Source: Actinopolymorpha pittospori
GTDB lineage: Bacteria > Actinomycetota > Actinomycetes > Propionibacteriales > Actinopolymorphaceae
Assembly (NCBI RefSeq): GCF_014873875.1
Contig: NZ_JADBEM010000001.1
Span: 3,782,001 to 3,846,000, forward strand
Length of the DNA: 64,000 bases
Direction of reading: 5' to 3'
The notes below the pieces were generated by a model that was not told the DNA's origin, did no database searches, and saw only the letters and a program-made list of their open reading frames with translations. Position 1 is the stretch's first letter; each line of letters begins with the position of its first letter. Positions 1 through 64,000 of this stretch are shown one piece after another. The translations under genes and the position numbers were made by a program.

Positions 1-462
1 CTGAACCCGGACACCAGCGCCGGCTCCACGTCGTACACCGTGACCGTGGCAATCGACCGGAGTGCCACGGCGCTACCGGTCGGGGCGTCGGTGACCGTCG
101 CCGTCCTCACCGGGCGAACGGCACAGGTCCTGACCGTGCCGACCTCGGCCGTACGAACCGTCGGCAGCGTCCACGTCGTGTCGGTCCTGAAGAAGGGGGC
201 GCCGTCGCGCACCCTCGTCCAGACCGGCACCGTCGGGCCTGCCCGTACCCAGATCAGGTCCGGCCTCGCGACCGGTACCCAGGTCGTCCTCGCCGACCTC
301 GAGCTCCCGCCGCCGGACGGTGGTGCGGCCAACCTCCGCACTCGTGTGGCGGGCGGGGCCCGGGCGGCAGGTGCGGGTGGCGCCGGCGGCAGTGGCGGCG
401 CCCGGGGTCTCGGCGGCTTCGGTGGTGGCGGCGCGGGCCGTGGCGGGCGCGGACAGGGCTGA
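1..462 (+). CDS. Periplasmic adaptor (membrane fusion) subunit of an efflux pump, C-terminal end
   Basis: The frame is open from base 1, so the gene starts outside the window and only its last 153 residues are seen. The sequence (TVAIDRSATALPVGASVTVAV, then VLTVPTSAV and TQVVLADLELPPP) matches the beta-barrel and membrane-proximal part of HlyD/MacA-type adaptors that couple an inner-membrane exporter to the cell surface. It ends in a Gly/Arg/Ala-rich tail, as in many actinobacterial members. The transporter partner is not in the window, and upstream genes would decide whether it is an RND or an ABC (MacB-type) system. Confidence 0.7.
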   Translation: MNPDTSAGSTSYTVTVAIDRSATALPVGASVTVAVLTGRTAQVLTVPTSAVRTVGSVHVVSVLKKGAPSRTLVQTGTVGPARTQIRSGLATGTQVVLADLELPPPDGGAANLRTRVAGGARAAGAGGAGGSGGARGLGGFGGGGAGRGGRGQG

Positions 463-687
463 ACTCCGGGACGCCCTCGGCCCTGTGTTCCCCCCGCCCA
501 GCGGATGGTCTCGCCACGGTCCCCGCGCCTCACGCCCTCACGACGCACCTACCGCCGCGGGTCTGGCCGCGGTCAGGGCGTCACCAGCGGCTGGCTCACT
601 CGGTCGTCCCGCCGGGGCCACGGGCGGACGGCCTCACCGACGTCGGCGGTCGACCTCAGAAGTCGTCGACCCCAGTAATCGTCGACG

Positions 688-1182
688 TCAGCGGTAGTTG
701 ACGAACTGAAGGGCGACGTCGAGGTCCTTGCCCTTGAGGAGCTGGATGACGTCCTGGAGGTCGTCACGCTTCTTGCTCGTCACCCGCAGCTCGTCGCCCT
801 GGACCTGGACCTTCACTCCCTTGGGGCCCTCGTCCCGGACGATCTTGGCGACCTTCTTGGCGTTCTCCTGGGAGATGCCCTGCTCGAAGGTTGCCGAGAT
901 CCGGTAGTCCTTGCCGGACTGCTTCGGTTCGTCGTCCTTCAGGTTGCGCAGCGATACGCCCCGTTTGACCAGCTTCTCCTTGAACACGTCGAGGACGGCC
1001 TTCGCGCGCTCCTCGGAGTTGGCGGCGATCTCCACGCCGAGTTCGCCGGACCACCGGATCTCGGCGTCGGTACCCTTGAAGTCGAACCTCTGTGCGATCT
1101 CACGCGTTGCCTGGTTGAGGGCGTTGTCGGCCTCCTGACGATCGACCTTGCTCACGATGTCGAACGACGATTCGGCGGCCAT
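688..1182 (-). CDS. yajQ: YajQ-family nucleotide-binding protein
   Basis: 164 residues, the usual family length, beginning [20 protein letters not shown], which is the canonical YajQ N-terminus; the tail ends LQFVNYR. The ATG at 1182 is chosen over upstream codons because it follows an AGGGAG ribosome site and starts the conserved sequence. YajQ proteins have two ferredoxin-like domains. Some bind cyclic di-GMP or tRNA/nucleotides and act as cytoplasmic effectors; the ligand here is unknown. It is transcribed away from the tRNA-Tyr gene and looks intact. Confidence 0.93.
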
Positions 1183-1285
1183 CCGGGCTCCCTTCGTACG
1201 TAGCTGCATGGGACGGACCGGCCGGGTACGCAGACCGGTGCGCGTCTGCGCTATCCTCTCAACTCGCTGCTGCAAGGCAGCACCC

Positions 1286-1367
1286 GGCAGGTTGCCCGAG
1301 TGGCCAAAGGGAGCGGTCTGTAAAACCGTCGGCTTCGCCTACACTGGTTCGAATCCAGTACCTGCCA
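1286..1367 (+). tRNA. tRNA-Tyr(GTA)
   Basis: A 5' GGCAGGT arm (1286-1292) pairs with 3' ACCTGCC (1360-1366) followed by discriminator A. The anticodon loop CTGTAAA (1318-1324) gives anticodon GTA. A long variable arm with a GGCTTCGCC hairpin marks a class II tRNA, and the T loop is GGTTCGAATCC. CCA is not encoded directly after the discriminator. The 3' half from 1317 onward recurs at 19602. Confidence 0.95.
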
Positions 1368-1760
1368 CACCAGTACGAACGGCCCCTGACCTGCACAAAC
1401 AGGTCCGGGGCCGTTCTGGTGGAGGGGCTTTGGAGGTGACGGTGTGCGGACCGTCGGCTCGATTTGTCGGCTCGGGGTTCGTGCAGGTCAGGCGCCTGCG
1501 GCAGGTCGTGGATCGGCGAGATTCGGCGCGGCGCGGCGTATATGCGGCACCGTTTGGAGGTGCTCGCTGGGATGTTGATGGTGGCGGCTGTGCTGCACCC
1601 ATAGGTGGTCGGGGGTGCGTGCCGCCGCGGCGCTTGGGGGTTTCTGCGGGGTTTCCGCGGCGTTCTGCGGCGACGGCCGGTACCGAGCGCACGAGGCCGC
1701 TGACCGGGGGAGATGTCGGTGCGGATGCGGTTCTGCGGGTTGTGCGGATTCTGCGGCGGA
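1317..1760 (+). repeat. Tyr-type attachment module, copy A (tRNA 3' half, terminator, TTCTGCGG arm repeats)
   Basis: Homologous to 19602-20020. Identity is nearly complete over the tRNA half and the terminator, then a diverged but alignable stretch follows, including ACGGTGTG-GGACCGTCGGCTC and GCGCGGCGCGGCGTATA. The distal part carries four direct copies of TTCTGCGG (1642, 1663, 1731, 1749). Such short direct repeats beside a tRNA 3' end resemble arm-type integrase sites of an attP. No convincing gene was found in 1416-1988. Confidence 0.6.
1378..1415 (+). terminator. Hairpin terminator after tRNA-Tyr
   Basis: AACGGCCCC-TGACCTG pairs with CAGGTC-CGGGGCCGTT around a CACAAA loop. There is no long T run, as is usual in high-GC bacteria. 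The same hairpin is repeated at 19663-19700. Confidence 0.8.
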
Positions 1761-1988
1761 CCCAGCGTCGCTGCCTCGGGGCGACGGGGCTGTGCGAGTC
1801 AAGGGTGCGGATGCTTCTGGTGTACGACGACCACGCACCCGGTCCCGGCCTGTGGGGTTGACCTGTGGTTCGCGAGACGCCACGGCTATGGGCCGAACGC
1901 CAGGTGCTTCAGCCTTGAGCTCTCTCCGGCTGGTCCGGTTCGCACCGGTATCGACGCCGGGGGGCCACGTTGCCACACAGAATGGAGC

Positions 1989-2552
1989 ATGACGCGACTC
2001 ATCTTTGTGCGGCATGGCGAGAGCGAAGCGAACCTGCTCCACGTCTTCTCCAACCGCGGTACGAAGCACGGGCTCACCGCCAATGGCCGTGGCCAGGCGT
2101 TGGAGCTCGCTCGCCGGCTCGCGGGCGCCTCCGTGGCCCGCATCTACACGAGCCCGCTGCTGCGCGCGGTGCAGACCGCGCAGATCCTGAGCCGGCGGCT
2201 GGATGTCGAGGTCGGACCGGCCGAGGCGCTGTGTGAGTACGACGTGGGTGCGTATGAGGGCAGCGACGACCCCGCGCACTGGCGCGAGTACGAAGAGGTG
2301 CTCAACACGTGGACGCTCGCTGGCGAGTGGGACCGCCGAGTCGGTGGCGGAGAGAGCTACCGCGACATCAAGCATCGCTTCGCACCTTTCGTCGAGCAGG
2401 TCACGGCGATGAGCGGTGTGACCGTCCTGGTCGGCCATGGCGGGCTGTATCGCTGCATGCTGCGTGTGGTTCTGACCAACGTGACCGCGACCTTCGCACT
2501 GATACACCCGCTCGCCAACACCCAGCAGGTGCGGTGCGTGTCAAGGTTTTGA
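1989..2552 (+). CDS. Histidine phosphatase (phosphoglycerate mutase family), 3' end replaced by IS3
   Basis: Starts MTRLIFVRHGESEANLLHV with the catalytic RHG motif at residues 8-10; a second catalytic His lies in VLVGHGG. These cytoplasmic enzymes move phosphate through a phospho-histidine; the substrate here is unknown. The last codons (QVRCVSRF) run into the left end of the IS3 element at 2539, so the natural C-terminus is lost. At 187 residues the catalytic core is nearly complete. A GGAG lies unusually close to the ATG, so the start is probable but not certain. Confidence 0.8.
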   Translation: MTRLIFVRHGESEANLLHVFSNRGTKHGLTANGRGQALELARRLAGASVARIYTSPLLRAVQTAQILSRRLDVEVGPAEALCEYDVGAYEGSDDPAHWREYEEVLNTWTLAGEWDRRVGGGESYRDIKHRFAPFVEQVTAMSGVTVLVGHGGLYRCMLRVVLTNVTATFALIHPLANTQQVRCVSRF

Positions 2553-3180
2553 GGCGGGTCGGTTAGGGATTCATTGAGTTAGCTGGTGGTTCCTGGCTGG
2601 GTTTGTTGATCCATGCTGATGTTGGTAGGGCGGGTGGTTCGGGAGGCTTGCGGACGAACCGTTCGGGGTGGCGGGTGAGAGCGGCGGTGAGCACCTGGGC
2701 GCGGCCGGCGCGGAGGGTCTCGGCGTGTTCGTAGTGGACGTCGATGGGGTGGTGCCAGCCGATGCCGGAGTGGTAGTGCTTCGTGTTGTACCAGGTGAAG
2801 AAGCGTTGGCAGAACGCGCGAGCGTCGGCGATCGAGCCGAACCTGTCGGGGAAGTCGGGCCGGTACTTCAGGGTGCGGAACTGCGCCTCGGAGTAGGGAT
2901 TGTCGTTCGAGGTGGGGTCGGGAATGAGTCTTGGTCACGCCGAGGTCGGCGAGCAGGAACGCCACGGGCTTGGATGCCATGGCGGAGCCGTTGTCGGCGT
3001 GGACGGTCAACTGCTCACGGTCGATGCCGTGTTTGGCGATCGTGTCGGCCAGTAGCTTCTCGGCCAGGACGGCGGACTCGCGTTCGGCGATCAGCCAGCC
3101 GACCACGTAGCGGCTGTAGATGTCGAGGATCACGTACAGGTGGTAGTAGGTCCACTTGGCGGGGCCGAGCAGCTTGGTGA

Positions 3181-5140
3181 GTCGGGTGGCCCCGAGGAGT
3201 TTCACCCCGGGGCTCCCACAGAACGGAGCGTGAACCTCTCGGCTCACTCCGCTCTTCTCATCGATACCCAGACGACATGCGCTCCCATGACCAGTGCCTG
3301 AACAGCCCCGGATCTCGAGCGACGATCCCGGACCACCAGCGCCACAGGCGTTTCCAGGCACGCAACCGCTTGTACTTCCGTCGCGCCCATCGCATCAGGT
3401 AGGTGTTGATGCGTCGTAGCAGGGGATATATCTCCGACCTGTTGTATCGGCCGTAGTAGTTCATCCAGCCCGCCACGATCGGGTTGATCTGTTTGGCCAG
3501 TTCGTTCAGGTCTGTTCCTGTGCGCAGGTGGAGCCGCCAAGAGCGGACCACCCCTCCCATTGCCTTGAGAGCTTTCGGGCTGACCGCAGGCGTGAATCTG
3601 ACGTGCATTCGCCCGTCCTTGCCTTTCAACGATCGTGCCCGGAACTCGTACCCCAGAAAGACGAACGAGGTGTGTTCATGATCGCCTCGCCGACTCTCGT
3701 CCTTGCAATACGCAATCTTGGTCTTGTCCGGATGCAGCCGGACGCCGACCTGTTCCGTCCGCTCTTTCAGCGCGGCCAGGACCGCTTCGGCCTGCCGCTT
3801 GGTGGCACAGTGCACGATTGCGTCGTCGGCATAACGTTCGAACTCCACCGTCGGGAATTCGCGCGCCAGCCACGTGTCGAATGCATAGTGCATGAACAGA
3901 TTGGCGAGCACCGGCGAGACCGCTGACCCTTGCGGGGTTCCTCGGTCTCGCTCGATCACGGCTCCGTCGTGGGTCTGCATCGGCGCGGCCAGCCAGCGCC
4001 GCACATACAGCAGCACCCACCGCTGCTCCTGAGTGATGTTGGCCCGCACCGCCTTGACCATCAGTTCCCACGGCACCGTATCGAAGAATTTCTGAAGATC
4101 GAGGTCGATCACCCAGCTCTTCTTCCAGCACCGTTGGCGGCACGCGCCCACCGCATCCAGCGCCGACTTACCCGGCCGGTACCCGTATGAGTCGTTCACA
4201 AAGATCGACTCGGTTCGGGGCTCCAGCGTCATCGCGACCACCGTCTGCGCCACCCGGTCGGCCACCGTCGGCAACCCGAGGGTCCGGGTCCCACCGTCGG
4301 CTTTGGGGATGTCCACCTGAAGCACCGGTGGCGGAAAGTAGGTCCCCGACGACATTCGATTCCAGATCCTGTAGAGGTTGTTCCGCAGGTCCTTCTCGAA
4401 GTCCTCGATCGACTGCCCATCCACCCCGGCGGCGCCTTTGTTCGCCGCGACCCTTCGATACGCCTCCCACACTCGCTGCTTGGGAATCACAAACGACTTG
4501 CCGTCCGAACCTGACATGCCCTCTCTCGTCCTCCCGGCCCAGACAGACCACCCGGTCTGCCCTGCCAGTTGCTCAAGCGACAGGTCAACGATGAGCCGGC
4601 CCCTTCGCTCCACCCCCATTACAGGGGCTTCTCCACTACTACGAGCCGGTCCGCCAGCCAGCGCCGCAACGGTACTCAGCATCTTCCAGCGGCAGCCTTG
4701 GATGCACTCCCTCTCGCCGCCTCCCACCGCTGTAGCGGCAGGTTGCGGACGGTTTCGGCGCTCGCTCTCCCACGTTCCATGCAGAAGCCGCAGACCAGGA
4801 TCACGCCGCCTTCACACCGGACACCGCCTGGCCAATACTCGGGCTCCCGCCAGGCTCATCCCGAAGCTGGGACACTGCCTCGGTTTCGATGTCATCCTTG
4901 TCTTTCGGTGCCTCGTCAGCGGTTCACTCACGTTCGTCTTCCTGGTCCCCGCCTTACCCGTTTACTCGGGCCTTTTCCTCACCGCTCACCACGATGGTCT
5001 TCAGCCAACGCAGCGTGAGGTGGCTTGACATCTCTCCCCGAAAAGCGACGCCGGAGGGTCAGCAATCCTCCATCTCCTGCACAGCACCACATCAAGCAGC
5101 CCTGCCTACATCAGAGCCCCTCTCCGCGCTCGTGGCGCAC
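3181..5140 (-). mobile_element. Group II intron, 1,960 nt, with reverse transcriptase
   Basis: On the minus strand the 5' boundary GGGACA|GTGCGCC fits the GUGYG start. The 3' boundary CACCCGAC|TCACCAAG follows a domain V/VI-like hairpin in which CCCCGGGG and CTCCTCGGGG are separated by TGAAA. Excising 3181-5140 precisely rejoins the IS3 orfB codons for D-I-T-K-L, which supports both ends. The encoded protein runs in the sense direction in domain IV. Confidence 0.85.
3258..4517 (-). CDS. ltrA: Group II intron reverse transcriptase/maturase
   Basis: 419 residues from ATG 4517 (MSGSDGKSFVIPKQ, preceded by GAGAGAGG). The RT domain contains the GTPQGSAVSPVLANLFM block and the catalytic YADD in FERYADDAIVHC. 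The C-terminal maturase (domain X) has GWMNYYGRYNRSEIYPLLRR and a basic tail. The protein splices the intron RNA and primes its copying into DNA targets. No separate HNH endonuclease domain is visible. The frame is intact, so the intron could be active even though its host IS is dead. Confidence 0.93.
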   Translation of the reverse strand: MSGSDGKSFVIPKQRVWEAYRRVAANKGAAGVDGQSIEDFEKDLRNNLYRIWNRMSSGTYFPPPVLQVDIPKADGGTRTLGLPTVADRVAQTVVAMTLEPRTESIFVNDSYGYRPGKSALDAVGACRQRCWKKSWVIDLDLQKFFDTVPWELMVKAVRANITQEQRWVLLYVRRWLAAPMQTHDGAVIERDRGTPQGSAVSPVLANLFMHYAFDTWLAREFPTVEFERYADDAIVHCATKRQAEAVLAALKERTEQVGVRLHPDKTKIAYCKDESRRGDHEHTSFVFLGYEFRARSLKGKDGRMHVRFTPAVSPKALKAMGGVVRSWRLHLRTGTDLNELAKQINPIVAGWMNYYGRYNRSEIYPLLRRINTYLMRWARRKYKRLRAWKRLWRWWSGIVARDPGLFRHWSWERMSSGYR

Positions 5141-5541
5141 TGTCCCATGACCAGCAGGTGTTCGGCCGGGTGGCCAGGAGTTCGGGCTTGACCCGCGCGG
5201 GATGCACTGCCTGGCGGCGGCGCTCGCCTACCTCGCCGTGCGCGCGCAGGATCCGGTACATCGTCGAGGTCGACGCCAGGTAGACACCGGAGTCGAGCAG
5301 CTCGTGGTAGACGGCCGCGGGCGCCTTGTCCACATGCTCTTCGCTGTTGAGCGCACCGCCCGCACCTGGTCCCGCTCGGCCCGGCTCAGCGCCCTGGGCT
5401 GCGGCTTGCGCGTGCGTGGCGGGCGCGTGGGGGCGGGGCTCTTGCGGTGACGCCGGTAGTGGGTGGCCTGCGCACGGCCAGTGGCCGCGCAGGCGGCACG
5501 GGTGCCCACCAACGGCTCGAGTTCGATGATCGCTTCATCGA

Positions 5542-5946
5542 TCATGGCGTGGGCTCGCTCCCGCTGTTCGGGCTGTCGGTCGCGAGCTGACCCAACAGCG
5601 CGGAGAGCTTTCCCTGAACGTCGATGACCTTGCGTGCCTTGTCCAGTTCCGCCTGCAGACGCTCGTTTTCCTTACGCAGCCTGGCGTTCTCCCGCTCCTT
5701 CGGATCAGCCTGTGGACGCCCCGCCGGCTTGGCCAGCGCCGCCAACCCAGCGGCATCTCGCTGGTCCCGCCACGCCGAGATCAGCGATGAATACAAGCCC
5801 TCCCGACGCAACAGAGCCCCCTTGCCGGCCTTGTCCAACGTCTCGTACTCCGCCAGGATCTTCGCCTTGTAGGACGCCGAGTACCTCCGCGTCGCCGCCT
5901 TCGCAGGAACCTCCGGGTCAGGCACCCGCTCATCATTCGAACTCAC
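5542..5946 (-). CDS. IS3 OrfA (DNA-binding transposase subunit)
   Basis: 134 residues with an N-terminal helix-turn-helix ([20 protein letters not shown]) followed by a leucine-zipper coiled coil ([20 protein letters not shown]). In IS3 elements OrfA binds the terminal repeats and makes OrfAB by frameshifting. Its stop overlaps the orfB ATG. Confidence 0.88.
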
Positions 5947-5987
5947 CGTAGAGACGACTCCTCACTCGCCCTCAAAACAACGTATCA

Positions 5988-6760
5988 AGCACTGATCTTG
6001 CCTCACTCGAGCTTGACACAGAGGGGTGGTCGCCGTCCCGCACAACGGGTCGGCTGCCTGCACCACCTGGGGCAGCCACACCACAGCCCCGGAAGCAGTC
6101 CTCGACGCCCCCGGGCCTGGCTGACCTTGGGATCTTGGGCTTGGCCTCGAAGGGGGATAACCACCGGACGGGAGGCGCAGTAGCGTCGCGGCCTTCGTAT
6201 CAACCCTAGCCAGCCGCTCGCCAGGGGGTCGGGTCGCTGCTCTGCAGTACACGACGCATAAGTGGCGAGAACCTGAGCAGTGCGGCAACGACGGCGTCCG
6301 CCACTTCGGCAGGTAGGAGCAGCGGACTCGACCGAGCCCGTGTCCGGCGTGCGGAGCTGTCCCCTCCGGGCCCGCCGACGGGAGGGCGCCCGAGACTCCT
6401 GAGAAAGGAAGGGAAAATAGGCGGCGACGCGCTGACCTTAAGAAGTTTCTGCAGACTAGCCAGTACAGGGCCGCCGGTGTAACACGCTCGTCGACAACTA
6501 CGTCGACGCGTCGGTTTGGCGAGGCATGGGTGACGAAGTAGGTCGGCCTCCGCGGCCATGAGGTGGTCGAGCCAGGCTCCGGGGTCCGGCAACGTCCTTG
6601 GGCTTGCCCGAAGGTGCCCACATGACTGCGGTCGAGTTGCAACCCCGCCGTTGCGAGCTTTACGGCAGGTAGTTGCGCAGCGCTGACCCCTGCCGGGTCT
6701 TGGTGATCAGATTTGTCGAGATTCCTCACAACTGTCGGCGGGGGATGGTAGGAAATCCCT
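5988..6760. other. Region without a recognisable gene
   Basis: Both strands have open frames, but none shows a family motif, a ribosome site with a sensible start, or consistent third-position bias that I trust. It is probably decayed sequence between the IS3 right end and the membrane-protein remnant starting at 6761. Confidence 0.4.
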
Positions 6761-7255
6761 GTGACATCTTCGACTCACCCGGACCAAGGGCCACCCCGAC
6801 CTGGAGCGTCGGCCGCGCCGCCTGAGCCGGTCAGGTCACCGTGGTATCGGGACCGCACGATGTGGTGGGCTCTGATGCCCATCATCTCGGGTGGGGCCCT
6901 TGCTTGGGTGCCCACCTTGCACGCGTGGGTGAAGTTTCGGCGACGGGACCTGCTCTACTGGACGTTGGTACTGGGCTGCCTGTCGGCGCTTGCGTACCTC
7001 TTCATTTCGCTGGATCCGTCTTCGAACAACCCTGAAGAAGAATCTGGGGTCGCCGGAGCGGTGGGCACGGTCCTCGCTCTTGCTGGGGCGGTGTGCGGAG
7101 GCGTGCAGTCGTTCCGGCTGCGGCCGAAGGTCTTCGCGTTGTCACGCATCCGCACTGAATCAGTGGGTGTTGACTCAAATTCAGATGCTGCGCTTGCCGG
7201 GGTGGAACGAGCTCGTACGAGACGTGCCGAGGCGCGGTCCATTGCGAAGCAGGAT
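6761..7255 (+). pseudogene. Membrane protein, 3' half lost to IS1380
   Basis: GTG start (MTSSTHPDQGPPRPG). Residues 1-30 are Pro-rich, then two or three hydrophobic segments follow (MWWALMPIISGGALAWVP, LLYWTLVLGCLSALAYLF, AVGTVLALAGAVCGGVQSF) and a charged tail (GVERARTRRAEARSIAKQD). At about 7255 the sequence becomes the antisense of an IS1380 transposase; the frame stays open by chance to 8110. The family is not recognised. Confidence 0.5.
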
Positions 7256-7999
7256 CTCCGGCGCACCGTCGACGCCAGGCCGGTAGGACTCCGGGAGCGC
7301 TTCAAGGGTCAGGTCCAGCAGTGTCTTGTGGTCGGCGATGGTGTTCGACCCGGCGTTTCCGGGCCGAAGGATCCCAGCCAGCGACTCCCCGCCGGAGATC
7401 TCGGGCCGGTCCAGATAGGAGTGCAGCGGATGGAACCCGAAGCTCTTCTTCCAGGTCGGTGCAGCGCCGGACTTCTCGCTGTGAGCGATGGTGATCGTGG
7501 CATCGAAGTCGATGTGCAGATACCCACCGGTGGCCTCCAGGTCCGGGGCCGCTCCCGCCTGCCAGGCCCGCTCACGCGCCTTCGCCCGCGCCTGGCGCAC
7601 CAGCCCCAGATGCTGTTCATCGATCCTGTCGACCAGCCGCCACACGGTCGGCTGACTGGCCACCGCCCCGTGCAGTTGCGGGCGGTCCCGCAACACCGCG
7701 ATCCCCGACGTCGACGTCGCCCCATCGGCGATCGCACACGCCTGATCAGCGAACACCTGCCCCGGGGAGTGAAGCCACGGGCCCCGATACGTGTCAGCCA
7801 ACGCCTGGGTGACGAACCTGGTCAGACCCACGAACTCAGCGAGCTCGCGCAGCATCGACACACCCGCATGCGAGGCCAACCCGTGCCCATCCGAGCTGAC
7901 CCGAAGCCGTGGCCCAGCCATGCCACCCCTGCCGCCAGCCGAACCATCCTTGCCTCGGCGTGCCTTCTTCCCACCCGACGAACCCTTGCTACGCTTCAC
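7252..7999 (-). pseudogene. IS1380-family transposase, N-terminal part
   Basis: About 250 of an expected 450 or so residues: a basic start, then HAGVSMLRELAEFVGLT, GVFADQ-type VFADQACAIADGATS, and the catalytic-core segment YLHIDFDATITIAHSEKSG with the first Asp pair. It stops abruptly at the junction with the membrane-protein fragment near 7252. The remaining DDE half is missing. Confidence 0.85.
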
Positions 8000-8003
8000 C
8001 TAC

Positions 8004-8071
8004 GGAGTGCCTTTCTGCGAGAAAGATCGTTGTCCTCAAACACCGATTCTTCCTTACAGGCAAGGCACTCC
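8004..8071. promoter_or_regulatory. Inverted-repeat leader of IS1380 (IS end plus inner copy)
   Basis: GGAGTGCCTT-CTG-AGAA-GATCG at 8004-8030 faces its near-complement CGATTCTT...AAGGCACTCC at 8044-8071, directly upstream of the transposase start at 7999. A second IS1380 at 10096-10161 has the same layout. One arm is probably the terminal repeat and the other an operator-like copy. Confidence 0.5.
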
Positions 8072-8348
8072 GCCGCATTTAGACCCCGTGCCGCCGACCC
8101 ACGTGAATAGCCGAGGCTAATGAGAGCTACCGGGTTCGTCGTTGAGGCAGACTCGGTGCTTGGTAGCCGCTGGCAGGTGAGCACTCTCCCGCCCTGGATC
8201 TCGGGAGTCCTACAAGCAGATCGTGCCCCTTGCCGGTGGTCGGAAGAGTCGACCGCTGATGGGATGTCGTGCCCGCTGCTCATAGGCGTGAGCACTTGAT
8301 CATTAGGGTGCTGGTGGTTCTTCCGCGGGCTACGTCAACCTGATCGTT

Positions 8349-9596
8349 GTGCGGGACACGGAAGAACGGAGAACGGGGTTGCTGTTCGTCGGAGACGACT
8401 GGGCCGAGGACCACCACGACATCGAGGTGCAAGACGAGACGGGCCGGCGGTTGGCCAAGGCCCGCTTCACCGAGGGGTTGGCCGGCGTCGCTCAGTTGCA
8501 TGAGTTGGTCGCCCAGCACCTGGACGAGGACGAGGCCGACCAGGTCGTGGTCGGTATCGAGACCGACCGTGGTCCGTGGGTGCTCGCGTTGATCGCCGCG
8601 GGCTACCGGGTGTTCGCGATCAATCCGCTGCAGGTCGCTCGTTACCGCGAGCGGCAGAGTGTCTCCGGTGCCAAGAGCGACGCCGCGGACGCACACGCCC
8701 TCGCCGACATGGTCCGCACCGACTCTCATCAGCTGCGTTCGGTCGCCGGTGACAGCGACCAGGCCGAAGCGGTGAAGGTGGTGGCCCGCGCCCACAAGAG
8801 CCTGATCTGGGAACGCACTAGGCATGCGCAACGGCTACGTAACGTGCTGCGGGAGTTCTTCCCCGCGGCGTTGCAGGCCTTCGATGATCTGACTGCCGCC
8901 GATGCCCTTGAGCTGCTTGCCAAAGCCCCCGATCCTGATGCGGCGGCGCGGCTCACCATCGCGCAGATCAGCGCGGCGCTCAAGCATGCCCATCGACACC
9001 ACGCCAGCGACAAGGCCCGGGTGATCCGCGCGGCGCCGCGCACTGAGCAGCTGCGTCAGCCCGCCGCGGTGACGACCGCCTACGCGGCCACGGTCCGTGC
9101 GCAGGTCGCCGTCATCGGCACCCTCAACGCGCAGATCAAGACGATGGGAGCGCAGGTCGAAGCCCATTTTGGTCAGCACCCGGACGCTGAAATCTACCTC
9201 AGCCAGCCCGGCATGGGCCCCATCCTCGGCGCCCGGGTGCTTGCCGAATTCGGAGACGATGACCACCGCTACGCCGACGCCCGCTCCCGCAAGAACTACG
9301 CCGGCACAAGCCCGATCACCCGCGCCTCGGGCAAGAAGAAGACCGTCCTCGCGCGTTACGTCCACAACAACAGACTGATCGATGCACTCGGCCAGCAAGC
9401 GTTCAGCGCCCTGACCGGCTCGCCAGGCGCCCGCTCCTACTACGACGAACTCCGCCGGCGCGGGACCGGCCACCGCGCCGCACTGCGTCAACTCGCCAAC
9501 CGCCTCGTGGGCATCCTGCACGGCTGCCTCAAGACCGGCACCGTCTACGACGAAGCGGCCGCCTGGTCACACCACACCCACACCGCCGCCGCTTGA
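8349..9596 (+). CDS. IS110-family transposase
   Basis: 415 residues from a GTG start. The N-terminal RuvC-like DEDD domain carries LFVGDDWAEDHHDIEVQD, VGIETDRGPWV and SDAADAHALADMV. The C-terminal transposase_20 domain carries YLSQPGMGPILGARVLAEFGD and the Ser-containing YAGTSPITRASGKKK. IS110 elements use a DEDD site plus serine, guided by a bridge RNA from the flanking non-coding ends. A bridge RNA should lie upstream (8075-8348), but I cannot fold it reliably. The gene looks intact and abuts an IS1380 fragment at 9598. Confidence 0.93.
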   Translation: MRDTEERRTGLLFVGDDWAEDHHDIEVQDETGRRLAKARFTEGLAGVAQLHELVAQHLDEDEADQVVVGIETDRGPWVLALIAAGYRVFAINPLQVARYRERQSVSGAKSDAADAHALADMVRTDSHQLRSVAGDSDQAEAVKVVARAHKSLIWERTRHAQRLRNVLREFFPAALQAFDDLTAADALELLAKAPDPDAAARLTIAQISAALKHAHRHHASDKARVIRAAPRTEQLRQPAAVTTAYAATVRAQVAVIGTLNAQIKTMGAQVEAHFGQHPDAEIYLSQPGMGPILGARVLAEFGDDDHRYADARSRKNYAGTSPITRASGKKKTVLARYVHNNRLIDALGQQAFSALTGSPGARSYYDELRRRGTGHRAALRQLANRLVGILHGCLKTGTVYDEAAAWSHHTHTAAA

Positions 9597-9597
9597 C

Positions 9598-10091
9598 AAT
9601 ATTTCGCCATGGGATGTCTGCTTGGCCCGCCCATACACCGGGCGCAACAACGAGTCGATATCGATGAACACCCGATCCTCGATACCCGGCAACAACCCGC
9701 TGGCCTGAACAAGGTTGACCAGATGAGCCCGCGCGACCGAGGCCAACTGCATGCAGTGGCCGTGGGTGAACTCCCGCAGAAACTGGCCAAGCGTCGCCGG
9801 CGCATACACCCCACCAAACAGCCGACGCATCCCACCCGAGCGGATCACATCCAGATCATCGATACAATCCGCGCCCGCGGCCATCCCCGCGATGATCGAG
9901 GCCAGCTTGCCCGCCGGGTTGGCCGCCGCCGAAGCCACCGTCGTCTCCGTGATCGCGACCCGCTCGCCCACCAGCTCCGACAGGCCCGCCCGCTCCGCCA
10001 GCGCCATCACCGGCACCAACCCCGCACACGACACCAGATTCTGATCATCGAACACCGGCGTGGCCCGCGACCACCCATACGGTAGTTTCAC
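9598..10091 (-). pseudogene. IS1380-family transposase, N-terminal fragment cut by IS110
   Basis: Begins MKLPYGWSRATPVFDDQNLV, then AGLVPVMALAERAGLSELV and GGMRRLFGGVYAPATLGQFL, and ends in the first catalytic region (VFIDIDSLLRPVYGRAKQ) exactly where the IS110 begins. A different subtype from the copy at 7.25-8.0 kb. Confidence 0.85.
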
Positions 10092-10095
10092 TCTC

Positions 10096-10161
10096 AGTGC
10101 CTTTTGGATCGGGTTGGATCAGGACCTAGACACTCCAGATTCTCCCGATCCAGAAGGCACT
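10096..10161. promoter_or_regulatory. Inverted-repeat leader of second IS1380
   Basis: AGTGCCTTTTGGATCGGG (10096-10113) and its complement CCCGATCCAGAAGGCACT (10144-10161) differ at one base. They sit just upstream of the transposase start at 10091. One arm is presumably the IS end. Confidence 0.55.
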
Positions 10162-10207
10162 TTCCCTGCTACCGCGCCGAGGCCCACTCACCCGGTCCAC
10201 GGATTGA

Positions 10208-10489
10208 GGCTTAGATCACCGGGCTGACCAGGAGTGCCCTGCGTGTCAAGCAGTCGGTGTTCTGGAGGGCGATGAAGTACAGGACGCTGAGCCACACTTT
10301 GAGCGTGTAGATGATGATGACTATGAGGTCTGGATGGACCTCAGTGTTGGATCGGAGCACTTTAGTTGCCCAACATGCCATTTGGTATTGGACAGTTACG
10401 AACTCATCGAGGAGGCCAAGCTCCCAGTCGAGTTCACCGGCGTCGGCGATTTTGAGGACTTCATGGAGCCCGACTACGGCAACGACTAG
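10208..10489 (+). pseudogene. Zinc-ribbon protein, C-terminal fragment
   Basis: There is no start codon nearby, but the frame reads as protein: CPACQAVGVLEGDEVQD, an acidic stretch (RVDDDDYEVWMDL), FSCPTCHLVLDSYELI, and the end FEDFMEPDYGND before TAG. Two CPxC pairs 49 residues apart form a likely zinc ribbon. The acidic, Asp/Glu-rich composition differs from the surrounding IS DNA. The 5' part was lost near 10207. I do not recognise the parent protein; it may be accessory cargo. Confidence 0.5.
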
Positions 10490-10758
10490 GGCAATAGCCG
10501 GCAGGCCTGCGCTTCCCTCTCCATGCGATCACCTCGCGGCTCTCCTTCATCCGGACGAGTGTTGCGCTGCAGAGGCCTGTAGGTGGCGGCTGCGCACAGT
10601 GCCGTCGATCCGACATGCTGGGTGACTGCTCTGGTGAGGCCACCCTTGATCTCGCCAGCTGCCCCCCTGCGGGAGTGGGGCGGGGACATCGGAAGGCTCC
10701 TGGTCCTGGGCGCTCCGGCAAGGCGATGATCGGATCGCTCAGCCGTCTGCGAGGGGGC

Positions 10759-11286
10759 TTACAAAACGGCACGCCCGAAGTGCGCATAGGTCGGCCCGGC
10801 GTGCAGGGCGTCGACCGCGGATATCAGGCGCCTGACCATAGATGGCCGTAGCCGAGGGCTGGCTTCGTCGATCGTCAAGAACTCGAGGTCCCGGACTTCG
10901 CCGTCACGGGCCGAGAGGCCCTGGGCCTGGTCGCTGTCGAGCACGCCGCCATCGAAGATGAACATTAGCCCGTCGCCCCATATGCCGTGAGCGGGGATCC
11001 AGTCGACGATGAGCAGTGCGCCGGTTGCGAGGTCTAGGCCGATTTCCTCATTGACTTCCCTGCGACACGCATCCCACGGGGACTCATTCTCTTCCGCGAT
11101 TCCGCCTGGGATTTCAAGCGTGGGCTTGTAGGTAGGGTCGACGAAGAAGATTCGCCCGGCCTGATCCCTGATGAGGGTTCCTCCAGCGGTTCGTTTCCTC
11201 GGCAAGCGTGAGGCGATTCCGGGATGGAACTCCTTTTCGGGCTCACCTTCGGCCTGGAGGTCCAGGTCAACGCTGACGCCGGTCAT
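10759..11286 (-). CDS. Nudix hydrolase
   Basis: 175 residues, ATG 11286 after a GAGGAA ribosome site. The Nudix box is clear: GIAEENESPWDACRREVNEEIGL fits Gx5Ex7REUxEExGU, with the metal-binding REVNEE. The enzyme should hydrolyse a nucleoside diphosphate linked to another moiety in the cytoplasm; the substrate cannot be read from the sequence. It is one of the few intact non-transposon genes in the first 18 kb. The broken integrase lies divergently beyond it. Confidence 0.9.
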   Translation of the reverse strand: MTGVSVDLDLQAEGEPEKEFHPGIASRLPRKRTAGGTLIRDQAGRIFFVDPTYKPTLEIPGGIAEENESPWDACRREVNEEIGLDLATGALLIVDWIPAHGIWGDGLMFIFDGGVLDSDQAQGLSARDGEVRDLEFLTIDEASPRLRPSMVRRLISAVDALHAGPTYAHFGRAVL

Positions 11287-11354
11287 ACTTCCTCGCTTCC
11301 CGGATCGGAATATACGGAGGTGGTCAGCGCGACGTGAGCACGCTCCTCAAAGGC

Positions 11355-12050
11355 CCGAGCGACGGTCGACAAGCGCAGCGTCCTGAACCCCGCCCAGGCG
11401 GCGGCGTTGCTGGAGGCAGTGGGGGAGTTGAAGCCGAGCGGGCCGCGACTGAAGCCTTCTTCGGAGCGATGTACTACGCCGGCCTCCGCCCCGAGGAGGC
11501 GGTCGAACTCCGAATGCCGAACCTCGACCTGCCTGCGGTCGGATGGGGAGAGATCCACCTCGATCATGCGGCCCCAGATGCGGGCTCCGCGTGGACCAAC
11601 AACGGTGAGTCCCGCGAGCGTCGTCAGCTGAAACACCGGGGCGTCGGCGACGGCCGGACCGTGCCGTGCCCGCCGCAGCTGACGGCGCTGCTGCGTGCGC
11701 ACCTCCAGCGCTTCGGAGTGGACCAGGATGGGCGACTCTTCCGGGGAGTGCGCCAGGGACGGCAGCCGGACTCCAGCACCTACGAACGTGCCTGGCGAAA
11801 GGCCCGGGAGGCTGTCCTCACTCCTGCGCAGGCCAGGTCGCCCCTAGGAAGGCGGCCGTACGACCTGAGGCATGCAGCGGTAAGCACATGGCTCAACGCA
11901 GGCGTCGGAGCCGCTCAGGTTGCGGAATGGGCTGGCCACAGCCTCAAGGTCCTTCTTGATATCTATGCCCACTGCATCGACGGCGAAGAGAGCGCTGCCC
12001 GCCGGCGTATTGATGCTGCATTGGCCGAGGCGCGCCAGAGCAGCCACTGA
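11355..12050 (+). pseudogene. Tyrosine recombinase/integrase, truncated and frameshifted
   Basis: Linker sequence TVDKRSVLNPAQAAALLEAV lies in one frame to about 11454. A missing base (AAGCC where AAGGCC is expected) then shifts to FFGAMYYAGLRPEEAVELRM. The catalytic residues are visible: Arg in GLRPEEA, the H-x-x-R box in YDLRHAAVSTWL, and the Tyr nucleophile in LLDIYAHCIDG after EWAGHS. The N-terminal arm- and core-binding domains are missing. It is a candidate for the enzyme that once inserted the tRNA-Tyr-bracketed element, though it lies 7.5 kb from the nearest attachment repeat. Confidence 0.8.
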
Positions 12051-12362
12051 GGGGGCACGCGGCCGTCCTAACGCGCGGCTGATGGTGCGCGGAGGAGTCT
12101 CGTGGCGTCGCTCACACGAACTCTCCCCGGATGGTCGCCTCGAGGCCGTTGTGAGCCGCCCGGATATTCATCGCGACGCCCGCCAGCTCCAAGCGTTGCT
12201 TTATCGCCCACTCGTCGTCGTAGTGGCCATGCTCGTGGAGGATTCGGGCGTGTGCCCGCGCCCTAAAGAGTCACCCGTTGAAGTCCTGTACCTTCAACTC
12301 CCGGAGGCGCTTGTAGACATCCTTGCCTGCGACGACCCGTGCCCGGGCGAGAAGGCTATCTA

Positions 12363-13544
12363 GTGTCATGTAATTGAATTCACTTTACTTTCAATGGTGC
12401 TTGTGAAACAATTTTGGTATGCAGCAGCTTACGGAGGAGCGGCGTAGCGAGTTGGAGTCGGTTGTGTCTGTCGGGTACGACGGCTCGGTGTCGATGCGGG
12501 CACAGATGGTGCTGGCGTGGTTCGATGGTGAGAGTGCCGCGGATATTGCGAGGCGCTTCGGAGCGTCGAAGCCGACGGTGTATAAGTGGGTGGACCGATT
12601 CGAAGAGGCCGGCGTAGCGGGGTTAGACGACCGTACGTCGACTGGCAGGCCTCGTTCTGTGTCTGATTCGGTGCGGTCGCGGATTGTGGCGTTAACGAAG
12701 CTCGGCCCGCCGAAAGAAACGGGGCTGACGCACTGGTCGAGCTATGAGATGGCCAAGTATCTGAGACGCCGTGAAGGTATCAGCGTCTCGCACAACTTCG
12801 TCGCCGAATTGTGGCGTGAGCACGGCTTGAAGCCACATCGGCAGGGCACGTTCAAGACCTCCACCGACCCGGAGTTCGCGACCAAAGTGGTCGACGTCGT
12901 AGGCCTTTACCTCGATCCGCCCGAGGGTGCGGTGGTGCTCAGCTTCGACGAGAAGACGCAGGTCCAGGCTCTGGACCGGACCCAGCCGCTACTGCCGATC
13001 AGCTTCGACAAGACCGAGAAGCGCACCCACGACTACGTCCGCCACGGCACCACGAACCTGTTCGCCGCCCTTGAGGTGCTCACCGGAAAAATCACCGGAC
13101 AAACCTTCCACCGAAAGCGGACCAAAGAGTTCCTACGCTTCATGGAACGACTGGTCAAACGGTACCCGGCAGAGCAAGAAATCCACGTAGTCCTCGACAA
13201 CCTCAAAACTCACAACAACGGCGACGTCAACGAATGGCTGGCCAAACACCCCAACGTGAAGTTCCACTTCACGCCGAAAGGTAGCTCCTGGATCAACCAG
13301 ATCGAAACATGGTTCGGCATCATCACCCGGCAATCCATCCGCCGCGGCTCCTTCAAATCCCTCGCCGAGCTGATCCGCCATATCGAGAACTACATCGACC
13401 ACTGGAACGAAGACGCCGAGCCGTTCGAGTGGACAGCGACAGCCGATCAGATCCTTGAGAAAGTAGCCATGCTCGACCGCGACTACGTGAAGCTGGTCGC
13501 CAACAACTACAAGCCCAAGTAAAGCACTTTTAATTACGACACAC
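12363..13544 (+). mobile_element. IS630-family element 1
   Basis: Flanked by duplicated TA (12361-12362 and 13545-13546), the standard IS630 target. The terminal repeats TAGTGTcatGTAATTgAA and TAGTGTgtcGTAATTaAA are mirror-matched, and both continue to CTTTAC. Inserted in the small membrane-protein gene. Confidence 0.92.
12419..13522 (+). CDS. IS630-family transposase
   Basis: 367 residues, intact. The helix-turn-helix ESAADIARRFGASKPTVYKW is followed by the linker WSSYEMAKYLRR. The DDE core has LSFDEKTQVQALDRTQ, HVVLDNLKTHNN and SSWINQIETWFG, giving D, D and E. It recognises the IS ends and inserts at TA. Confidence 0.95.
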   Translation: MQQLTEERRSELESVVSVGYDGSVSMRAQMVLAWFDGESAADIARRFGASKPTVYKWVDRFEEAGVAGLDDRTSTGRPRSVSDSVRSRIVALTKLGPPKETGLTHWSSYEMAKYLRRREGISVSHNFVAELWREHGLKPHRQGTFKTSTDPEFATKVVDVVGLYLDPPEGAVVLSFDEKTQVQALDRTQPLLPISFDKTEKRTHDYVRHGTTNLFAALEVLTGKITGQTFHRKRTKEFLRFMERLVKRYPAEQEIHVVLDNLKTHNNGDVNEWLAKHPNVKFHFTPKGSSWINQIETWFGIITRQSIRRGSFKSLAELIRHIENYIDHWNEDAEPFEWTATADQILEKVAMLDRDYVKLVANNYKPK

Positions 13545-13776
13545 TAGCTCGTCGGGGTCTGTCTCCGGAAGCTCCGCGATCGGGATCGCTGACCACGTAC
13601 CCGCGTTGTCCACGAAACGGGCGCTGACCTTGAGAAGCTCGCTGTAGATGTCGAGTCGCCGTGTGCGTAGCTGCTCTTACTTCGTCGCCCTGCGACGCAA
13701 GGGCTCGGTAATGAGCGGTGGCAGTGCGGTGGCCGTCAAGGTGCCTGCGATGCCAGCGATACCTAGTCCTAGCCTA

Positions 13777-14947
13777 GTGTTGCGTGATTCTGGTTGTGTT
13801 ATTTCGCGTTGTTGTCGACGAGTTTCTTGATGTTGGTCTGGACGAGGCGGACCTTGGCGAGGATCTCTTCGCTGGTGGCGGTCCAGGCGAACGGCTTCGC
13901 GTCGATGTTCCAGGTGTCGATGTAGTCCTTGATCTGTTTGATCAGCACGTTCACCGAGGTGAAGGTGCCGCGGCGGATCGACTGGCGGGTCAGGATCCCG
14001 AACCACGTCTCGATCTGGTTGATCCAGCTCGATCCGACCGGGGTGAAGTGGAACCTGACGTGCGGATTCTCCTCCAGCCAGGCTTCCACCTCTGGCGTGG
14101 TGTGGGTGGACAGGTTGTCCAACACGACATGAATGTCCTTGCCCGCATGAGGTTTGACGGCCTTCTTCAAGAAGGCCAGGAAGTTCACCCCGTCCCGGGT
14201 CGGCCTGCACTCCCCGACGACCTGGCCGGTGCCCACATCCAAAGCGGCGAACAGGTTCGTGACACCGTGCCGCACATAGTCGTGGGTGCGTTTCTCGGTC
14301 ACGCCGAAGTCCAACGGCAGTAGCGGCTGGGTCCGGTCCAACGCCTGGATCTGTGTCTTCTCATCGATGGAGAGCACCACCGCACCACCGGGCGGGTCCA
14401 GATACAACCCGACCACATCGGAGACCTTCTCCGCGAACGCGGGATCCTTGGACAACTTGAACGTGGCATGCCGGTGCGGTGCGAGGCCTTCCTCCCGCCA
14501 CACCCGAGCCACATAGCTCCACGACACACAGATCCCCTCGACCCGCTTCAGATACCCAGCCAACCCACGGGTCGACCAGTGCGACAGCCCCGTCTCCACC
14601 GGCGGAGAAGTCCTGGTCAACGCCACCACCCGAGCCCGCACCCGCGGTGGAACCTGCACCCGCGGCGCAGCCCGATCACGATCGTCCAACCCGGCCAGGC
14701 CATGCTCGGCGTGGCGGCGGACCCACCGATCCACCGTCGGCAACGACACCCCCGCCAACTCCGCGATGTCCTTACGACGCCGACCTTCCCCATGCCACAA
14801 CACGATCCGCGCCCGAGTCGCCAGCACCCCCGACACATCCCGACTGTTCACCAACGCCCGCAACTCAGCGTCCTGCTCCACCGAAAGCTCCACACCGAGT
14901 CAACGAGCCACAACACGAAAAGTAACGCAACCAGAATCACGCAACAC
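13777..14947 (-). mobile_element. IS630-family element 2
   Basis: TA duplication at 13775-13776 and 14948-14949. The perfect inverted ends are TGTTGCGTGATTCTGGTTG, continuing imperfectly. Its transposase is about half identical to element 1, so this is an independent insertion rather than a duplication. Confidence 0.93.
13799..14893 (-). CDS. IS630-family transposase
   Basis: 364 residues, intact. The HTH is KDIAELAGVSLPTVDRWVRR and the DDE core is VVLSIDEKTQIQALDR, HVVLDNLSTHTT and SSWINQIETWFGILTRQ. Both ends of the IS are preserved, so it may be active. Confidence 0.95.
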   Translation of the reverse strand: MELSVEQDAELRALVNSRDVSGVLATRARIVLWHGEGRRRKDIAELAGVSLPTVDRWVRRHAEHGLAGLDDRDRAAPRVQVPPRVRARVVALTRTSPPVETGLSHWSTRGLAGYLKRVEGICVSWSYVARVWREEGLAPHRHATFKLSKDPAFAEKVSDVVGLYLDPPGGAVVLSIDEKTQIQALDRTQPLLPLDFGVTEKRTHDYVRHGVTNLFAALDVGTGQVVGECRPTRDGVNFLAFLKKAVKPHAGKDIHVVLDNLSTHTTPEVEAWLEENPHVRFHFTPVGSSWINQIETWFGILTRQSIRRGTFTSVNVLIKQIKDYIDTWNIDAKPFAWTATSEEILAKVRLVQTNIKKLVDNNAK

Positions 14948-14981
14948 TAGTGGGGGTCGCGCGGAACACGGCGCTGCGGCG

Positions 14982-16193
14982 TCACGCCTCGGGGAAGGCC
15001 TCGTCCGAGCCACGCAGTTGCTCCTCCTGAGTCATATGCATGCGGAAGAGCTTGTCGACCACGGTTCCGATGACATGCGTGGCGACGAACGCGTAGACTC
15101 CCACAACGACGATCGCCACCCCCTGCTTTCCCAGTACCGAGGCCGAGCCGCCGTAGAAGAGTCCAGCAGTTCCGCGCAGCTCTCCGGTGGCGAAGAAGCC
15201 CAGCAACAGCACTCCGACGATCCCGCCCGCCCCGTGGATGCCGGCCACGTCCAGCGTGTCGTCGTAACCGAGGACGAGCTTCATCTCCACTGCGTACGCG
15301 CACACCATCGCGGCGATGGCGCCGATGAAGAATGCGCCGGCGACGTCCACGAACGCGCAGGACGGCGTGATGGCCACCAGCCCGGCCAGCGCGCCGCTGG
15401 CGGATCCGAGCCTGGTCAGGTGCCGCAGGCGGATCCACTCCAGCAGGCGCCACGCCAGCATGCCCGAACTGCCCGCGATCAACGTGCTGACGAACGCCCG
15501 TGCGGCCAGGGCACCGTCGGTGAGCGCGGAGCCGGCGTTGAAGCCGAACCAGCCAAACCACAGCAGCCCGAGCCCCAGCATGACGAAGGCGATGTTCCCC
15601 GGCCGGGGTCCCTCGTGACGCCGGAAGCCGATCCCGCGCCCGAGGACCAGCGCCAAGGCAAGTCCGGCGATGCCTGAGTTCAGCTCAACGACCAGACCGC
15701 CGGCGAAGTCCATCACGCCCCATCGGTAAAGCCAGCCGGACGGTGCGAACACCCAGTGCGCGATGGGCGCGTACACGAGGGAGATCCAGACGACGACGAA
15801 AATGATCCACGCGCCGAAACGGGCGCGCCCTGCGATCGAGCCGCTGATCAGCGCAACGGTGATGATGGCGAACGTGGCCTGGAAGGCGGCGTAGACGTAC
15901 GTGGGGATCCGCTCGTACGCCTGCCCCGGGCTGATGCCCGTGAGCAAGAAGTGGCTCCCACCGATTATCCCGGTGCCTCCAACGTCCTTGCCGAAGGCCA
16001 GTCCGTAGCCGTACGCGAACCACACGATCGTCACCAGACTGATGCAGATGAAACTCATGTAGAGCATGGTCAAAAGGTTCTTCGAGCGCACCATTCCGCC
16101 GTAGAACAGGGCGAGCCCGGGAACCATCAGCAGCACCATCGCGGTGCTGGCGAGCATCCAAGCGGAATCGCCCGTATTCAGACCAGTCGACAT
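14982..16193 (-). CDS. amt: Ammonium transporter, Glu variant of the twin-His site
   Basis: 403 residues with the Amt/MEP signature throughout: GDSAWMLASTAMVLLMVPGLALFYGGMV at the N-terminus, GYGLAFG, the FAGG region, and DVAGIHGAGGIVGVLLLG near the end. The fold should have 11 membrane helices, moving ammonium inward. The first pore histidine, normally in an AGGTVVHI context, is replaced by Glu (FAGGLVVELNSG), while the second (GIHGAGG) is kept. No glnK neighbour is present, so PII control is not seen locally. The frame is intact, with the cytosolic tail ending RGSDEAFPEA. Confidence 0.93.
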   Translation of the reverse strand: MSTGLNTGDSAWMLASTAMVLLMVPGLALFYGGMVRSKNLLTMLYMSFICISLVTIVWFAYGYGLAFGKDVGGTGIIGGSHFLLTGISPGQAYERIPTYVYAAFQATFAIITVALISGSIAGRARFGAWIIFVVVWISLVYAPIAHWVFAPSGWLYRWGVMDFAGGLVVELNSGIAGLALALVLGRGIGFRRHEGPRPGNIAFVMLGLGLLWFGWFGFNAGSALTDGALAARAFVSTLIAGSSGMLAWRLLEWIRLRHLTRLGSASGALAGLVAITPSCAFVDVAGAFFIGAIAAMVCAYAVEMKLVLGYDDTLDVAGIHGAGGIVGVLLLGFFATGELRGTAGLFYGGSASVLGKQGVAIVVVGVYAFVATHVIGTVVDKLFRMHMTQEEQLRGSDEAFPEA

Positions 16194-16987
16194 CGAGCCT
16201 GCGCATTCCTTCGACCGCGTTCAGCAGGAGGGTGCAACTGACTGACGTAATCGCGCATGGCAGAGTTAGGCATGCCTGCTCACTTCCGCGCGGATTTGAC
16301 GGACAGCGTCAATATTGGCGCTATGAGGCGGACCGGAGCGGATGGCGAGCGTGAAGACAACCGCAGACCGGACAGCGATCTGGTCTCCGATCTTGAAGCG
16401 TCTCACGGCCGTTCCCCTCTGACTCGCGTGCGGATTTCGTGGATCTTGCGCCGGACTCGTCGACCGTGATGATCCTGTGATCGACGAGCGTTCGACGGCA
16501 GGCCAAAGTACTGAATCGCGCCCAAGTCGTTCTCCATGCGACGACGCATCTCCGCGTTCCATACCCCACGCCACCCGAGACATTCACAGGTGATGGAGGT
16601 GTTCAGCTTTCACGGCTGCTCGGACCTCCTCCTTCGACTCGTACGGCACTTGCGTCAAGCGGGATGAACATTGGACACCTGTCTTTAAATTCGTCATACC
16701 GCACCGTCGACACCATCGAGCTCCACCCCTCGTGGTCGAATCCACCCGTTGTCCACAGACCGGCCTCGCGTAGAGGGTGCATTTTTGCCTCTCCATAATG
16801 CGCCGAGGAGAAGCTGTGATGGATCATGGTTTCGCTGAGCCGGACGAACCTCTGGGTGGCATAAGGAGCCACACGCCGGCAGTGGACGCTCCTTTCCGGT
16901 GGCGCGACAACCACGACGGGACCTCGCCCGCTCCGGGTTGGTCGGCCGGGTGACCCTCAACGAGCGAACTCCGGCGGGTGGCCCGCC
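16194..16987. other. Region without a confident gene
   Basis: Minus-strand frames at 16266-16583 and 16603-16914 have some protein-like composition (for example RRFKIGDQIAVRSAVVFTLA, and FDHEGWSSMVSTVRYDEFKD), but no family is recognised and starts are weak. They may be decayed genes. Confidence 0.3.
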
Positions 16988-17128
16988 CACGCCGACGAGG
17001 TGGCGCTCGTGGGCCCTCTCCCGGCGATCGTCGACCGCATCCTGGCGTCGAACAACTCGCGCGTGAGCGTCCTGATCGTGCTCACTCGCGACGTCGAGCT
17101 GCTGGAGGCCGGCCAGGCCGCGCTATAG
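16988..17128 (+). pseudogene. Luciferase-like (LLM) oxidoreductase, C-terminal fragment
   Basis: The frame HADEVALVGPLPAIVDRILA, then VSVLIVLTRDVELLE, to TAG resembles the last helices of F420/flavin-dependent LLM enzymes (DEVALVGPxxxIxxRL). It has no start. It overlaps the 3' end of the convergent nickel transporter. Confidence 0.4.
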
Positions 17129-18181
17129 CCGGTCTGGGCTCCGCCGCTTCCCGCAGGCCCGACAGCCGCCGTACCAACGCGGCGAGGCTCCACGTGGCGA
17201 CGAGCAGCGCGACGATGACATACCCGAGGATCTCGAAGTGCTCCGCCAGCGACGCGTACGCCGCGAGGGGCCTGCTCGTCCCGGTCGCATCGGTCACCAG
17301 CGCGGCGAGGTAGACGGTCGCGACGAACGCCGCGACCAGCACGGTCATCCCGGTCGTTGCCGCGTTGTAGTAGAGCCGGCGCGCCGGACTGCGGTAGGCC
17401 CACGAATAGGCGCGTGACATGATCAGGCTGTCGGCGGTGTCACAGGCCGTCATTCCGGCGGCGAACAGCAGCGGCAGCGTGAGCACGGCCATCATCGGTA
17501 TCCCGCCCTGTGACGCGGTGCTGGCTGACAGTGCGAGCAGCGTCACCTCGCTGGCGGTCTCCAGGCCAACCCAAACAGCAGCCCGACCGGGAACATGTGC
17601 CATGAGGATCGGATCAGCCCTCGAACGCGGCTGCCGAGAATGCGGTTCATGAGGCCCCGGTTGACCAGCATCAGCTCCAGCTCGTCCGGGTCGATCCGAC
17701 CGCGGGTCATCCGCCGCCATAGCCCGATCAACCCTGCGAGCACGAGGCCGTTCAGCACTGCGACGAGCAGCAGGAACGACATGGCGACGACCTGCGAGAC
17801 CGGCCCGCCGATCCGCTGGAAGCTCTCCACGTCGTGCCCGGCGGCCGTCGTCACGATCAGGGCCAGCGCCAGCACGATGGTCGAGTGGCCGAGTGCGAAA
17901 AAGAAGCCCACGCCGACCGGGCGGCGACCGCGCTGCAGCATCAGTCGGGTCGTGTCGTCGATCGCCGCGATGTGGTCGGCGTCGAAGGCATGCCGGATGC
18001 CCAAGGTGTAGGCGAGCGTCCCGGCCCCCGCGAACGCCCCGGCCTCCGCCAAGCCGGCGGCGTAGAACAAGTACAACGACCAGCCCGCGATATGAAGTAC
18101 CGCGACCACGGCCACGATGCCGCCGATTCGCATCCGTTCCCGCGCCGTCCAGCGCGGGTATGCGTACGCGGATAGGCTCAT
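17082..18181 (-). pseudogene. Nickel/cobalt permease (NiCoT family) with one frameshift
   Basis: Start ATG 18181 (MSLSAYAYPRWTARERM). The signature metal-selectivity helix II motif RHAFDADHIAAIDDTTR is present, as are FFALGHSTIVLAL and WHMFPVGLLFGL. Near 17566 the frame breaks (TTGGCCTGG where TTGGGCCTGG would continue). The other frame then gives GLETASEVTLLALSASTASQ and the remaining helices to 17082. With one base restored this is a full-length secondary importer of about 365 residues. It is either a recent pseudogene or a sequencing error. Confidence 0.85.
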
Positions 18182-18825
18182 CGCCGCACCTTCGGGAATC
18201 TGCCCGCACCCCTGCGGCCCGTGCGCCGTGCATTCAGGAGCCTCATCTGCACTGACGTCACGACCACCTCTGGCATCGGGCTGCACACCAACCACCCTCT
18301 TGATCAACCGCCTCTGCCCGAGGTGACTCAATGAAGACAGCCAGATCATTCACGTCTCAAAGCCGCCTCAAACAGGTCGACAGATTCGGCATGTACGACG
18401 CCGCGCTACCTACCCGGCGGGAACCTCCACCTCGATCGACCGCAAGCCCCAACCAGTGCACAGGTGAAGGCCGTCACAGAGATCGTCAGCGAACTACTCG
18501 GTTAGCCCTCGCCAAGTGGTCACGGTGCGCGACCTCATCGGCACCGCTCAACTTCGACGTGCAGTCAGTCCTTAGCTGAATGGCCGGCGGCTCCCTAGTC
18601 CTCAAATAAGCGAGTCGGTTCTGTGGTGGTGGCCGAACGCGATTTGATCATGTCGGTTGTCGTGTTGGGCATGTCGATGGGACGCTTGAAGGTGTCGGTG
18701 GCGGGTCGGAGTGGCCTGGTGGGGGCTGTGTGGGGGTGTTCGGCGCCGGTTTTTGGTGTCTGGGCAGGTGTGGTCGCCGCCGCGGCTGCGCGGCGGTCGG
18801 TTCGGGGTCGGCGACAGGTTGTGGT
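18182..18825. other. Region without a recognisable gene
   Basis: Between the nickel transporter start and the IS1380 fragment. No open frame shows motifs. The part from about 18600 is T/G-skewed and likely belongs to the outer end of the IS1380 remnant. Confidence 0.35.
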
Positions 18826-19120
18826 TTAGCCGAAGCGGGTTCGTTCGGTGGTGTTCCAGGCGCTGAAGAGCCGGTCCAGGTTGGGGTTGTGGCCGATGAG
18901 TCGGATGGTGATGGTGCGGGCTCGGCGGGTGACCATGGCGGGGATGAGGATGATGGCGGCCAAGAAGCGCCGGAACTCCATGCGGATGTAGTCGTGCCGC
19001 TCTTGTTTGGGTTGCATCATCATCGCGAACCAGGACTTGATGTTCCAGGCGAGTGCGGCGATGACCATGTAGGCCCAGTTGGAGACCAGCGTCTCCTCGC
19101 GGTCGACTGCATTACCCGCC
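18826..19120 (-). pseudogene. IS1380 transposase, C-terminal fragment
   Basis: The stretch ETLVSNWAYMVIAALAWNIK, then SWFAMMM, RMEFRRFLAAIILIPAMVTR and LDRLFSAWNTTERT is the conserved C-terminal helical end of IS1380 transposases. Everything upstream of about 19120 is unrelated. Confidence 0.85.
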
Positions 19121-19167
19121 CCGGCGTGGCGGCGCTCCGGCTGGCTCTGAGCGGCTTCCGCTCCTAG

Positions 19168-19317
19168 CAATGAGCGACCGAGACGAGCGTTAGCCCTTAC
19201 TCCGTCGCCCTCGCGGGCGTGGCGTGGAGACTGGCCGGCCCGGAACACGCCGTGACGGTCTTTGTCGCCGTGCTCGGTCTCTTCCGCGGCGTCCAGACGA
19301 AGCGACGACGCGGGTAA
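19168..19317 (+). pseudogene. Small membrane protein 3' fragment (holin-like?)
   Basis: The frame SVSPYSVALAGVAWRLAG, HAVTVFVAVLGLFRGVQ, TKRRRG to TAA has one clear membrane helix and a basic tail, then a strong terminator 16 bp later. The ATG at 19168 is in a different frame, so the start is broken or elsewhere. Phage holins of this size look similar, but this is only a guess. Confidence 0.35.
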
Positions 19318-19332
19318 CCGGGGGGAGGCGAA

Positions 19333-19370
19333 GTAAGCGGCACCCCCGGCCTCCGGAAGGTGCCGCTTAC
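19333..19370. terminator. Strong hairpin, probable bidirectional terminator
   Basis: GTAAGCGGCACC (19333-19344) pairs perfectly with GGTGCCGCTTAC (19359-19370). Confidence 0.75.
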
Positions 19371-19402
19371 GTTTGGGGCCAGTTCGCGGCCCCATCCCAG
19401 AC

Positions 19403-19418
19403 TAGAACATTTGTTCGA
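19403..19418. promoter_or_regulatory. LexA (SOS) box candidate
   Basis: TAGAACATTTGTTCGA matches the actinobacterial SOS consensus TCGAAC-N4-GTTCGA at all but two outer bases. No intact gene follows on either strand, so it may be an orphan operator of a lost element gene. Confidence 0.45.
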
Positions 19419-19601
19419 GTGACATGTGTCAGACCGGCTGCGTTGGGTCGATGCGGGCCGGATGGCCACCACTCCAAGCCACCCCACAATTCGAGGCTCG
19501 CCTCCGTCGAAAGCGCTGGCCCAACCCGTTTGTCCCACATGCTCCCCAGAGAGGCGCCTCCGGAGCGCGTATGGCCAGGTCAGGCGCGGTGTTGCTGATG
19601 C

Positions 19602-20020
19602 TCTGTAAAACCGTCGGCTTCGCCTACACTGGTTCGAACCCAGTACCTGCCACAGCAGTAGAAACGGCCCCTGACCTGCACAAACAGGTCCGGGGCCGTT
19701 CGTGTGGCGGTGCTTTGGGGGCGACGGTGTGTGGACCGTCGGCTCTGCATGTCGGTCGGGCGTTGGTGCTGGTCAGGCGGCTGCGGCTGGTTCCGGGGTG
19801 GCGGAGTTTCGCGCGGCGCGGCGTATACGTGGCCTTGCTTTTGGCCGTGCTTGCGGGGCGCTGATGGTGGCTGGCAGCCGTGCTGGGCTGCGCCGCGTGG
19901 CGGCGCTCGCAGGGTTTCTGCGGGGTTGTGCGGGATTCTGCGGTAGAAGTGGGGGCGATGCATCTTGGTGACCTGCGGGGACTGCCGCGGGGATGTGGTT
20001 CTGCGGATTCTGCGACGGGC
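19602..20020 (+). repeat. Tyr-type attachment module, copy B
   Basis: 19602-19652 repeats the tRNA-Tyr 3' half starting in the anticodon loop (CTGTAAA at 19603), with no 5' half, so it is not a functional tRNA. The terminator copy and diverged downstream sequence follow, including four TTCTGCGG-type repeats (19916, 19936, 19999, 20008; the last ends in A). This is the layout expected of an att site left by tyrosine-recombinase integration into tRNA-Tyr. Confidence 0.65.
19663..19700 (+). terminator. Second copy of the tRNA-Tyr terminator
   Basis: Identical hairpin to 1378-1415 (AACGGCCCCTGACCTG / CAGGTCCGGGGCCGTT). Confidence 0.75.
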
Positions 20021-20211
20021 CTGGGGACCGGCCGTGGTTGCTGGCAGTCCGTGGACGGCGGAGGGCGCAGGGCGATGTCGCCGTCTGCCGGACCGCCGTT
20101 CGGTGCCGAGGCTGTGGGGGCAGTGGCGTGTGGTGTCGTCGAAGGTCGCGGCCGGTCTGGGTCGGGCACCGTCGACGGTTAGCCGGGAACTGTGACGCAA
20201 TCGGCTTCGGC

Positions 20212-20498
20212 ATGACGGTGGCGTCTGCGACGGTGACCTGGCACACGCCGGGGCCCGGGCGTGTGCTCGGCGTCGACGCCGTGGACGGTTTGCTGAGCGA
20301 TCCGGCGTTGCGGGCGCAGGTGCGGGTCAAGCGGGACGCCCGCGATCCGGCCAGGCCTACGATGTGGCCCGCGGTCACGCCGAAGTGTGCTCCACGAAAG
20401 CAGCCCGGAATGATCACGCGGTGGCCGCCCTGTGTCACGCCACACCCAAGATCACGAAACATCCTTGGTCCTTGGTCTTGGCGGACGACTCGGCGTAG
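20212..20498 (+). pseudogene. Unknown protein with one frameshift
   Basis: ATG 20212 opens MTVASATVTWHTPGPGRVLG, VDAVDGLLSDPALRAQ. Near 20355 the frame changes to YDVARGHAEVCSTKAARNDH, AVAALCHATPKITKHPWSLV, ending LADDSA at TAG. The coding character switches cleanly between frames, pointing to one gene with an indel. I do not recognise the family. Confidence 0.4.
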
Positions 20499-20515
20499 GT
20501 CGGCTGCCCCAGACA

Positions 20516-21059
20516 TCAGGTCAGTCGCTCGATCGCCGGGGAGTCTGAGTTGATGTCTGGGCTGAAGATCTTGATGATCAACAGGTCGTGGTCCCCGGTG
20601 TTCTCCATATCGAGCGGCCGGACCGCTCGATCGTGGGTCACGGGCAGTTCGTCGTTGGCCGGGTCGCCGGCGGCTACCGGCGCGCCGCCAGTGGTGCCCG
20701 TACCCTGCCAGACCAGGAGGCTGAAGACCCCCGGTTCTCGCTCGTCTGGTACCGGGCGCCGGGGGAGAGGAACAGCCGTTTGCCGCTGAACTTCGGCGAA
20801 CCGTAGAAGATCCACGACTCGACCACCCCGTCCTCCTCATGCAAGGGCACTGGCGGCGTGTGGTGGTTCTCGTAGAAGTACGGATCGCTGTTCTCATCCC
20901 AGTCGATCCAGTGCAATACCGCGGGCTCGCCGTGCTTGTGGCGCGCCGCGTCGCTGATGTGTTGAACAGCAGGTCCTTGCTGATGATCTGGCCGGCGTTG
21001 AGCGCCTGAAGCATCGCCAGGGTGTGGTCCTCCTGCAGTTCGATGTGCCCGCGGCGCAT
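20516..21059 (-). pseudogene. Cupin-like sugar-isomerase-type protein, two frameshifts
   Basis: MRRGHIELQEDHTLAMLQAL, NAGQIISKDLLFN, then a shift near 20955 to SDAARHKHGEPAVLHWIDWD, VESWIFYGSPKFSGKRLFL, then a shift at 20728 (a G run one base short) to GVFSLLVWQGTGTTGGAPVA, PLDMENTGDHDLLIIKIFSP. Histidine-rich turns and beta-strand spacing suggest a cupin-fold isomerase. The specific enzyme is uncertain. Confidence 0.45.
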
Positions 21060-21790
21060 GCCCGCGCTGCGCAGCCGGGATGGAACAGGCCTGTCGGCAG
21101 CGCCGGGTCATCGGCGTGACCGCCGACATGGAGAGCCAGGGGATGGCGAGCGAGTCGGCAGTCAAGCACTAACCCGCTCGCCGCTCCCCGCAGCGGCACT
21201 CGCCCGACCCGCCTCCGCCTCGGGGCCACGATCTTCAAATCGACGGCTAGCACGGCGGATTGTCCCCGGCCGTCCCCGAGTCTGTGCGTCCTTCGCCCAG
21301 GTCAGAGAGTGATGGGGGACGGCTGGGACAGCTGGGACAGAACGAGCACTCCCCCGCATGGGTCATGCTTTGTGGCTAGCGCCGACGGGCGGCTCGGGCT
21401 TGTTCCCGAGCCATCCCCGTCTACCGTCCTTGCAGTAGACGACCTTCGTCCGGATTCTGTCGCAGCCCGACGCTTTCCAGTCGTGCCCCGATCCGATCCG
21501 CTGCATCAGAGTCCTTGGCGCCTCGGCACTTGGTATTGCCCGCTGCATTCGCTAAGGCCCCGATGGCCGGCCGGTTTCGTCAAGTGGACCATGCCCGATT
21601 ACCCGACCGTAGGCAGTGGTCAAGCCTCAGGAGGCTTATCAGGCGAGGTTAACGGCCGATCGAAAATTGGGTTTCGGTTGGAGAAATAGGCAATGAATTT
21701 AGATTGATCTTTGACAGTTTGTGGTGTGATGGGCGAGGCTATCGGGCAGCGTGCGTCAACTGGCGGAGTCTTATGGAGGGACGGATTCTT
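21060..21790. other. Region with no intact gene
   Basis: A short plus-strand frame at about 21076-21172 (MEQACRQRRVIGVTADMESQ, ending AVKH) reads like a C-terminal gene fragment of unknown origin. The rest shows no gene signal. The last 150 bases are AT-richer and may hold the promoter of the gene at 21791. Confidence 0.35.
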
Positions 21791-23488
21791 ATGGGCGCAA
21801 AGCCGTCGCATAACTGCGCTGGCCGTAAAGGCGACGAGGCGCCGATGGGGAGTGTGCGCCGCCTCAGCCGTAAGACGTTCCTGGGTGCCGCAGGTTTTGG
21901 GGCGGTAGCGCTGGCCGTCGGTCCGGCGTTGTCCGGGGATGTAGAGGCCCGCGCCGCCGAGGTACGTGCGGGTCACGGCTCCGGCGAGGATACCGCGCTG
22001 CGGGTCGTGTCGTGGAACATCCGCAATGGCCGCCTTGGCGGTACTGATCCGCACTTCACTGGCGGGGAGCAGAATCTCAGGCAGTTGATTCAGTTCTTGC
22101 GCCGCGAGCGGCCCGACGTCCTGGTGACCGTTGAGACCTACGGTGCCGGCGACGAGATCCTTGCCGGTCTCAACCGTGGCGTGGACGAGGACCGTCGCTA
22201 CGCGGGCGTGCAGATCACGGTGGGTACGAAAGAGCAAGAGGAAGGTCCCGACCGGGACAACCTCTGGCTGTTCACCAGGTACCCGGTGGTGGAGAGGTAC
22301 GCACCGATCAACGAAGATCGGCTCTCGTCGTTCAACTTCGGCGGGATACGAATCCGCCTTCCGGATGGCAAAGAGGTCAGCGTCTTCAGTACTTGGCTGT
22401 GGAACGCCGGCTGGGCATGGGGAACTGCTGACGACACCGCGCTCGATCTGAAGTACGGTCTGCCCCGGCGATGGACCGACCAGGAGATCATTCAGACCGA
22501 CCTGGAACGCCGGCAGGAGATGGCCAGTGTCATCGTCAACGAACGGTTGCCGCAGTACATCGGTGACCCCGGTGCACCGGTCATCATGGCCGGTGACTTC
22601 AACACGATGTCGCCTCTCGACTGGAGCGCCCAGTGGGCCGGTGCTCCGGGCCACGAGGGTCTGGTGCTGGAGTGGCCCGCGATGAAGGTCTTCGAGCAGG
22701 CGGGATTCGTCGACACCTATCGCGCGGCGAATCCCGATGCCGGGCGCTATCCGGGACGGACCTGGTCGCCGTACTTCGGGTTCGGTTACGCGCCGGGCAG
22801 GATCGACTTCATCCTCGCCCGGGGTGCGGACATCCGTATCACCGGATCGCACACTCACACCAGAAGACTTCCCGAACACCAGGTCGTCAGCTTCGACGAC
22901 CAGTTCCCCTTCTACTCCGACCACGGAGTGGTCGTGAGCGACCTTGTCGTCCACGGCGGCGGTCCCAGCTACTTCGGCGAACCCCCGCGAGAGACCGAGC
23001 CACCGTTCGGGGTCGAATGGCCCGAACCTGCAGGGAAGTTGGTACCGCGCGAAGAGATCACGGCCACCGCCACGACTGCGCACGTCGGCTTCGAAGCGAC
23101 AAAGGCCATCGATGGAGACGTCGCAACGATGTGGCATTCGGAATGGAGCCCGAAATCGTCGCTTCCGCAGTCGATCACTCTCGAGCTCGGCAAGGTTCGC
23201 CGGGTCCGGACGCTCACATACCAGGGCCGGGTCACTTCCCGCTACAACGGCAATGTCACCCACTGGCGCGTCCTGGCCGCGCGTGACGGGAGCAGTTTCC
23301 ATCAGGTAGTCGAGGGGACCTGGGAAGCCAATTCCTGGGAGAAGGCGATCGACCTCAAGGGCATCCACGCTAGCCACCTGCGCTTCGAGGTCATCTGGGG
23401 CTTCGAAACCACCTGGATCTCCGGCAGCACCGACCCAGGGCTCGCTGCCGCCACCGAGATACGCGTCTACGAAGAGCCGGCAGGCTGA
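21791..23488 (+). CDS. Secreted endonuclease/exonuclease/phosphatase with discoidin domain
   Basis: 565 residues. The ATG at 21791 has GGAGGG 11 bases upstream; ATG 21845 is an alternative. A Tat-type signal (RRLSRKTFLGAAGFGAVALA) marks export. The EEP fold follows: VVSWNIRNGRLGG, VTVETYGAG, VIMAGDFNTMSPLDW with the metal-binding D-x-N, GRIDFILARG and YSDHGVVVSDL with the catalytic His. Residues from about 430 form an F5/8-type carbohydrate-binding domain (TTAHVGFEATKAIDGDVATM). It likely hydrolyses phosphodiesters outside the cell. Confidence 0.88.
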   Translation: MGAKPSHNCAGRKGDEAPMGSVRRLSRKTFLGAAGFGAVALAVGPALSGDVEARAAEVRAGHGSGEDTALRVVSWNIRNGRLGGTDPHFTGGEQNLRQLIQFLRRERPDVLVTVETYGAGDEILAGLNRGVDEDRRYAGVQITVGTKEQEEGPDRDNLWLFTRYPVVERYAPINEDRLSSFNFGGIRIRLPDGKEVSVFSTWLWNAGWAWGTADDTALDLKYGLPRRWTDQEIIQTDLERRQEMASVIVNERLPQYIGDPGAPVIMAGDFNTMSPLDWSAQWAGAPGHEGLVLEWPAMKVFEQAGFVDTYRAANPDAGRYPGRTWSPYFGFGYAPGRIDFILARGADIRITGSHTHTRRLPEHQVVSFDDQFPFYSDHGVVVSDLVVHGGGPSYFGEPPRETEPPFGVEWPEPAGKLVPREEITATATTAHVGFEATKAIDGDVATMWHSEWSPKSSLPQSITLELGKVRRVRTLTYQGRVTSRYNGNVTHWRVLAARDGSSFHQVVEGTWEANSWEKAIDLKGIHASHLRFEVIWGFETTWISGSTDPGLAAATEIRVYEEPAG

Positions 23489-23534
23489 CGCGTCATTCAC
23501 TACCGCTGATCCACAGGGCAGAGGTGGGCCGACA

Positions 23535-23900
23535 GTGCGGCAGCGGTGCGTGTCAACAGCGCGCGACTGGTACCCCAAACAAGCAGCACAAAGGGGAGAG
23601 CCCACTTGCGAGCCGGCTACGCGCACGGCAAGACCGGCGAGTTCGACGAGGCGCCTCCAACGCGCAACGATCACCGTCGTGGTCGGCGAGGTCGGCTCGG
23701 GCAAGTCCACCCTGCTCGAGGTGCCGCTCACCCTCCGGCACCCCGATGCGGGACGCATCTGCTGGAACGGCGCCGTTGTGGCGACGCCCGCCGAGTTCAT
23801 GCAGCCGCCACGGGTCGCCTACAAAACAGCAGTGGCCGGACTGCTCAGCGACACCCTTAAGAAGAACAACGTCCTGCTCGGGCTGTCGAAGGCCGCGTCG
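23535..23900 (+). pseudogene. ABC-transporter ATPase fragment fused to unknown sequence
   Basis: ATITVVVGEVGSGKSTLLEV contains a Walker A (GEVGSGKS), then HPDAGRICWNGAVV and QPPRVAYKT resembling the Q-loop region. ABC homology stops near 23870, before any signature motif or Walker B. What follows (LLGLSKAASVCVFGEFDWSP, then YYGLSEGGTDPLMAEL in another frame) belongs to a different, unrecognised protein. Confidence 0.5.
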
Positions 23901-24214
23901 GTCTGCGTGTTCGGGGAGTTCGACTGGTCCCCCGGCGTGTACGAGCAGTGCATCGGCCCGTTGGGGCGCGACGGAGTCCGCGGTCGCCGCGTACTACGGG
24001 CTGTCCGAGGGCGGCACCGACCCGCTGATGGCGGAGCTGCTCGGTCTCAAGTGGCAGCAGTCGCGGAGCATCCTCAACCCGGACGCCGCACTGTCCGCCC
24101 CGTCGGTGGACAATGCGGAGCGCACGAAGGGGGCTCGCCCAGGATGTTCTCACCGGCTACGTGGGCGTACACCAGATCCGGAGACCGAGGCGCCGGTGAC
24201 GTCGCTCGCCGCGG

Positions 24215-24590
24215 TGCGGGCGCTGTGCTGCTGCTGATCGGAGCAGCGTGCATCTATCCGTTCGTATACATAGCCAGCGTGTCCATCAGCGACGGGGCCA
24301 AGGTCGCGTCAGGCCAGATCTACCGGCTGCCCAAGGGACTCAACTTCGAGACGTACCGCTATATCTTCTCCAACCCACGACTGGGCATCGTGCAAGGCGT
24401 AGTCAACTCCGTCCTGTACACAGTGGTCGGAACCGTCGTGGCCGTGCTGTTGATGTACTTCACCGCCTATGTACTGTCGCGCAAGAGGTTCCGCGGCCGC
24501 CACTTCATCATGATGGCTTTCGTGGCATCGTGGATCTCTATGACCATCTGGCGGCTGGTGAACTCGCGCTGGGTAATGATCCTTCCCGGG
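24215..24590 (+). pseudogene. Carbohydrate ABC-transporter permease fragment (LplC-like)
   Basis: LLLIGAACIYPFVYIASVSI, SDGAKVASGQIYRLPKGLNF, VNSVLYTVVGTVVAVLLMYF, TAYVLSRKRFRGRHF: the N-terminal half of a sugar-importer permease of the LplC/aldouronate type. The EAA loop and C-terminus are absent; the join at about 24590 leads into unrelated sequence. Confidence 0.6.
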
Positions 24591-24594
24591 CGCC

Positions 24595-24954
24595 ATGTCC
24601 GGGGTCGGCGAGGTCGAGGAGATCGCCGACGCCGCCAAGCAGGAGCTGTTCGCGGACACCGACAGCCGCGCAGGTGGCCGGGCCAGGCTTCACGCACCGG
24701 ACTGGTTCGCGGCGCTGCTCGACCGCCAGATCGGCGGGCTGCTCTCGTCGTTGCGCACGGACTGCACTGGATCCAGCGCGCGGTACGGCTGCTTGTGGAA
24801 CCAGACGGATACGTATTCGTCACCGCTGACGAGTTCGACCCCTGTGGAGGAGAAGTCAGACGCGTTGACCGACGCCCTCGGTCGAGCCGGACGCAGCTGC
24901 GGGCTGGTGAGCGGTCGTTACCCCGACTCACCAGCCCCGGCTTGGCTGCTCTGA
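24595..24954 (+). pseudogene. Unrecognised coding remnant
   Basis: The frame MSGVGEVEEIADAAKQELFA continues 119 residues to TGA without a known motif. It directly abuts the permease fragment and ends a few bases before the convergent metallophosphoesterase stop. Probably chimeric debris. Confidence 0.25.
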
Positions 24955-24961
24955 CTAGTGC

Positions 24962-26950
24962 CTACTTGCCTGTCTGGCCTTGCGGTACGGCGGTGCAGCG
25001 GGCGGAGCCGGCATCGGTGAAGGTGCCGTTGTCGCCGGGTTCGGGGGTGAACGCCCAGTCATAGCCCGTTGGCCGCAACGTGAGCCGGAGGGCGCCGAAG
25101 GTGTCGGCGTTCCCGACCTCGAGGTTCGGGACCTGGGTGATCCCGGGGTGGAATCCGACACCGCCGGTACCGATGACGATCTCCCGGATGCCGGTCGGGT
25201 CGGCCTTACCGTCAGCGTCCTGCGGTGCGTAGCGCTGGTAGTTGTGGTCGTGGCCGTTGAGCACCAGGTCGACACCGTGCTGCTGCGCGAGCCGCCACAA
25301 CGGCGTCGTGTCGGGATTGCCGACCCCACCCGGGGTGAGCGCGGAGAAGATCGGCTTGTGCCAGTACACCAAGGTGCACTTGTTCGGGTGCGCCTGAAGG
25401 TCCTGCTCGAACCAGCGGTACTGGCCCGACCCGGGCGCACACGACACGACCCCACACTCGCTGTTCAGCGCCACGACGTGCCAGCGCCCGAGGTCGTAGG
25501 AGTAGTAGCCGCGCTCACGATCGCCAGCGCGACCATCGGCCTGACCGACCCCGTTGAAGTAGTCGAAGAACCCGTCCGCCCGGGCACCCGGGTAGTAGGC
25601 CTGCGCGTACTCGTGGTTGCCCACCGCGGGGTAGGTCATATCCTTGAACGCACCCCATGACTTGTCGTACGAGGACTGGAAAGCCTCCAGCGTACCGACG
25701 TCGTACTGCCCGTCGGCGAGCATCGTCACCACGTCGGGTTTCATCGACTGAACCAGCGTGGCCGTACCCGCCTGATGGCACGCGGTCCGTGTCACCTTGC
25801 TGGTGGCCGCGCAGGCGACGTCGCCGGCAGCGACCAACACCGGGGCGTCAGTACCCGACGCGTCGCCGCTGCTCGGGAGCCGGCCACGGAAGTAGGCGTT
25901 GCGCGGGATCGGCACTGGCGTGGTGGTGAACCGAACTGTCTCGGTGTCGGTGTTGCCGGCCTTGTCCGTCACCGTGACCGCGAGGGTGTGGTCACCGGCC
26001 GGGATGTTCTCCACCGGGAACCGGTCGGGTACCGGGATCGCCCTGCCATCGAGCACCGCGGCGGCGCCGGCCATCCCCGAGACCGAGTCGGTCGCGTCGA
26101 CCCGCACCACCAGGTTGCCGCTCCCGATCCGTTCGCCCTCCGCCGGTGAGGTCGAACCGATCACCGGTGGCGTGTTGTCGACGCGGAAGCCCACCTTGCT
26201 GGTCTGCCCGTCGGCGGCGGCCGCCGCCAGGGTGTGCGGACCATCCGCGAGCTGCCGGGAGTCCAGCGCGTAGGACACGCCGTGGATCTGGTCAGCAGAG
26301 GTGGTCATGATGAAGTTCTTGGTGACCTGTTCCTCGGTCGCGTTGCCGCCGGGGAACCCGTCGCCCAGCGGAATCACCTGCGTGCTCGGCACCGAGGGGT
26401 CGGCGAGGTCCGTGCCGCCCAACAGGCGCAAGCGGACGTTGCGGATGGTGAAGTCGTCGTGGTTCTTCGTCAGGTCAGTTGGTGACACCGAGCTTCCAGC
26501 CCGAACTGTCACCACGTTCGCGCCCTCGTGCAGGACTCCCGCCGGCATCGCCACCGTCGCGGTCGCGTAGCCGGAGTAGTCCTGGCTGATGAGCGAGACC
26601 ATCTTCCCGTTCACCCACAGCGAGTTGAGCAGCCGCTGAGAGCCGCTCTGCACACCGTCGGCCTCGAACAGCACCGTGGCCGGGAGGCTCGACTCCGGCC
26701 GGGTAACCGCCGGCGCGTCGTCGAGCGTGAGCTTTAGATCCGATCCGGCGCTCGCGTAAACAGTCACCTGGCCGCGGACGGCCTGCCCTTCCTGCAGCGA
26801 CACCGCCGGACCGCTCCCCGCAGCAGCCGCCGTTCCCGTCATGGTCGCCGGCTGCGCGAGCGCACCCAGCGCGGCGGCGCACACCAGACCCGCAACCACG
26901 CCCTTATCTCGCCACCGGCCATGCCGGCGCCGCGAATGTTCCCTTTTCAT
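24962..26950 (-). CDS. Secreted metallophosphoesterase with Ig-like repeats
   Basis: 662 residues from ATG 26950, after GGAGGGG. The signal peptide has a basic start and the hydrophobic core GVVAGLVCAAALGALA. Residues 50-370 form beta-sandwich/Big-type repeats (VDNTPPVIGSTSPAEG, VTVTDKAGNTDTETVRF). The C-terminal third is a calcineurin-like phosphoesterase: VLVAAGDVACA, MLADGQYDVG, YPAVGNHEYAQ (GNHE), VYWHKPIF and LVLNGHDHNYQRY (GHDH). It should release phosphate from esters at the cell surface. Intact. Confidence 0.9.
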   Translation of the reverse strand: MKREHSRRRHGRWRDKGVVAGLVCAAALGALAQPATMTGTAAAAGSGPAVSLQEGQAVRGQVTVYASAGSDLKLTLDDAPAVTRPESSLPATVLFEADGVQSGSQRLLNSLWVNGKMVSLISQDYSGYATATVAMPAGVLHEGANVVTVRAGSSVSPTDLTKNHDDFTIRNVRLRLLGGTDLADPSVPSTQVIPLGDGFPGGNATEEQVTKNFIMTTSADQIHGVSYALDSRQLADGPHTLAAAAADGQTSKVGFRVDNTPPVIGSTSPAEGERIGSGNLVVRVDATDSVSGMAGAAAVLDGRAIPVPDRFPVENIPAGDHTLAVTVTDKAGNTDTETVRFTTTPVPIPRNAYFRGRLPSSGDASGTDAPVLVAAGDVACAATSKVTRTACHQAGTATLVQSMKPDVVTMLADGQYDVGTLEAFQSSYDKSWGAFKDMTYPAVGNHEYAQAYYPGARADGFFDYFNGVGQADGRAGDRERGYYSYDLGRWHVVALNSECGVVSCAPGSGQYRWFEQDLQAHPNKCTLVYWHKPIFSALTPGGVGNPDTTPLWRLAQQHGVDLVLNGHDHNYQRYAPQDADGKADPTGIREIVIGTGGVGFHPGITQVPNLEVGNADTFGALRLTLRPTGYDWAFTPEPGDNGTFTDAGSARCTAVPQGQTGK

Positions 26951-27378
26951 GTTGTGTCCCCTCCGGGGTCGTGGAAACCATGCGTAGGATAGGTAAGGAA
27001 ATGGGGCGAACGGGAAACGCTCGGTGGACCCCATCATGAATTCTGTGAGCGATTGATGCCGCACGGTCGCGGCGTACTCGTCCCCGGCTCGATGGGCCGA
27101 CGTTCTGGGCGCATGGACTTTGGTCGCGGCACTCCGAATCTGACGCAGTTCCGCAAGCTCGATCGCCTGATGCCGATATGGCTGGCACCAGAGAGGAGAC
27201 GATGGTGACGACGCCGCCGCGGCGGGTCATCACAGGCCTGGGGCCGCCCTCTGGGACCGTCGCGGTCGCGGCGGCCCTGCACCGCAAGCTCTGCTGTGTC
27301 TTGGGCTGACCGTTCCCGTACTTCAGATGATGGCGCTCGAGGAACTAGCCTTTGGGGGACATGGCAGTCAGATGATGG

Positions 27379-27573
27379 AGGTGGCGCGGCGCCCCAGGGT
27401 TCGGGCAGTACCGGCCCAGCGACGGCGTCCTCCGCCCATTCGCACTCGTCTCGGTTGACATACGAGACGGACAGATCACCCAACTCGTGACGTTCCTCGG
27501 CGCGCAGCATCGGTTCGCCGAGTTCGGCCTCCCAGAGTCCCTCCGTGCGGAGCATGTCAGGGGTGACCGATGA
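27379..27573 (+). pseudogene. ECF sigma factor-type SnoaL domain, C-terminal fragment
   Basis: GQYRPSDGVLRPFALVSVDI, RDGQITQLVTFLGAQHRFAE and FGLPESL match the SnoaL-like tail of ECF41/SigJ-type sigma factors or related NTF2-fold proteins. There is no start. It ends at 27573, overlapping the leader of the next gene. Confidence 0.5.
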
Positions 27574-27634
27574 GTTCTCCCGCCCCGTGTCGTACAAGTC
27601 GATGAACACACCGACGATGCGGAAGGACAGCCCG

Positions 27635-28246
27635 ATGGGAACATCCTCGGCCCACCTGACAAGCGAGACCCGGACGGAGCGGGAGCGGCTCGCCAGCCTC
27701 TTTGGCGACCTCACGCCAAAGCAGTGGGGCATGCCGTCCCTCTGCGACGGCTGGCAGGTCCGTGAGGTGGTCGCCCACATGACGATGCCGTTCCGGACCA
27801 AGCCGTTCGGGGTGATGGCAGGTGTGGCTCGGGCCAGGTTCTCGTTCAACAGGTACGCCGACCGGGACGCCCGGTCAGCAGCACAGGCGATGAGCGAGGC
27901 CGAGCTCGTCGACCTTCTCCGGCGCAACGTCGACCACCCCTGGCAGCCACCCGGTGGCGGAGAGGCCGGTGCCCTCAGCCACGACGTCATCCACGGCCTC
28001 GACGTCACTGAACCACTCGGCCTCCCCTCGGCACCGGCTGATCGCGTCGCGCTGGTTCTGGCATCAACCAGGCCCCGGCAGATGAACTACTTCGGGGTCG
28101 ACCTTGACGGGAGAAAACTGGCCGCCATCGACACGGACGTGTCCGTCGGCGAGGGATCGACCGTCGTGATGATGACAGCCAAGGAGATTCTCCTCGTGGT
28201 CACCGGACGACGACCGCTCAACGAGGTCCCTGGAGCGAGCCGGTGA
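27635..28246 (+). CDS. Mycothiol-dependent maleylpyruvate isomerase/DinB-like protein
   Basis: 203 residues from ATG 27635 (GGAAGGA upstream). An N-terminal four-helix DinB fold has the metal site region LCDGWQVREVVAHMTMP and ALSHDVIHGLDVTEPLG (WxVRDVVAH and HxxDV motifs). This TIGR03083-type family is nearly confined to mycothiol-making actinobacteria, which supports the host assignment. The function may be thiol-dependent isomerisation or detoxification; the substrate is unknown. Its stop overlaps the next start (GTGA). Confidence 0.85.
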   Translation: MGTSSAHLTSETRTERERLASLFGDLTPKQWGMPSLCDGWQVREVVAHMTMPFRTKPFGVMAGVARARFSFNRYADRDARSAAQAMSEAELVDLLRRNVDHPWQPPGGGEAGALSHDVIHGLDVTEPLGLPSAPADRVALVLASTRPRQMNYFGVDLDGRKLAAIDTDVSVGEGSTVVMMTAKEILLVVTGRRPLNEVPGASR

Positions 28247-28680
28247 CGACCCCTGCCCAACTCCGCAAAGCCGCGCTCGCGCTTCCCGTAACCACCGAAG
28301 GGAAACACTTCGGTTCGGCCGCGCTCTTCTCCGTGCGCGGGCGAGAGTTCGCGTCGCTGACCAAGGACGGGATCGTACAACTCAAAGTCTCGCCCGGCGA
28401 TGTCGACCGGTTCCTCGCGGACCATCCCACCGGGGGAGCCCCTGCACCGCAACGGGGAAGACTGTGTCGGAGTCCGAGCACCGCTGGCCGACATCAACGG
28501 CAAGACCCTCAACGCTCTGGTGAAAGCTGCCTGGGTCAACAACGCCCCGAAACAACTGGTCGTGCGACTGGCGGAGGCCAACGACACAAGCCACGTTGGC
28601 GACCTACCCGCCAACCTCGGCAAGCCAGCGCTCAGAGCACTACGTACGGTAGGCATCACCAGACTACAACAGGCGGCCAC
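28243..28680 (+). pseudogene. MmcQ/YjbR-like protein with C-terminal helical domain, frameshifted and truncated
   Basis: GTG 28243 overlaps the upstream stop. LRKAALALPVTTEGKHFGSA and VQLKVSPGDVDRFLADHP are YjbR-like. An extra G in a G run near 28432 shifts to DINGKTLNALVKAAW. A second domain (VGDLPANLGKPALRALRTVG, ITRL) resembles the helical DNA-binding tail of such fusions and is cut off near 28680. Confidence 0.6.
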
Positions 28681-29565
28681 TTGGAGTGAGTCAGTCGCCG
28701 GTAGTCTCGTGCCGTCTCAACCTCGTCGGCGACTTCAGGCCAGTACCGTTCGGCAAGGACCGGTTGCAACCTCTCGCGCGTGACCTTCAGAGCCTGTGCG
28801 CGAGCCTTCGACTGGGATTCGTCGACTTCCACCCACTGGTCGGCGAGTTCCTTCGCGGCACTGAGCAGTTTCAGGTAGGCGTAGCGCACATCGATGACGT
28901 CCGGACGCAGCCACAGATGGTGTAGATACCGGAGCCGCTGCCGGTGCATGAACGGCGCCCACAGTCGTCGACTGTACGTCTTGGCGTTCTGCCCGTCGTA
29001 GATGAGCGCGCCCTGGTAGGAGTCGAGCGCGTCGACGAACAGCCCCAGCCGCTGCCGCACCGAGGCCACCTCGGCTCGTAGGTAGGGGTTCAACGGGTCG
29101 TGCTTTTGCGTGCGGTTGTACAGGGTCAGCGCCTCATCGAACCGTCTCGCCGCGACAAGCCGCTTCGCCTCCTGATAGGCCTCGAACAGCTCCGCCGGAA
29201 TCTCACGTCCCTGCCATTCGGGCCACGGTGTGTACCTGCATGCTCGGGTGACCGGGAGAAGTGCGGCCATGCTCCACCAACCGGCTGTCCGCACCGCGTG
29301 TTGCCAGCTGTCCTGCCATACGGTGTGGGTGCAACTCCCCTGACTCGACAGCGGGGTCACCGTGGTGGTGACTCCGTATCTCGGAGACTCGTCCCGGAGG
29401 TGCAGCGTGCCGCTCACCCGGTAGGCGATCTTCGGCCGCATCCGACCGAGCAGCTTCAGAACACTCGGCCAGAACTTCTGCGGGTCGGTGTGGAGCGGGA
29501 TGAGTAGGTGGAGGCGCTCCGCACCTGCCCACTCGACGCAGCCCCCTACACCTTCGTCGCGGTCT
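28665..29565 (-). pseudogene. TPR-like protein, truncated at both ends
   Basis: About 300 residues of clear coding sequence: LHLRDESPRYGVTTTVTPLS, HTVWQDSWQHAVRTAGWWSM, then TPR-type repeats (EAKRLVAARRFDEALTLYNR, EVASVRQRLGLFVDALDSYQ) and a charged helical C-terminus (RLQPVLAERYWPEVADEVET). Both ends join unrelated sequence: YjbR remnant on one side, Thr attachment module on the other. The WxxAxxxxGWWxM block suggests a membrane-anchored or effector-associated protein; function unknown. Confidence 0.5.
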
Positions 29566-29748
29566 TGAACTTGCGGGAGGTGGCCGGGTGGCCGACGTGC
29601 GGGCGACCGCCCACGGCGCCGGCGGCCCAAGGTCTGTCAATGGTCGTGTCAATGAAACGCGGTCGTCGAGGGCCATCTGTGACAGGCCAAATAGGTAAAT
29701 GGCCAGGTCAGTCGACGTCAGACAGCCCGCCCCGGACTGGTCGGCCCT

Positions 29749-29792
29749 CTTGTAATCGGGCGGTTAGGGGTTCAAGTCCCCTCGCTGGCTCC
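29749..29792 (+). other. tRNA-Thr(TGT) 3' half (attachment core)
   Basis: Starts in the anticodon loop CTTGTAA, then TCGGG, T arm AGGGGTTCAAGTCCCCT and acceptor CGCTGGC plus T. The preceding bases do not pair to make an anticodon stem, so it is not a working tRNA. Confidence 0.65.
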
Positions 29793-29798
29793 GCATGA

Positions 29799-29834
29799 AA
29801 GCCCAGGTCAGAGGCGTCGTTCTGGCCTGGGCTT
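29799..29834 (+). terminator. Terminator of the Thr-type module, copy 1
   Basis: AAGCCCAGGTCAGA pairs with TCTGGCCTGGGCTT (one G:T). Confidence 0.7.
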
Positions 29835-29992
29835 CGCCTTGCCTGCCTCAGGTTCTGTCAATGGTCCGGTGGTAGACAGAGAAGGCCGGCTTCTACTCCA
29901 TCCTCGAACAGCAGGAGGGTGTCGATCTCTCGACCTCACGGGAGTTCCCCAACTGGCACTCACCGGTGACCGTCTCGCTTGCCTACCAGGCC

Positions 29993-30265
29993 GACCGCAG
30001 CCGGACGATCTCGGCCGACCGCGTGTCGAGTGTCTCGATCAGCGCGGCGAGCCGCGAGCTGGACTCGGCGGCGACGACCGTCTCGTCTGGACCCGGCATG
30101 ACGTCCCGGGCGACCAAGTCGCCCAGCGAGAGTTGTAGGCCCTGGCCGCCGGGCGGGACGAGGATGTCCGCAGCCTCTGGGTGTGGCGTGTAACCGAGTG
30201 CCGCCGACCAGAACTTCGCAGCACGCTTCCAGTCAGTTCAGGCAGATCACACCGATCTTGACCAT
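29993..30265 (-). pseudogene. VOC/glyoxalase-like protein, frameshifted
   Basis: ATG 30265 gives MVKIGVICLN, then a shift to WKRAAKFWSAALGYTPHPEA, ADILVPPGGQGLQLSLGDLV. This is the first beta-alpha-beta unit of a vicinal-oxygen-chelate fold. The rest is atypical, ending RLRSAW. Confidence 0.45.
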
Positions 30266-30486
30266 GGCTCAGCTCCTTGAGACAAGGAAGAAGTTCACTC
30301 GCCTTGGCAACTTTGTATTCGCCGCCTGAGTGCCTGGGCGATAGCAGCAGACCGCCGACCACCGCGCAAGGATGGCGCCGAGCAGAACCACCCGAGCGGA
30401 ACCACCCGAGCAGAACCACCCGATCAGCGCGGCCGAGGAGCCCTGGGGGCAACGGGTGTGCGGTCTCAACCGTCGGATGATGCTGT

Positions 30487-30770
30487 CAGGGCGAAGGTCC
30501 TTGCGCAGCATCGTGCACGTCGTCTCGTACAGCGGGCCCGTGCCCTCTTCTGCTTCGTTGCCCCAGGAGGCGGGCCCACAGCCGTAGGCCACGTAGCCCA
30601 GTCGCTCGTACAGCGCGTGCCCGGGGGTTGTTCTCTTCCACACCGATCTCGGCGCGGGGGAGGTCGCGCGCCCGGATCCGGTCCTCGGCGGCACCGATGA
30701 GGACTGTCCCGATCCCGAGCGAGCGCAACGCGTCGGGTGCTGGTTGCCGGACCCTTGCCGTGGGTGAAAC
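30487..30770 (-). pseudogene. GNAT acetyltransferase fragment
   Basis: RSLGIGTVLIGAAEDRIRAR (acetyl-CoA loop region), AEIGVEENNPRAR and then, in another frame, ALYERLGYVAYGCGPASWGN: the conserved C-terminal half of GNAT enzymes, with an indel near 30620 and no N-terminus. Confidence 0.6.
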
Positions 30771-30854
30771 CGAGCGTGTGGGCGAAGGCCGCTGCCGGCG
30801 TTCGCCCACACCTCGTCAAGGTAGCCTTGCGCCGTCCGGCTCCTGATCCGTTGC

Positions 30855-32252
30855 CTACAGGGAGCCGTTGCGGAACGGTCCGGTGATGGCGAAGGTGATC
30901 CCCGGGCTCTGCGCGTTGGCGAAGAGCCAGTTGCCCCTTGCCGGCTCGAACGTCGAACCGCACCATTCGGAGCCGGAGTAGTCGCCCGGCGCTACCCGCT
31001 TGCCTGGGACGCCGCTGGCCGGGATGACGATCTGGTTCAGAGCGAAGGGGAAGATCTCGCCGTCGGTGGTGAGCCCGTGGAGGTACTCGCCGGCGTCGCC
31101 GTCCTCGCACAGGACGATGCCGCCGCGCGGGCTGACGCAGATGTTGTCGGGATTGTTGAGCACGTTCGCGTCGGGCGAGGCGAACAGCACCCGCATCCGT
31201 TCGCTGGCCGGGTCGTACTCGAAGACCTGCCCCTGCCCTTGGGGTCCGCCGCTCGTCGAGACGATGTAGATCCGGTCGTTGCCCCACCACGCGCCCTCGA
31301 GCCGCCGGAACACTGCGGCGCCAAGAGCGGCGCCCTGTTCAGCGGGCCGGACCTCACCAGGGGCGTAGTCGGGGTTGGGGATCCGCACCCAGGAGGTGCG
31401 GTAGCTCGTGCCAGTGCCGTCGGTGTAGGTGGAGTAGGACGAACCGTCGTCGGTCTCCACCACGAGCATCTGCAGCTCACCGCCGGTGGCGAGGTCGCCC
31501 TTCTTGGTCGGGATGTACCGGTAGAAGCCAGAGGGTGTTGCGTCCTCGGTGAGGTAGACGATGCCGGTGCGCGGGTCGACGGCGACCGCCTCGTGGCTAT
31601 AGCGCCCCATTCCCTTGATCGGGCGCGGGTCGCCCTTCCCGTCGTAGGGCACCTCGAAGACGTAACCGTGTCGCGTGCCGTCCGGGCCGACGGTCGTCGT
31701 CTCCTCACAGGTGAGCCAGCTACCCCATGGCGTCGGGCCGCCGGCGCAGTTGCGGATCGTGCCGGACAGGCTCGCCCTCGACTCGATGAACTCACCCTTG
31801 TCGGGGTTGAACACCAGGTTCGACGTACCGCCGCCGGCCTGTGGGTTGTAGGCAGGATTGGTGAACGCACCGTCGAACCCGCCGCGCTCGTGGTTGCGAA
31901 CGATCGCGATCTTGCCGTCGGGGCGACGGAAGGCGGCCATGCCGTCGTGCGAGCTCGGCGTCGGGATGCCGTCCGACATCTCGTCACCGGTCCAGCCGTA
32001 GGTGAGGTACTCGAAACCCTTGGGCAGCTTGATGAGTTCCAGTCCGGTCGTGTGGTCCTTGACGGGATAGAGGGGGCCGTAGTCGGGGCTCGAGGGCCGC
32101 TTGGACAACGGAGCCGCGCCTGCCGTACGTGCGGCCAGCGCCTCCAGCGGTCCGAGTGCCACCAGCGATGCGGCGGTGGCGATAGTTCCGCGCAGGAGCT
32201 GACGGCGGCCAGGATTGCCTGCGGTGGCGCCGCCCGGAGCGGTGTCGGTCAC
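30855..32252 (-). CDS. PhoX-family (DUF839) secreted phosphatase
   Basis: 465 residues from GTG 32252, chosen because AAGAGGAG precedes it and it places the Tat signal (RRQLLRGTIATAASLVALGP) at the N-terminus. The beta-propeller carries PhoX-type motifs: IVRNHERGGFDGAFTNPAYN, GGPTPWGSWLTCEETTT, MGRYSHEAVAVDPRTGIVYL, TEDATPSGFYRY and PDNICVSPRGGIVLCEDGD. PhoX enzymes are Ca/Fe-dependent alkaline phosphatases exported folded by Tat. Some DUF839 members have other roles, so phosphatase activity is likely but unproven. Confidence 0.87.
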   Translation of the reverse strand: MTDTAPGGATAGNPGRRQLLRGTIATAASLVALGPLEALAARTAGAAPLSKRPSSPDYGPLYPVKDHTTGLELIKLPKGFEYLTYGWTGDEMSDGIPTPSSHDGMAAFRRPDGKIAIVRNHERGGFDGAFTNPAYNPQAGGGTSNLVFNPDKGEFIESRASLSGTIRNCAGGPTPWGSWLTCEETTTVGPDGTRHGYVFEVPYDGKGDPRPIKGMGRYSHEAVAVDPRTGIVYLTEDATPSGFYRYIPTKKGDLATGGELQMLVVETDDGSSYSTYTDGTGTSYRTSWVRIPNPDYAPGEVRPAEQGAALGAAVFRRLEGAWWGNDRIYIVSTSGGPQGQGQVFEYDPASERMRVLFASPDANVLNNPDNICVSPRGGIVLCEDGDAGEYLHGLTTDGEIFPFALNQIVIPASGVPGKRVAPGDYSGSEWCGSTFEPARGNWLFANAQSPGITFAITGPFRNGSL

Positions 32253-32953
32253 GTCTTCTCCTCTTGTCGCGAGACCAGAACGTTGCCTGTGAACGTAGGC
32301 GAGGCTTCGAGGCCGTAATCGAACGGAGATCAAAGACTGACCTAACAGCGCGCGACGCGACAGCGTGTCTGGGGTCGACTCGCCGAGCCGGCCGACTTGC
32401 CGGCCTTTCGCAGAGGCTCGGGTTCTTTCGTTCGTAAAAGCACGAACCGGCGAGTCCGACCTACGACGCGGACGTCCTCGTGGGGTGGGTCAGCTCACCC
32501 TTCGACCGGAAGATACTGCCGGTCCCATCTGGTCTGGCCGACGTCATCAGATGGCTAGTCGTGCATCATCCGACACAGCCCCACCTTTTCGCGGGGAGAT
32601 CATCGCGTCGCTAGAGCACGCGTTCGACCGTGGGTCTGATGACGTGCCGGGCCTAACCGCTGTCAGTGGTGTCGAGATGATTCCAGACCCGGGCCAACCG
32701 GGGTCAGAGCTGCGGGAGTTCCTCGGGCCCCGCCTCCGCAATCTCGCCCCCTGGAATGCGATCTAAATTTAGTCGTCGCCGGGCGGTGCTCGCTTCGACG
32801 TGGGCCTGTGGCGGTGCCCCTGCGGCGAGAGAGGACCCCGCCCCGCACCAGGCCCATTATCGGGAGCCTGGGAATCTCGACGGCTCGCGCGAGATCACCG
32901 ACTGGCCACAGCGCAGTCACGGGCTGGTCAATTCGCCGCGGTGAGATCGAGCG
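32253..32953. other. Divergent intergenic region between PhoX and metallophosphoesterase genes
   Basis: Holds the promoters of the two diverging genes and one short open frame (32551-32766, listed separately). No clear PHO-box direct repeats (GTTCACC units every 11 bp) were found by eye. Confidence 0.4.
32551..32766 (+). CDS. Small hypothetical protein
   Basis: 71 residues from ATG 32551: FRGEIIASLEHAFDRGSDDV, PGLTAVSGVEMIPDP, ending LAPWNAI before TAA. The start region loosely resembles DUF6714-type proteins, but this is weak and it may be a fragment. No good ribosome site is seen. Confidence 0.3.
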   Translation: MASRASSDTAPPFRGEIIASLEHAFDRGSDDVPGLTAVSGVEMIPDPGQPGSELREFLGPRLRNLAPWNAI

Positions 32954-34009
32954 ATGAACCGCCTGCTGCGAAACACATCGATTGCGGTTGCCCTTGCGGG
33001 CGCAACGATCGTCCCCGTCATATCCACACCCAGTGCGAACGCCGGCACGACCGCCGACCGCTCCGAGAATCCTGTCTCGCTCGCTGTGTTTGGCGACGTT
33101 CCCTATGGCACTGACCAGGAAGCCGCGTTCGGTGATCTCATCGACGCCATCAACTCCGACCCCAAGGTGCGGGTCGGCGTGCACGTCGGCGACATCAAGA
33201 GCGGAAGCACCACGTGCAGCGATGAGCGCTTCGCCGCCGTGTACGACGCCTTCGAGCAACTCGAGGACCCGCTCGTGTACACGCCGGGCGACAACGAATG
33301 GGCCGACTGCCACCGTACTGCGGCTGGTGCCTACAACCCGCTCGAGCGACTCGACGCGCTCCGCGAGCTGTTCTTCCCCGAGCCCGGCTCCGTGCTCGGT
33401 CGACGACCGATGCGCGTGGACTACCAACCGGAGTTCGTCGAGAACGTCCGCTGGATCGAGTCGCGCACCGCGTTCGCGACGCTGCATGTGATCGGCAGCA
33501 GCAACGGCCTCTCGCCGTGGAGCGGAATCGGCTTCAACGAACCGACGCCGGAGCAGTCCGCCGAGGTCGCTGCCCGCAAGGATGCGGCGCTCGCATGGAT
33601 CGACGAGACGTTCGATGCGGCGGAGGCGGCGAACCTTCAGGGCGTCGTACTCTTCATGCAGGCCGACACGTTCCCGCCGTCGAGCGCAGAGGCAGCGTTC
33701 GTCGAACGAATCTCTACGCGGACTGCGGCCTTCGACGGCGAGGTGCTGCTCCTGCAGGGTGACTCGCACGTGTACAGAGTCGACAACCCACTCGGACTCG
33801 AGAATTTCACCCGCATCGTCGTGCACGGCGAGGACCTGCCGTTTGAGTACCTGCGGCTGACCATCGATCCGGATGATCCCGAGCTCTTCAGCTGGGACCG
33901 TGTCGCGACCGTCGGCTCTTCCACCGGGGGCCCGGCTACCTCGAAGGACGTCGGGGCCGCAGCCTCGCGAGCAGCGGGCGATCGCCGACCGAACCAATCT
34001 CGAGCGTGA
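32954..34009 (+). CDS. Secreted metallophosphoesterase
   Basis: 351 residues. Sec signal MNRLLRNTSIAVALAGATIV ending near SANA-GTT. Calcineurin-like core: LAVFGDVPYG, VGVHVGDIKSG, VYTPGDNEWADC (the GDNE variant of GNHE), GVVLFMQADTF and LLLQGDSHVYRVDNPLG (GDSH in place of GHTH). This GDNEW/GDSH subtype occurs in exported phosphoesterases of unknown substrate. The C-terminal tail is low complexity. It diverges from the PhoX gene. Confidence 0.85.
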   Translation: MNRLLRNTSIAVALAGATIVPVISTPSANAGTTADRSENPVSLAVFGDVPYGTDQEAAFGDLIDAINSDPKVRVGVHVGDIKSGSTTCSDERFAAVYDAFEQLEDPLVYTPGDNEWADCHRTAAGAYNPLERLDALRELFFPEPGSVLGRRPMRVDYQPEFVENVRWIESRTAFATLHVIGSSNGLSPWSGIGFNEPTPEQSAEVAARKDAALAWIDETFDAAEAANLQGVVLFMQADTFPPSSAEAAFVERISTRTAAFDGEVLLLQGDSHVYRVDNPLGLENFTRIVVHGEDLPFEYLRLTIDPDDPELFSWDRVATVGSSTGGPATSKDVGAAASRAAGDRRPNQSRA

Positions 34010-34232
34010 ACGAGCAACGCTGAACGGATCTGGACAGATGACCATGGGTTCCTAACCCGAGCGTCGTCCGGTGGTCGCCCGTGCCATCCACGTGCCATGA
34101 CGGTGGGCGAAGCAGGGTTACCCGCGCGAGGCTACCGTTCCTGCGAGACGGCGGTCAGAGCCGGGCCGTCTCGACATCTTCCATGCTGGCGTGTGTGGGG
34201 GGCGGCGGAGCAGCCAAGCATACGGTGTCGCA

Positions 34233-35483
34233 TCACGGTGCACCGATGGCCGAGATCACTCCGCTGGTGTCGGCTAGATACACCACGTCGTCGTTGGCTC
34301 CCAGTGGGTCGCCAGGAGTCGGGTTCGGGTTGGTCCACCGAGTGCGCCCGGTCATCGCGTCCAGGGCGAGAAGTTTGCCGGCCAGACGGACGTACACCGT
34401 GGTGCCCGACGAAAAGGCAGGCGCAGGCGGGAGGGCGGGGTCGTTCGTACCAAACGCGCGGACCCAGCGCTGCCGACCTGTCCGATGGTCCAGCCCGCGT
34501 ACCTGGGCATCCTGGCTGACGACGACAACTGCGTCGGCGGCTACTACCGGTGCGTGGAACGCTTCGACTTCGCGCACTTCTGAGACCCAGCGCTGCTGAC
34601 CCGACTGTGCGTCGAAGGCGTACATGGCGGACTCGCCGTATCCCCATGCACGAACGACGTGGACGAGACTGCCGTGGATCACGGGCGGCGACACGCTTCC
34701 GCCGTCCAGGCTGACCCGCCAGCGGACGCTGCCATCCGCGACGGCGAGTGCGACCAACTCGGCAGAGGTGGTGACATAGACCGTGCGGGCAGCGACCACC
34801 GGCGCGGACACTTGAGCATTGGGACTGTCTATGTGAACGCTCCAGCGCTGCCGACCGGTGTCGGCGTCCAGCGCCATGACGCGGGCGGGTTCGTGAGTGC
34901 TTCCGGTGGCGTCGATGACGCCTGCGGTGGTCAGGTAGGCGAGTCCGTCGGCCACGCCCACCAACAAGCGCGAGCAGGGTTGGGAGGACCACGACCACCG
35001 GGGAGTCCCATTTGCGGCGTCGAGGGCGCGCAGGCGGCATTGGGGGGTTTGGGCATCGCTGCTGGCGACGTACAGCTGTCCGTCTGCCACCGCCAGTGCG
35101 TCACCGAACCCGCCGAGGTCGCGTCGCCACCGCACAGCTCCCGACTGGGCGTCAAGGGCGGCCAGGTTGCCGTGGTGGGTGCTCACGAAAACGACTCCTG
35201 CGGCGAAGGCTGGAGCGGCCTCGGCGGAGTCCTCTAGGTCGACACTCCATCGGATCGACTCAGCTGGAGCCGGTGACACCGATCCGGTCGGCGTTGCTGA
35301 GGGTGGGGCCGCCGGGGTCGGCGTCGCGTTGCCGCGCCGATCCGGGGACTGACATGCGCCGAGAACCACGACGAGCACGGCGGCCGTCCAGGCGATCAGC
35401 GCCGCATTGCTGACGAGATGCCTGCCCCATATCCTCACGCGGTGATGATGACACGACCATCGCCGTGGCACGAACGGCGACAA
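34233..35483 (-). CDS. PQQ-type beta-propeller lipoprotein
   Basis: About 400 residues. A hydrophobic stretch (LIAWTAAVLVVVLGAC) ends in the lipobox LGAC, then a Pro/Thr-rich linker. Seven or so repeats follow with the AxDxxTGxxxW propeller signature (ALDAQSGAVRWRRDLGG, ALDADTGRQRWSVHI, AFDAQSGQQRWVSEV, GLDHRTGRQRWVRAF). Similar to BamB/PQQ-like domains, probably a membrane-anchored binding or scaffold protein. The start is uncertain: GTG 35438 would give a shorter, more typical signal. It converges with the metallophosphoesterase. Confidence 0.8.
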   Translation of the reverse strand: MSPFVPRRWSCHHHRVRIWGRHLVSNAALIAWTAAVLVVVLGACQSPDRRGNATPTPAAPPSATPTGSVSPAPAESIRWSVDLEDSAEAAPAFAAGVVFVSTHHGNLAALDAQSGAVRWRRDLGGFGDALAVADGQLYVASSDAQTPQCRLRALDAANGTPRWSWSSQPCSRLLVGVADGLAYLTTAGVIDATGSTHEPARVMALDADTGRQRWSVHIDSPNAQVSAPVVAARTVYVTTSAELVALAVADGSVRWRVSLDGGSVSPPVIHGSLVHVVRAWGYGESAMYAFDAQSGQQRWVSEVREVEAFHAPVVAADAVVVVSQDAQVRGLDHRTGRQRWVRAFGTNDPALPPAPAFSSGTTVYVRLAGKLLALDAMTGRTRWTNPNPTPGDPLGANDDVVYLADTSGVISAIGAP

Positions 35484-35829
35484 CTTGAGTCTTCCCTCGC
35501 ATGAGGGTTCGGCTGCTGGTCATGGAGTCACACCTGCTCGCCATCGGCTTCTGTCAGGGACATTGGTTTCTCCCCGTTGGCGCGCGGCGAGGTCGCCGGC
35601 GTGGCGCAGCGGCTGCGGGTGGAGCGCAGCGGTGTGAGGTGAGGTGAGCCAGCTGGCGACGAACAGCGGCTCGCGCCGGCCGGTGCCAGCGAGGACCGGT
35701 TCGCGGCTCTCGGCCACTGCCTGCTCGACGACGAGCCCGCGAGAGGCAAGCGATGCCGGACGTCGGTCTATCTGGCCCCACAGCGCCCAGACCGTTGATC
35801 GTCGGTTAGGGGTGGGTGGTCGGTGGTGG
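35484..35829. other. Region without a gene
   Basis: Upstream of the lipoprotein gene and downstream of the IS110 transposase. No motif-bearing frame. It probably includes the IS110 right end and the lipoprotein promoter. Confidence 0.35.
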
Positions 35830-37122
35830 TTAGGCGGCTTCGGGTTCGAGGATGACGGCTTTGCCGTTGCGGATGAGTATCTTCTGGCCGGTGGCGGCTT
35901 GCAGTTGGGTGGCCAGGTTGCGGGCTCGGCGTTCTTTGTTGATGCGGGATTCGTAGTGGTCGGCGCCGAGGTCGTGGAAGCGGGCTTCGGGGTCGGTGAG
36001 TAGGTGGTAGGCGATGGTGAGCAGGGTGTTGCCGGTGGCGACGATTGCTTTCTGTTTACCGCGGCGGCGGGCGATGCGCCGGTAGCGGGCGCCGAGGAAG
36101 GTGTCGGTGCGGGCTGCTGCGGCGGCGATGTTGCCGAGTGTGGCGGCCAGCCATGGGTTGCCGCCGCCTCTGCCCTTGTTCTTGGTCTTGCCGGCGGAGG
36201 CGTGGACTTGTGGGCAGAACTTGGCCCAGGACACCAGGTGGGCGGGCGTGGGGAAGCGGTTCATGTCGATGCCGATCTCGGCGATCAGTTCTTGGGCGGA
36301 GGTGACGCCGACCGCGGTGATGGCGTCGAGTTGGTCGACCTGGTGGGCGAAGGGGGCGATCGCCAGCTCGATCTTGGCGTCGAGGTCGGTGATCTGGACG
36401 CCGAGGCGGTCGATGTTGTCCAGCATGGTCGCCAGGATGGTGGCGTGGTGGTCGGTGAAGAACCCGGTCAGTGCCTCTTGCAGTGCGATGGTCTTGGTGC
36501 GCATTCGGCCCTTGGCCATTGCGGCGAGTACCTTCGGGTTCCGCTGCCCGGCGATGAGCGCGTGCATCATCGCCCGTCCCGACACCCCGAAGAGGTCGCT
36601 GACCACTGAGCTGAGCTTGATTTGGGCGTCTTCCAATAGCTTCTCGACCCGTTGCATCTCCCGTCCTCGGTCTCGGATCAGGGTCCGCCGGTATCGGGTG
36701 AGGTCTCGCAGTTGCCGGATCGGTTTGGGGTGCACCAGGGATGGCCGGCACATGCCTCGTTCGGCGACTTTGGCCAGCCAGATGGCATCGAGTTTGTCGG
36801 TCTTGGGGCGGCCCGGCACGTTCTTCACCTCGCAGGCGTTGACCAGCCAGCAGTCGAAGCCGGCGGTCTCGAGTAGGTAGTAGACGCCCTTCCAGTAGTC
36901 ACTGGTCGACTCCATCACCACACGGCTGACTCCGCAGGTGCGGAACCAGTCGGCCATGCCTATCAGTGCTGAGGTGGTGGTGGCGAAGCCGCGCACCTCC
37001 TGCATTCGGCGGCCTGGTCTGGAGTCGTGGGGCACCCGCACGCACGCCTCCAACGCCGCCTTTCCAAGATCGAGCGCTGCCACCCGCTCGACAAGTAGCT
37101 CGTCCTCATCGACGTTGTCCAC
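35830..37122 (-). CDS. IS110-family transposase
   Basis: 430 residues from GTG 37122, preceded by AAGAGGG. DEDD domain: VAALDLGKAALEACVRVPHD, VVMESTSDYWKGVYYLLE and GRPKTDKLDAIWLAKVAERG. Transposase_20 domain: LDAITAVGVTSAQELIAEIG and the Ser region HLVSWAKFCPQVHASAGKTK. Intact. It lies just inside copy 2 of the Thr-type module. Confidence 0.92.
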   Translation of the reverse strand: MDNVDEDELLVERVAALDLGKAALEACVRVPHDSRPGRRMQEVRGFATTTSALIGMADWFRTCGVSRVVMESTSDYWKGVYYLLETAGFDCWLVNACEVKNVPGRPKTDKLDAIWLAKVAERGMCRPSLVHPKPIRQLRDLTRYRRTLIRDRGREMQRVEKLLEDAQIKLSSVVSDLFGVSGRAMMHALIAGQRNPKVLAAMAKGRMRTKTIALQEALTGFFTDHHATILATMLDNIDRLGVQITDLDAKIELAIAPFAHQVDQLDAITAVGVTSAQELIAEIGIDMNRFPTPAHLVSWAKFCPQVHASAGKTKNKGRGGGNPWLAATLGNIAAAAARTDTFLGARYRRIARRRGKQKAIVATGNTLLTIAYHLLTDPEARFHDLGADHYESRINKERRARNLATQLQAATGQKILIRNGKAVILEPEAA

Positions 37123-37451
37123 GCCATCCCTCTTGAGATCCCGGATCGGACAGAAGCGGCTGCCCGCGGGAGCTAGCGGGACGGAGAGAGTCGGACCCTC
37201 GAGCTCGTGGCGACAATGCGCAGCACCCGAAGCAGCTCCCAGCGTCAAACTGTCAGACGGGCTCACCTGCGCCAAGAACCACCGACGTCGGCGGGCAACC
37301 GCACCCAATTTTCCCGCATACGCGGTGTCCCCGAAGGTGACCGGGAAACTGTCAATGAAGCGCAGTCGTCGAGGGCCTTATGTGACAGGCCAGACAGGCA
37401 AACGGCTAGGTCAGCAGGCGTGTGGCAGCCCATTCGGGGCTGGTCGGCCCT

Positions 37452-37496
37452 CTTGTAATCGGGCGGTTAGGGGTTCAAGTCCCCTCGCTGGCTCCA
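37452..37496 (+). other. tRNA-Thr(TGT) 3' half with CCA
   Basis: CTTGTAATCGGGCGGTTAGG, then the T arm and CGCTGGCTCCA; this copy keeps the CCA end. The 5' half is absent. Confidence 0.65.
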
Positions 37497-37502
37497 GCCA
37501 AA

Positions 37503-37534
37503 AGCCAGGTCAGAGGCGTTTTCTGACCTGGGCT
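37503..37534 (+). terminator. Terminator of the Thr-type module, copy 2
   Basis: AGCCAGGTCAGA pairs with TCTGACCTGGGCT around GGCGTTT. Confidence 0.7.
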
Positions 37535-37592
37535 TCGCCTTGCCGCCTCAAGGTCTGTCAATGGCCCTGTGGCGGACGGGGAAGGCCGGCGT

Positions 37593-37652
37593 CTACTCCG
37601 GCGATGCCACCTTCAACCCGCAGATCGTGCGCGAACGGCAACGTCGCCTGAG
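37593..37652 (+). pseudogene. IS256-type transposase scrap
   Basis: YSGDATFNPQIVRERQRRL matches the FDPQIVRKRQRR motif of the IS256/mutator fragment at 40.97 kb. Only about 19 residues remain. Confidence 0.45.
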
Positions 37653-37788
37653 AGGAACAGTCCGGCCTCCGGACTGACCTGTGAACGGGCCGGTCCGGAG
37701 GCCAGAGGTGAGCGTGCCTACGACAGCGCGGTGGTCGTCAGCGTGGCGGTGCGGCCAGCGGCACCTCGACGTTGAGGCTCACGTCGCC

Positions 37789-40359
37789 TTACCCGGCTCT
37801 GCGGGCGTCGTCGGCGGTGAAGGCGTAGACGTTGCCGTCCCAGGCACCGACCACCAGCGTGTTGCCGGTGATCGCGGGGCTGGAGGCGACCCATGTGCCG
37901 ATCTGGAACTTCCAGGTCGGGGTGCCGGTGGCCCGGTCCAGACCGTAGACGGAGCCGTCGTTCGACCCGAAGTAGACCGTGTCGCCGCTGACGATCGGAG
38001 CCGACGTGATGCCGCCGCCGGTCCGCTGGGTCCACTTGAGCTCACCGGTTTTGGCGTCGAGAGCGGTCATGTTGCCGTCGGAGAAGCCCTGGTATGCCAC
38101 GCCGTCGACGATGGCCGGCGACGAGCCGGTCGGGGTTCCGCGTAGGAAGCTTTCGTCGGGGCTGGCGTAGCGCCAGACCTCTTCACCGGTGGCGGCGTTG
38201 AGGACGATCAGCTCGTCACCCTCGCAGCCCATGTAGAGGAGCTCGTCGGAGTAGGTCGGCGTGGTGTTGGTGCATTCCATGTCGTCGATGCGCCACTCCT
38301 CGGCACCGGTCTTCGCGTTCACCGCGACCAGCCAGTCGTTGTCGCCGTCGATGTACAGCCGGCCACCGCCGAGAGCGGGCGGGGTCTCGGAGATCCAGCC
38401 GCCGTTGAGGCGGACGTCCCAGAGCTGGGTGCCGGTCTTGGCGTCCAGGGCCATGAGGCGCCGCTCGCCGGTGCTGTAGACCTGGTAGATCACGCCATCT
38501 GAGTAGTTCGGCGGCTCGTACATCCAGCCACGGTGCACACCATCGCGCACCTCGTCACCCTTGGTGATCGACCAGATCTTCTCGCCGGTCGTGGCGTCGA
38601 TGGCGAAGAGGGTGCCGCGTACGGACGCCGCGTAGACGATGCCGTCGGCGACCACGGGGGTTGCTTCGGCCTGCCCGTCGGTTGGGAACCGCCACAGCTG
38701 CTCGCCGGTGGCCAGGTCGATGGCGTGGATCGCGTGGTTCGCCTCGCCGTCCTCGTCGCGGGTGCCGGCGTACACCACGCCGTCCACGACGACGGGCGAC
38801 GATGTGAGGAGCGTGCCTGGGGTGCGGTAGGTCCAGGCGAGCTGCAGGTTGTCGCCGAGGACGTCCTGGGTGACACCGGTGTAGGCGGAGTTGCCCTTGA
38901 ACATCGACCAGTCGGTACCCATGCGAGGCGCGTTGAGCTCCTCGGCCGGGACGACCTGGAAGCTCGACGTCTCTCTCCAGGTCTCACCGGTGTCGTCGGT
39001 GACCCGGACCTCGATGGTGTGCTCGCCGACCGGGAGGCCGAGCCCGCGGGTTTCCACGGCCCAGGTGAAGGCGCTGCTCTGCCTCAGGCCCTTCCACTTG
39101 CCACCGTCGATGCGGTAGTCGACGTCGGTCACGTTGGAGGTCGTGTTGTAGGCGTTGACCTGCACGGATCCTTCGTTGGCGGCGATCCGGCCACCCGGGG
39201 CGGGACTGGTCACCGTGAGGCTGTGATCGACCCCGTACATCTTGAACGGATACGTGATCTTGCTGCCCCTGAACGTGACGACCCGGAAGCCGTTGGGCGT
39301 CTGGTCGAGCGTGCTCGAGGTCGCGTTGGTGACGACGTGCGCGGCACCCTCGATCGCGTGCAGGTCGACGTCGTTCTTGTGCGTGTGGCCGGTGAGCACC
39401 AGCTTGGTGTTGTACTGCTCCATCAGGTCGATGTACGGCGCGGGGGAGTCGCCGCCACCGCCGGTGGGGGGAGCCTGCATCGGCCGGTGCGCGACCACCG
39501 TCACGACCTTGTCGCCCTTGGCGTTCGTGGCCAGGTCATTCCGCATCCACTCCAGCTGCGCAGGATCCTTGAACCCGGACGTGTTCTCGAGGATGACGAA
39601 GTGCCGGTTGCCGTAGTCGAAGGAGTACCATTCCGGGCCGAGGTACTTGCGGTAGTTGTCGTAGAGCGGCTGGTCGTCAAAGTCGTGGTTGCCGACGGCC
39701 GGCCAGATCGGTACTCGAGAGGTGGCCGTGGTGTTCCGGTACCGCACGAACTCCGGTTCGGTGGAGTTCTGCGTGAGATCGCCGGACACGATCATGAACT
39801 CAGGCTGGTCGCTGAGCTGGTTGAGCTCACCTACCGCACCCTCGAAGATCTTGCGGACGTCCTCGTTCAACGTCAGCGTCTGAGTGTCTGTGAACGTGCC
39901 GAAGGTGAAGTTCGGTTTCGAGGTCCTCGGAGCGTGAACGAGGCCGAAGGAGGCGCTGGCCTCCTGACCGACGGCCAGTTCACCGAGGTGCTTGTAGAAC
40001 TGCGGGGTCTTGAACTCGTCGACGGGCACGAGGTAGCCGGTCGGCTGGGAGACGAACACGATCTCGTCGGTGCGGCGCGCCGGGTCGGTCTGGAGTTCGT
40101 ACTTGCCGTGGGTGTCGGTCTGGACGGTGGTCACGCCGTCGGAGACGCTGACGTTCGGCAGGCCCCGTTCGCCTCGGTCCTGTGTGCCGTTCTTGTTCGC
40201 GTCGGCGAACACGGCACCGTTGACGGTCGCGGACGATTCCGGTGCCGGCGTGGTGGCAGTGGGGACCGCGGCCGACGCGCCGGGGCTGACTGCGACCAGC
40301 GCGACCAGTGCGCTGCTCACCGCCCCGATCGTCAGCCGAGCCTTGGTTGTGGTTCTCAT
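37789..40359 (-). CDS. Secreted metallophosphoesterase fused to a PQQ-type beta-propeller
   Basis: 856 residues. Signal peptide (LTIGAVSSALVALVAVSPGA). Residues 45-130 are an SdrD/carboxypeptidase-regulatory-like B domain (VFADANKNGTQDRGERGLPN). Residues 150-380 are a calcineurin-type phosphoesterase: TFTDTQTL, MIVSGDLTQNS, WPAVGNHDFDD (GNHD), VTVVAHRPMQ and LVLTGHTHKNDVDL (GHTH). Residues 400-480 are Ig-like. From 500 on there is a propeller with repeated AIDLATGEQLWRFPTDG-type blades. Exported; likely cleaves phosphate esters while the propeller binds substrate or wall. Intact. A broken relative of its C-terminus lies at 47.4-47.9 kb. Confidence 0.9.
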   Translation of the reverse strand: MRTTTKARLTIGAVSSALVALVAVSPGASAAVPTATTPAPESSATVNGAVFADANKNGTQDRGERGLPNVSVSDGVTTVQTDTHGKYELQTDPARRTDEIVFVSQPTGYLVPVDEFKTPQFYKHLGELAVGQEASASFGLVHAPRTSKPNFTFGTFTDTQTLTLNEDVRKIFEGAVGELNQLSDQPEFMIVSGDLTQNSTEPEFVRYRNTTATSRVPIWPAVGNHDFDDQPLYDNYRKYLGPEWYSFDYGNRHFVILENTSGFKDPAQLEWMRNDLATNAKGDKVVTVVAHRPMQAPPTGGGGDSPAPYIDLMEQYNTKLVLTGHTHKNDVDLHAIEGAAHVVTNATSSTLDQTPNGFRVVTFRGSKITYPFKMYGVDHSLTVTSPAPGGRIAANEGSVQVNAYNTTSNVTDVDYRIDGGKWKGLRQSSAFTWAVETRGLGLPVGEHTIEVRVTDDTGETWRETSSFQVVPAEELNAPRMGTDWSMFKGNSAYTGVTQDVLGDNLQLAWTYRTPGTLLTSSPVVVDGVVYAGTRDEDGEANHAIHAIDLATGEQLWRFPTDGQAEATPVVADGIVYAASVRGTLFAIDATTGEKIWSITKGDEVRDGVHRGWMYEPPNYSDGVIYQVYSTGERRLMALDAKTGTQLWDVRLNGGWISETPPALGGGRLYIDGDNDWLVAVNAKTGAEEWRIDDMECTNTTPTYSDELLYMGCEGDELIVLNAATGEEVWRYASPDESFLRGTPTGSSPAIVDGVAYQGFSDGNMTALDAKTGELKWTQRTGGGITSAPIVSGDTVYFGSNDGSVYGLDRATGTPTWKFQIGTWVASSPAITGNTLVVGAWDGNVYAFTADDARRAG

Positions 40360-40653
40360 TCGGTGATCCCTTCGAGATCGCCGTGCACAACCTCATGCAC
40401 GTGGGGAGACACGGACCGCCCCGCGAGGTGGGCGGCGCGCCGGAACACCGTAGAAAGCCGGGGTGGCCGTCGTGCGTCGCTCCGGGAACTGGCCGGATGA
40501 GCCAGGACGAAACTTCGATCCGCTGTTCAAGGCCGCTAGCGATCTTCGGTTGATGTGCGTGCGGCGTTAAGCCCGGATCGGGACGGTCTGACGAACGGTG
40601 GATCTGGCCTGGCCTGCGACACCGCGCGGCTCTCGGTGAGGAAGGAACAGGTG

Positions 40654-40990
40654 ATGGCCGAGACGATGGGCGTGTGGATGGCAACAGCAACGTTGATCCT
40701 CAGGAGGTCGCCCGCCGGTTGGTGGTGCAGGCGAACGAACGGGGATCGAGCTGGTAGGCCCCGTTTGTTGAACCAGCTCACCGGCCGGGTGTTGGAGACC
40801 GCGCTGGAGGAGGAGTTGACCGAGCACCTCGGCTATGACGGGCATGATCCAGCCGGCCGAGGCTCGGGTAACTCTCGCAACGGCACCCGGGCAAAGACGG
40901 TGTTGACCGCGATCGGGCCGGTGCAGATCGAGGTGCCCAGGGACACAGGCGGGTGTTTCGACCCGCAGATCGTACGCAAGCGGCAGCGTC
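40654..40990 (+). pseudogene. IS256 (mutator) transposase, N-terminal fragment
   Basis: NVDPQEVARRLVVQANERG, then after two one-base losses in G and C runs LNQLTGRVLETALEEELTEH, LGYDGHDPAGRGSGNSRNGT and FDPQIVRKRQRR. Only the first 110 or so residues of about 400 remain, without the DDE core. Confidence 0.8.
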
Positions 40991-40998
40991 GGAGCGAG

Positions 40999-41480
40999 TG
41001 GGGTCCACCCGCCCGTCCGACACCCTGTTCAGCCGCTGGTCAGGCACCACGGGTTTCGCCACCTCGCTGACCATGCTGAGCTGGGCTACCGCCTGGGGAG
41101 CGCCCCTACTGGCCGGCCTGTTCGCCGGTGACAGCTTCGCCAGCGAGACCGCCACGGCACCTGGACGACCATCCTCACCCGCTCGTGCACGCGCACTCGG
41201 CTGTTCCTCGGCAAGGCGGTCGCGGCGACGCTGTGTGTCTGCTTCAGCTTCGGCGTGATCGTCGTCGTCAGCATCGCCGCCGGCCTCGCCGCAGTCGGCT
41301 CGGCGCCGCTCGTCGGGCTGTCAGGTCGCTCATCAGCTCGGTCATGCGCTCGGCCTCGTGGCCGCAACTGGAGGCTGTTGCTGCTGTGGACCAGCGTATT
41401 CGTCGCGCTCGGACTGTTGGGAAGGGCACTACACCGGTCGCGGCAGCGCTCGGCACGCATTGAAGGCCCAGCCCTGATGG
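40999..41480 (+). pseudogene. ABC-2 type permease fragment
   Basis: MLSWATAWGAPLLAGLFAGD, SFASE, then in a shifted frame HGTWTTILTRSCTRTRLFLG and KAVAATLCVCFSFGVIVVVS: hydrophobic helices and the GTWxTxxxRxxxRxxxxxGK loop typical of ABC-2 exporters. Multiple indels; both ends are missing. Confidence 0.5.
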
Positions 41481-41773
41481 CACGCAGTGGCACTGCGTGC
41501 CGAGCTACCTCTGCCAGTCCTCAAGGGCTTTTAGAGTGGCAGTACGGCCGGAAGGGCGAGCCGCCTATGCCCCAGTGCGGAGGCGTGGCCAAGGGCATAG
41601 GCGACCCTCGTGAGGGTGTGCTGGACCCACCGGCCAGATACCCGCCGCGAGGCCCGCATGGTCGGGCCCAAGTCACACGAATCCAGGTCCTTTAGGCCTC
41701 TTGTTCTAAACGCTGTGGATAAGCCTGTGGACCTCGGCTTCTCGTTGTCCAGTCGTCACACTGCGGCTTTATC

Positions 41774-41814
41774 GAAGCCCAGGCAGAGACGTTTTCTGAC
41801 CTGGGCTTCCCGTT
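41774..41814 (+). terminator. Third copy of the Thr-module hairpin
   Basis: GAAGCCCAGGCAGA pairs with TCTGACCTGGGCTTC. No tRNA sequence precedes it. The stretch 41481-41931 otherwise holds no gene. Confidence 0.55.
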
Positions 41815-41931
41815 GATGTTTGGGTTATGTCACACCTGGGTCCAGCGGATTGGCGGCGGCCTCACCCTCGCCTGACTCGCATCGGTGACCGGGGGACGAC
41901 GGCAGGTGATTCGAGCCGATGACGGTCGTGA

Positions 41932-42616
41932 TCAGGCGGCGGCGTGACGGATGAGGTCGGCGACAGCGGCGGGCTGGGAGACGTAGACGGCGTGGCTGCC
42001 GATGGCTTCGACGACGGAGGATCCGGCGCGGTCGGCCATGGCGCGTTGGGCCGGGGCGGGATCATGCGGTCCTCGGTGGCGACGAGGTACCAGCTCGGCT
42101 TGTTCCGCCAGGCTGGTTCGGTGACCGCTCCGCCGAGGGCGTCCACGCCCCAGGGGACCTGTGCGTCGGCCATGAACGCGGCCAGCTGCGCGGGCAGATC
42201 GGCGGCGAACGCGTTGTAAAACTTGTCACGGTCGAGATAGAGAAGCCGTCGCGCGGCGGCAGGATGGGCGGTACAGGGGCACCGGGCGGTGGGTCGGCGA
42301 TTAGTGTGCTGACCGACTCGCCCTTGTCGGGGGCGAAGGCGGCGATGTAGGCCAGTGCCGCCACGTGGGGGTGCGTACCGGCTTCGGTGATGACGACCCC
42401 GCCGTAGGAGTGGCCGACCAGGACGGCAGGGCCGTCGAGCGTGTCCAGGACGTGACGGGTCGCGGCGACGTCGCCTTCAAGGGACAGCGTGGGGTTCTGC
42501 ACGATGTGGATTCGGTAACCGTCTTTGGCGAGGTTGTCGTAGACGCCCTGCCAACCGGATCCGTCCACGAACCCGCCGTGCACGAGCACGACGTTCCTGA
42601 TTCTTGTCATGGTCAC
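41932..42616 (-). pseudogene. Alpha/beta hydrolase with two one-base deletions
   Basis: VVLVHGGFVDGSGWQGVYDN (oxyanion-hole HGGF) and AVLVGHSYGGVVITEAG (nucleophile elbow GHSYG) are in the first frame. Near 42235 a missing C shifts to LDRDKFYNAFAADLPAQLAA, VPWGVDALGGAVTEPAW and LVATEDRMIPP. Near 42062 another missing C precedes ADRAGSSVVEAIGSHAVYVS with the catalytic His. With both bases restored it is a full-length enzyme (about 227 residues) of the type next to many regulators. The substrate is unknown. Confidence 0.8.
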
Positions 42617-42721
42617 TCCTGACCTGGATGTGTGGACGGGGCCAATGCCTGTCCTGTGCGCTCAATCCAAGTCCTTGGGGAGAGACATGACCATGCAGAA
42701 CAGCAAGCAGAAGTTCCGCGG

Positions 42722-44968
42722 TCAACTGACCTTCGGCGTGTCAGCGGCGGCGGTTGCCAGGTCCTGGCAGCGGCTACTCGCCTCGATGTCACCGATCGCC
42801 TCGAACACCTCGGCCGCCCGCTCGTAGGCTCGGCGGCTCTCGTCGGTGCGACCCTCGTCGACCAGGACGGCCGCGAGTATCTCCAGGGAGCGGGCTTGTT
42901 GGCCGGACAACTGGAGCTCCTCCATGAGGCTGATCGCCTCGGTGAGCTTGGTGACCGCTTCGGTCGGGCGGCCGAGCAGTCCCAGGCATTCGCCGACCCG
43001 TGCCAGCGTGGATGGGCGGGTGAGCGCCGCGATGCTCGGTGTCATCCCAGACCCCTCGTGGTCCGCCAGGTCATGCATCGTGAGGAACTGGTCCAGTGCT
43101 TCGGCGTAGCGTCCATCGTCGCGAAGGCAGTCGCCCAGGGTGCCGAGACACTGGCAGTACCCGTCGATGTCGTCGTTGGCCTTGAACATCTCTGCCGCCC
43201 GGGATGCCGACGCGACGGCTTCATCGAGTCGTCCGAGCCGTCGAAGCGCAATGCCGGCGTTCTGGTGGGCCTAGGCGATCTGTGGCGTGGCGCCGCTGCG
43301 GGTGGCGAGGTCCAACGCCCGCGTCGCGTACCGCAGGGTGGCTTCCGGGTCCCCAGGCGTCACCAGGTGGACCCAGGCCAGATGGTTCAACTGAGCGGCA
43401 TGTTGCGCCTGATCGCCCAGGGCGGCGGCGGCCTGCGCGCCGAGCGTGAAAACCTCCCGCCAATGCGGCCCGTGCATCCACCGGTCGGAGAACCAGTGCA
43501 TCGACTCGGCGCAGTCGAGGGCGAGGGAGTGCTGGCCGCTGCTCGCCGCATACCGCAACGCGCCCAGCCAGTTGTCCACGTTCACGCGCAGCCAGCGGTC
43601 GGCTTCGTCGATGGAGGTCAGGTCGGCGAGGTCGGGGTCAGACCGGTCGGGACGGCCGAAGGTGGGTTCGAACCACCGCCCGGCTGTCGCGGCCATCCGC
43701 AGCAGCCACGACGTGATGCTTCTGGTCAGCGCATCGCGCTGCGCCGAGGTGTCCTCCTCCTGAAGCTTGTTGCGGGCGAAGAGGCGGACCAGGTCGTGGA
43801 AGCGGTAACGGCCAGACGTACTGTCTTGCAGCAGGCCGAGGTCGACCAGCTCGTCGAGAGCATCCCAGGCGCCCTCGATCGCGGTCTCACCCAGCACCGC
43901 GGCGAGGGCAGCGTCGAAGTCCCGGCCGGGCACCAGGGCGAGCCGGCGGAAGACCCGCCGTGCGGAGTCCGCGAGCTGTTCGTAGGACATCTCGAACGCA
44001 TTGGCGATCTTGAGGTCGCCCGCCCTGAGCTGGTCGAGGCGGCGTTCCTCGTTCGACAGCCGGGCGACGAGTCCGGCGGCGTTCCAGCCTGGGCGGCTGA
44101 CCAACCGGTTTCCGATGATCCGCAGTGCGAGAGGCAGGCCACCGCACAGCTGCGCGAGCTGGGTAAGGGCCGGCTCCCCGTCCGATTCGCAGCGTTCGCC
44201 CAGAATGCCGGTCAGCAGTTCGGTGGCCTCCAGCAGCGGCAAGGGCCCCAGGCTCAGTCTGCGCACGCCTTCCAGACCGGCCAGCAACCGGCGACTGGTC
44301 ACCAGAGTCCTACCGGCGCCGCCACCCGGCAGGAGCGGACGAATCTGCTCCTCCGAGGCGGCGTTGTCGAGCACGACCACGACGCGCCTGTCCCGCAGCA
44401 TCGACCGGTACAAGGAGGCACGCCCGGCGGTGTTGGGAGGCATGCGCTTGTCCGCGACACCGAGCGCTCGGAGCAGCCTTGCCAACGCCTCCTCGACGGC
44501 GAGGGGCTGGGCCGACATGCCGAACAGATCGAGGAAGAACACCCCGTCCGGAAAGTCTGGCCGCAGAGCGTGGGCGGCACGGACGGCGAACGTGGTCTTT
44601 CCCAACCCGGCGGGGCCGGTGATGAGCCCCACCCCGGCGACAGTTGGCGAGCCGGCGGCATGAACGAGTTCGTTCGTCCAGGCGAGTTCCGCGGCCCGGC
44701 CGGTGAAGTCGTCGACGGATCGGGGTAGCTCGCACAGGCCTGTGGGACGCCTCCAGTGATCACGCAGTCGTCCGGACCGCGCCAACTCGATGAACTCCTC
44801 GCGGGGGGTCCCCTCCAGAGCGAGCGCGCCCGCCAGGGCGGAGACGGTTCGGTGCTGGGGTCCCCTGCTGCGTCCCCGCTCCATGTCCGACAGCGTGCGC
44901 GCACTGACCCGCGACGCGTCAGCGAGCTGCTCCAACGTCAGACGCGCCGCGTGCCGATACCGGCGCAA
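42722..44968 (-). pseudogene. XRE-NB-ARC-TPR regulator (AfsR/STAND type) with in-frame amber codon
   Basis: An N-terminal XRE helix-turn-helix (LTLEQLADASRVSARTLSDM, ERGRSRGPQ) is followed by an NB-ARC ATPase: Walker A GLITGPAGLGKTTFAVRAAH, RRVVVVLDNAAS (Walker B), CGGLPLALRIIGNRL (GLPL), FHDLVRLFAR (MHD-like HD). TPR repeats follow. A TAG at 43271-43273 interrupts the TPR region (Q-I-A-stop-A-H-Q-N); the same frame stays coding to 42722 (183 codons). The start is odd: the frame opens at a TTG or at ATC 44998 after AAGGAG, while an ATG at 45063 with a strong ribosome site is in another frame. Confidence 0.8.
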
Positions 44969-45265
44969 CAGCTCCGCGAAAGTGAGAGAGGCGGTGATGG
45001 GACTACTCCTTCTCTGCGGTGGGCCTGACCCACCAGGAACGAGCGAAGCTTAGTCGTGCCCATGGCAGCCTCCTCCCAATTGCGTGGAGTAGATGCAACA
45101 TTCGATTCGCGCGTCAGTAAGGCCGCGGTGACGGCGCGGGCGTAACCGCGCACGGCGGGTGTTCTGCTACGTGGTGCTGCCACTGGTCGGCGCATTGCTG
45201 TGTCCAGGCACGCATCGGGGGAAGAAGACATGGAGGGAGCCAAGGTCGGGTGAGGGGAGACGAGC

Positions 45266-45427
45266 GTGGCAGCACCCGAGGCGAAGAAGGCGGTCGACGA
45301 CGCATTCGCACAGATCTGCCCGAATCGGCACCCGGGGCCGGTCTGCACGGCGAGCCGGTACTGGGACGGATGCGCCCGCCTGCTGCCGGCGGACCTGCTG
45401 AACGACCTGCTGGACGAGAAGGTCTGA
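45266..45427 (+). CDS. Small Cys-containing protein
   Basis: 53 residues from GTG 45266 after GAGGGGAGA: MAAPEAKKAVDDAFAQICPN, RHPGPVCTASRYWDGCARL, then LPADLLNDLLDEKV. Three Cys and one His could bind metal or form disulfides. The ribosome site, amphipathic ends and codon pattern favour a real gene; the family is not recognised. It sits divergent from the XRE-NB-ARC regulator. Confidence 0.45.
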   Translation: MAAPEAKKAVDDAFAQICPNRHPGPVCTASRYWDGCARLLPADLLNDLLDEKV

Positions 45428-45539
45428 ACAGCGTGTAGCGCCGGATCGTCTGCGGGCTACTCGGAGTACATGCTCGCGCGAGGCTAGCTACTTCGACCTG
45501 AAAAACGCTGGGGATGCTTGAGTGGCCTTAGCTTGTCGT

Positions 45540-45977
45540 TTAACCTCTGGTCCTTTCGTCATGAGGTTGGTTGGTGTGTTTGCCGACGTTGTGGCGTGGT
45601 GCTTGTCGGCGGTTTTTACGGCCTGGTGGGCGTCCTGGGCCTGGCCGGCTGGGTTTTGGTGCGCGGGCGGGGACGGGTAGTTTCCGGTGGATGTTCCGAT
45701 AGCCGCGGTGTACTTGTGCCGGTGTGAGCGGGCGGCCTGCTTGTTGGCGGGGTTCCCAGGGGCGACGGATGTGGTCAGTGAGATCGCGGGCAAGTCGTAG
45801 CTGGGTGTAGGCGACGACGATGAGCCAGGTCCAGCGGTCGGCCGCTTCGGGGTGGCGGATCTTCGGTTTGGTCCCGCCGAGGGTTTGTTTGAGCATGCGG
45901 AAGGTGTGTTCGAGATCGAATCGGCGCAGGAATGCCCGCCAGGTGTCCATGGCCATGAAAAGGTGGATCTGGCACAA
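45540..45977 (-). pseudogene. NF041680-type transposase, C-terminal fragment
   Basis: WRAFLRRFDLEHTFRMLKQT (the E-containing motif with Y/F-R-x6-E-like spacing), ADRWTWLIVVAYTQLRLARD, then APKPSRPGPGRPPGRKNRRQ, the typical basic tail of this actinobacterial transposase family. The N-terminal two-thirds is replaced at 45977 by the ISL3 end. Confidence 0.75.
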
Positions 45978-46165
45978 ATTTAGTGAGCCGATGACGGACT
46001 GCTATTGGAGCTGTGCGGCTTCTCTGTTGCTGGCGGGTTCTTCGGGATTCTTGTAGTAACCAGATTTTGACTTTGTCGCGTGTATGTCAGGTGGGCAAGG
46101 AAGGCCCTTCTCGTGCAGGGTTCTGTTTCGACCAGGAAACGCCTGAACAAGAATGGCTATGTCGA

Positions 46166-46861
46166 GTGTTTGTTTCGCTGCCGCTGTTGCTGCCCCATCT
46201 GGCTGATGTCGTGGTTCGCGGCGTCGAACATCTGGAATCGGAGGTGGTGATCTGGGCACGTGCCTCGAGCGGGGGTGCTCTGTGTCCTCAGTGTGGTGCC
46301 GGTTCGGCGCGGGTGCACAGCCGCTACTGGCGCAGGCTTGCCGACACCGCGATAGGAGGCCGACCGGTAGTGATCAAGTTGCAGGTACGACGGTTCTTTT
46401 GCATCGCCGACGGCTGTGGAGCGGTGACATTCGCCGAACAGATTCCCGGGCTGACCTCGCCGCATGCTCGGCGAACGCCGTTGGTGCGCGGCCAGTTGGA
46501 GTCGATCGGGATCGCGCTCGCGGACAGAGCCGGTGCGCGGCTTGCTCGATGTCTGGGCGTGGGGACTAGCCGATCCACCCTGCTGCGCATGGTGCGAGCG
46601 CTACCCGACCCGCCAACCGGGATTGTCAGCGTGCTTGGGGTCGACGATTTCGCGTTCCGACGTGGCCGGGTGTATGGCACCGTGCTGATGAACCTCGACA
46701 CCAACACTCCGATTGACCTGCTGCCAGATAGCCAGTCGGACACCTTCGCCGCCTGGCTGCGTGAGCATCCCGGCGCCTCGATGGGCCTCGCCGAGGTGGG
46801 ACTTATGACCTGGCCCACGGTGTGGCTGGAGTCCATTCGAGTGGTGGACTGCTTACGTTAG
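46166..46861 (+). pseudogene. ISL3-family transposase, N-terminal half
   Basis: GTG 46166. A zinc finger of the zf-ISL3 type ([29 protein letters not shown]), an HTH region ([20 protein letters not shown]) and the start of the DDE core ([20 protein letters not shown]). Homology stops near 46775 (AAWLREHPG); the last 30 codons are unrelated read-through. Confidence 0.85.
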
Positions 46862-46916
46862 CGGGCCCTCATCCTCGGGCAGACTTCACAAGGGCCGACC
46901 GAGTTCTGTGCCCCGA

Positions 46917-46967
46917 GGGGTCGCCTACGTCAGCAGCGCGCCCGCGTTCGCTGGCGTAGGCGACCCC
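46917..46967. terminator. Long perfect hairpin
   Basis: GGGGTCGCCTACG (46917-46929) pairs base for base with CGTAGGCGACCCC (46955-46967). It may terminate the minus-strand transcript coming from the TPP-riboswitch remnant, or be an IS end. Confidence 0.5.
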
Positions 46968-47164
46968 CACCACGTGAGCAGGTCATCATCGACTTGTGGG
47001 TGAGGGCTCTGGGCGGCGGTGGAAGGGTGTGACGGGTCCGCCTCGTCAGCAGCCATGATCTGGCCGCGCTCGCCGCAGCCGTCTCCGGAAGCCCGGCGCT
47101 CTGCGGTCCCAGCTTCACGGACGCGGCCGCGACAGCCTCCGGGCATGGTAAAGGACCTGCAGAA

Positions 47165-47262
47165 CAATTTCCCTTCGCCGGCATTACCCGGATCAGGTTG
47201 TAGGGTCGTCTCGGAGGATCTTTCGATCCTGTTAGCCCTCTCGAGCTCCCCCGCTTGTCCCA
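47165..47262 (-). promoter_or_regulatory. TPP riboswitch (THI element), diverged
   Basis: Read on the minus strand: GGGGGAGCTCGAGAGGGCT, a GGATCGAAAGATCC hairpin, then ACCTGATCCGGGTAATGCCG followed by GCGAAGGGA. The second block is the near-invariant P4/P5 side of TPP riboswitches. The usual CTGAGA is changed to CTAACA, which should weaken pyrimidine-pocket binding. Downstream (46925-47147) there is an ATG at 47147 and a 74-codon frame with no thiamine-gene similarity, so the regulated gene seems lost. Confidence 0.6.
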
Positions 47263-47399
47263 CAGGCCAATTCCAAATCTCCGCGCGGCCGCCGCACCGC
47301 GGGCAGGGGCCAAGGTCCCGTTCCGGCCGGTCCTCTTTCCGTTTACGCGCCGCCGATCCGCGAGCTGTCCCGTTGTGCCCGACCGGCCGGTGGAGGCTG

Positions 47400-47905
47400 C
47401 AGGTCACCCCGCCGATCAGGGGCTCCAAGCCGCTGTGCACGCTTGCTGGTGGTGGCCACCGCCGAGCCGTTCCGGGTGGCGACGACCCTCGCGCTGTCCA
47501 CGGGAGCGCCCGTGTCCGGGTCCTTCACCAGGCCGGTGAGGGTGGGCCACCGCTGGGCGGACCGGCCGTCGTCGGTGAACGCGTAGAGGTTGCCGTCCTA
47601 CGCGCCGACGACGACGGTGTTGCCGCTGACCGCCGGGCCGGCCGCCACCCACGTGCCGATCAGCCTGCTGGCACAGCACCTGACTGGTGTGCCGGTCCAG
47701 TGCGTAGAAGGTGCCGTTGTTGGAGCCACGAACAGCGTGTCGCCGGCAACCGCGGGCGAGGAGGCGATGCCACCGGTGTAGGTGCCACCGGGCAGGAGGT
47801 GGTCCCCCACAGCACCGCGCCGGTCCGAGGGTCGAGCGCGGTCATGGCACGGCTCGGGAAGCCCATGTAGAGGACATCACCCGCGACAGCCAGGGCCGGG
47901 CCTAT
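47400..47905 (-). pseudogene. Beta-propeller (PQQ-type) C-terminal fragment
   Basis: LYMGFPSRAMTALDPRTGAV, LWG, then in shifted frames PGGTYTGGIASSPAVAGDTL, SRLIGTWVAAGPAVSGNTVV, and a regulatory-like end (TGLVKDPDTGAPVDSARVVA). At least three indels. The blades parallel the last blades of the protein at 37.8 kb (GGGITSAPIVSGDTVYFGSN, IGTWVASSPAITGNTLVVGA), so it is a relic of a related phosphoesterase-propeller gene. Confidence 0.65.
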
Positions 47906-48320
47906 CTTCAGCTTCGCCGTGGGACACTTCGGCGTAGGCGCGGACGGAGACGCCGATGGAGTCGGCTAGGTCGGCGAGTACCTCGCGGTGCGGGCCGAAC
48001 GCTTCCGCCTTCGGCGAGCAGGCCTTCTCGTTCCTGTGGGCATCCTCGGTGAGCACGGCGGCGAGGTCTTTGACGGACCGTTCGGGTCGCTGCTCATCCT
48101 CGGCTTTGGTGGGTGGTCGAGGTACGTGTCCAGGCCGGCGGGGAAGATGCGGTCCTTCCCGGCGGCCTCGATGACGGTGGGGGAGTAGTAAGCCGGATGA
48201 TCCCAAGCCGGGTGTGATGCGCAGGTTGTCGAACGACCCGTCGCCGGTTCGGCGTGCCTCGGTGAGGGCGACCGACTCGGTGAGAGTCTGCGTCTCAGGC
48301 AGGACGAACCTCCGCTGATG
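47906..48320 (-). pseudogene. Phage prohead-protease-like relic
   Basis: In three joined frames: LTESVALTEARRTGDGSFDN, LRITP; WDHPAYYSPTVIEAAGKDRI, FPAGLDTYLDHP; ERSVKDLAAVLTEDAHRNEK, EVLADLADSIGVSVRAYAEV. The order (GxxxxxxY/V-L, GLxxYxDHP, ERSxxDLAAVLTED, IGVSIRA) is that of capsid maturation proteases in actinobacterial prophages. No other capsid gene is nearby. Confidence 0.45.
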
Positions 48321-48339
48321 GATGCCCTACGCTCCGGGC

Positions 48340-48504
48340 ATGTACGAATACGCAACGGTCTTCCTCGCACCGGAGTTGGGAATGGTCGTGTGGCAGAACG
48401 AGATCAACGAGTGGGCGAGCAACGGTTGGCGCCTTGTCGCCGTGTCGAATGACGTGGCGTTCATGGAACGGCCGGCCGATATGTTGTCCGAGCGGCAGGT
48501 CTAA
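48340..48504 (+). CDS. DUF4177-like small protein
   Basis: 54 residues: MYEYATVFLAPELGMVVWQN, EINEWASNGWRLVAVSNDVA, FMERPAD. The pattern MYEYxxV...LNxxGxxGWxLV...FMERP is typical of DUF4177-type short proteins of unknown function. No strong ribosome site is seen. Confidence 0.6.
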   Translation: MYEYATVFLAPELGMVVWQNEINEWASNGWRLVAVSNDVAFMERPADMLSERQV

Positions 48505-48713
48505 GCCTGGATCCGTAAGTTCTTGGTTGGCCCGGGAGGGCTGGGTGTGGCTGAGCCTTGATCGCCCTTGATGGCTCCGATGGATTGGCCGCCCGGCTCC
48601 TCCTGGGACGCCTTGACTGCTGATTGAGATGCGTGTCCTGGTCGCTGTTTACGGATCTGTCGGCGGGGTGTCCTTCGGGCCACGGCAATGTCGTTTGCTC
48701 GGAGGAGGATGAG

Positions 48714-49914
48714 ATGAAGAAGCGGATCCCGTTCGGCTGGGTGGGCGTCGATGTCGGCAAGGGTCATCACTGGGTCTGTCTGATCGACGAGAGCGGCACG
48801 ACCGTCTGGTCGGCGAGGGTCATCAACGACGAGGCTGCGATCCTCGACGCGGTCGGCAGCGTGCTTACTCGGGCTGAGGAGGTCGTGTGGGGAGTTGACG
48901 TCACGGGGACGATGTCGGGGCTCTTGCTGGCGCTGTTGGCGGCGCAGGGTCAGCGGGTGAGGTATGTGCCCGGTCGGACCGTGAACCAGATGGCGGGCGC
49001 CTACCGCGGTGAAGCCAAGACCGATGCCCGCGATGCATATGTCATCGCCGAGACGCTTCGACACCGCGGCGATCTGCAGGAGGTGGAGGTCTCGGCTTCG
49101 CTGGTGAGTGAGCTGCGGCTGCTGGTGACCCATCGCAGCGATCTGGTCGGGGACCGGGTCCGCATGGTCAACCGGCTCCGCGACGTACTCAGTGGCTACT
49201 TCCCTGCGCTGGAACGGTCCTTGGCTACGCCCACAGCCGTGGCGCGCTGGTTCTACTGACCGGCTACCAGACCCCCGGGGCGATCCGTCGGATCGGGCAG
49301 TCGCGGCTGCGGGCATGGCTGGTCAAGGGCGAAGGTCCGCAGCGCGGAGGAGATCGCAGCCGCTGCCCTGGCCGCGGCCAGGGCTCAGCAGAGTGTTGTG
49401 CCCGGGCAAGACGTCGCGGCCAGCATCGTGGCCGACCTCGCCGTCCAGATCCTGGCGATCGGCACTCGGATCAGCGAGTTGGACGCTCGCATCACCACTA
49501 CCTTCCGCGCGCCCTCAGGCCGAGATCATCGAGTCCCTGCCGGGCATGGGCCCGATCCTGGGCGCCGAGCTCATCGCCGCAGCCGGGGACCTGGGCGGCT
49601 ACGCCGACGCCGGCCGGCTCGCCTCGGCTGCCGGGCTCGTACCCGTTCCGCGTGACTCCGGACGACGCACCGGGAACCTGCACCGGCCGATGCGCTACTC
49701 ACGCAAGCTGCGCAGAGTGTTCTACCTGTCCGCCTCCGCGGCCATGATGCGCGAGGGACCCAACCGCGACTACTACCTCAAGAAGCGTGGACAGGGACTC
49801 AAACACGTCCAAGCACTCATCGCGTTGGCCCGTCGCCGCGTCGACGTCTTGTGGGCTCTACTCCGCGACAACCGGGTCTTTCAAATCGAACCACCAACTG
49901 CTCAAGAGGCTTGA
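48714..49914 (+). pseudogene. IS110-family transposase, three frameshifts
   Basis: ATG 48714 after GGAGGATGAG. WVGVDVGKGHHWVCLIDESG, VVWGVDVTGTMSGLLLALLA and KTDARDAYVIAETLR (DEDD) are in frame one. Frame changes near 49245 (to LLTGYQTPGAIRRIGQSRLR), 49340 (to SAEEIAAAALAAARAQQSVV) and 49510 (to QAEIIESLPGMGPILGAELI, then YADAGRLASAAGLVPVPRDS). All domains are recognisable, so this is a recently dead copy. Confidence 0.85.
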
Positions 49915-50392
49915 CAACTTCATTGAGAATCCACCGATGAGCTTCGGGTGAGTGGGTCTGGTCCGTTTTGGTTTCGGTGGTGTGTGTGGGGGCGGCGTGG
50001 AGTCCCGGACCTCGCCTGTCCGGTTGTTCCACTGGTAGGTCTCCGGTCGGGCCGCGTGCGGCGGGTGGTCAGGTCGGGATCGTTGTGGGTGGGCCGCAGG
50101 TTCGGGTGAACAGGTCGGTCCATCCGCTTTGCCATGGCCAGGCGAGTGGGAGGTGGAGTGTGAGGCGTCTGGCGGAGGTCGCGATCCGGGCGGGGACGTT
50201 GACCAGCGTGCGGCGGATGGTGGCGGTGGTGGCTTTGGCCAGCGTGGGGCCGGTGAGGGTGGCGGCGGCGCGGGTGAGGTTGAAGGCAATGACGGCGAGG
50301 ACGAGCCAGGCGGCGTTGGCGGCGAACTTGCCTGATGGCAGGTTGACCCGTTTCTGACTTTGCGATAGAGATTCGCGTCGGATTAGCCAACA

Positions 50393-51484
50393 TCATCGGG
50401 GGTCCGGGTCGGGTTGAGTGTGCCGGTTGTTGCGGTGCCAGGCAAGCCTGGTTTGGTGGGCTCGTTCGAGCCCGTCTCGGCGGGCTTTGCGGATGGCTTG
50501 CCCGCGTCCGTCGTGTTCGTCGTTCGGGGTGACGTAGCCGATCGACTCGTGCAGGCGAACGCCGTTGTAGAACGACCGCACCTCGGCGAGCTCGGCACGT
50601 AGCGTGACTGGGTCGGTGATGGCGAGCAGGTGCGGGTGTTCGCGTTTGACGTGCCCGAACAGCGACTCGATCCAGCCCTGGTCCTGCGGGACACCGGGAC
50701 GGCCGAAGTGCTGGGCGATCGCGCACATGGCCAGGAACTCCCGGGTCGACCCGGACCGCATCTGCGGCCCGTTGTCGGAGACAGCGAGCAGGATCGGCAG
50801 CCGTTCATCGTCGGCGCCTGACAGGTCGACCCGGCCGGTCTCGCCGCGGGCGATCGCCTCATCCCACAGGCCTCTTCCTCGAGTGCGGCGGTGAACGCGA
50901 GCTCGACCTGGGTGGAGGTCTCCTCGGATGAGACATGCGTCGATAGCCACTTGCGCGAGACCAGATCCTCCACCACGGTCACGTTCATCCCGCACCTGGT
51001 GAAGTGGGTCGTGTCGTAAACCCACAGCTGCCTGGGCCGGTACTCGACCCAGGCGGGGAACGGCTTGCGGACCGACCGTCCCGGCCGTGGCAGTGGCCGG
51101 AACCGCTTGTCGTGCAGGAAAAGCACCCTTCGCACCGTCGACGGCGACACCCACACCACACCGGTGTAGGAGCCGCGGTGGGCGAGCTTGCGATGGGACC
51201 GGTCGGTCTCGGCCCATAGGTCGAACAGCTCAAGGATCGCCGCCTCCTCAGCCGGCAGCAGGCCATGGGACGGGCTGCCGCCCGGCGTATTGTCGGCCAG
51301 CCCAGAACCGTGGCCGGCTCGGTCGACCCACCGGTAGTAGCGCAGCTCGTTCAGCTGCAGCACCCGGCGCGCGTCTCGGACAGTCCAGCCCTGGCCCGAC
51401 GCCTCGCCGATGAGGTCCAGCAGCCCAGCCTTGGCGGCCGCGTCGACCCGTCGTGGGATCACACCCTCGAACCCCAGCCGTCTT
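50393..51484 (-). pseudogene. IS3 OrfB, one frameshift
   Basis: Reads on from orfA by an overlap near 51484: VIPRRVDAAAKAGLLDLIGE, QLWVYDTTHFTRCGMNVTVV (first Asp), a break near 50877 (GAGGCCTG where GAGGGCCTG is expected), then LLAVSDNGPQMRSG (second Asp) and DQGWIESLFGHVKREH (Glu). The single G loss is the only damage. Confidence 0.85.
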
Positions 51485-51812
51485 TTCCCTCCACCAACGT
51501 GAGCTTGACCGCCATCTCCTTCAGGGCCTCCCCGAGCCGGGCCGCCTCGGCACGAGCCTGCTCCAGCTCCCAGTCCCGCTCGGCCTGCTGCCGGCCCGGC
51601 TTGGACGCCGCAAGGGCCGACAACGCGCCCTCCTTGGCCACGGTGCGTATCCGCATGATCGTCGACCGATCCACCTGATACTGCTCGGCCGCCTCGGCGA
51701 TTGTGGTCTCCCCACGCACCAGCTGAAGCCAGATCTCGTACTTCTGCGACGGCGAGAGAAACCTCTTCGCCCTGCGTCCCGCACGATCGGTCGAGCGCTG
51801 CCCATCTGCCAT
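51459..51812 (-). CDS. IS3 OrfA
   Basis: 117 residues: HTH (SPSQKYEIWLQLVRGETTIA, YQVDRSTIMRIRTVAKEG) and a coiled-coil C-terminus (WELEQARAEAARLGEALKEM). Ends over the orfB frame, as expected for programmed -1 frameshifting. Confidence 0.88.
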   Translation of the reverse strand: MADGQRSTDRAGRRAKRFLSPSQKYEIWLQLVRGETTIAEAAEQYQVDRSTIMRIRTVAKEGALSALAASKPGRQQAERDWELEQARAEAARLGEALKEMAVKLTLVEGKDGWGSRV

Positions 51813-53043
51813 GATCAGATCCTCCCGTCAGGGTCGGAGGACCCACCAGATGTTGTCTGATAGACGGACCGATCTCTATCGCGAAGTCAGACGCAAACCA
51901 AGGTGGGCCAAGGCCGCGTTCTTCAGGTCGGCGTGGACTTGTTCGATGATTGCGTGGTGGCGGTGGGTCTTGTCCGGGGTCACCGTGTCCCATCACACCT
52001 GGATCGGTGGTGGTGAAGAACGCGTGGAACCGCCAGGTGGTGAAGATGGTGTCCTGGCCCTGTCCGGCTTTGGGATTGAGGTCGGGGATACGTCGCACGA
52101 TCAGTCGGCCTGGAACCTGCTCGGACTTCTTGGCCGAGGAGAACGCGGTGAAGTCGATTTCGGCGACCTCGGCGCGGGAGATCCACTGTCGGGTCGCTTC
52201 GTCGAAAACTGCGTCGGTGTACTCGATGGTCTGCCAGGCGGCCTCGCTGATGGAGGTGATGGCCTTCTTGACCGTCGCGTCCAGGCGGAGGGTGACCGAC
52301 ACGTCCGCGCCAGCGCTGATGGCGGTCACGATGGTCGCCCGGCCGTAGAAGGCCGAATCGGCTCGGAGAGCGGCTTGGCCCGCGCGGTCGGGCCACGCAA
52401 CTGGGCAAGGGTGGCCGGCGCGTCAGCGACCAGCCGTTTCGCGCCTCGCGCGGACCCGCATGAGCCTTTGCGTAGCCGCTGCGCAACGATCACCGGCGCG
52501 GCTTGGCTGGTGGTCACGGTCGCCAGCAGCGCGTTGAGTCCACGCACCCCGGAGTAACCGAATCCTGCGCCCTGTTTGGCATAGCCGTGGACCTCGATGA
52601 TCGTGTCATCGATGTCGAGGAGCGCGTACTCCTCGATCCCGGCCATCAGCGGCGTCTTGTTCGCCAGACCGACCAGTAGCCTCGAGGCGACCTCATCGAG
52701 CTGACGGATATGGCCGAAGGCGAACGCCCGCAAGAACGACCCCAACGTTGACGGCGCATACACGCCATTGAAGACCCGACCCATCCCACCATGGCGCAGC
52801 AGCCCCATGGCGTCTGGAGCAGTGTCGAAGCTGGTCAGACCGGCCCGGGTCTGCATTCCCTCGCTGCTTGGCGACGCCCTGGTCGACATCTGGCCACGCG
52901 ACCGCTACACCGCAGACCGGATCGGCGGTCCCCAAGCCGCCGCGATCATCGGGACCATCGAGCGCGTAGAGCTGTCGACCTGAAACGGGGCGCCCCACGT
53001 TCACGTGGGGCAGGTCGAACCTGGCGGTCCAGCCGAGCGGCTA

Positions 53044-53189
53044 CCACCAGGTCGCCGCTGGCCGTGGTGGAGATCCGCGCCGACATCGCCACCGACCAGG
53101 GCCGGAGGTGGCGGCACGCCGTCCGCATGCTGCGGGTGCGCGACATCGCACCTAACGAGGTGCCGCTCGATCTCGACCTAGAGGCGTGA
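53044..53189 (+). pseudogene. ATP-dependent DNA ligase-like C-terminal fragment
   Basis: LAVVEIRADIATDQGRRWRH, AVRMLRVRDIAPNEV, ending DLDLEA: the VxVEVxxDxA...WRHPxRxxRxRxD motif of the OB-domain end of LigC-type ligases. No upstream ligase sequence remains. 52890-53043 shows nothing certain. Confidence 0.45.
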
Positions 53190-53659
53190 GCCGCACGCCG
53201 CGACGTAAGCGGCGATCGCTGCTAGCTGTCCCGGGCGGCCCCGGACCCGCCGCAGCGGCCAGGGCCCGCACCAGCCTACATCGAACGTCTGTTCGAGCAA
53301 GAATGCGGGTGTGGCAGCATCGCAGGTACGGAAAGCAGGGCGTCGACGGGTATGAGGTGCCGACCGGTGGGCGCCGGCAGCAACTCGAGGTGGCCGTGCA
53401 GGCCACCTACGACCACGTGAGGATCGCTGGCGTCGAGGAGCGTTACAGGACGCGGAAGCAGGTCCGGGAGCTGGTCGCCGCCGTCGAGGACCGGACGGCG
53501 AGCGATCCGGCGGACATCGTGCTGGAGTCGTTGCGGATCGTCGTCAGTAACCGGCAGCTGCGCGACGCGTCGCCGAGCTCCGGGACACCTGCTGCGATGT
53601 GGAGGCGACCCGTGTACGAGATCGCCACCCGCATGTTCGAGATGGAAGGAGGGGTGTGA
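53186..53659 (+). CDS. Unrecognised protein, N-terminus doubtful
   Basis: GTG 53186 overlaps the previous stop. Residues 1-40 are Pro/Arg-rich and may be out of frame. From residue 42 it reads as a real protein (VWQHRRYGKQGVDGYEVPTG, YDHVRIAGVEERYRTRKQVR, SDPADIVLESLRIVVSNRQL). No motif is known to me. A short ATG frame follows before 53753. Confidence 0.4.
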   Translation: MSRTPRRKRRSLLAVPGGPGPAAAARARTSLHRTSVRARMRVWQHRRYGKQGVDGYEVPTGGRRQQLEVAVQATYDHVRIAGVEERYRTRKQVRELVAAVEDRTASDPADIVLESLRIVVSNRQLRDASPSSGTPAAMWRRPVYEIATRMFEMEGGV

Positions 53660-53752
53660 TGGTGTATCAGGGCGAGGTGCTTTCCGTGGCGGCGCTGATC
53701 ACACCCGCGTCTTGTGAACGATCCGAGTTTTCGGCGAGCCAAAGGAGTGCAG

Positions 53753-54364
53753 ATGAGGATTGCCATTTTGGGAACGGGCAAGGTTGCACGGAGCATCGGA
53801 GGTGGGCTCGCGCGAGCTGGTCATGAGGTCGACTTCGGGTCGCGCAGCGGAGCCGCCGATCCAGACCTGCCCGGGCGGGTGGCGTCGCTGGCCGATGCCG
53901 CGGCGGTCGGCGAGCTCGTCATCAATGCGACCCCCGGCGCCACGTCGCTGGAGATGCTGAAGCAGATCGGGGCAGGACCGCTCGCGGGCAAGGTCCTGAT
54001 GGACGTCTCGAACGCGATCCGGCCTGGGTTCGACCTGATGTACCACAACAGCAGCCTCGGTGCGTTGATCCAGTCCACGTTTCCCGACAGTGCCGTGGTC
54101 AAGGCGCTCAACACGGTGCATGCCGGGGTGATGGCCGACTCGCAGGCCCTGTCGGCGCCGACCATCGTGTTCCTGTCCGGGGACGACGGTGCCGCGAAGG
54201 CAACCGTCTCCGAGCTGCTCGCCGATATCGGATGGTCGCCGGAGTCGCAGATCGATCTTGGTGACATCACGACCGCACGCGCCACCGAGCACTTCATCCT
54301 GCTCTCGGCGGCCCTGAGTGGCGCCATCGGGTCGACGTCGTACAACCTGTCGATCACCCAGTGA
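53753..54364 (+). CDS. NADPH-dependent F420 reductase-like / NAD(P)-binding oxidoreductase
   Basis: 203 residues from ATG 53753 after AAAGGAG. Rossmann start MRIAILGTGKVARSIGGGLA (GxGxxA variant), HEVDFGSRSG, ELVINATPGATSLEMLKQIG, LMDVSNAIRPGF and VVKALNTVHAGVM, the pattern of the F420/NADP oxidoreductase (NADP-binding_2) family. It should transfer hydride between NADP and F420 or a small substrate in the cytosol. The next gene starts 40 bp later, so the two probably form an operon. Confidence 0.88.
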   Translation: MRIAILGTGKVARSIGGGLARAGHEVDFGSRSGAADPDLPGRVASLADAAAVGELVINATPGATSLEMLKQIGAGPLAGKVLMDVSNAIRPGFDLMYHNSSLGALIQSTFPDSAVVKALNTVHAGVMADSQALSAPTIVFLSGDDGAAKATVSELLADIGWSPESQIDLGDITTARATEHFILLSAALSGAIGSTSYNLSITQ

Positions 54365-54404
54365 CGCCCCCATTGCTTCAAGGTCACCTGACGGGAGCGC
54401 GAAC

Positions 54405-55328
54405 GTGCCCAGAGCCGTGAAGTTCCGCCGGTACGGCGGGCCGGAGGTGCTCGAGATCCTCGAGGTCGACCGACCAACCGCCGGTCCGGGTGAGGTCGTG
54501 ATCGAGGTGGTCGCTGCAGCGATGAACCCCGGCGAGATCGCGATTCGAGAGGGCGCCTTCGCCACCATGTGGCCGGCTCACTTCCCGGAGGGCCAAGGCA
54601 ACGACTTCGCTGGTTACATCGCACAGGTCGGGAAAGGCGTCGGGCGGTTCGAGGTGGGAGACCAAGTGGTCGGCTACCTGCCCCGGGCAGCCCAGGCGGA
54701 CTTTGTACTGGCGCCGGTGTCACAGGTTGTGCCGAAGCCTCACGAGCTGAGTTGGGAGCAGGCCGCCGCTATCACCGGCGTGGGCGCCACCGCCTGGGCG
54801 GCCGTCGAGGCCATCGCGCCACACGAAGGCGACACGGTCGTGATCGCCGGTGCCGCCGGCGGAGTCGGCTCGATCGCGACCCAACTGGTCCAACTGCGAG
54901 GAGCGAGCGTCGTCGGGACGGCCAGCGCTGAGAATGCGGAGTTCCTGCGTGGGTTGGGCGCGGAGCCGATGCTCTACGGCGAAGGACTCTTCGAGCGGAT
55001 GAAGGCGAGGATAGGCCCGCCTGTCACCGCACTCATCGACACCGTGGGCCGCGGCAACGTCGACATCGCACTAGCGCTGGGCGTTTCTCCGGGGCGCATC
55101 AACACCCTGGTCGACGGCGGCGCGATTCAACGCTACGGGGTCCGGTCCGAAGCCCAGGAGTCGACGACACCACAGGAATGGGAACTCTTGGCACGGATGG
55201 CGGCGAGCGGCGCGTTCCATGTGCCCATCGAGCAGGTCTACCCGCTCGAGCAGGTGCGCCAGGCCTACATAGACGTCGCGACACGTCACGGCCGCGGAAA
55301 GCGGATTCTCCGGATGAGAGCCGACTAG
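54405..55328 (+). CDS. Zinc-independent quinone oxidoreductase (MDR superfamily)
   Basis: 307 residues from GTG 54405 (GGGAG upstream). FRRYGGPEVLEILEVDRPTA, VVAAAMNPGEIAIREG and GNDFAGYIAQVGKGVGRFEV form the catalytic GroES-like domain. DTVVIAGAAGGVGSIATQLV is the NADPH-binding AxxGxxG. The structural-zinc Cys cluster is absent, as in QOR-type members. It probably reduces quinones or enones with NADPH, paired with the preceding oxidoreductase. Confidence 0.9.
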   Translation: MPRAVKFRRYGGPEVLEILEVDRPTAGPGEVVIEVVAAAMNPGEIAIREGAFATMWPAHFPEGQGNDFAGYIAQVGKGVGRFEVGDQVVGYLPRAAQADFVLAPVSQVVPKPHELSWEQAAAITGVGATAWAAVEAIAPHEGDTVVIAGAAGGVGSIATQLVQLRGASVVGTASAENAEFLRGLGAEPMLYGEGLFERMKARIGPPVTALIDTVGRGNVDIALALGVSPGRINTLVDGGAIQRYGVRSEAQESTTPQEWELLARMAASGAFHVPIEQVYPLEQVRQAYIDVATRHGRGKRILRMRAD

Positions 55329-56027
55329 ACGACGCCTCGACAATCGGCGGGCCCTGTCGAACCCGGCTGCTGCAGCAACCTTCTCCAACGCTGCAGTAAT
55401 GCTGGCTGGAGCAGCGCTATCACGCCGTCATGGAGGGGTTTTCCGGTCGGGTGCGCGCTGGCTCACCGAGTACGTATGGCTGCGGGAACCCGACTCCCGT
55501 GCGGAATCCGGAAAGCAGCAGCAACGCGACGAGTGCGAGGCCCAGCGCACTGGCAGAAAGTGGCAGCACAGGCTCGCCGCCAGCCTGCGGGCGCCGCTTC
55601 TCCTCGCTCACGACGCCCGGCACTACGTGCATACCGAGGCACCGGCATTGGTGGGTCGAGCCGTTGAGGCTGTGATCGGCGCAGCGCGAGACGTGGCACC
55701 TTCCACCTCACCGTCCCCCGGCGATAACCAGCGGAGCGCTTAGATCGGCGGCGCGAGGAGTGTCTATCGCCGACTATTATCCCGTCACTCGCCTGGCTGA
55801 GTTGGTAGATCACGGCGCCGCGCTTATCACGAAGCACGGGTCGCATCTGATGCCTCCATCGTCCCCCTGTTCAGGATGGCCCGCAGCACCCGCACACCTT
55901 CGCCGTGGTGATCTCGCTGCCTCCGCATCCCAGTCGGTGGTCCGCGACTGTGGCGGTGTGGCGCAGTGGGTGGCTAGGGCCGGCCGCTGGCGCCGGCCAC
56001 CTCGTTGGGGCGCGAGTAACGGGCCGC
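55329..56027. other. Region without a recognisable gene
   Basis: Several overlapping open frames, none with motifs. A stretch at 55790-55830 resembles a tRNA D arm and was rejected. Confidence 0.35.
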
Positions 56028-56261
56028 ACAAGGACTCATAGCTCAACCGGTACCGGACTTCAAAAACATCAACCGCAGGTAAGTCTCCATCGGAGTCGAG
56101 GGGCGACCGATCCGAGGGTCGAAGAACGAAACGAACGGCGCGAAGAACGCCCGATCATCCAACAGCCCATCGACCCGGGCCAACTCCTCCGGAAGCCGAA
56201 GCAGCTCTTCCGGCAGCACCGACTCCCACAACGACGGCTGATGCCCTACCGTACGAAACAT
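56028..56261 (-). pseudogene. ISNCY-type transposase, N-terminal fragment
   Basis: GHQPSLWESVLPEELLRLPE, ELARVDGLLDDRAFFAPFVS and GRPSTPMETYLRLMFLK: the conserved N-terminus of this family. A base is missing near 56045, after which RYRLSYESL continues in frame two. Then homology ends. Confidence 0.75.
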
Positions 56262-56435
56262 GATGGCCTCGATCCCTTCTAGCCCAAGGGTTCGAGGCCA
56301 TCCTCCCGACTAAGCACCACCCGACCACGCCCCGACGCGCCAGACTCTTTCAGGTCGAAGTAGCTAGTGCCGCGGGTGGTCGCTGTCGATGTGGATGGCC
56401 CCGTACTCGAACGTGCGCAGACGCGGTTTCGGAGG

Positions 56436-56732
56436 TCAACGTGACGGTGCCACGGCGACGTGTTGATCCGGCCGATCCACCTCAACGACCGCTATCTGCT
56501 CCCCAGTCAGCGCACGCGCGAGGCCAGCGCCATAGGATCCAGTACCTTCGACACCAACTTTGATCACGTCACCCAACTGCCTGAGCCAACCGATCAGCTG
56601 CCGGTAGCCAGTAGGTGTCGCAGCGAACTCCCGATCTGCGATCACCTCACCAGCACGACTGATCGCAGCCGCATGATGAGTGCGCCCGTGGGTGTCAACA
56701 CCGCCGTAGACCTCCGGCCTGTTCCTCGCCAT
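56436..56732 (-). pseudogene. IS110-family transposase, N-terminal fragment
   Basis: ATG 56732: VYGGVDTHGRTHHAAAISRA, VIKVGVEGTGSYGAGLARAL (the DEDD Asp and Glu), VAVVEV-type IAVVEVDRPDQHVAVAP. Ends after about 90 residues; 56279-56435 is unrelated, though it shares TAGCTACTTCGACCTGAAA with 45484. Confidence 0.8.
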
Positions 56733-56825
56733 CCTGGATGTGCCGTCTCTTCTGCGATAGCTGTGGCGGCACGCATCCGGCTGGGCGGGCGGACAGGAGA
56801 GTGATCGGGGCCTCAGCACAGGCTC

Positions 56826-57089
56826 CTATGAGGTCACGACGCTCGTCCGGTCGCGTGCCGAGTCGAGTTGGTCAGCCCCGCCGACGGATCTGGCTAAAGA
56901 CACAGCCGTTGCGCTGATTCGTCCGGTCCGGGCTTGGCTGGCCGTAGGGGCGCCACAGATCGCGTCGGCCTCCGCACCCATCAGCGCGTCGATGAACGTG
57001 GCGAGCAGTTGACGCAGCAGGTCTGGCGAGGCCTGAGCCAGCTGCTCATGCAGGAACCGGTCAGGGGTCATACTGGGCTTGGCGGTCAT
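56826..57089 (-). pseudogene. IS256-family transposase, N-terminal fragment
   Basis: ATG 57089: MTPDRFLHEQLAQASPDLLR, QLLATFIDALMGAEADAICG matches the start of mutator-type transposases. The next conserved block is degenerate. 57090-57276 has no gene and separates this debris from the intact phn operon. Confidence 0.75.
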
Positions 57090-57276
57090 CGCATGTACTC
57101 CTTCGGAAGGACTGTGAGAGGTCTTCATGAGGATCACGCGATGACCGCCCTAGACGACTACGACACGCCCATCAACGAGCGCCTGCGGTACACCACTCTG
57201 CTGGACGCCACTGAGGTGCCAATCACGTTCTACCTGCGCTGCCGCCGTACCGCGGCCTGAGTTGGCGCCCAGTTGA

Positions 57277-58470
57277 TCATGCGACGGACTTGAACGTCGT
57301 CACCACCGACGGCCAGGTGCCGCGGTCGTCGATCAGGGCGAAGTCGGCGAGCAGTCCCTGATCGATCCGGCCGCGGTCGGGCAGCCCGCCGACGGCCGCC
57401 CCGCCGGCGGTGATCAACTTGATCGCCGCCGGCAACGTGAGCAGGCGCAGGTTCACCACCCGGGACACACAGCCGAGCAGGGCGCTGGCCAGGTAGTCCG
57501 ACGAGACCGCGTCGATCAGCCCTTCGCGCAGCAGGTCGGCGGCCGAGACGTTTCCCGAGTGCGAGCCACCGCGCAGCAGGTTCGGGGCGCCAGCAACGAT
57601 CAGCAGCCCACGTTCCCTGGCCCGCCGGGCCGCCTCGATGGTCGTCGGGAACTCGGCGACGACGCCACCCCGCTCCACCAACTCGTCGATCGCCTCGGGT
57701 GAGTCGCAGTCGTGGCCGAGCAGCCGGGCCGTACCGGTGCGGGCGAGTTCCCCGGCCCAGGCCAGGTTGGCCTCCCGAACCTGCTCGGTGCGTTTAGCGT
57801 CCTCGATCCGCTCGTACACCCGGCGGGTGGCGTCGGCACGATCGGCGCCGCCGGAGACCAGGAAGTCGATATGTCGCTCGACGTCGGCGTACTGGCCCTG
57901 GCCCGGCGTGTGGTCCTCGTGGGAGAGCTGGACCGGCAGCCGGGACGGCGGCAGGCTCTCGATCCGCTGGCGGAGGACTTCAGCGCCCTCCTCGGCACGG
58001 ACGTTGAATCGGTGCAGCACTCGGTGGTCGACCCGGCTGCCGCGGTAGCCGTCGATGAACGAACTCATGCTGTTGGACTGAACCGGATCCCGGCGTACGC
58101 CGTGGGATGAGTTGTTGTGGAATCCCAGGCCGTGGAAGATCGTCGTGATCCCGACCCCGGCGACCCGCGACTCGAACGAGCCGATCGCGAAGTCCAGCGG
58201 CAGGTGGACCGAGGGCCGGGGCGTACGTTCCTTCTCCAGGGCGTCGCTGTGGGTGTCGATGAACCCCGGTGTGAGCAGCAGACCACCGCCGTCGACGTCG
58301 CCGCGCAGGCTCGGACCCTCGACGACCTCGGCGATCCGGCCGTCGGTGACCGCAACCGACGCTGGATCGGTGACCCGGTCACCCAGCACCACCCGGACGT
58401 TGGAGATCACGTACGTCGCCGGGGACGTCCCGAGCTGCCAGGTGTGCGCGGTCTCCCCGATGGCGGTCAC
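57277..58470 (-). CDS. phnM: PhnM, ribose 1-methylphosphonate 5-triphosphate diphosphatase
   Basis: 397 residues, amidohydrolase fold. The metal motif LLTPGFIDTHSDALEKERTP replaces the usual H-x-D-N form; LPVQLSHEDHTPGQGQY, LLGHDCDSPE and AVSSDYLASALL supply the further His/Asp ligands. PhnM cuts pyrophosphate from the triphosphate made by PhnI, giving the PhnJ substrate. Its ATG overlaps the phnL stop (ATGA), so the two are translationally coupled. Last gene of the operon in the window. Confidence 0.94.
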   Translation of the reverse strand: MTAIGETAHTWQLGTSPATYVISNVRVVLGDRVTDPASVAVTDGRIAEVVEGPSLRGDVDGGGLLLTPGFIDTHSDALEKERTPRPSVHLPLDFAIGSFESRVAGVGITTIFHGLGFHNNSSHGVRRDPVQSNSMSSFIDGYRGSRVDHRVLHRFNVRAEEGAEVLRQRIESLPPSRLPVQLSHEDHTPGQGQYADVERHIDFLVSGGADRADATRRVYERIEDAKRTEQVREANLAWAGELARTGTARLLGHDCDSPEAIDELVERGGVVAEFPTTIEAARRARERGLLIVAGAPNLLRGGSHSGNVSAADLLREGLIDAVSSDYLASALLGCVSRVVNLRLLTLPAAIKLITAGGAAVGGLPDRGRIDQGLLADFALIDDRGTWPSVVTTFKSVA

Positions 58471-59237
58471 GCGAAGACCTCGTCTAGCACGGTATGGCCG
58501 GCCGACAGCACCTCGTCGGGCGTGCCGTCGGCGGCGATGACACCACCGTCCATCAGCAGGACGCGATCGGCGACCCGGCGGATGACCGTCATGTCGTGGT
58601 AGATCGCCAGCACGCTCACGTCGTGATGATGCAGATCCTCGATCACCTCGAGGGCCAGCGCCCGGTTGGCCGGGTCGAGCGCCGAGACCGGCTCGTCGAG
58701 CAGCAGCAGCCGCGGCGGGCTCACGGTCCCGGCGGCGAGATTGACTCGCTGCCGTTCGCCGCCGGACAGCACCGAGCAGTCGACATCCCAGAGCCGCTCC
58801 TCGATGCCGAGCCTGGTCAGCGAGACGGCGGCCGCCTGTTCGGCCTCCTGGTGGGCCAGCCCGCGGCGAAGCGCGGCATTGGTGACCAGGCGCAGCGGGC
58901 CCTGCCGCGGCGGTGCGTTCAGGAACTGCGAGACGTAGCCGAAGTCGCGGCCGCGCAGCCGTGCCATCCTGCGGTCGTCCAGTGCGGTCAGGTCGATCGT
59001 GGTGTCGCCGTCGTGCAGGATCACGGTGCCGGAGTTGGGCAGGTAGTTGCGCACGATGCAGCGCAGCAGGCTCGACTTGCCTGCGCCGCTCGCGCCGGCC
59101 AGGGCCAGGTGTTCACCCTCGTACAGGGTGAAGGACACCGCGGTGAGCGACTGCACGAAGCGGTTGATGGCATGCAGGGTGAAGGACATGCTCAGGTTGT
59201 CGACCGTCAGCACCGGCGCTGGGTTGTCGTGGGTCAT
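58467..59237 (-). CDS. phnL: PhnL, C-P lyase accessory ATPase
   Basis: 256 residues, ABC-type ATPase without membrane domain. Walker A ALAGASGAGKSSLLRCIV, signature VLSGGERQRVNLA, Walker B PRLLLLDEPVSALD and H-loop LAIYHDMTVI. The family motif RDFGYVSQFLNAPPR (YVSQFLRVIPR in enterics) identifies PhnL rather than PhnC. In enteric systems PhnL binds on top of PhnK in the lyase complex. Starts 14 bases after the phnJ/K stop. Confidence 0.93.
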   Translation of the reverse strand: MTHDNPAPVLTVDNLSMSFTLHAINRFVQSLTAVSFTLYEGEHLALAGASGAGKSSLLRCIVRNYLPNSGTVILHDGDTTIDLTALDDRRMARLRGRDFGYVSQFLNAPPRQGPLRLVTNAALRRGLAHQEAEQAAAVSLTRLGIEERLWDVDCSVLSGGERQRVNLAAGTVSPPRLLLLDEPVSALDPANRALALEVIEDLHHHDVSVLAIYHDMTVIRRVADRVLLMDGGVIAADGTPDEVLSAGHTVLDEVFA

Positions 59238-59251
59238 CGGCGGTTCATCTC

Positions 59252-61039
59252 TCAGCTGCGGGCAGCTGCGACGAGCTGCTGGGTGTACGGGTGGTGGGGG
59301 TTGGCGAACAGCTGGTCGGTGAGGCCTGTCTCGACGATCCGGCCCTCCTTCATGACGACCGCGCGATCGGTGAGCGCGGAGATTACCGAGAAGTCGTGGC
59401 TTACAACGACGACGGCCAGCTCACGCTCGGCGAGCAGCTCGCGCAGCAGGTCCAGAACGCCGGCCGCGACCGAGGCGTCCAGGCCGGTGGTCGGCTCGTC
59501 CAGCAGCAGTACCTGTGGGTCAGTGGCCAGGGCCTTGGCGATCTGGACGCGTTGCCGCATGCCGCCGGAGAACTGCCCGACGACGTCGTCCATCCGGCTC
59601 AGCGGCACCTCGACCCGGTCGAGCAGCTCGGCCGCCCGCTGCCGGATCTGGTGGTACGAACGCCAGCCGGCCGCGATCAGCGCGTCGGCGATGTTCCCTC
59701 CGGCCGAGATCCGCAGGTTCAGCCCCATCGCCGGATCCTGGTAGACGACGCTGAGGATGTTGGTCCGCAGCCTCCGGCGCAGCGGCGGCGCCCACCCGAG
59801 CAGGTTGGCCCTGCCGGCGCCGACCGCGCCGATGTAGACCGCTCCGGTCGACTCGAGTTCGTCGCCGATGATGCAGCGCATCACGGTTGACTTGCCGGAG
59901 CCGGATTCGCCGATCACGCCGAGCGCCTCGCCGGGCGCGACGTCGAAGCTGATGTCGCGGGCCGCAACCACCTCGGAGGATACCCGGCTGCCACCGAACA
60001 CCTTGCCGAGCCGATCGACCTTCAGCGACCAGTCCTCGCCGGGCGCGGTGATCCCGGCCGGTGCGACCGGACGCTGTCCCGGATCGACGTGCACGGTCTG
60101 GCGTACGCGCTTGGACGGGTCGGGGTAGTAACGGCGCGGCACCAGCGGGTCGCGGCGCGCCTGATCCACGACACCGGCCCGGACCTTGAGGCAGAACTGG
60201 ACGTCGGAGCAGATGTAGTCGCCGGTCCTGGTCTCGACCATGAACGACTCGTCCGAGCCGCACTTGGCGCAGCGCACACCCTCGAGGTACTCCACTTCGA
60301 ACGGTACGTCGTCGAACCGCAGCGGCTCCACCCTGGTGTGCGGCGGCACTGCGTAGATCTTCTTGTCCCGGCCATGGCTGAGGATGGTCAGATGGTCGCT
60401 CTGGTTCAGCCGCGGTACGTCCCAGCGGGGGATCGGGCTCGGGGCCATCAGGTAGCGGTCGTGCACCAGCACCGGGTGGCCGGCGCCGGTGCCCATCACC
60501 CCGGTCAGCGCCAGCCGCTCGTAGAGGTGCACCCACATCTTGGCGTAGTCGGCCTCGGCATGCCGTCGCTTGCACTCGTACACCGACTTCTCGACCACAC
60601 GCAGCGGCTCGGACTGTGGCACCTGGAGAACCAGGATCCGGCCGTTGCCCATCGGCTCCTCGGGGACCCGGTGCCGGGACTGGACGATGGTCGCGTCGTC
60701 GGTGTCGGCGGTCGAGCCGCTGCCGAGGGTGCCGACGATCAACCGCCGCAGGTTGACGGCGTTGACGCCTTCCTCGTCGCCCTGGTCGATGACCTTGACG
60801 TTGTCGGCCGGGCCGCCGATGGCGAGGGTGACCTGCAGTCCGCCGGATCCCCAGCCGCGGGCGACCGGCATCTCCCGGGAGCCGAACGGCACGATGTAGC
60901 CGGGGATACAGATGCCGGAGAGTACGGCCCGGCGGACCTCCCGCTTGGCCTGCTCGTCCATCACCACCGGGCGGCCGTCGTTGGAGTCCGGGGGCAGCAG
61001 CGGCGTGATCACAGCCGTGCCGTCGATCGTGGTTGTCAT
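59252..61039 (-). CDS. phnJ-phnK: PhnJ-PhnK fusion: radical-SAM C-P lyase joined to its ATPase
   Basis: 595 residues from ATG 61039 (GGGAGAAG upstream). Residues 1-300 are PhnJ: GICIPGYIVPFGSREMP and GWGSGGLQVTLAI (the Gly-radical region), and Cys 257, 260, 277 and 283 in RCAKCGSDESF and YICSDVQFCLK, the CxxC...C...C set for the 4Fe-4S cluster and active-site thiol. Residues 301-336 are a Pro-rich linker. Residues 337-595 are PhnK: GESGSGKSTVMRC, SVVYQDPAMGLNL, QFSGGMRQRVQIAKAL and VLLLDEPTTGLD. The joint has no stop or start-like site, so it is one polypeptide. PhnJ cleaves the C-P bond; PhnK docks on it in the known complex. Confidence 0.93.
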   Translation of the reverse strand: MTTTIDGTAVITPLLPPDSNDGRPVVMDEQAKREVRRAVLSGICIPGYIVPFGSREMPVARGWGSGGLQVTLAIGGPADNVKVIDQGDEEGVNAVNLRRLIVGTLGSGSTADTDDATIVQSRHRVPEEPMGNGRILVLQVPQSEPLRVVEKSVYECKRRHAEADYAKMWVHLYERLALTGVMGTGAGHPVLVHDRYLMAPSPIPRWDVPRLNQSDHLTILSHGRDKKIYAVPPHTRVEPLRFDDVPFEVEYLEGVRCAKCGSDESFMVETRTGDYICSDVQFCLKVRAGVVDQARRDPLVPRRYYPDPSKRVRQTVHVDPGQRPVAPAGITAPGEDWSLKVDRLGKVFGGSRVSSEVVAARDISFDVAPGEALGVIGESGSGKSTVMRCIIGDELESTGAVYIGAVGAGRANLLGWAPPLRRRLRTNILSVVYQDPAMGLNLRISAGGNIADALIAAGWRSYHQIRQRAAELLDRVEVPLSRMDDVVGQFSGGMRQRVQIAKALATDPQVLLLDEPTTGLDASVAAGVLDLLRELLAERELAVVVVSHDFSVISALTDRAVVMKEGRIVETGLTDQLFANPHHPYTQQLVAAARS

Positions 61040-61052
61040 GGCTTCTCCCGGC

Positions 61053-62210
61053 TCAGTGCTCGTGGCCGTCATGGTCCTCGTGATCTTCGTGATCTTGGTT
61101 GTCGTCCTCGGCCAGCCGATGCAGCAGCGCCTCGGCCTCGACCCGTGCGGCCATGGCCGCGTCCAGCCTGGACTGGAACGTGACGAAGTGCGGCAGCTTG
61201 AGATGCTCCAGGAAGCCGCTGGTCGCCAGCCCGTCGGTGGTGTGCAGCAACAGCTGCTCCATCCGCTTGCCGGTGTCGGTACCGCGGAACCGCCAGGCCA
61301 CGATGTCCAAGGACGCGGCGGCGATCGCCTTACGCTCGTTGTGCCCGAGCGCCATCGCATAGCCGATGTCGTAGGTGGTCGGATCCTCGCCGCGCTGCCC
61401 GCCGAGGTGGGCGACGGCCTCGGTCTCGGAGACCCGGATCCGGCCGATCTCGGTCAGCTCGCCGGTGTGCGGGTGCGCGACCCGTACCGGAAGCCGGCCG
61501 TGCCGGACCTCGCCGAGGGTGACGCCTTCGGACGGGTAGCCCTCGGGCCCGAGGACGCCCTGGTACCAGATGTTGATCAAGGCGCCGGTGTCGGCCTGGG
61601 ACATCATCGACAGCCACGCCGAGCGTGACGCGGGCAGCCGTGGGGCCACCATCTGGATGTCGAACGGCTGCTCGTCGGTCTGGACGTGCCGGTCGACGAG
61701 GACACCCTTGTCGTCCAGGTAGTCGCGGAACCTGCGGAACGGCTCGTCGGCCGGGTGCTGCAGTTCGAGGTCGACCTCGTCGGGCTCGTCGATGATCGGC
61801 AGCGGCAACTCCGGACCGTCGTGCAGGATGCGTGCCGTGTAGTCGACGGTCTCGCCCAGCAGGATCGGCCCGTCGGGCTGGCGCTGGGTCGACACCACAC
61901 GGCGCAGCAACTGCATCTCACGCGGGTTGAGCGGATGGCTGAAGGCCAGCCGCGGGAGGGTCGAGCGGTGCGCCCGGATCAGGTGCACGGCTTCGGTGAT
62001 GTCGCCGTTGGCCTGCAGGAACGCCGCCGCCGCGGTCGCCTCGTCCCACAGCCCGGCCTCGCCCATGATCCGGTCGATGGCCATCGGGAAGGAGGCGACG
62101 ACCGACTCGTGTGTCAGGCCTGAGTCGAGCTGTGCCCGGCGCTCCAGGACGAGTCGCTCGGCGGCGATGATGGCCTCGGTGCCGCCCTTGTTGGTACCTG
62201 CGTAGGACAT
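61053..62210 (-). CDS. phnI: PhnI, C-P lyase core subunit (nucleosidase)
   Basis: 385 residues. MSYAGTNKGGTEAIIAAERL is the canonical N-terminus (YVAVKGGExAI). HPLNPREMQLLRRVV, SAWLSMMSQADTGALINIWY, LGHNERKAIAAASLD and HVTFQ-type LPHFVTFQSRLDA follow. With PhnG, H and L it exchanges adenine of MgATP for a phosphonate. The tail is rich in His/Asp (EDHEDHDGHEH), a possible metal-binding extension not general to the family. Its ATG overlaps the phnH stop by one base. Confidence 0.94.
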   Translation of the reverse strand: MSYAGTNKGGTEAIIAAERLVLERRAQLDSGLTHESVVASFPMAIDRIMGEAGLWDEATAAAAFLQANGDITEAVHLIRAHRSTLPRLAFSHPLNPREMQLLRRVVSTQRQPDGPILLGETVDYTARILHDGPELPLPIIDEPDEVDLELQHPADEPFRRFRDYLDDKGVLVDRHVQTDEQPFDIQMVAPRLPASRSAWLSMMSQADTGALINIWYQGVLGPEGYPSEGVTLGEVRHGRLPVRVAHPHTGELTEIGRIRVSETEAVAHLGGQRGEDPTTYDIGYAMALGHNERKAIAAASLDIVAWRFRGTDTGKRMEQLLLHTTDGLATSGFLEHLKLPHFVTFQSRLDAAMAARVEAEALLHRLAEDDNQDHEDHEDHDGHEH

Positions 62211-62833
62211 CAGGCGAGCTCGACTTTCGTCGTACGGGAGAGGGCGGCGACCCGGCCCTCATCGGTGACCAGCAGGACGTCGATCCCGGCCGGGTAATCG
62301 GAAACCAGGTCCGCGCGTACGTCCAGGAATTCCTCGCTCAGGCCGGCCACCTCCAGAGCGGAATGGCGTTGGATGCCCGGGCCGGTGAGGGTCCAGCCGC
62401 CGGTCTCGCGGAGGTCGGTGACACGCTGGAACAGCATCGCCCCGGCTTCCGGCGACCAGTGCGTACCGGTGTTCAGGCGCCGGAACTCCCGGGGATCCGG
62501 CTCACCGAATGCCAGGGCGTACCGAGTGGACTCCAAGTCGGCTACCGGGGCCACCGTCAGCCGGGCAGCGAGCTCAAGGGCCTGGTCGACCGGCTGGCCG
62601 GGTGTCGGGAGCGCGGCGATCGGCGTCATGATGTCGGCCAGCATCAGTAGCGGGATCATCACCGCCGGAACACCATCGGGTACGGCCTCCAGCGGCAACT
62701 GCTGCAGGGTTCCCGGCTCTGAGAACGCCTCCATGATCGCGCGGAAGGCTTGCTGGGCGGTGTCCGGCGGAAGCTCGCGCGGCGTCGGCCAGTCGGCGAC
62801 CGGCCGGACCGGCATGGCGGTCGTCGTGGTCAC
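62210..62833 (-). CDS. phnH: PhnH, C-P lyase core subunit
   Basis: 207 residues from GTG 62833, which overlaps the phnG stop (GTGA). TAQQAFRAIMEAFSEPGTLQ (QxxFRxxMxAxSxPG) is the family signature; later LALPTPGQPVDQ-type and FGEPDPREFRRLNTGTHWSP, TLTGPGIQ. PhnH is a PLP-transferase-like fold without PLP that dimerises in the PhnGHI core. Confidence 0.92.
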   Translation of the reverse strand: MTTTTAMPVRPVADWPTPRELPPDTAQQAFRAIMEAFSEPGTLQQLPLEAVPDGVPAVMIPLLMLADIMTPIAALPTPGQPVDQALELAARLTVAPVADLESTRYALAFGEPDPREFRRLNTGTHWSPEAGAMLFQRVTDLRETGGWTLTGPGIQRHSALEVAGLSEEFLDVRADLVSDYPAGIDVLLVTDEGRVAALSRTTKVELA

Positions 62834-63276
62834 GGGATCTCCTCGAATTCGACGATGGACGGGGTCAGCCGCTCCCATTCGGCGGCGCGCTCGACCCGGC
62901 GCCGGTCCTCGGTCCGGTCGGCGAGTGCCTCGATCTCGGTGGCGCGCGGGCCGCCTGCCTGCCACTCGGCGGCCAGGATCGCCCCGGCCAGCGCGGCGAC
63001 ACGGTCCGAGCCCAGCCGCATCGACCAGCCGAAGGTGCCGCGGCGCTGCACCTCGGCCTGGGTCACCAGCACGTCGCCGAGGATGAAGCGCTCTTCGGCG
63101 ACGGTGTCGCGTACCTGGGTCACGACGACCCCGACGGTCGGCGGCCGGGTGACGGTGACGTCGGGATCATCGATCAGGCAGGCGGCGGCGAGGTCGATCA
63201 CCGCACGGGGGTCGGCCTGGTTGAGTTCGGAACTGAGTCGCGCTCGCGGGGAGGGCTGTGTCAACTGCGATGTCAT
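62830..63276 (-). CDS. phnG: PhnG, C-P lyase core subunit
   Basis: 148 residues. PPTVGVVVTQVRDTVAEERF, ILGDVLVTQAEVQ and FGWSMRLGSDRVAALAGAIL match the family (GxxMxRxRDxxxxxxFxLGEVLVTEA). PhnG forms the (GHIJ)2 core. Separated by 46 bases from phnE, the longest gap in the operon. Confidence 0.92.
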   Translation of the reverse strand: MTSQLTQPSPRARLSSELNQADPRAVIDLAAACLIDDPDVTVTRPPTVGVVVTQVRDTVAEERFILGDVLVTQAEVQRRGTFGWSMRLGSDRVAALAGAILAAEWQAGGPRATEIEALADRTEDRRRVERAAEWERLTPSIVEFEEIP

Positions 63277-63322
63277 TTGTGATCTTTCGGGTGATGATCT
63301 TTCGTGTGTGTGGTGGGAACGG

Positions 63323-64000
63323 TCATTTGACGGTCTGTCGGGTCCAGACCGCGAGGCCCTCGGAGCACAGCACCAGGGCGACGACGCCGATCAGGCAACT
63401 GGTGACGAGGCTGTACTGCAGGACCCGGGTGGCGTCGCTCATCAGGAAGCCGATGCCGCCGGCGCCGATCACGCCCATGCTGGTGGCTCCGCGGACGTTG
63501 GTGTCGAGCTGGTGCATGGTGTGGGCTGCCAGGGCAGGCATCACCTGGCGGAATGTTGCGGTGAAGAAGACCTGGGAGGCACTGGCACCGGAGGTGCGTA
63601 CGGCGTCCTGGACGCGGATGTCGACGTCCTCGAGGGAGTCGGCGATGATCTTGCTGAAGAACCCGATCGCATGCACGCCGAGGGCGAGGGCGCCGGCGGT
63701 CGCGCCGAGTCCGGTGATCACCACGAAGACGATGCCGACGATGATCCCGGGGACGGCGCGGATGGTCACGACGAGGAGCCGGAAGAAGCCGGAGACGTAG
63801 CCGTTGCGTACCACGTTGTTGGCCGACAGCAGGCCGAGCGGGATGGCCAGGATCAGCCCGAACAGGGTACCGGCCAGGCCCATCTGGGCGGTCTCGATCA
63901 GGCCGACGACGATGCTCGGGAACTGGCCTGCGGTGGTCGGCGGGAAATAGAGCCGGATGGCTTTCCACGCCGACTGGACCCCCTCGGTGAAGCCGACGAC
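63323..64000 (-). CDS. phnE: PhnE, phosphonate ABC-transporter permease (partial)
   Basis: The frame is open to the window edge; 225 residues are present. LYFPPTTAGQFPSIVVGLIE, ETAQMGLAGTLFGLILAIPL, AVPGIIVGIVFVVITGLGAT, then the EAA-type loop DSLEDVDIRVQDAVRTSGAS and QLDTNVRGATSMGVIGAGGI (binding-protein-dependent permease box). It imports phosphonate with PhnC and PhnD, expected just outside the window. Confidence 0.93.
   Translation of the reverse strand, partial: VVGFTEGVQSAWKAIRLYFPPTTAGQFPSIVVGLIETAQMGLAGTLFGLILAIPLGLLSANNVVRNGYVSGFFRLLVVTIRAVPGIIVGIVFVVITGLGATAGALALGVHAIGFFSKIIADSLEDVDIRVQDAVRTSGASASQVFFTATFRQVMPALAAHTMHQLDTNVRGATSMGVIGAGGIGFLMSDATRVLQYSLVTSCLIGVVALVLCSEGLAVWTRQTVK

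Follow-up and report, generated by a model that had tools for sequence, protein, structure and literature searches.

The C-P lyase operon of Actinopolymorpha pittospori raises the question whether one gene can encode both the radical enzyme PhnJ and the ATPase PhnK, how such a gene arose, and what a covalent link between the two would mean for the complex. In the window (the whole 64,000-nucleotide stretch of DNA that was analyzed), a single open frame on the minus strand runs from an ATG at 61039 to a stop at 59252 and comprises 595 codons (595 aa). A Shine-Dalgarno-like GGGAG (61045..61049, minus) lies 5 bases upstream of the ATG, after the phnI stop; an alternative, longer frame start at 61360 falls inside phnI. 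The PhnJ part (residues 1-288; 60176..61039, minus) contains the Pfam PhnJ domain at residues 27-287 (PF06007, 351.1 bits against a gathering cut-off of 25) and equivalents of the four cluster cysteines of E. coli PhnJ (C241, C244, C266, and C272) and of Gly32, a glycine that was taken together with these cysteines as a mark of PhnJ. It is followed by a linker between the aligned domains (residues 289-337; 60029..60175, minus) and by the PhnK part (residues 338-595 and the stop; 59252..60028, minus), with an ABC_tran domain at residues 361-518, a Walker A, Q loop, signature, Walker B and H switch, and equivalents of the Walker A, signature, Q90, D170/E171, and H204 of E. coli PhnK. The initial annotation of this DNA had proposed a complete PhnJ and a complete PhnK in one polypeptide, with all four cluster/active-site cysteines and the Walker A, signature and Walker B kept, and the frame, the Pfam domains and the aligned motifs bear this out.

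Against the NCBIfam equivalog model for PhnK (TIGR02323) the C-terminal half scores 205.5, under the curated cut-off of 302.85. The unfused PhnK of the same genome fails as well (220.6) and E. coli PhnK passes (412.3); as both actinobacterial proteins fall short, we read the failure as a cut-off that misses the two PhnK proteins tested, which is of relevance for annotation. The half is placed after phnJ and before phnL, and it groups with operon PhnK proteins in a tree composed of such proteins only, with no transporter ATPases as outgroup. AlphaFold2, run on the fusion as a single chain with 60 rows, yielded a model with a mean pLDDT of 86.7 and a pTM of 0.84. In Foldseek searches its PhnJ half, 44-45% identical to E. 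coli PhnJ, reached a TM by target of 0.91-0.93 (0.93 to 7z19_D), and the best-ranked matches of the K half were PhnK chain I of 7z15-7z19 (0.87-0.91), with several transporter ATPase domains also reaching about 0.9. Operon place, motifs and fold support the identification as PhnK, at a score below the TIGR02323 cut-off. A transporter ATPase was considered for this half and ruled out on operon place, motifs and the Foldseek results. With the caveat on the PhnK cut-off, the locus is classified from its sequence as a C-P lyase variant in which PhnJ and PhnK are fused, with SAM-dependent C-P cleavage as the predicted activity.

The fusion gene is embedded in an operon with the order phnG, phnH, phnI, phnJ~phnK, phnL, phnM, all on the minus strand. 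The other core genes, which had been taken to be intact, are so at the level of profile matches: phnG (62830..63276, minus; PF06754, 69.5 bits), phnH (62210..62965, minus; PF05845, and TIGR03292 with 119.9 over a cut-off of 91.5), phnI (61053..62210, minus; PF05861, 264.5 bits), phnL (58467..59237, minus; TIGR02324 as best NCBIfam match, at 210.2 bits under the curated cut-off of 256.3) and phnM (57277..58470, minus; NF011984 with 271.7 over a cut-off of 260, and TIGR02318 with 301.1 under 390.55). The true start of phnH is probably internal, the Pfam match beginning at residue 66. Upstream lies the 3' part of a phnE gene (63323..64000, minus) that runs past the window and continues in the adjoining stretch (locus L120, 324-2072, minus), in which phnC, phnD and an RpiR/SIS-type regulator are also found. 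This phnE holds two permease domains in one frame of 582 aa, as is the case at several other phn loci, both with fused and with unfused J/K. The RpiR/SIS-domain regulator (L120, 3985-4899, minus) precedes the window operon; in five other loci with a fusion (L042, L043, L044, L046, and L047) the regulator position is taken by a match to a GntR-like (PhnF-like) gene of another operon of the A. pittospori genome, described below.

Two further phn loci are present in the same genome. The first (L003; G000:C1:4131000-4150000, about 5806-13774, minus) is a second C-P lyase operon, unfused, with the order phnG-H-I-J-K-L-M and a GTGA overlap between the phnJ stop and the phnK start; it also includes a putative GntR-like regulator gene and a putative inositol-monophosphatase-like gene. 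As this unfused operon is present, the main C-P lyase of the host may be other than the fused one. The other (L121; G000:C1:6088000-6101000, about 3002-8645, plus) comprises a phnE-like double permease, phnG, the 5' part of phnH, the C-terminal half of a PhnK that is 89% identical to that of the window, phnL and phnM; phnI, phnJ and the N-terminal half of PhnK are gone, a pattern that an internal deletion would leave. Directly downstream of phnM in the window, transposase fragments are located at 56436-57137 (minus), with matches of IS110 type (over the cut-off) and of Mutator type (just under it); further on, at 50383-52329 (minus), a longer frame matches HTH_32 and, weakly, rve. Together these features suggest a mobile history.

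One conceivable reading is that the operon of the window was gained horizontally as an additional copy, is now in decay and makes no use of the fusion. The absence of a PhnJ match from five of the six genomes searched in the genus, the transposase fragments and the loss of phnI, phnJ and half of phnK at the third locus would all fit such a history; the window phn genes, however, are open frames with profile matches, and the three parts of the fusion, compared with its nearest relative, show dN/dS values of 0.14-0.21. We regard decay as unlikely.

The gene is not restricted to A. pittospori. Whole-genome searches with PF06007 found PhnJ in 1 of 6 genomes of the genus, 2 of 8 of the family, 12 of 391 of the order, 11 of 394 of the class and 15 of 396 of the phylum (the samples overlap, and the genome of the window is included in each). 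Of the 13 PhnJ places in the order sample, 7 are fusions; the class and phylum samples contain no fused place other than that of the window. From a protein scan of named genomes, 80 of 108 related stretches were retained as loci. Altogether 118 loci were examined, with 80 frames containing PhnJ, 17 of which also contain PhnK; after dropping five second copies with identical proteins, 12 distinct fusions remain. Calling a fusion by frame length alone was rejected, as locus L018 has a frame of 697 aa and yet a separate PhnK.

The hosts include Microlunatus parietis, M. speluncae, Enemella evansiae, E. dayhoffiae, Granulicoccus phenolivorans, and Nesterenkonia muleiensis, as well as MAGs labelled Pseudonocardia, Propionibacteriaceae and Actinomycetales. 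Judged by their record titles, nine of the 12 belong to the Actinomycetota, and the window and two other genomes share their order with one of these nine. In the family of genome G388, which encodes the same fused protein as M. parietis, PhnJ occurs in 12 of 198 genomes and is fused in 8 of the 12. The G-H-I-J~K-L-M order is found at eight of the 12 fused loci, and at three others (L014, L015, and L045) the stretches are too short to tell. At L039, from the Pseudonocardia MAG, phnH to phnM are present, and a search of 7 kb of upstream DNA gave no phnG; upstream of 7001 at this locus, an RpiR-like stretch and phnH share one stop-to-stop frame.

Each of the six other fused genomes of the order has a single PhnJ match, the fused one. 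Among the matches listed for these six, ordered by E-value (with 150 candidates scored in G173 and G388), no separate PhnK was seen, the best K-like match outside the fusion being at most 45% identical, and a separate PhnK is likely to be absent from them. In plasmids, no J-K fusion was seen among the best 30 of 194 records matching at E <= 1e-60, and the eight listed records that cover at least 80% of the query do so in two pieces each, six of them with named separate J and K genes. Phyla beyond that of the window were sampled through the named-genome scan and the plasmid search.

The homologs, then, are not always encoded by two genes, the case that the initial annotation would have counted against the fusion. 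The same stop-free fusion is present, aligned end to end, in 12 distinct genomes and MAGs, and hence is not an assembly error. A frameshift in assembly or sequencing that hides a stop has nothing specific in its favor other than the listed contamination of this genome (8.3%), whereas the architecture is shared by 12 distinct assemblies and the linker is of coding type, which makes such an artefact exceedingly improbable. Chance read-through was likewise considered, and is ruled out by the conserved coding linker.

Trees of PhnJ and PhnK were built from 74 rows each, 12 fused and 62 unfused including E. coli; the PhnJ locus L054, beside which no K frame was found, was left out. In both trees one branch, with 100/100 support and recovered in 100% of 200 bootstrap trees, separates the fused rows from all others, and none of the unfused rows lies within the fused clade; long branches elsewhere were flagged in both. 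The sister group in the J tree (87/80) is an unfused actinobacterial group of 11 rows, among them Streptomyces, Spongiactinospora and the second A. pittospori operon, and the nearest rows in the K tree are four from Streptomyces (94/85). At all 11 sister loci of the J tree a four-base overlap (ATGA or GTGA) links the phnJ stop to an ATG or GTG in the phnK frame, so that a small frame change at this place would join the genes. Most likely the fusion arose once, by such a change near the phnJ/phnK overlap. The two genes were probably coupled translationally before they were joined, and the fusion seems to have turned a translational coupling into a covalent one.

Catalytic residues are retained throughout the clade; the contact residues compared are those described in the structural work on E. 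coli (PMC9947105). In the J half of all 12 fused proteins the four cluster cysteines, Gly32, Y158, and D229 are kept, as are the Walker A, Q90, R78, R116, the signature, D170, E171, and H204 in the K half. Y118 of PhnK is kept in 11 of 12 and D228 of PhnJ in 9 of 12 (lost in three); E149 of PhnJ is Asp in all 12. D226 of PhnJ and R82 of PhnK are replaced in all 12, and also in the five of five unfused actinobacterial rows that were compared. For binding to the central insertion domain of PhnJ the picture is mixed: among the E. coli contact residues, Y158 and D229 of PhnJ and R78 and R116 of PhnK are retained, D226 and R82 are not. Over four close pairs, dN/dS (Nei-Gojobori) amounts to 0.07-0.18 for J and 0.08-0.14 for K, and both domains are under purifying selection. 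The linker, at 0.21-0.61, is below 1 in all four pairs as well, with a dS of 1.97, near saturation, in the pair that includes the window. The earlier expectation that the fusion is likely functional is in line with its conservation, the retained catalytic residues and the purifying selection, and we consider the protein probably functional on this sequence evidence.

The linker is longer than the 36 residues first proposed: it measures 49 residues between the aligned domains, or about 41 if counted by eye between the positions equivalent to the ends of the E. coli proteins, and ranges from 47 to 64 residues across the 12 fused proteins. The description as Pro-rich holds for the window (17% proline) and not as a family trait, the content being 7-17% over the 12. 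Two motifs recur, PDP in 11 of 12 and TA-x-G ahead of a conserved Trp in 12 of 12, and no motif of the PDP/TA-x-G type was found in the 13 unfused PhnJ tails compared, which end 7-49 residues past the last cluster cysteine. In the AlphaFold2 model block means of pLDDT lie at 89-94 over residues 281-310 and at about 60 over residues 311-330, from which the first 22 or so linker residues (289-310), which hold a PDP-x-x-R motif in the window, are predicted to be an ordered extension beside PhnJ, and about 20 residues (311-330) to be a flexible tether; the TAPGEDW stretch comes after the latter.

Both the linker and the overlap bear on the possibility that coupled, overlapping genes merged by chance, leaving the mechanism unchanged. 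Such a neutral or near-neutral fusion would share the anatomy described here and deny only a functional gain. The overlap at every one of the neighboring unfused loci would make the joining event easy, and the linker evolves faster than the domains and varies in length; on the other hand, the clade contains no unfused row, and part of the linker is conserved, predicted to be ordered and missing from the 13 unfused PhnJ tails compared. We rate a neutral or near-neutral fusion as a serious possibility, somewhat short of an even chance.

The linker could also allow PhnK to be made separately, by internal initiation or by proteolysis. In-frame GTG, ATG or TTG codons are present within the linker or the next 30 codons at all 12 fused loci, and a protease could plausibly cut in the flexible stretch. 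In only one of the 12, however, is such a codon preceded at a suitable distance by a GGAG-type stretch (the search used a short list of motifs of this type, and leaderless or weak-signal starts are outside its reach), and release of PhnK by internal initiation is accordingly unlikely; we consider separate production by either route quite improbable. The initial annotation had also held that the fusion fixes the stoichiometry of the two proteins. A 1:1 ratio holds if PhnK is not released, and 11 of the 12 loci are without a GGAG-type internal start signal; a fixed 1:1 ratio of PhnJ to PhnK, with two PhnK per core, is likely.

Taken as a whole, we consider it highly probable that the gene is an inherited fusion confined to one clade, with a single origin by frame change, which would result in two covalently held PhnK domains per core. 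If the E. coli complex is taken as a guide, a (PhnG PhnH PhnI PhnJK)2 assembly would be expected, and PhnL would dock on the fused PhnK domains. The C-terminal extension of PhnJ (about 289-310) would stay with the PhnJ domain, and the 20 or so flexible residues would let PhnK reach the central insertion domain of PhnJ and open and close with ATP. Since the linker leaves directly from the cysteine-cluster domain of PhnJ via the extension predicted to be ordered, opening of the PhnK dimer could pull on the radical domain. PhnK might then be a built-in motor domain, with ATP use tied through this pull to every opening of the active site and the state with one PhnK abolished; we put this forward tentatively, as a doubtful but possible extension. 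PhnK action during each catalytic cycle, which the fusion had been thought to imply, is compatible with the tether, as are occasional gate-opening and a neutral fusion.

In E. coli, PhnJ mediates PhnK binding, a single PhnK on the core represents a state unfit for hydrolysis, and a pair of PhnK with a pair of PhnL forms the ATPase that opens the core on turnover, according to the part of PMC9947105 available to us; its Discussion states that why and when ATP is spent is unclear. A natural fusion should fix the two-PhnK state and could provide a stable complex for cryo-EM. With the tether cut or shortened, one can ask if PhnK has to dissociate during turnover or may remain in place throughout, and the fusion could be of use in testing by what means the radical enzyme is driven by its ATPase. 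A literature search of partial coverage returned no published description of a PhnJ-PhnK fusion, and there is no mention of one in the accessible parts of PMC9947105, PMC10574752, and PMC7866108.

Domain fusion in phosphonate breakdown has a counterpart in the fungal PhoF, in which the oxygenases PhnY and PhnZ are fused (PMC10574752, as far as accessible); unlike the PhnJ-PhnK fusion, PhoF belongs to an oxidative pathway and consists of other proteins. The unfused actinobacterial C-P lyases (Streptomyces, Spongiactinospora, and the second operon L003) are the nearest in the trees and have the same operon order. They differ in having separate genes with the ATGA/GTGA overlap and, for most, in the N-terminus of PhnK: about 20 additional residues (TGP...TG), ahead of the strand that runs into Walker A, are found in 9 of 10 unfused PhnK N-termini compared (L003, L005, L038, L049, L051, L052, L053, L055, and L056) and are absent from the unfused L037 and from all 12 fused PhnK. 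The C-P lyase of E. coli (PDB 4xb6, 7z15-7z19) has the same subunits and the same gene order, G-H-I-J-K-L-M, as the window. There phnJ and phnK are separate genes that, by their coordinates, overlap by four bases, in contrast to the one gene of the window, and a core that carries just one PhnK is isolable (PMC9947105, accessible part), which a 1:1 fusion should not give.
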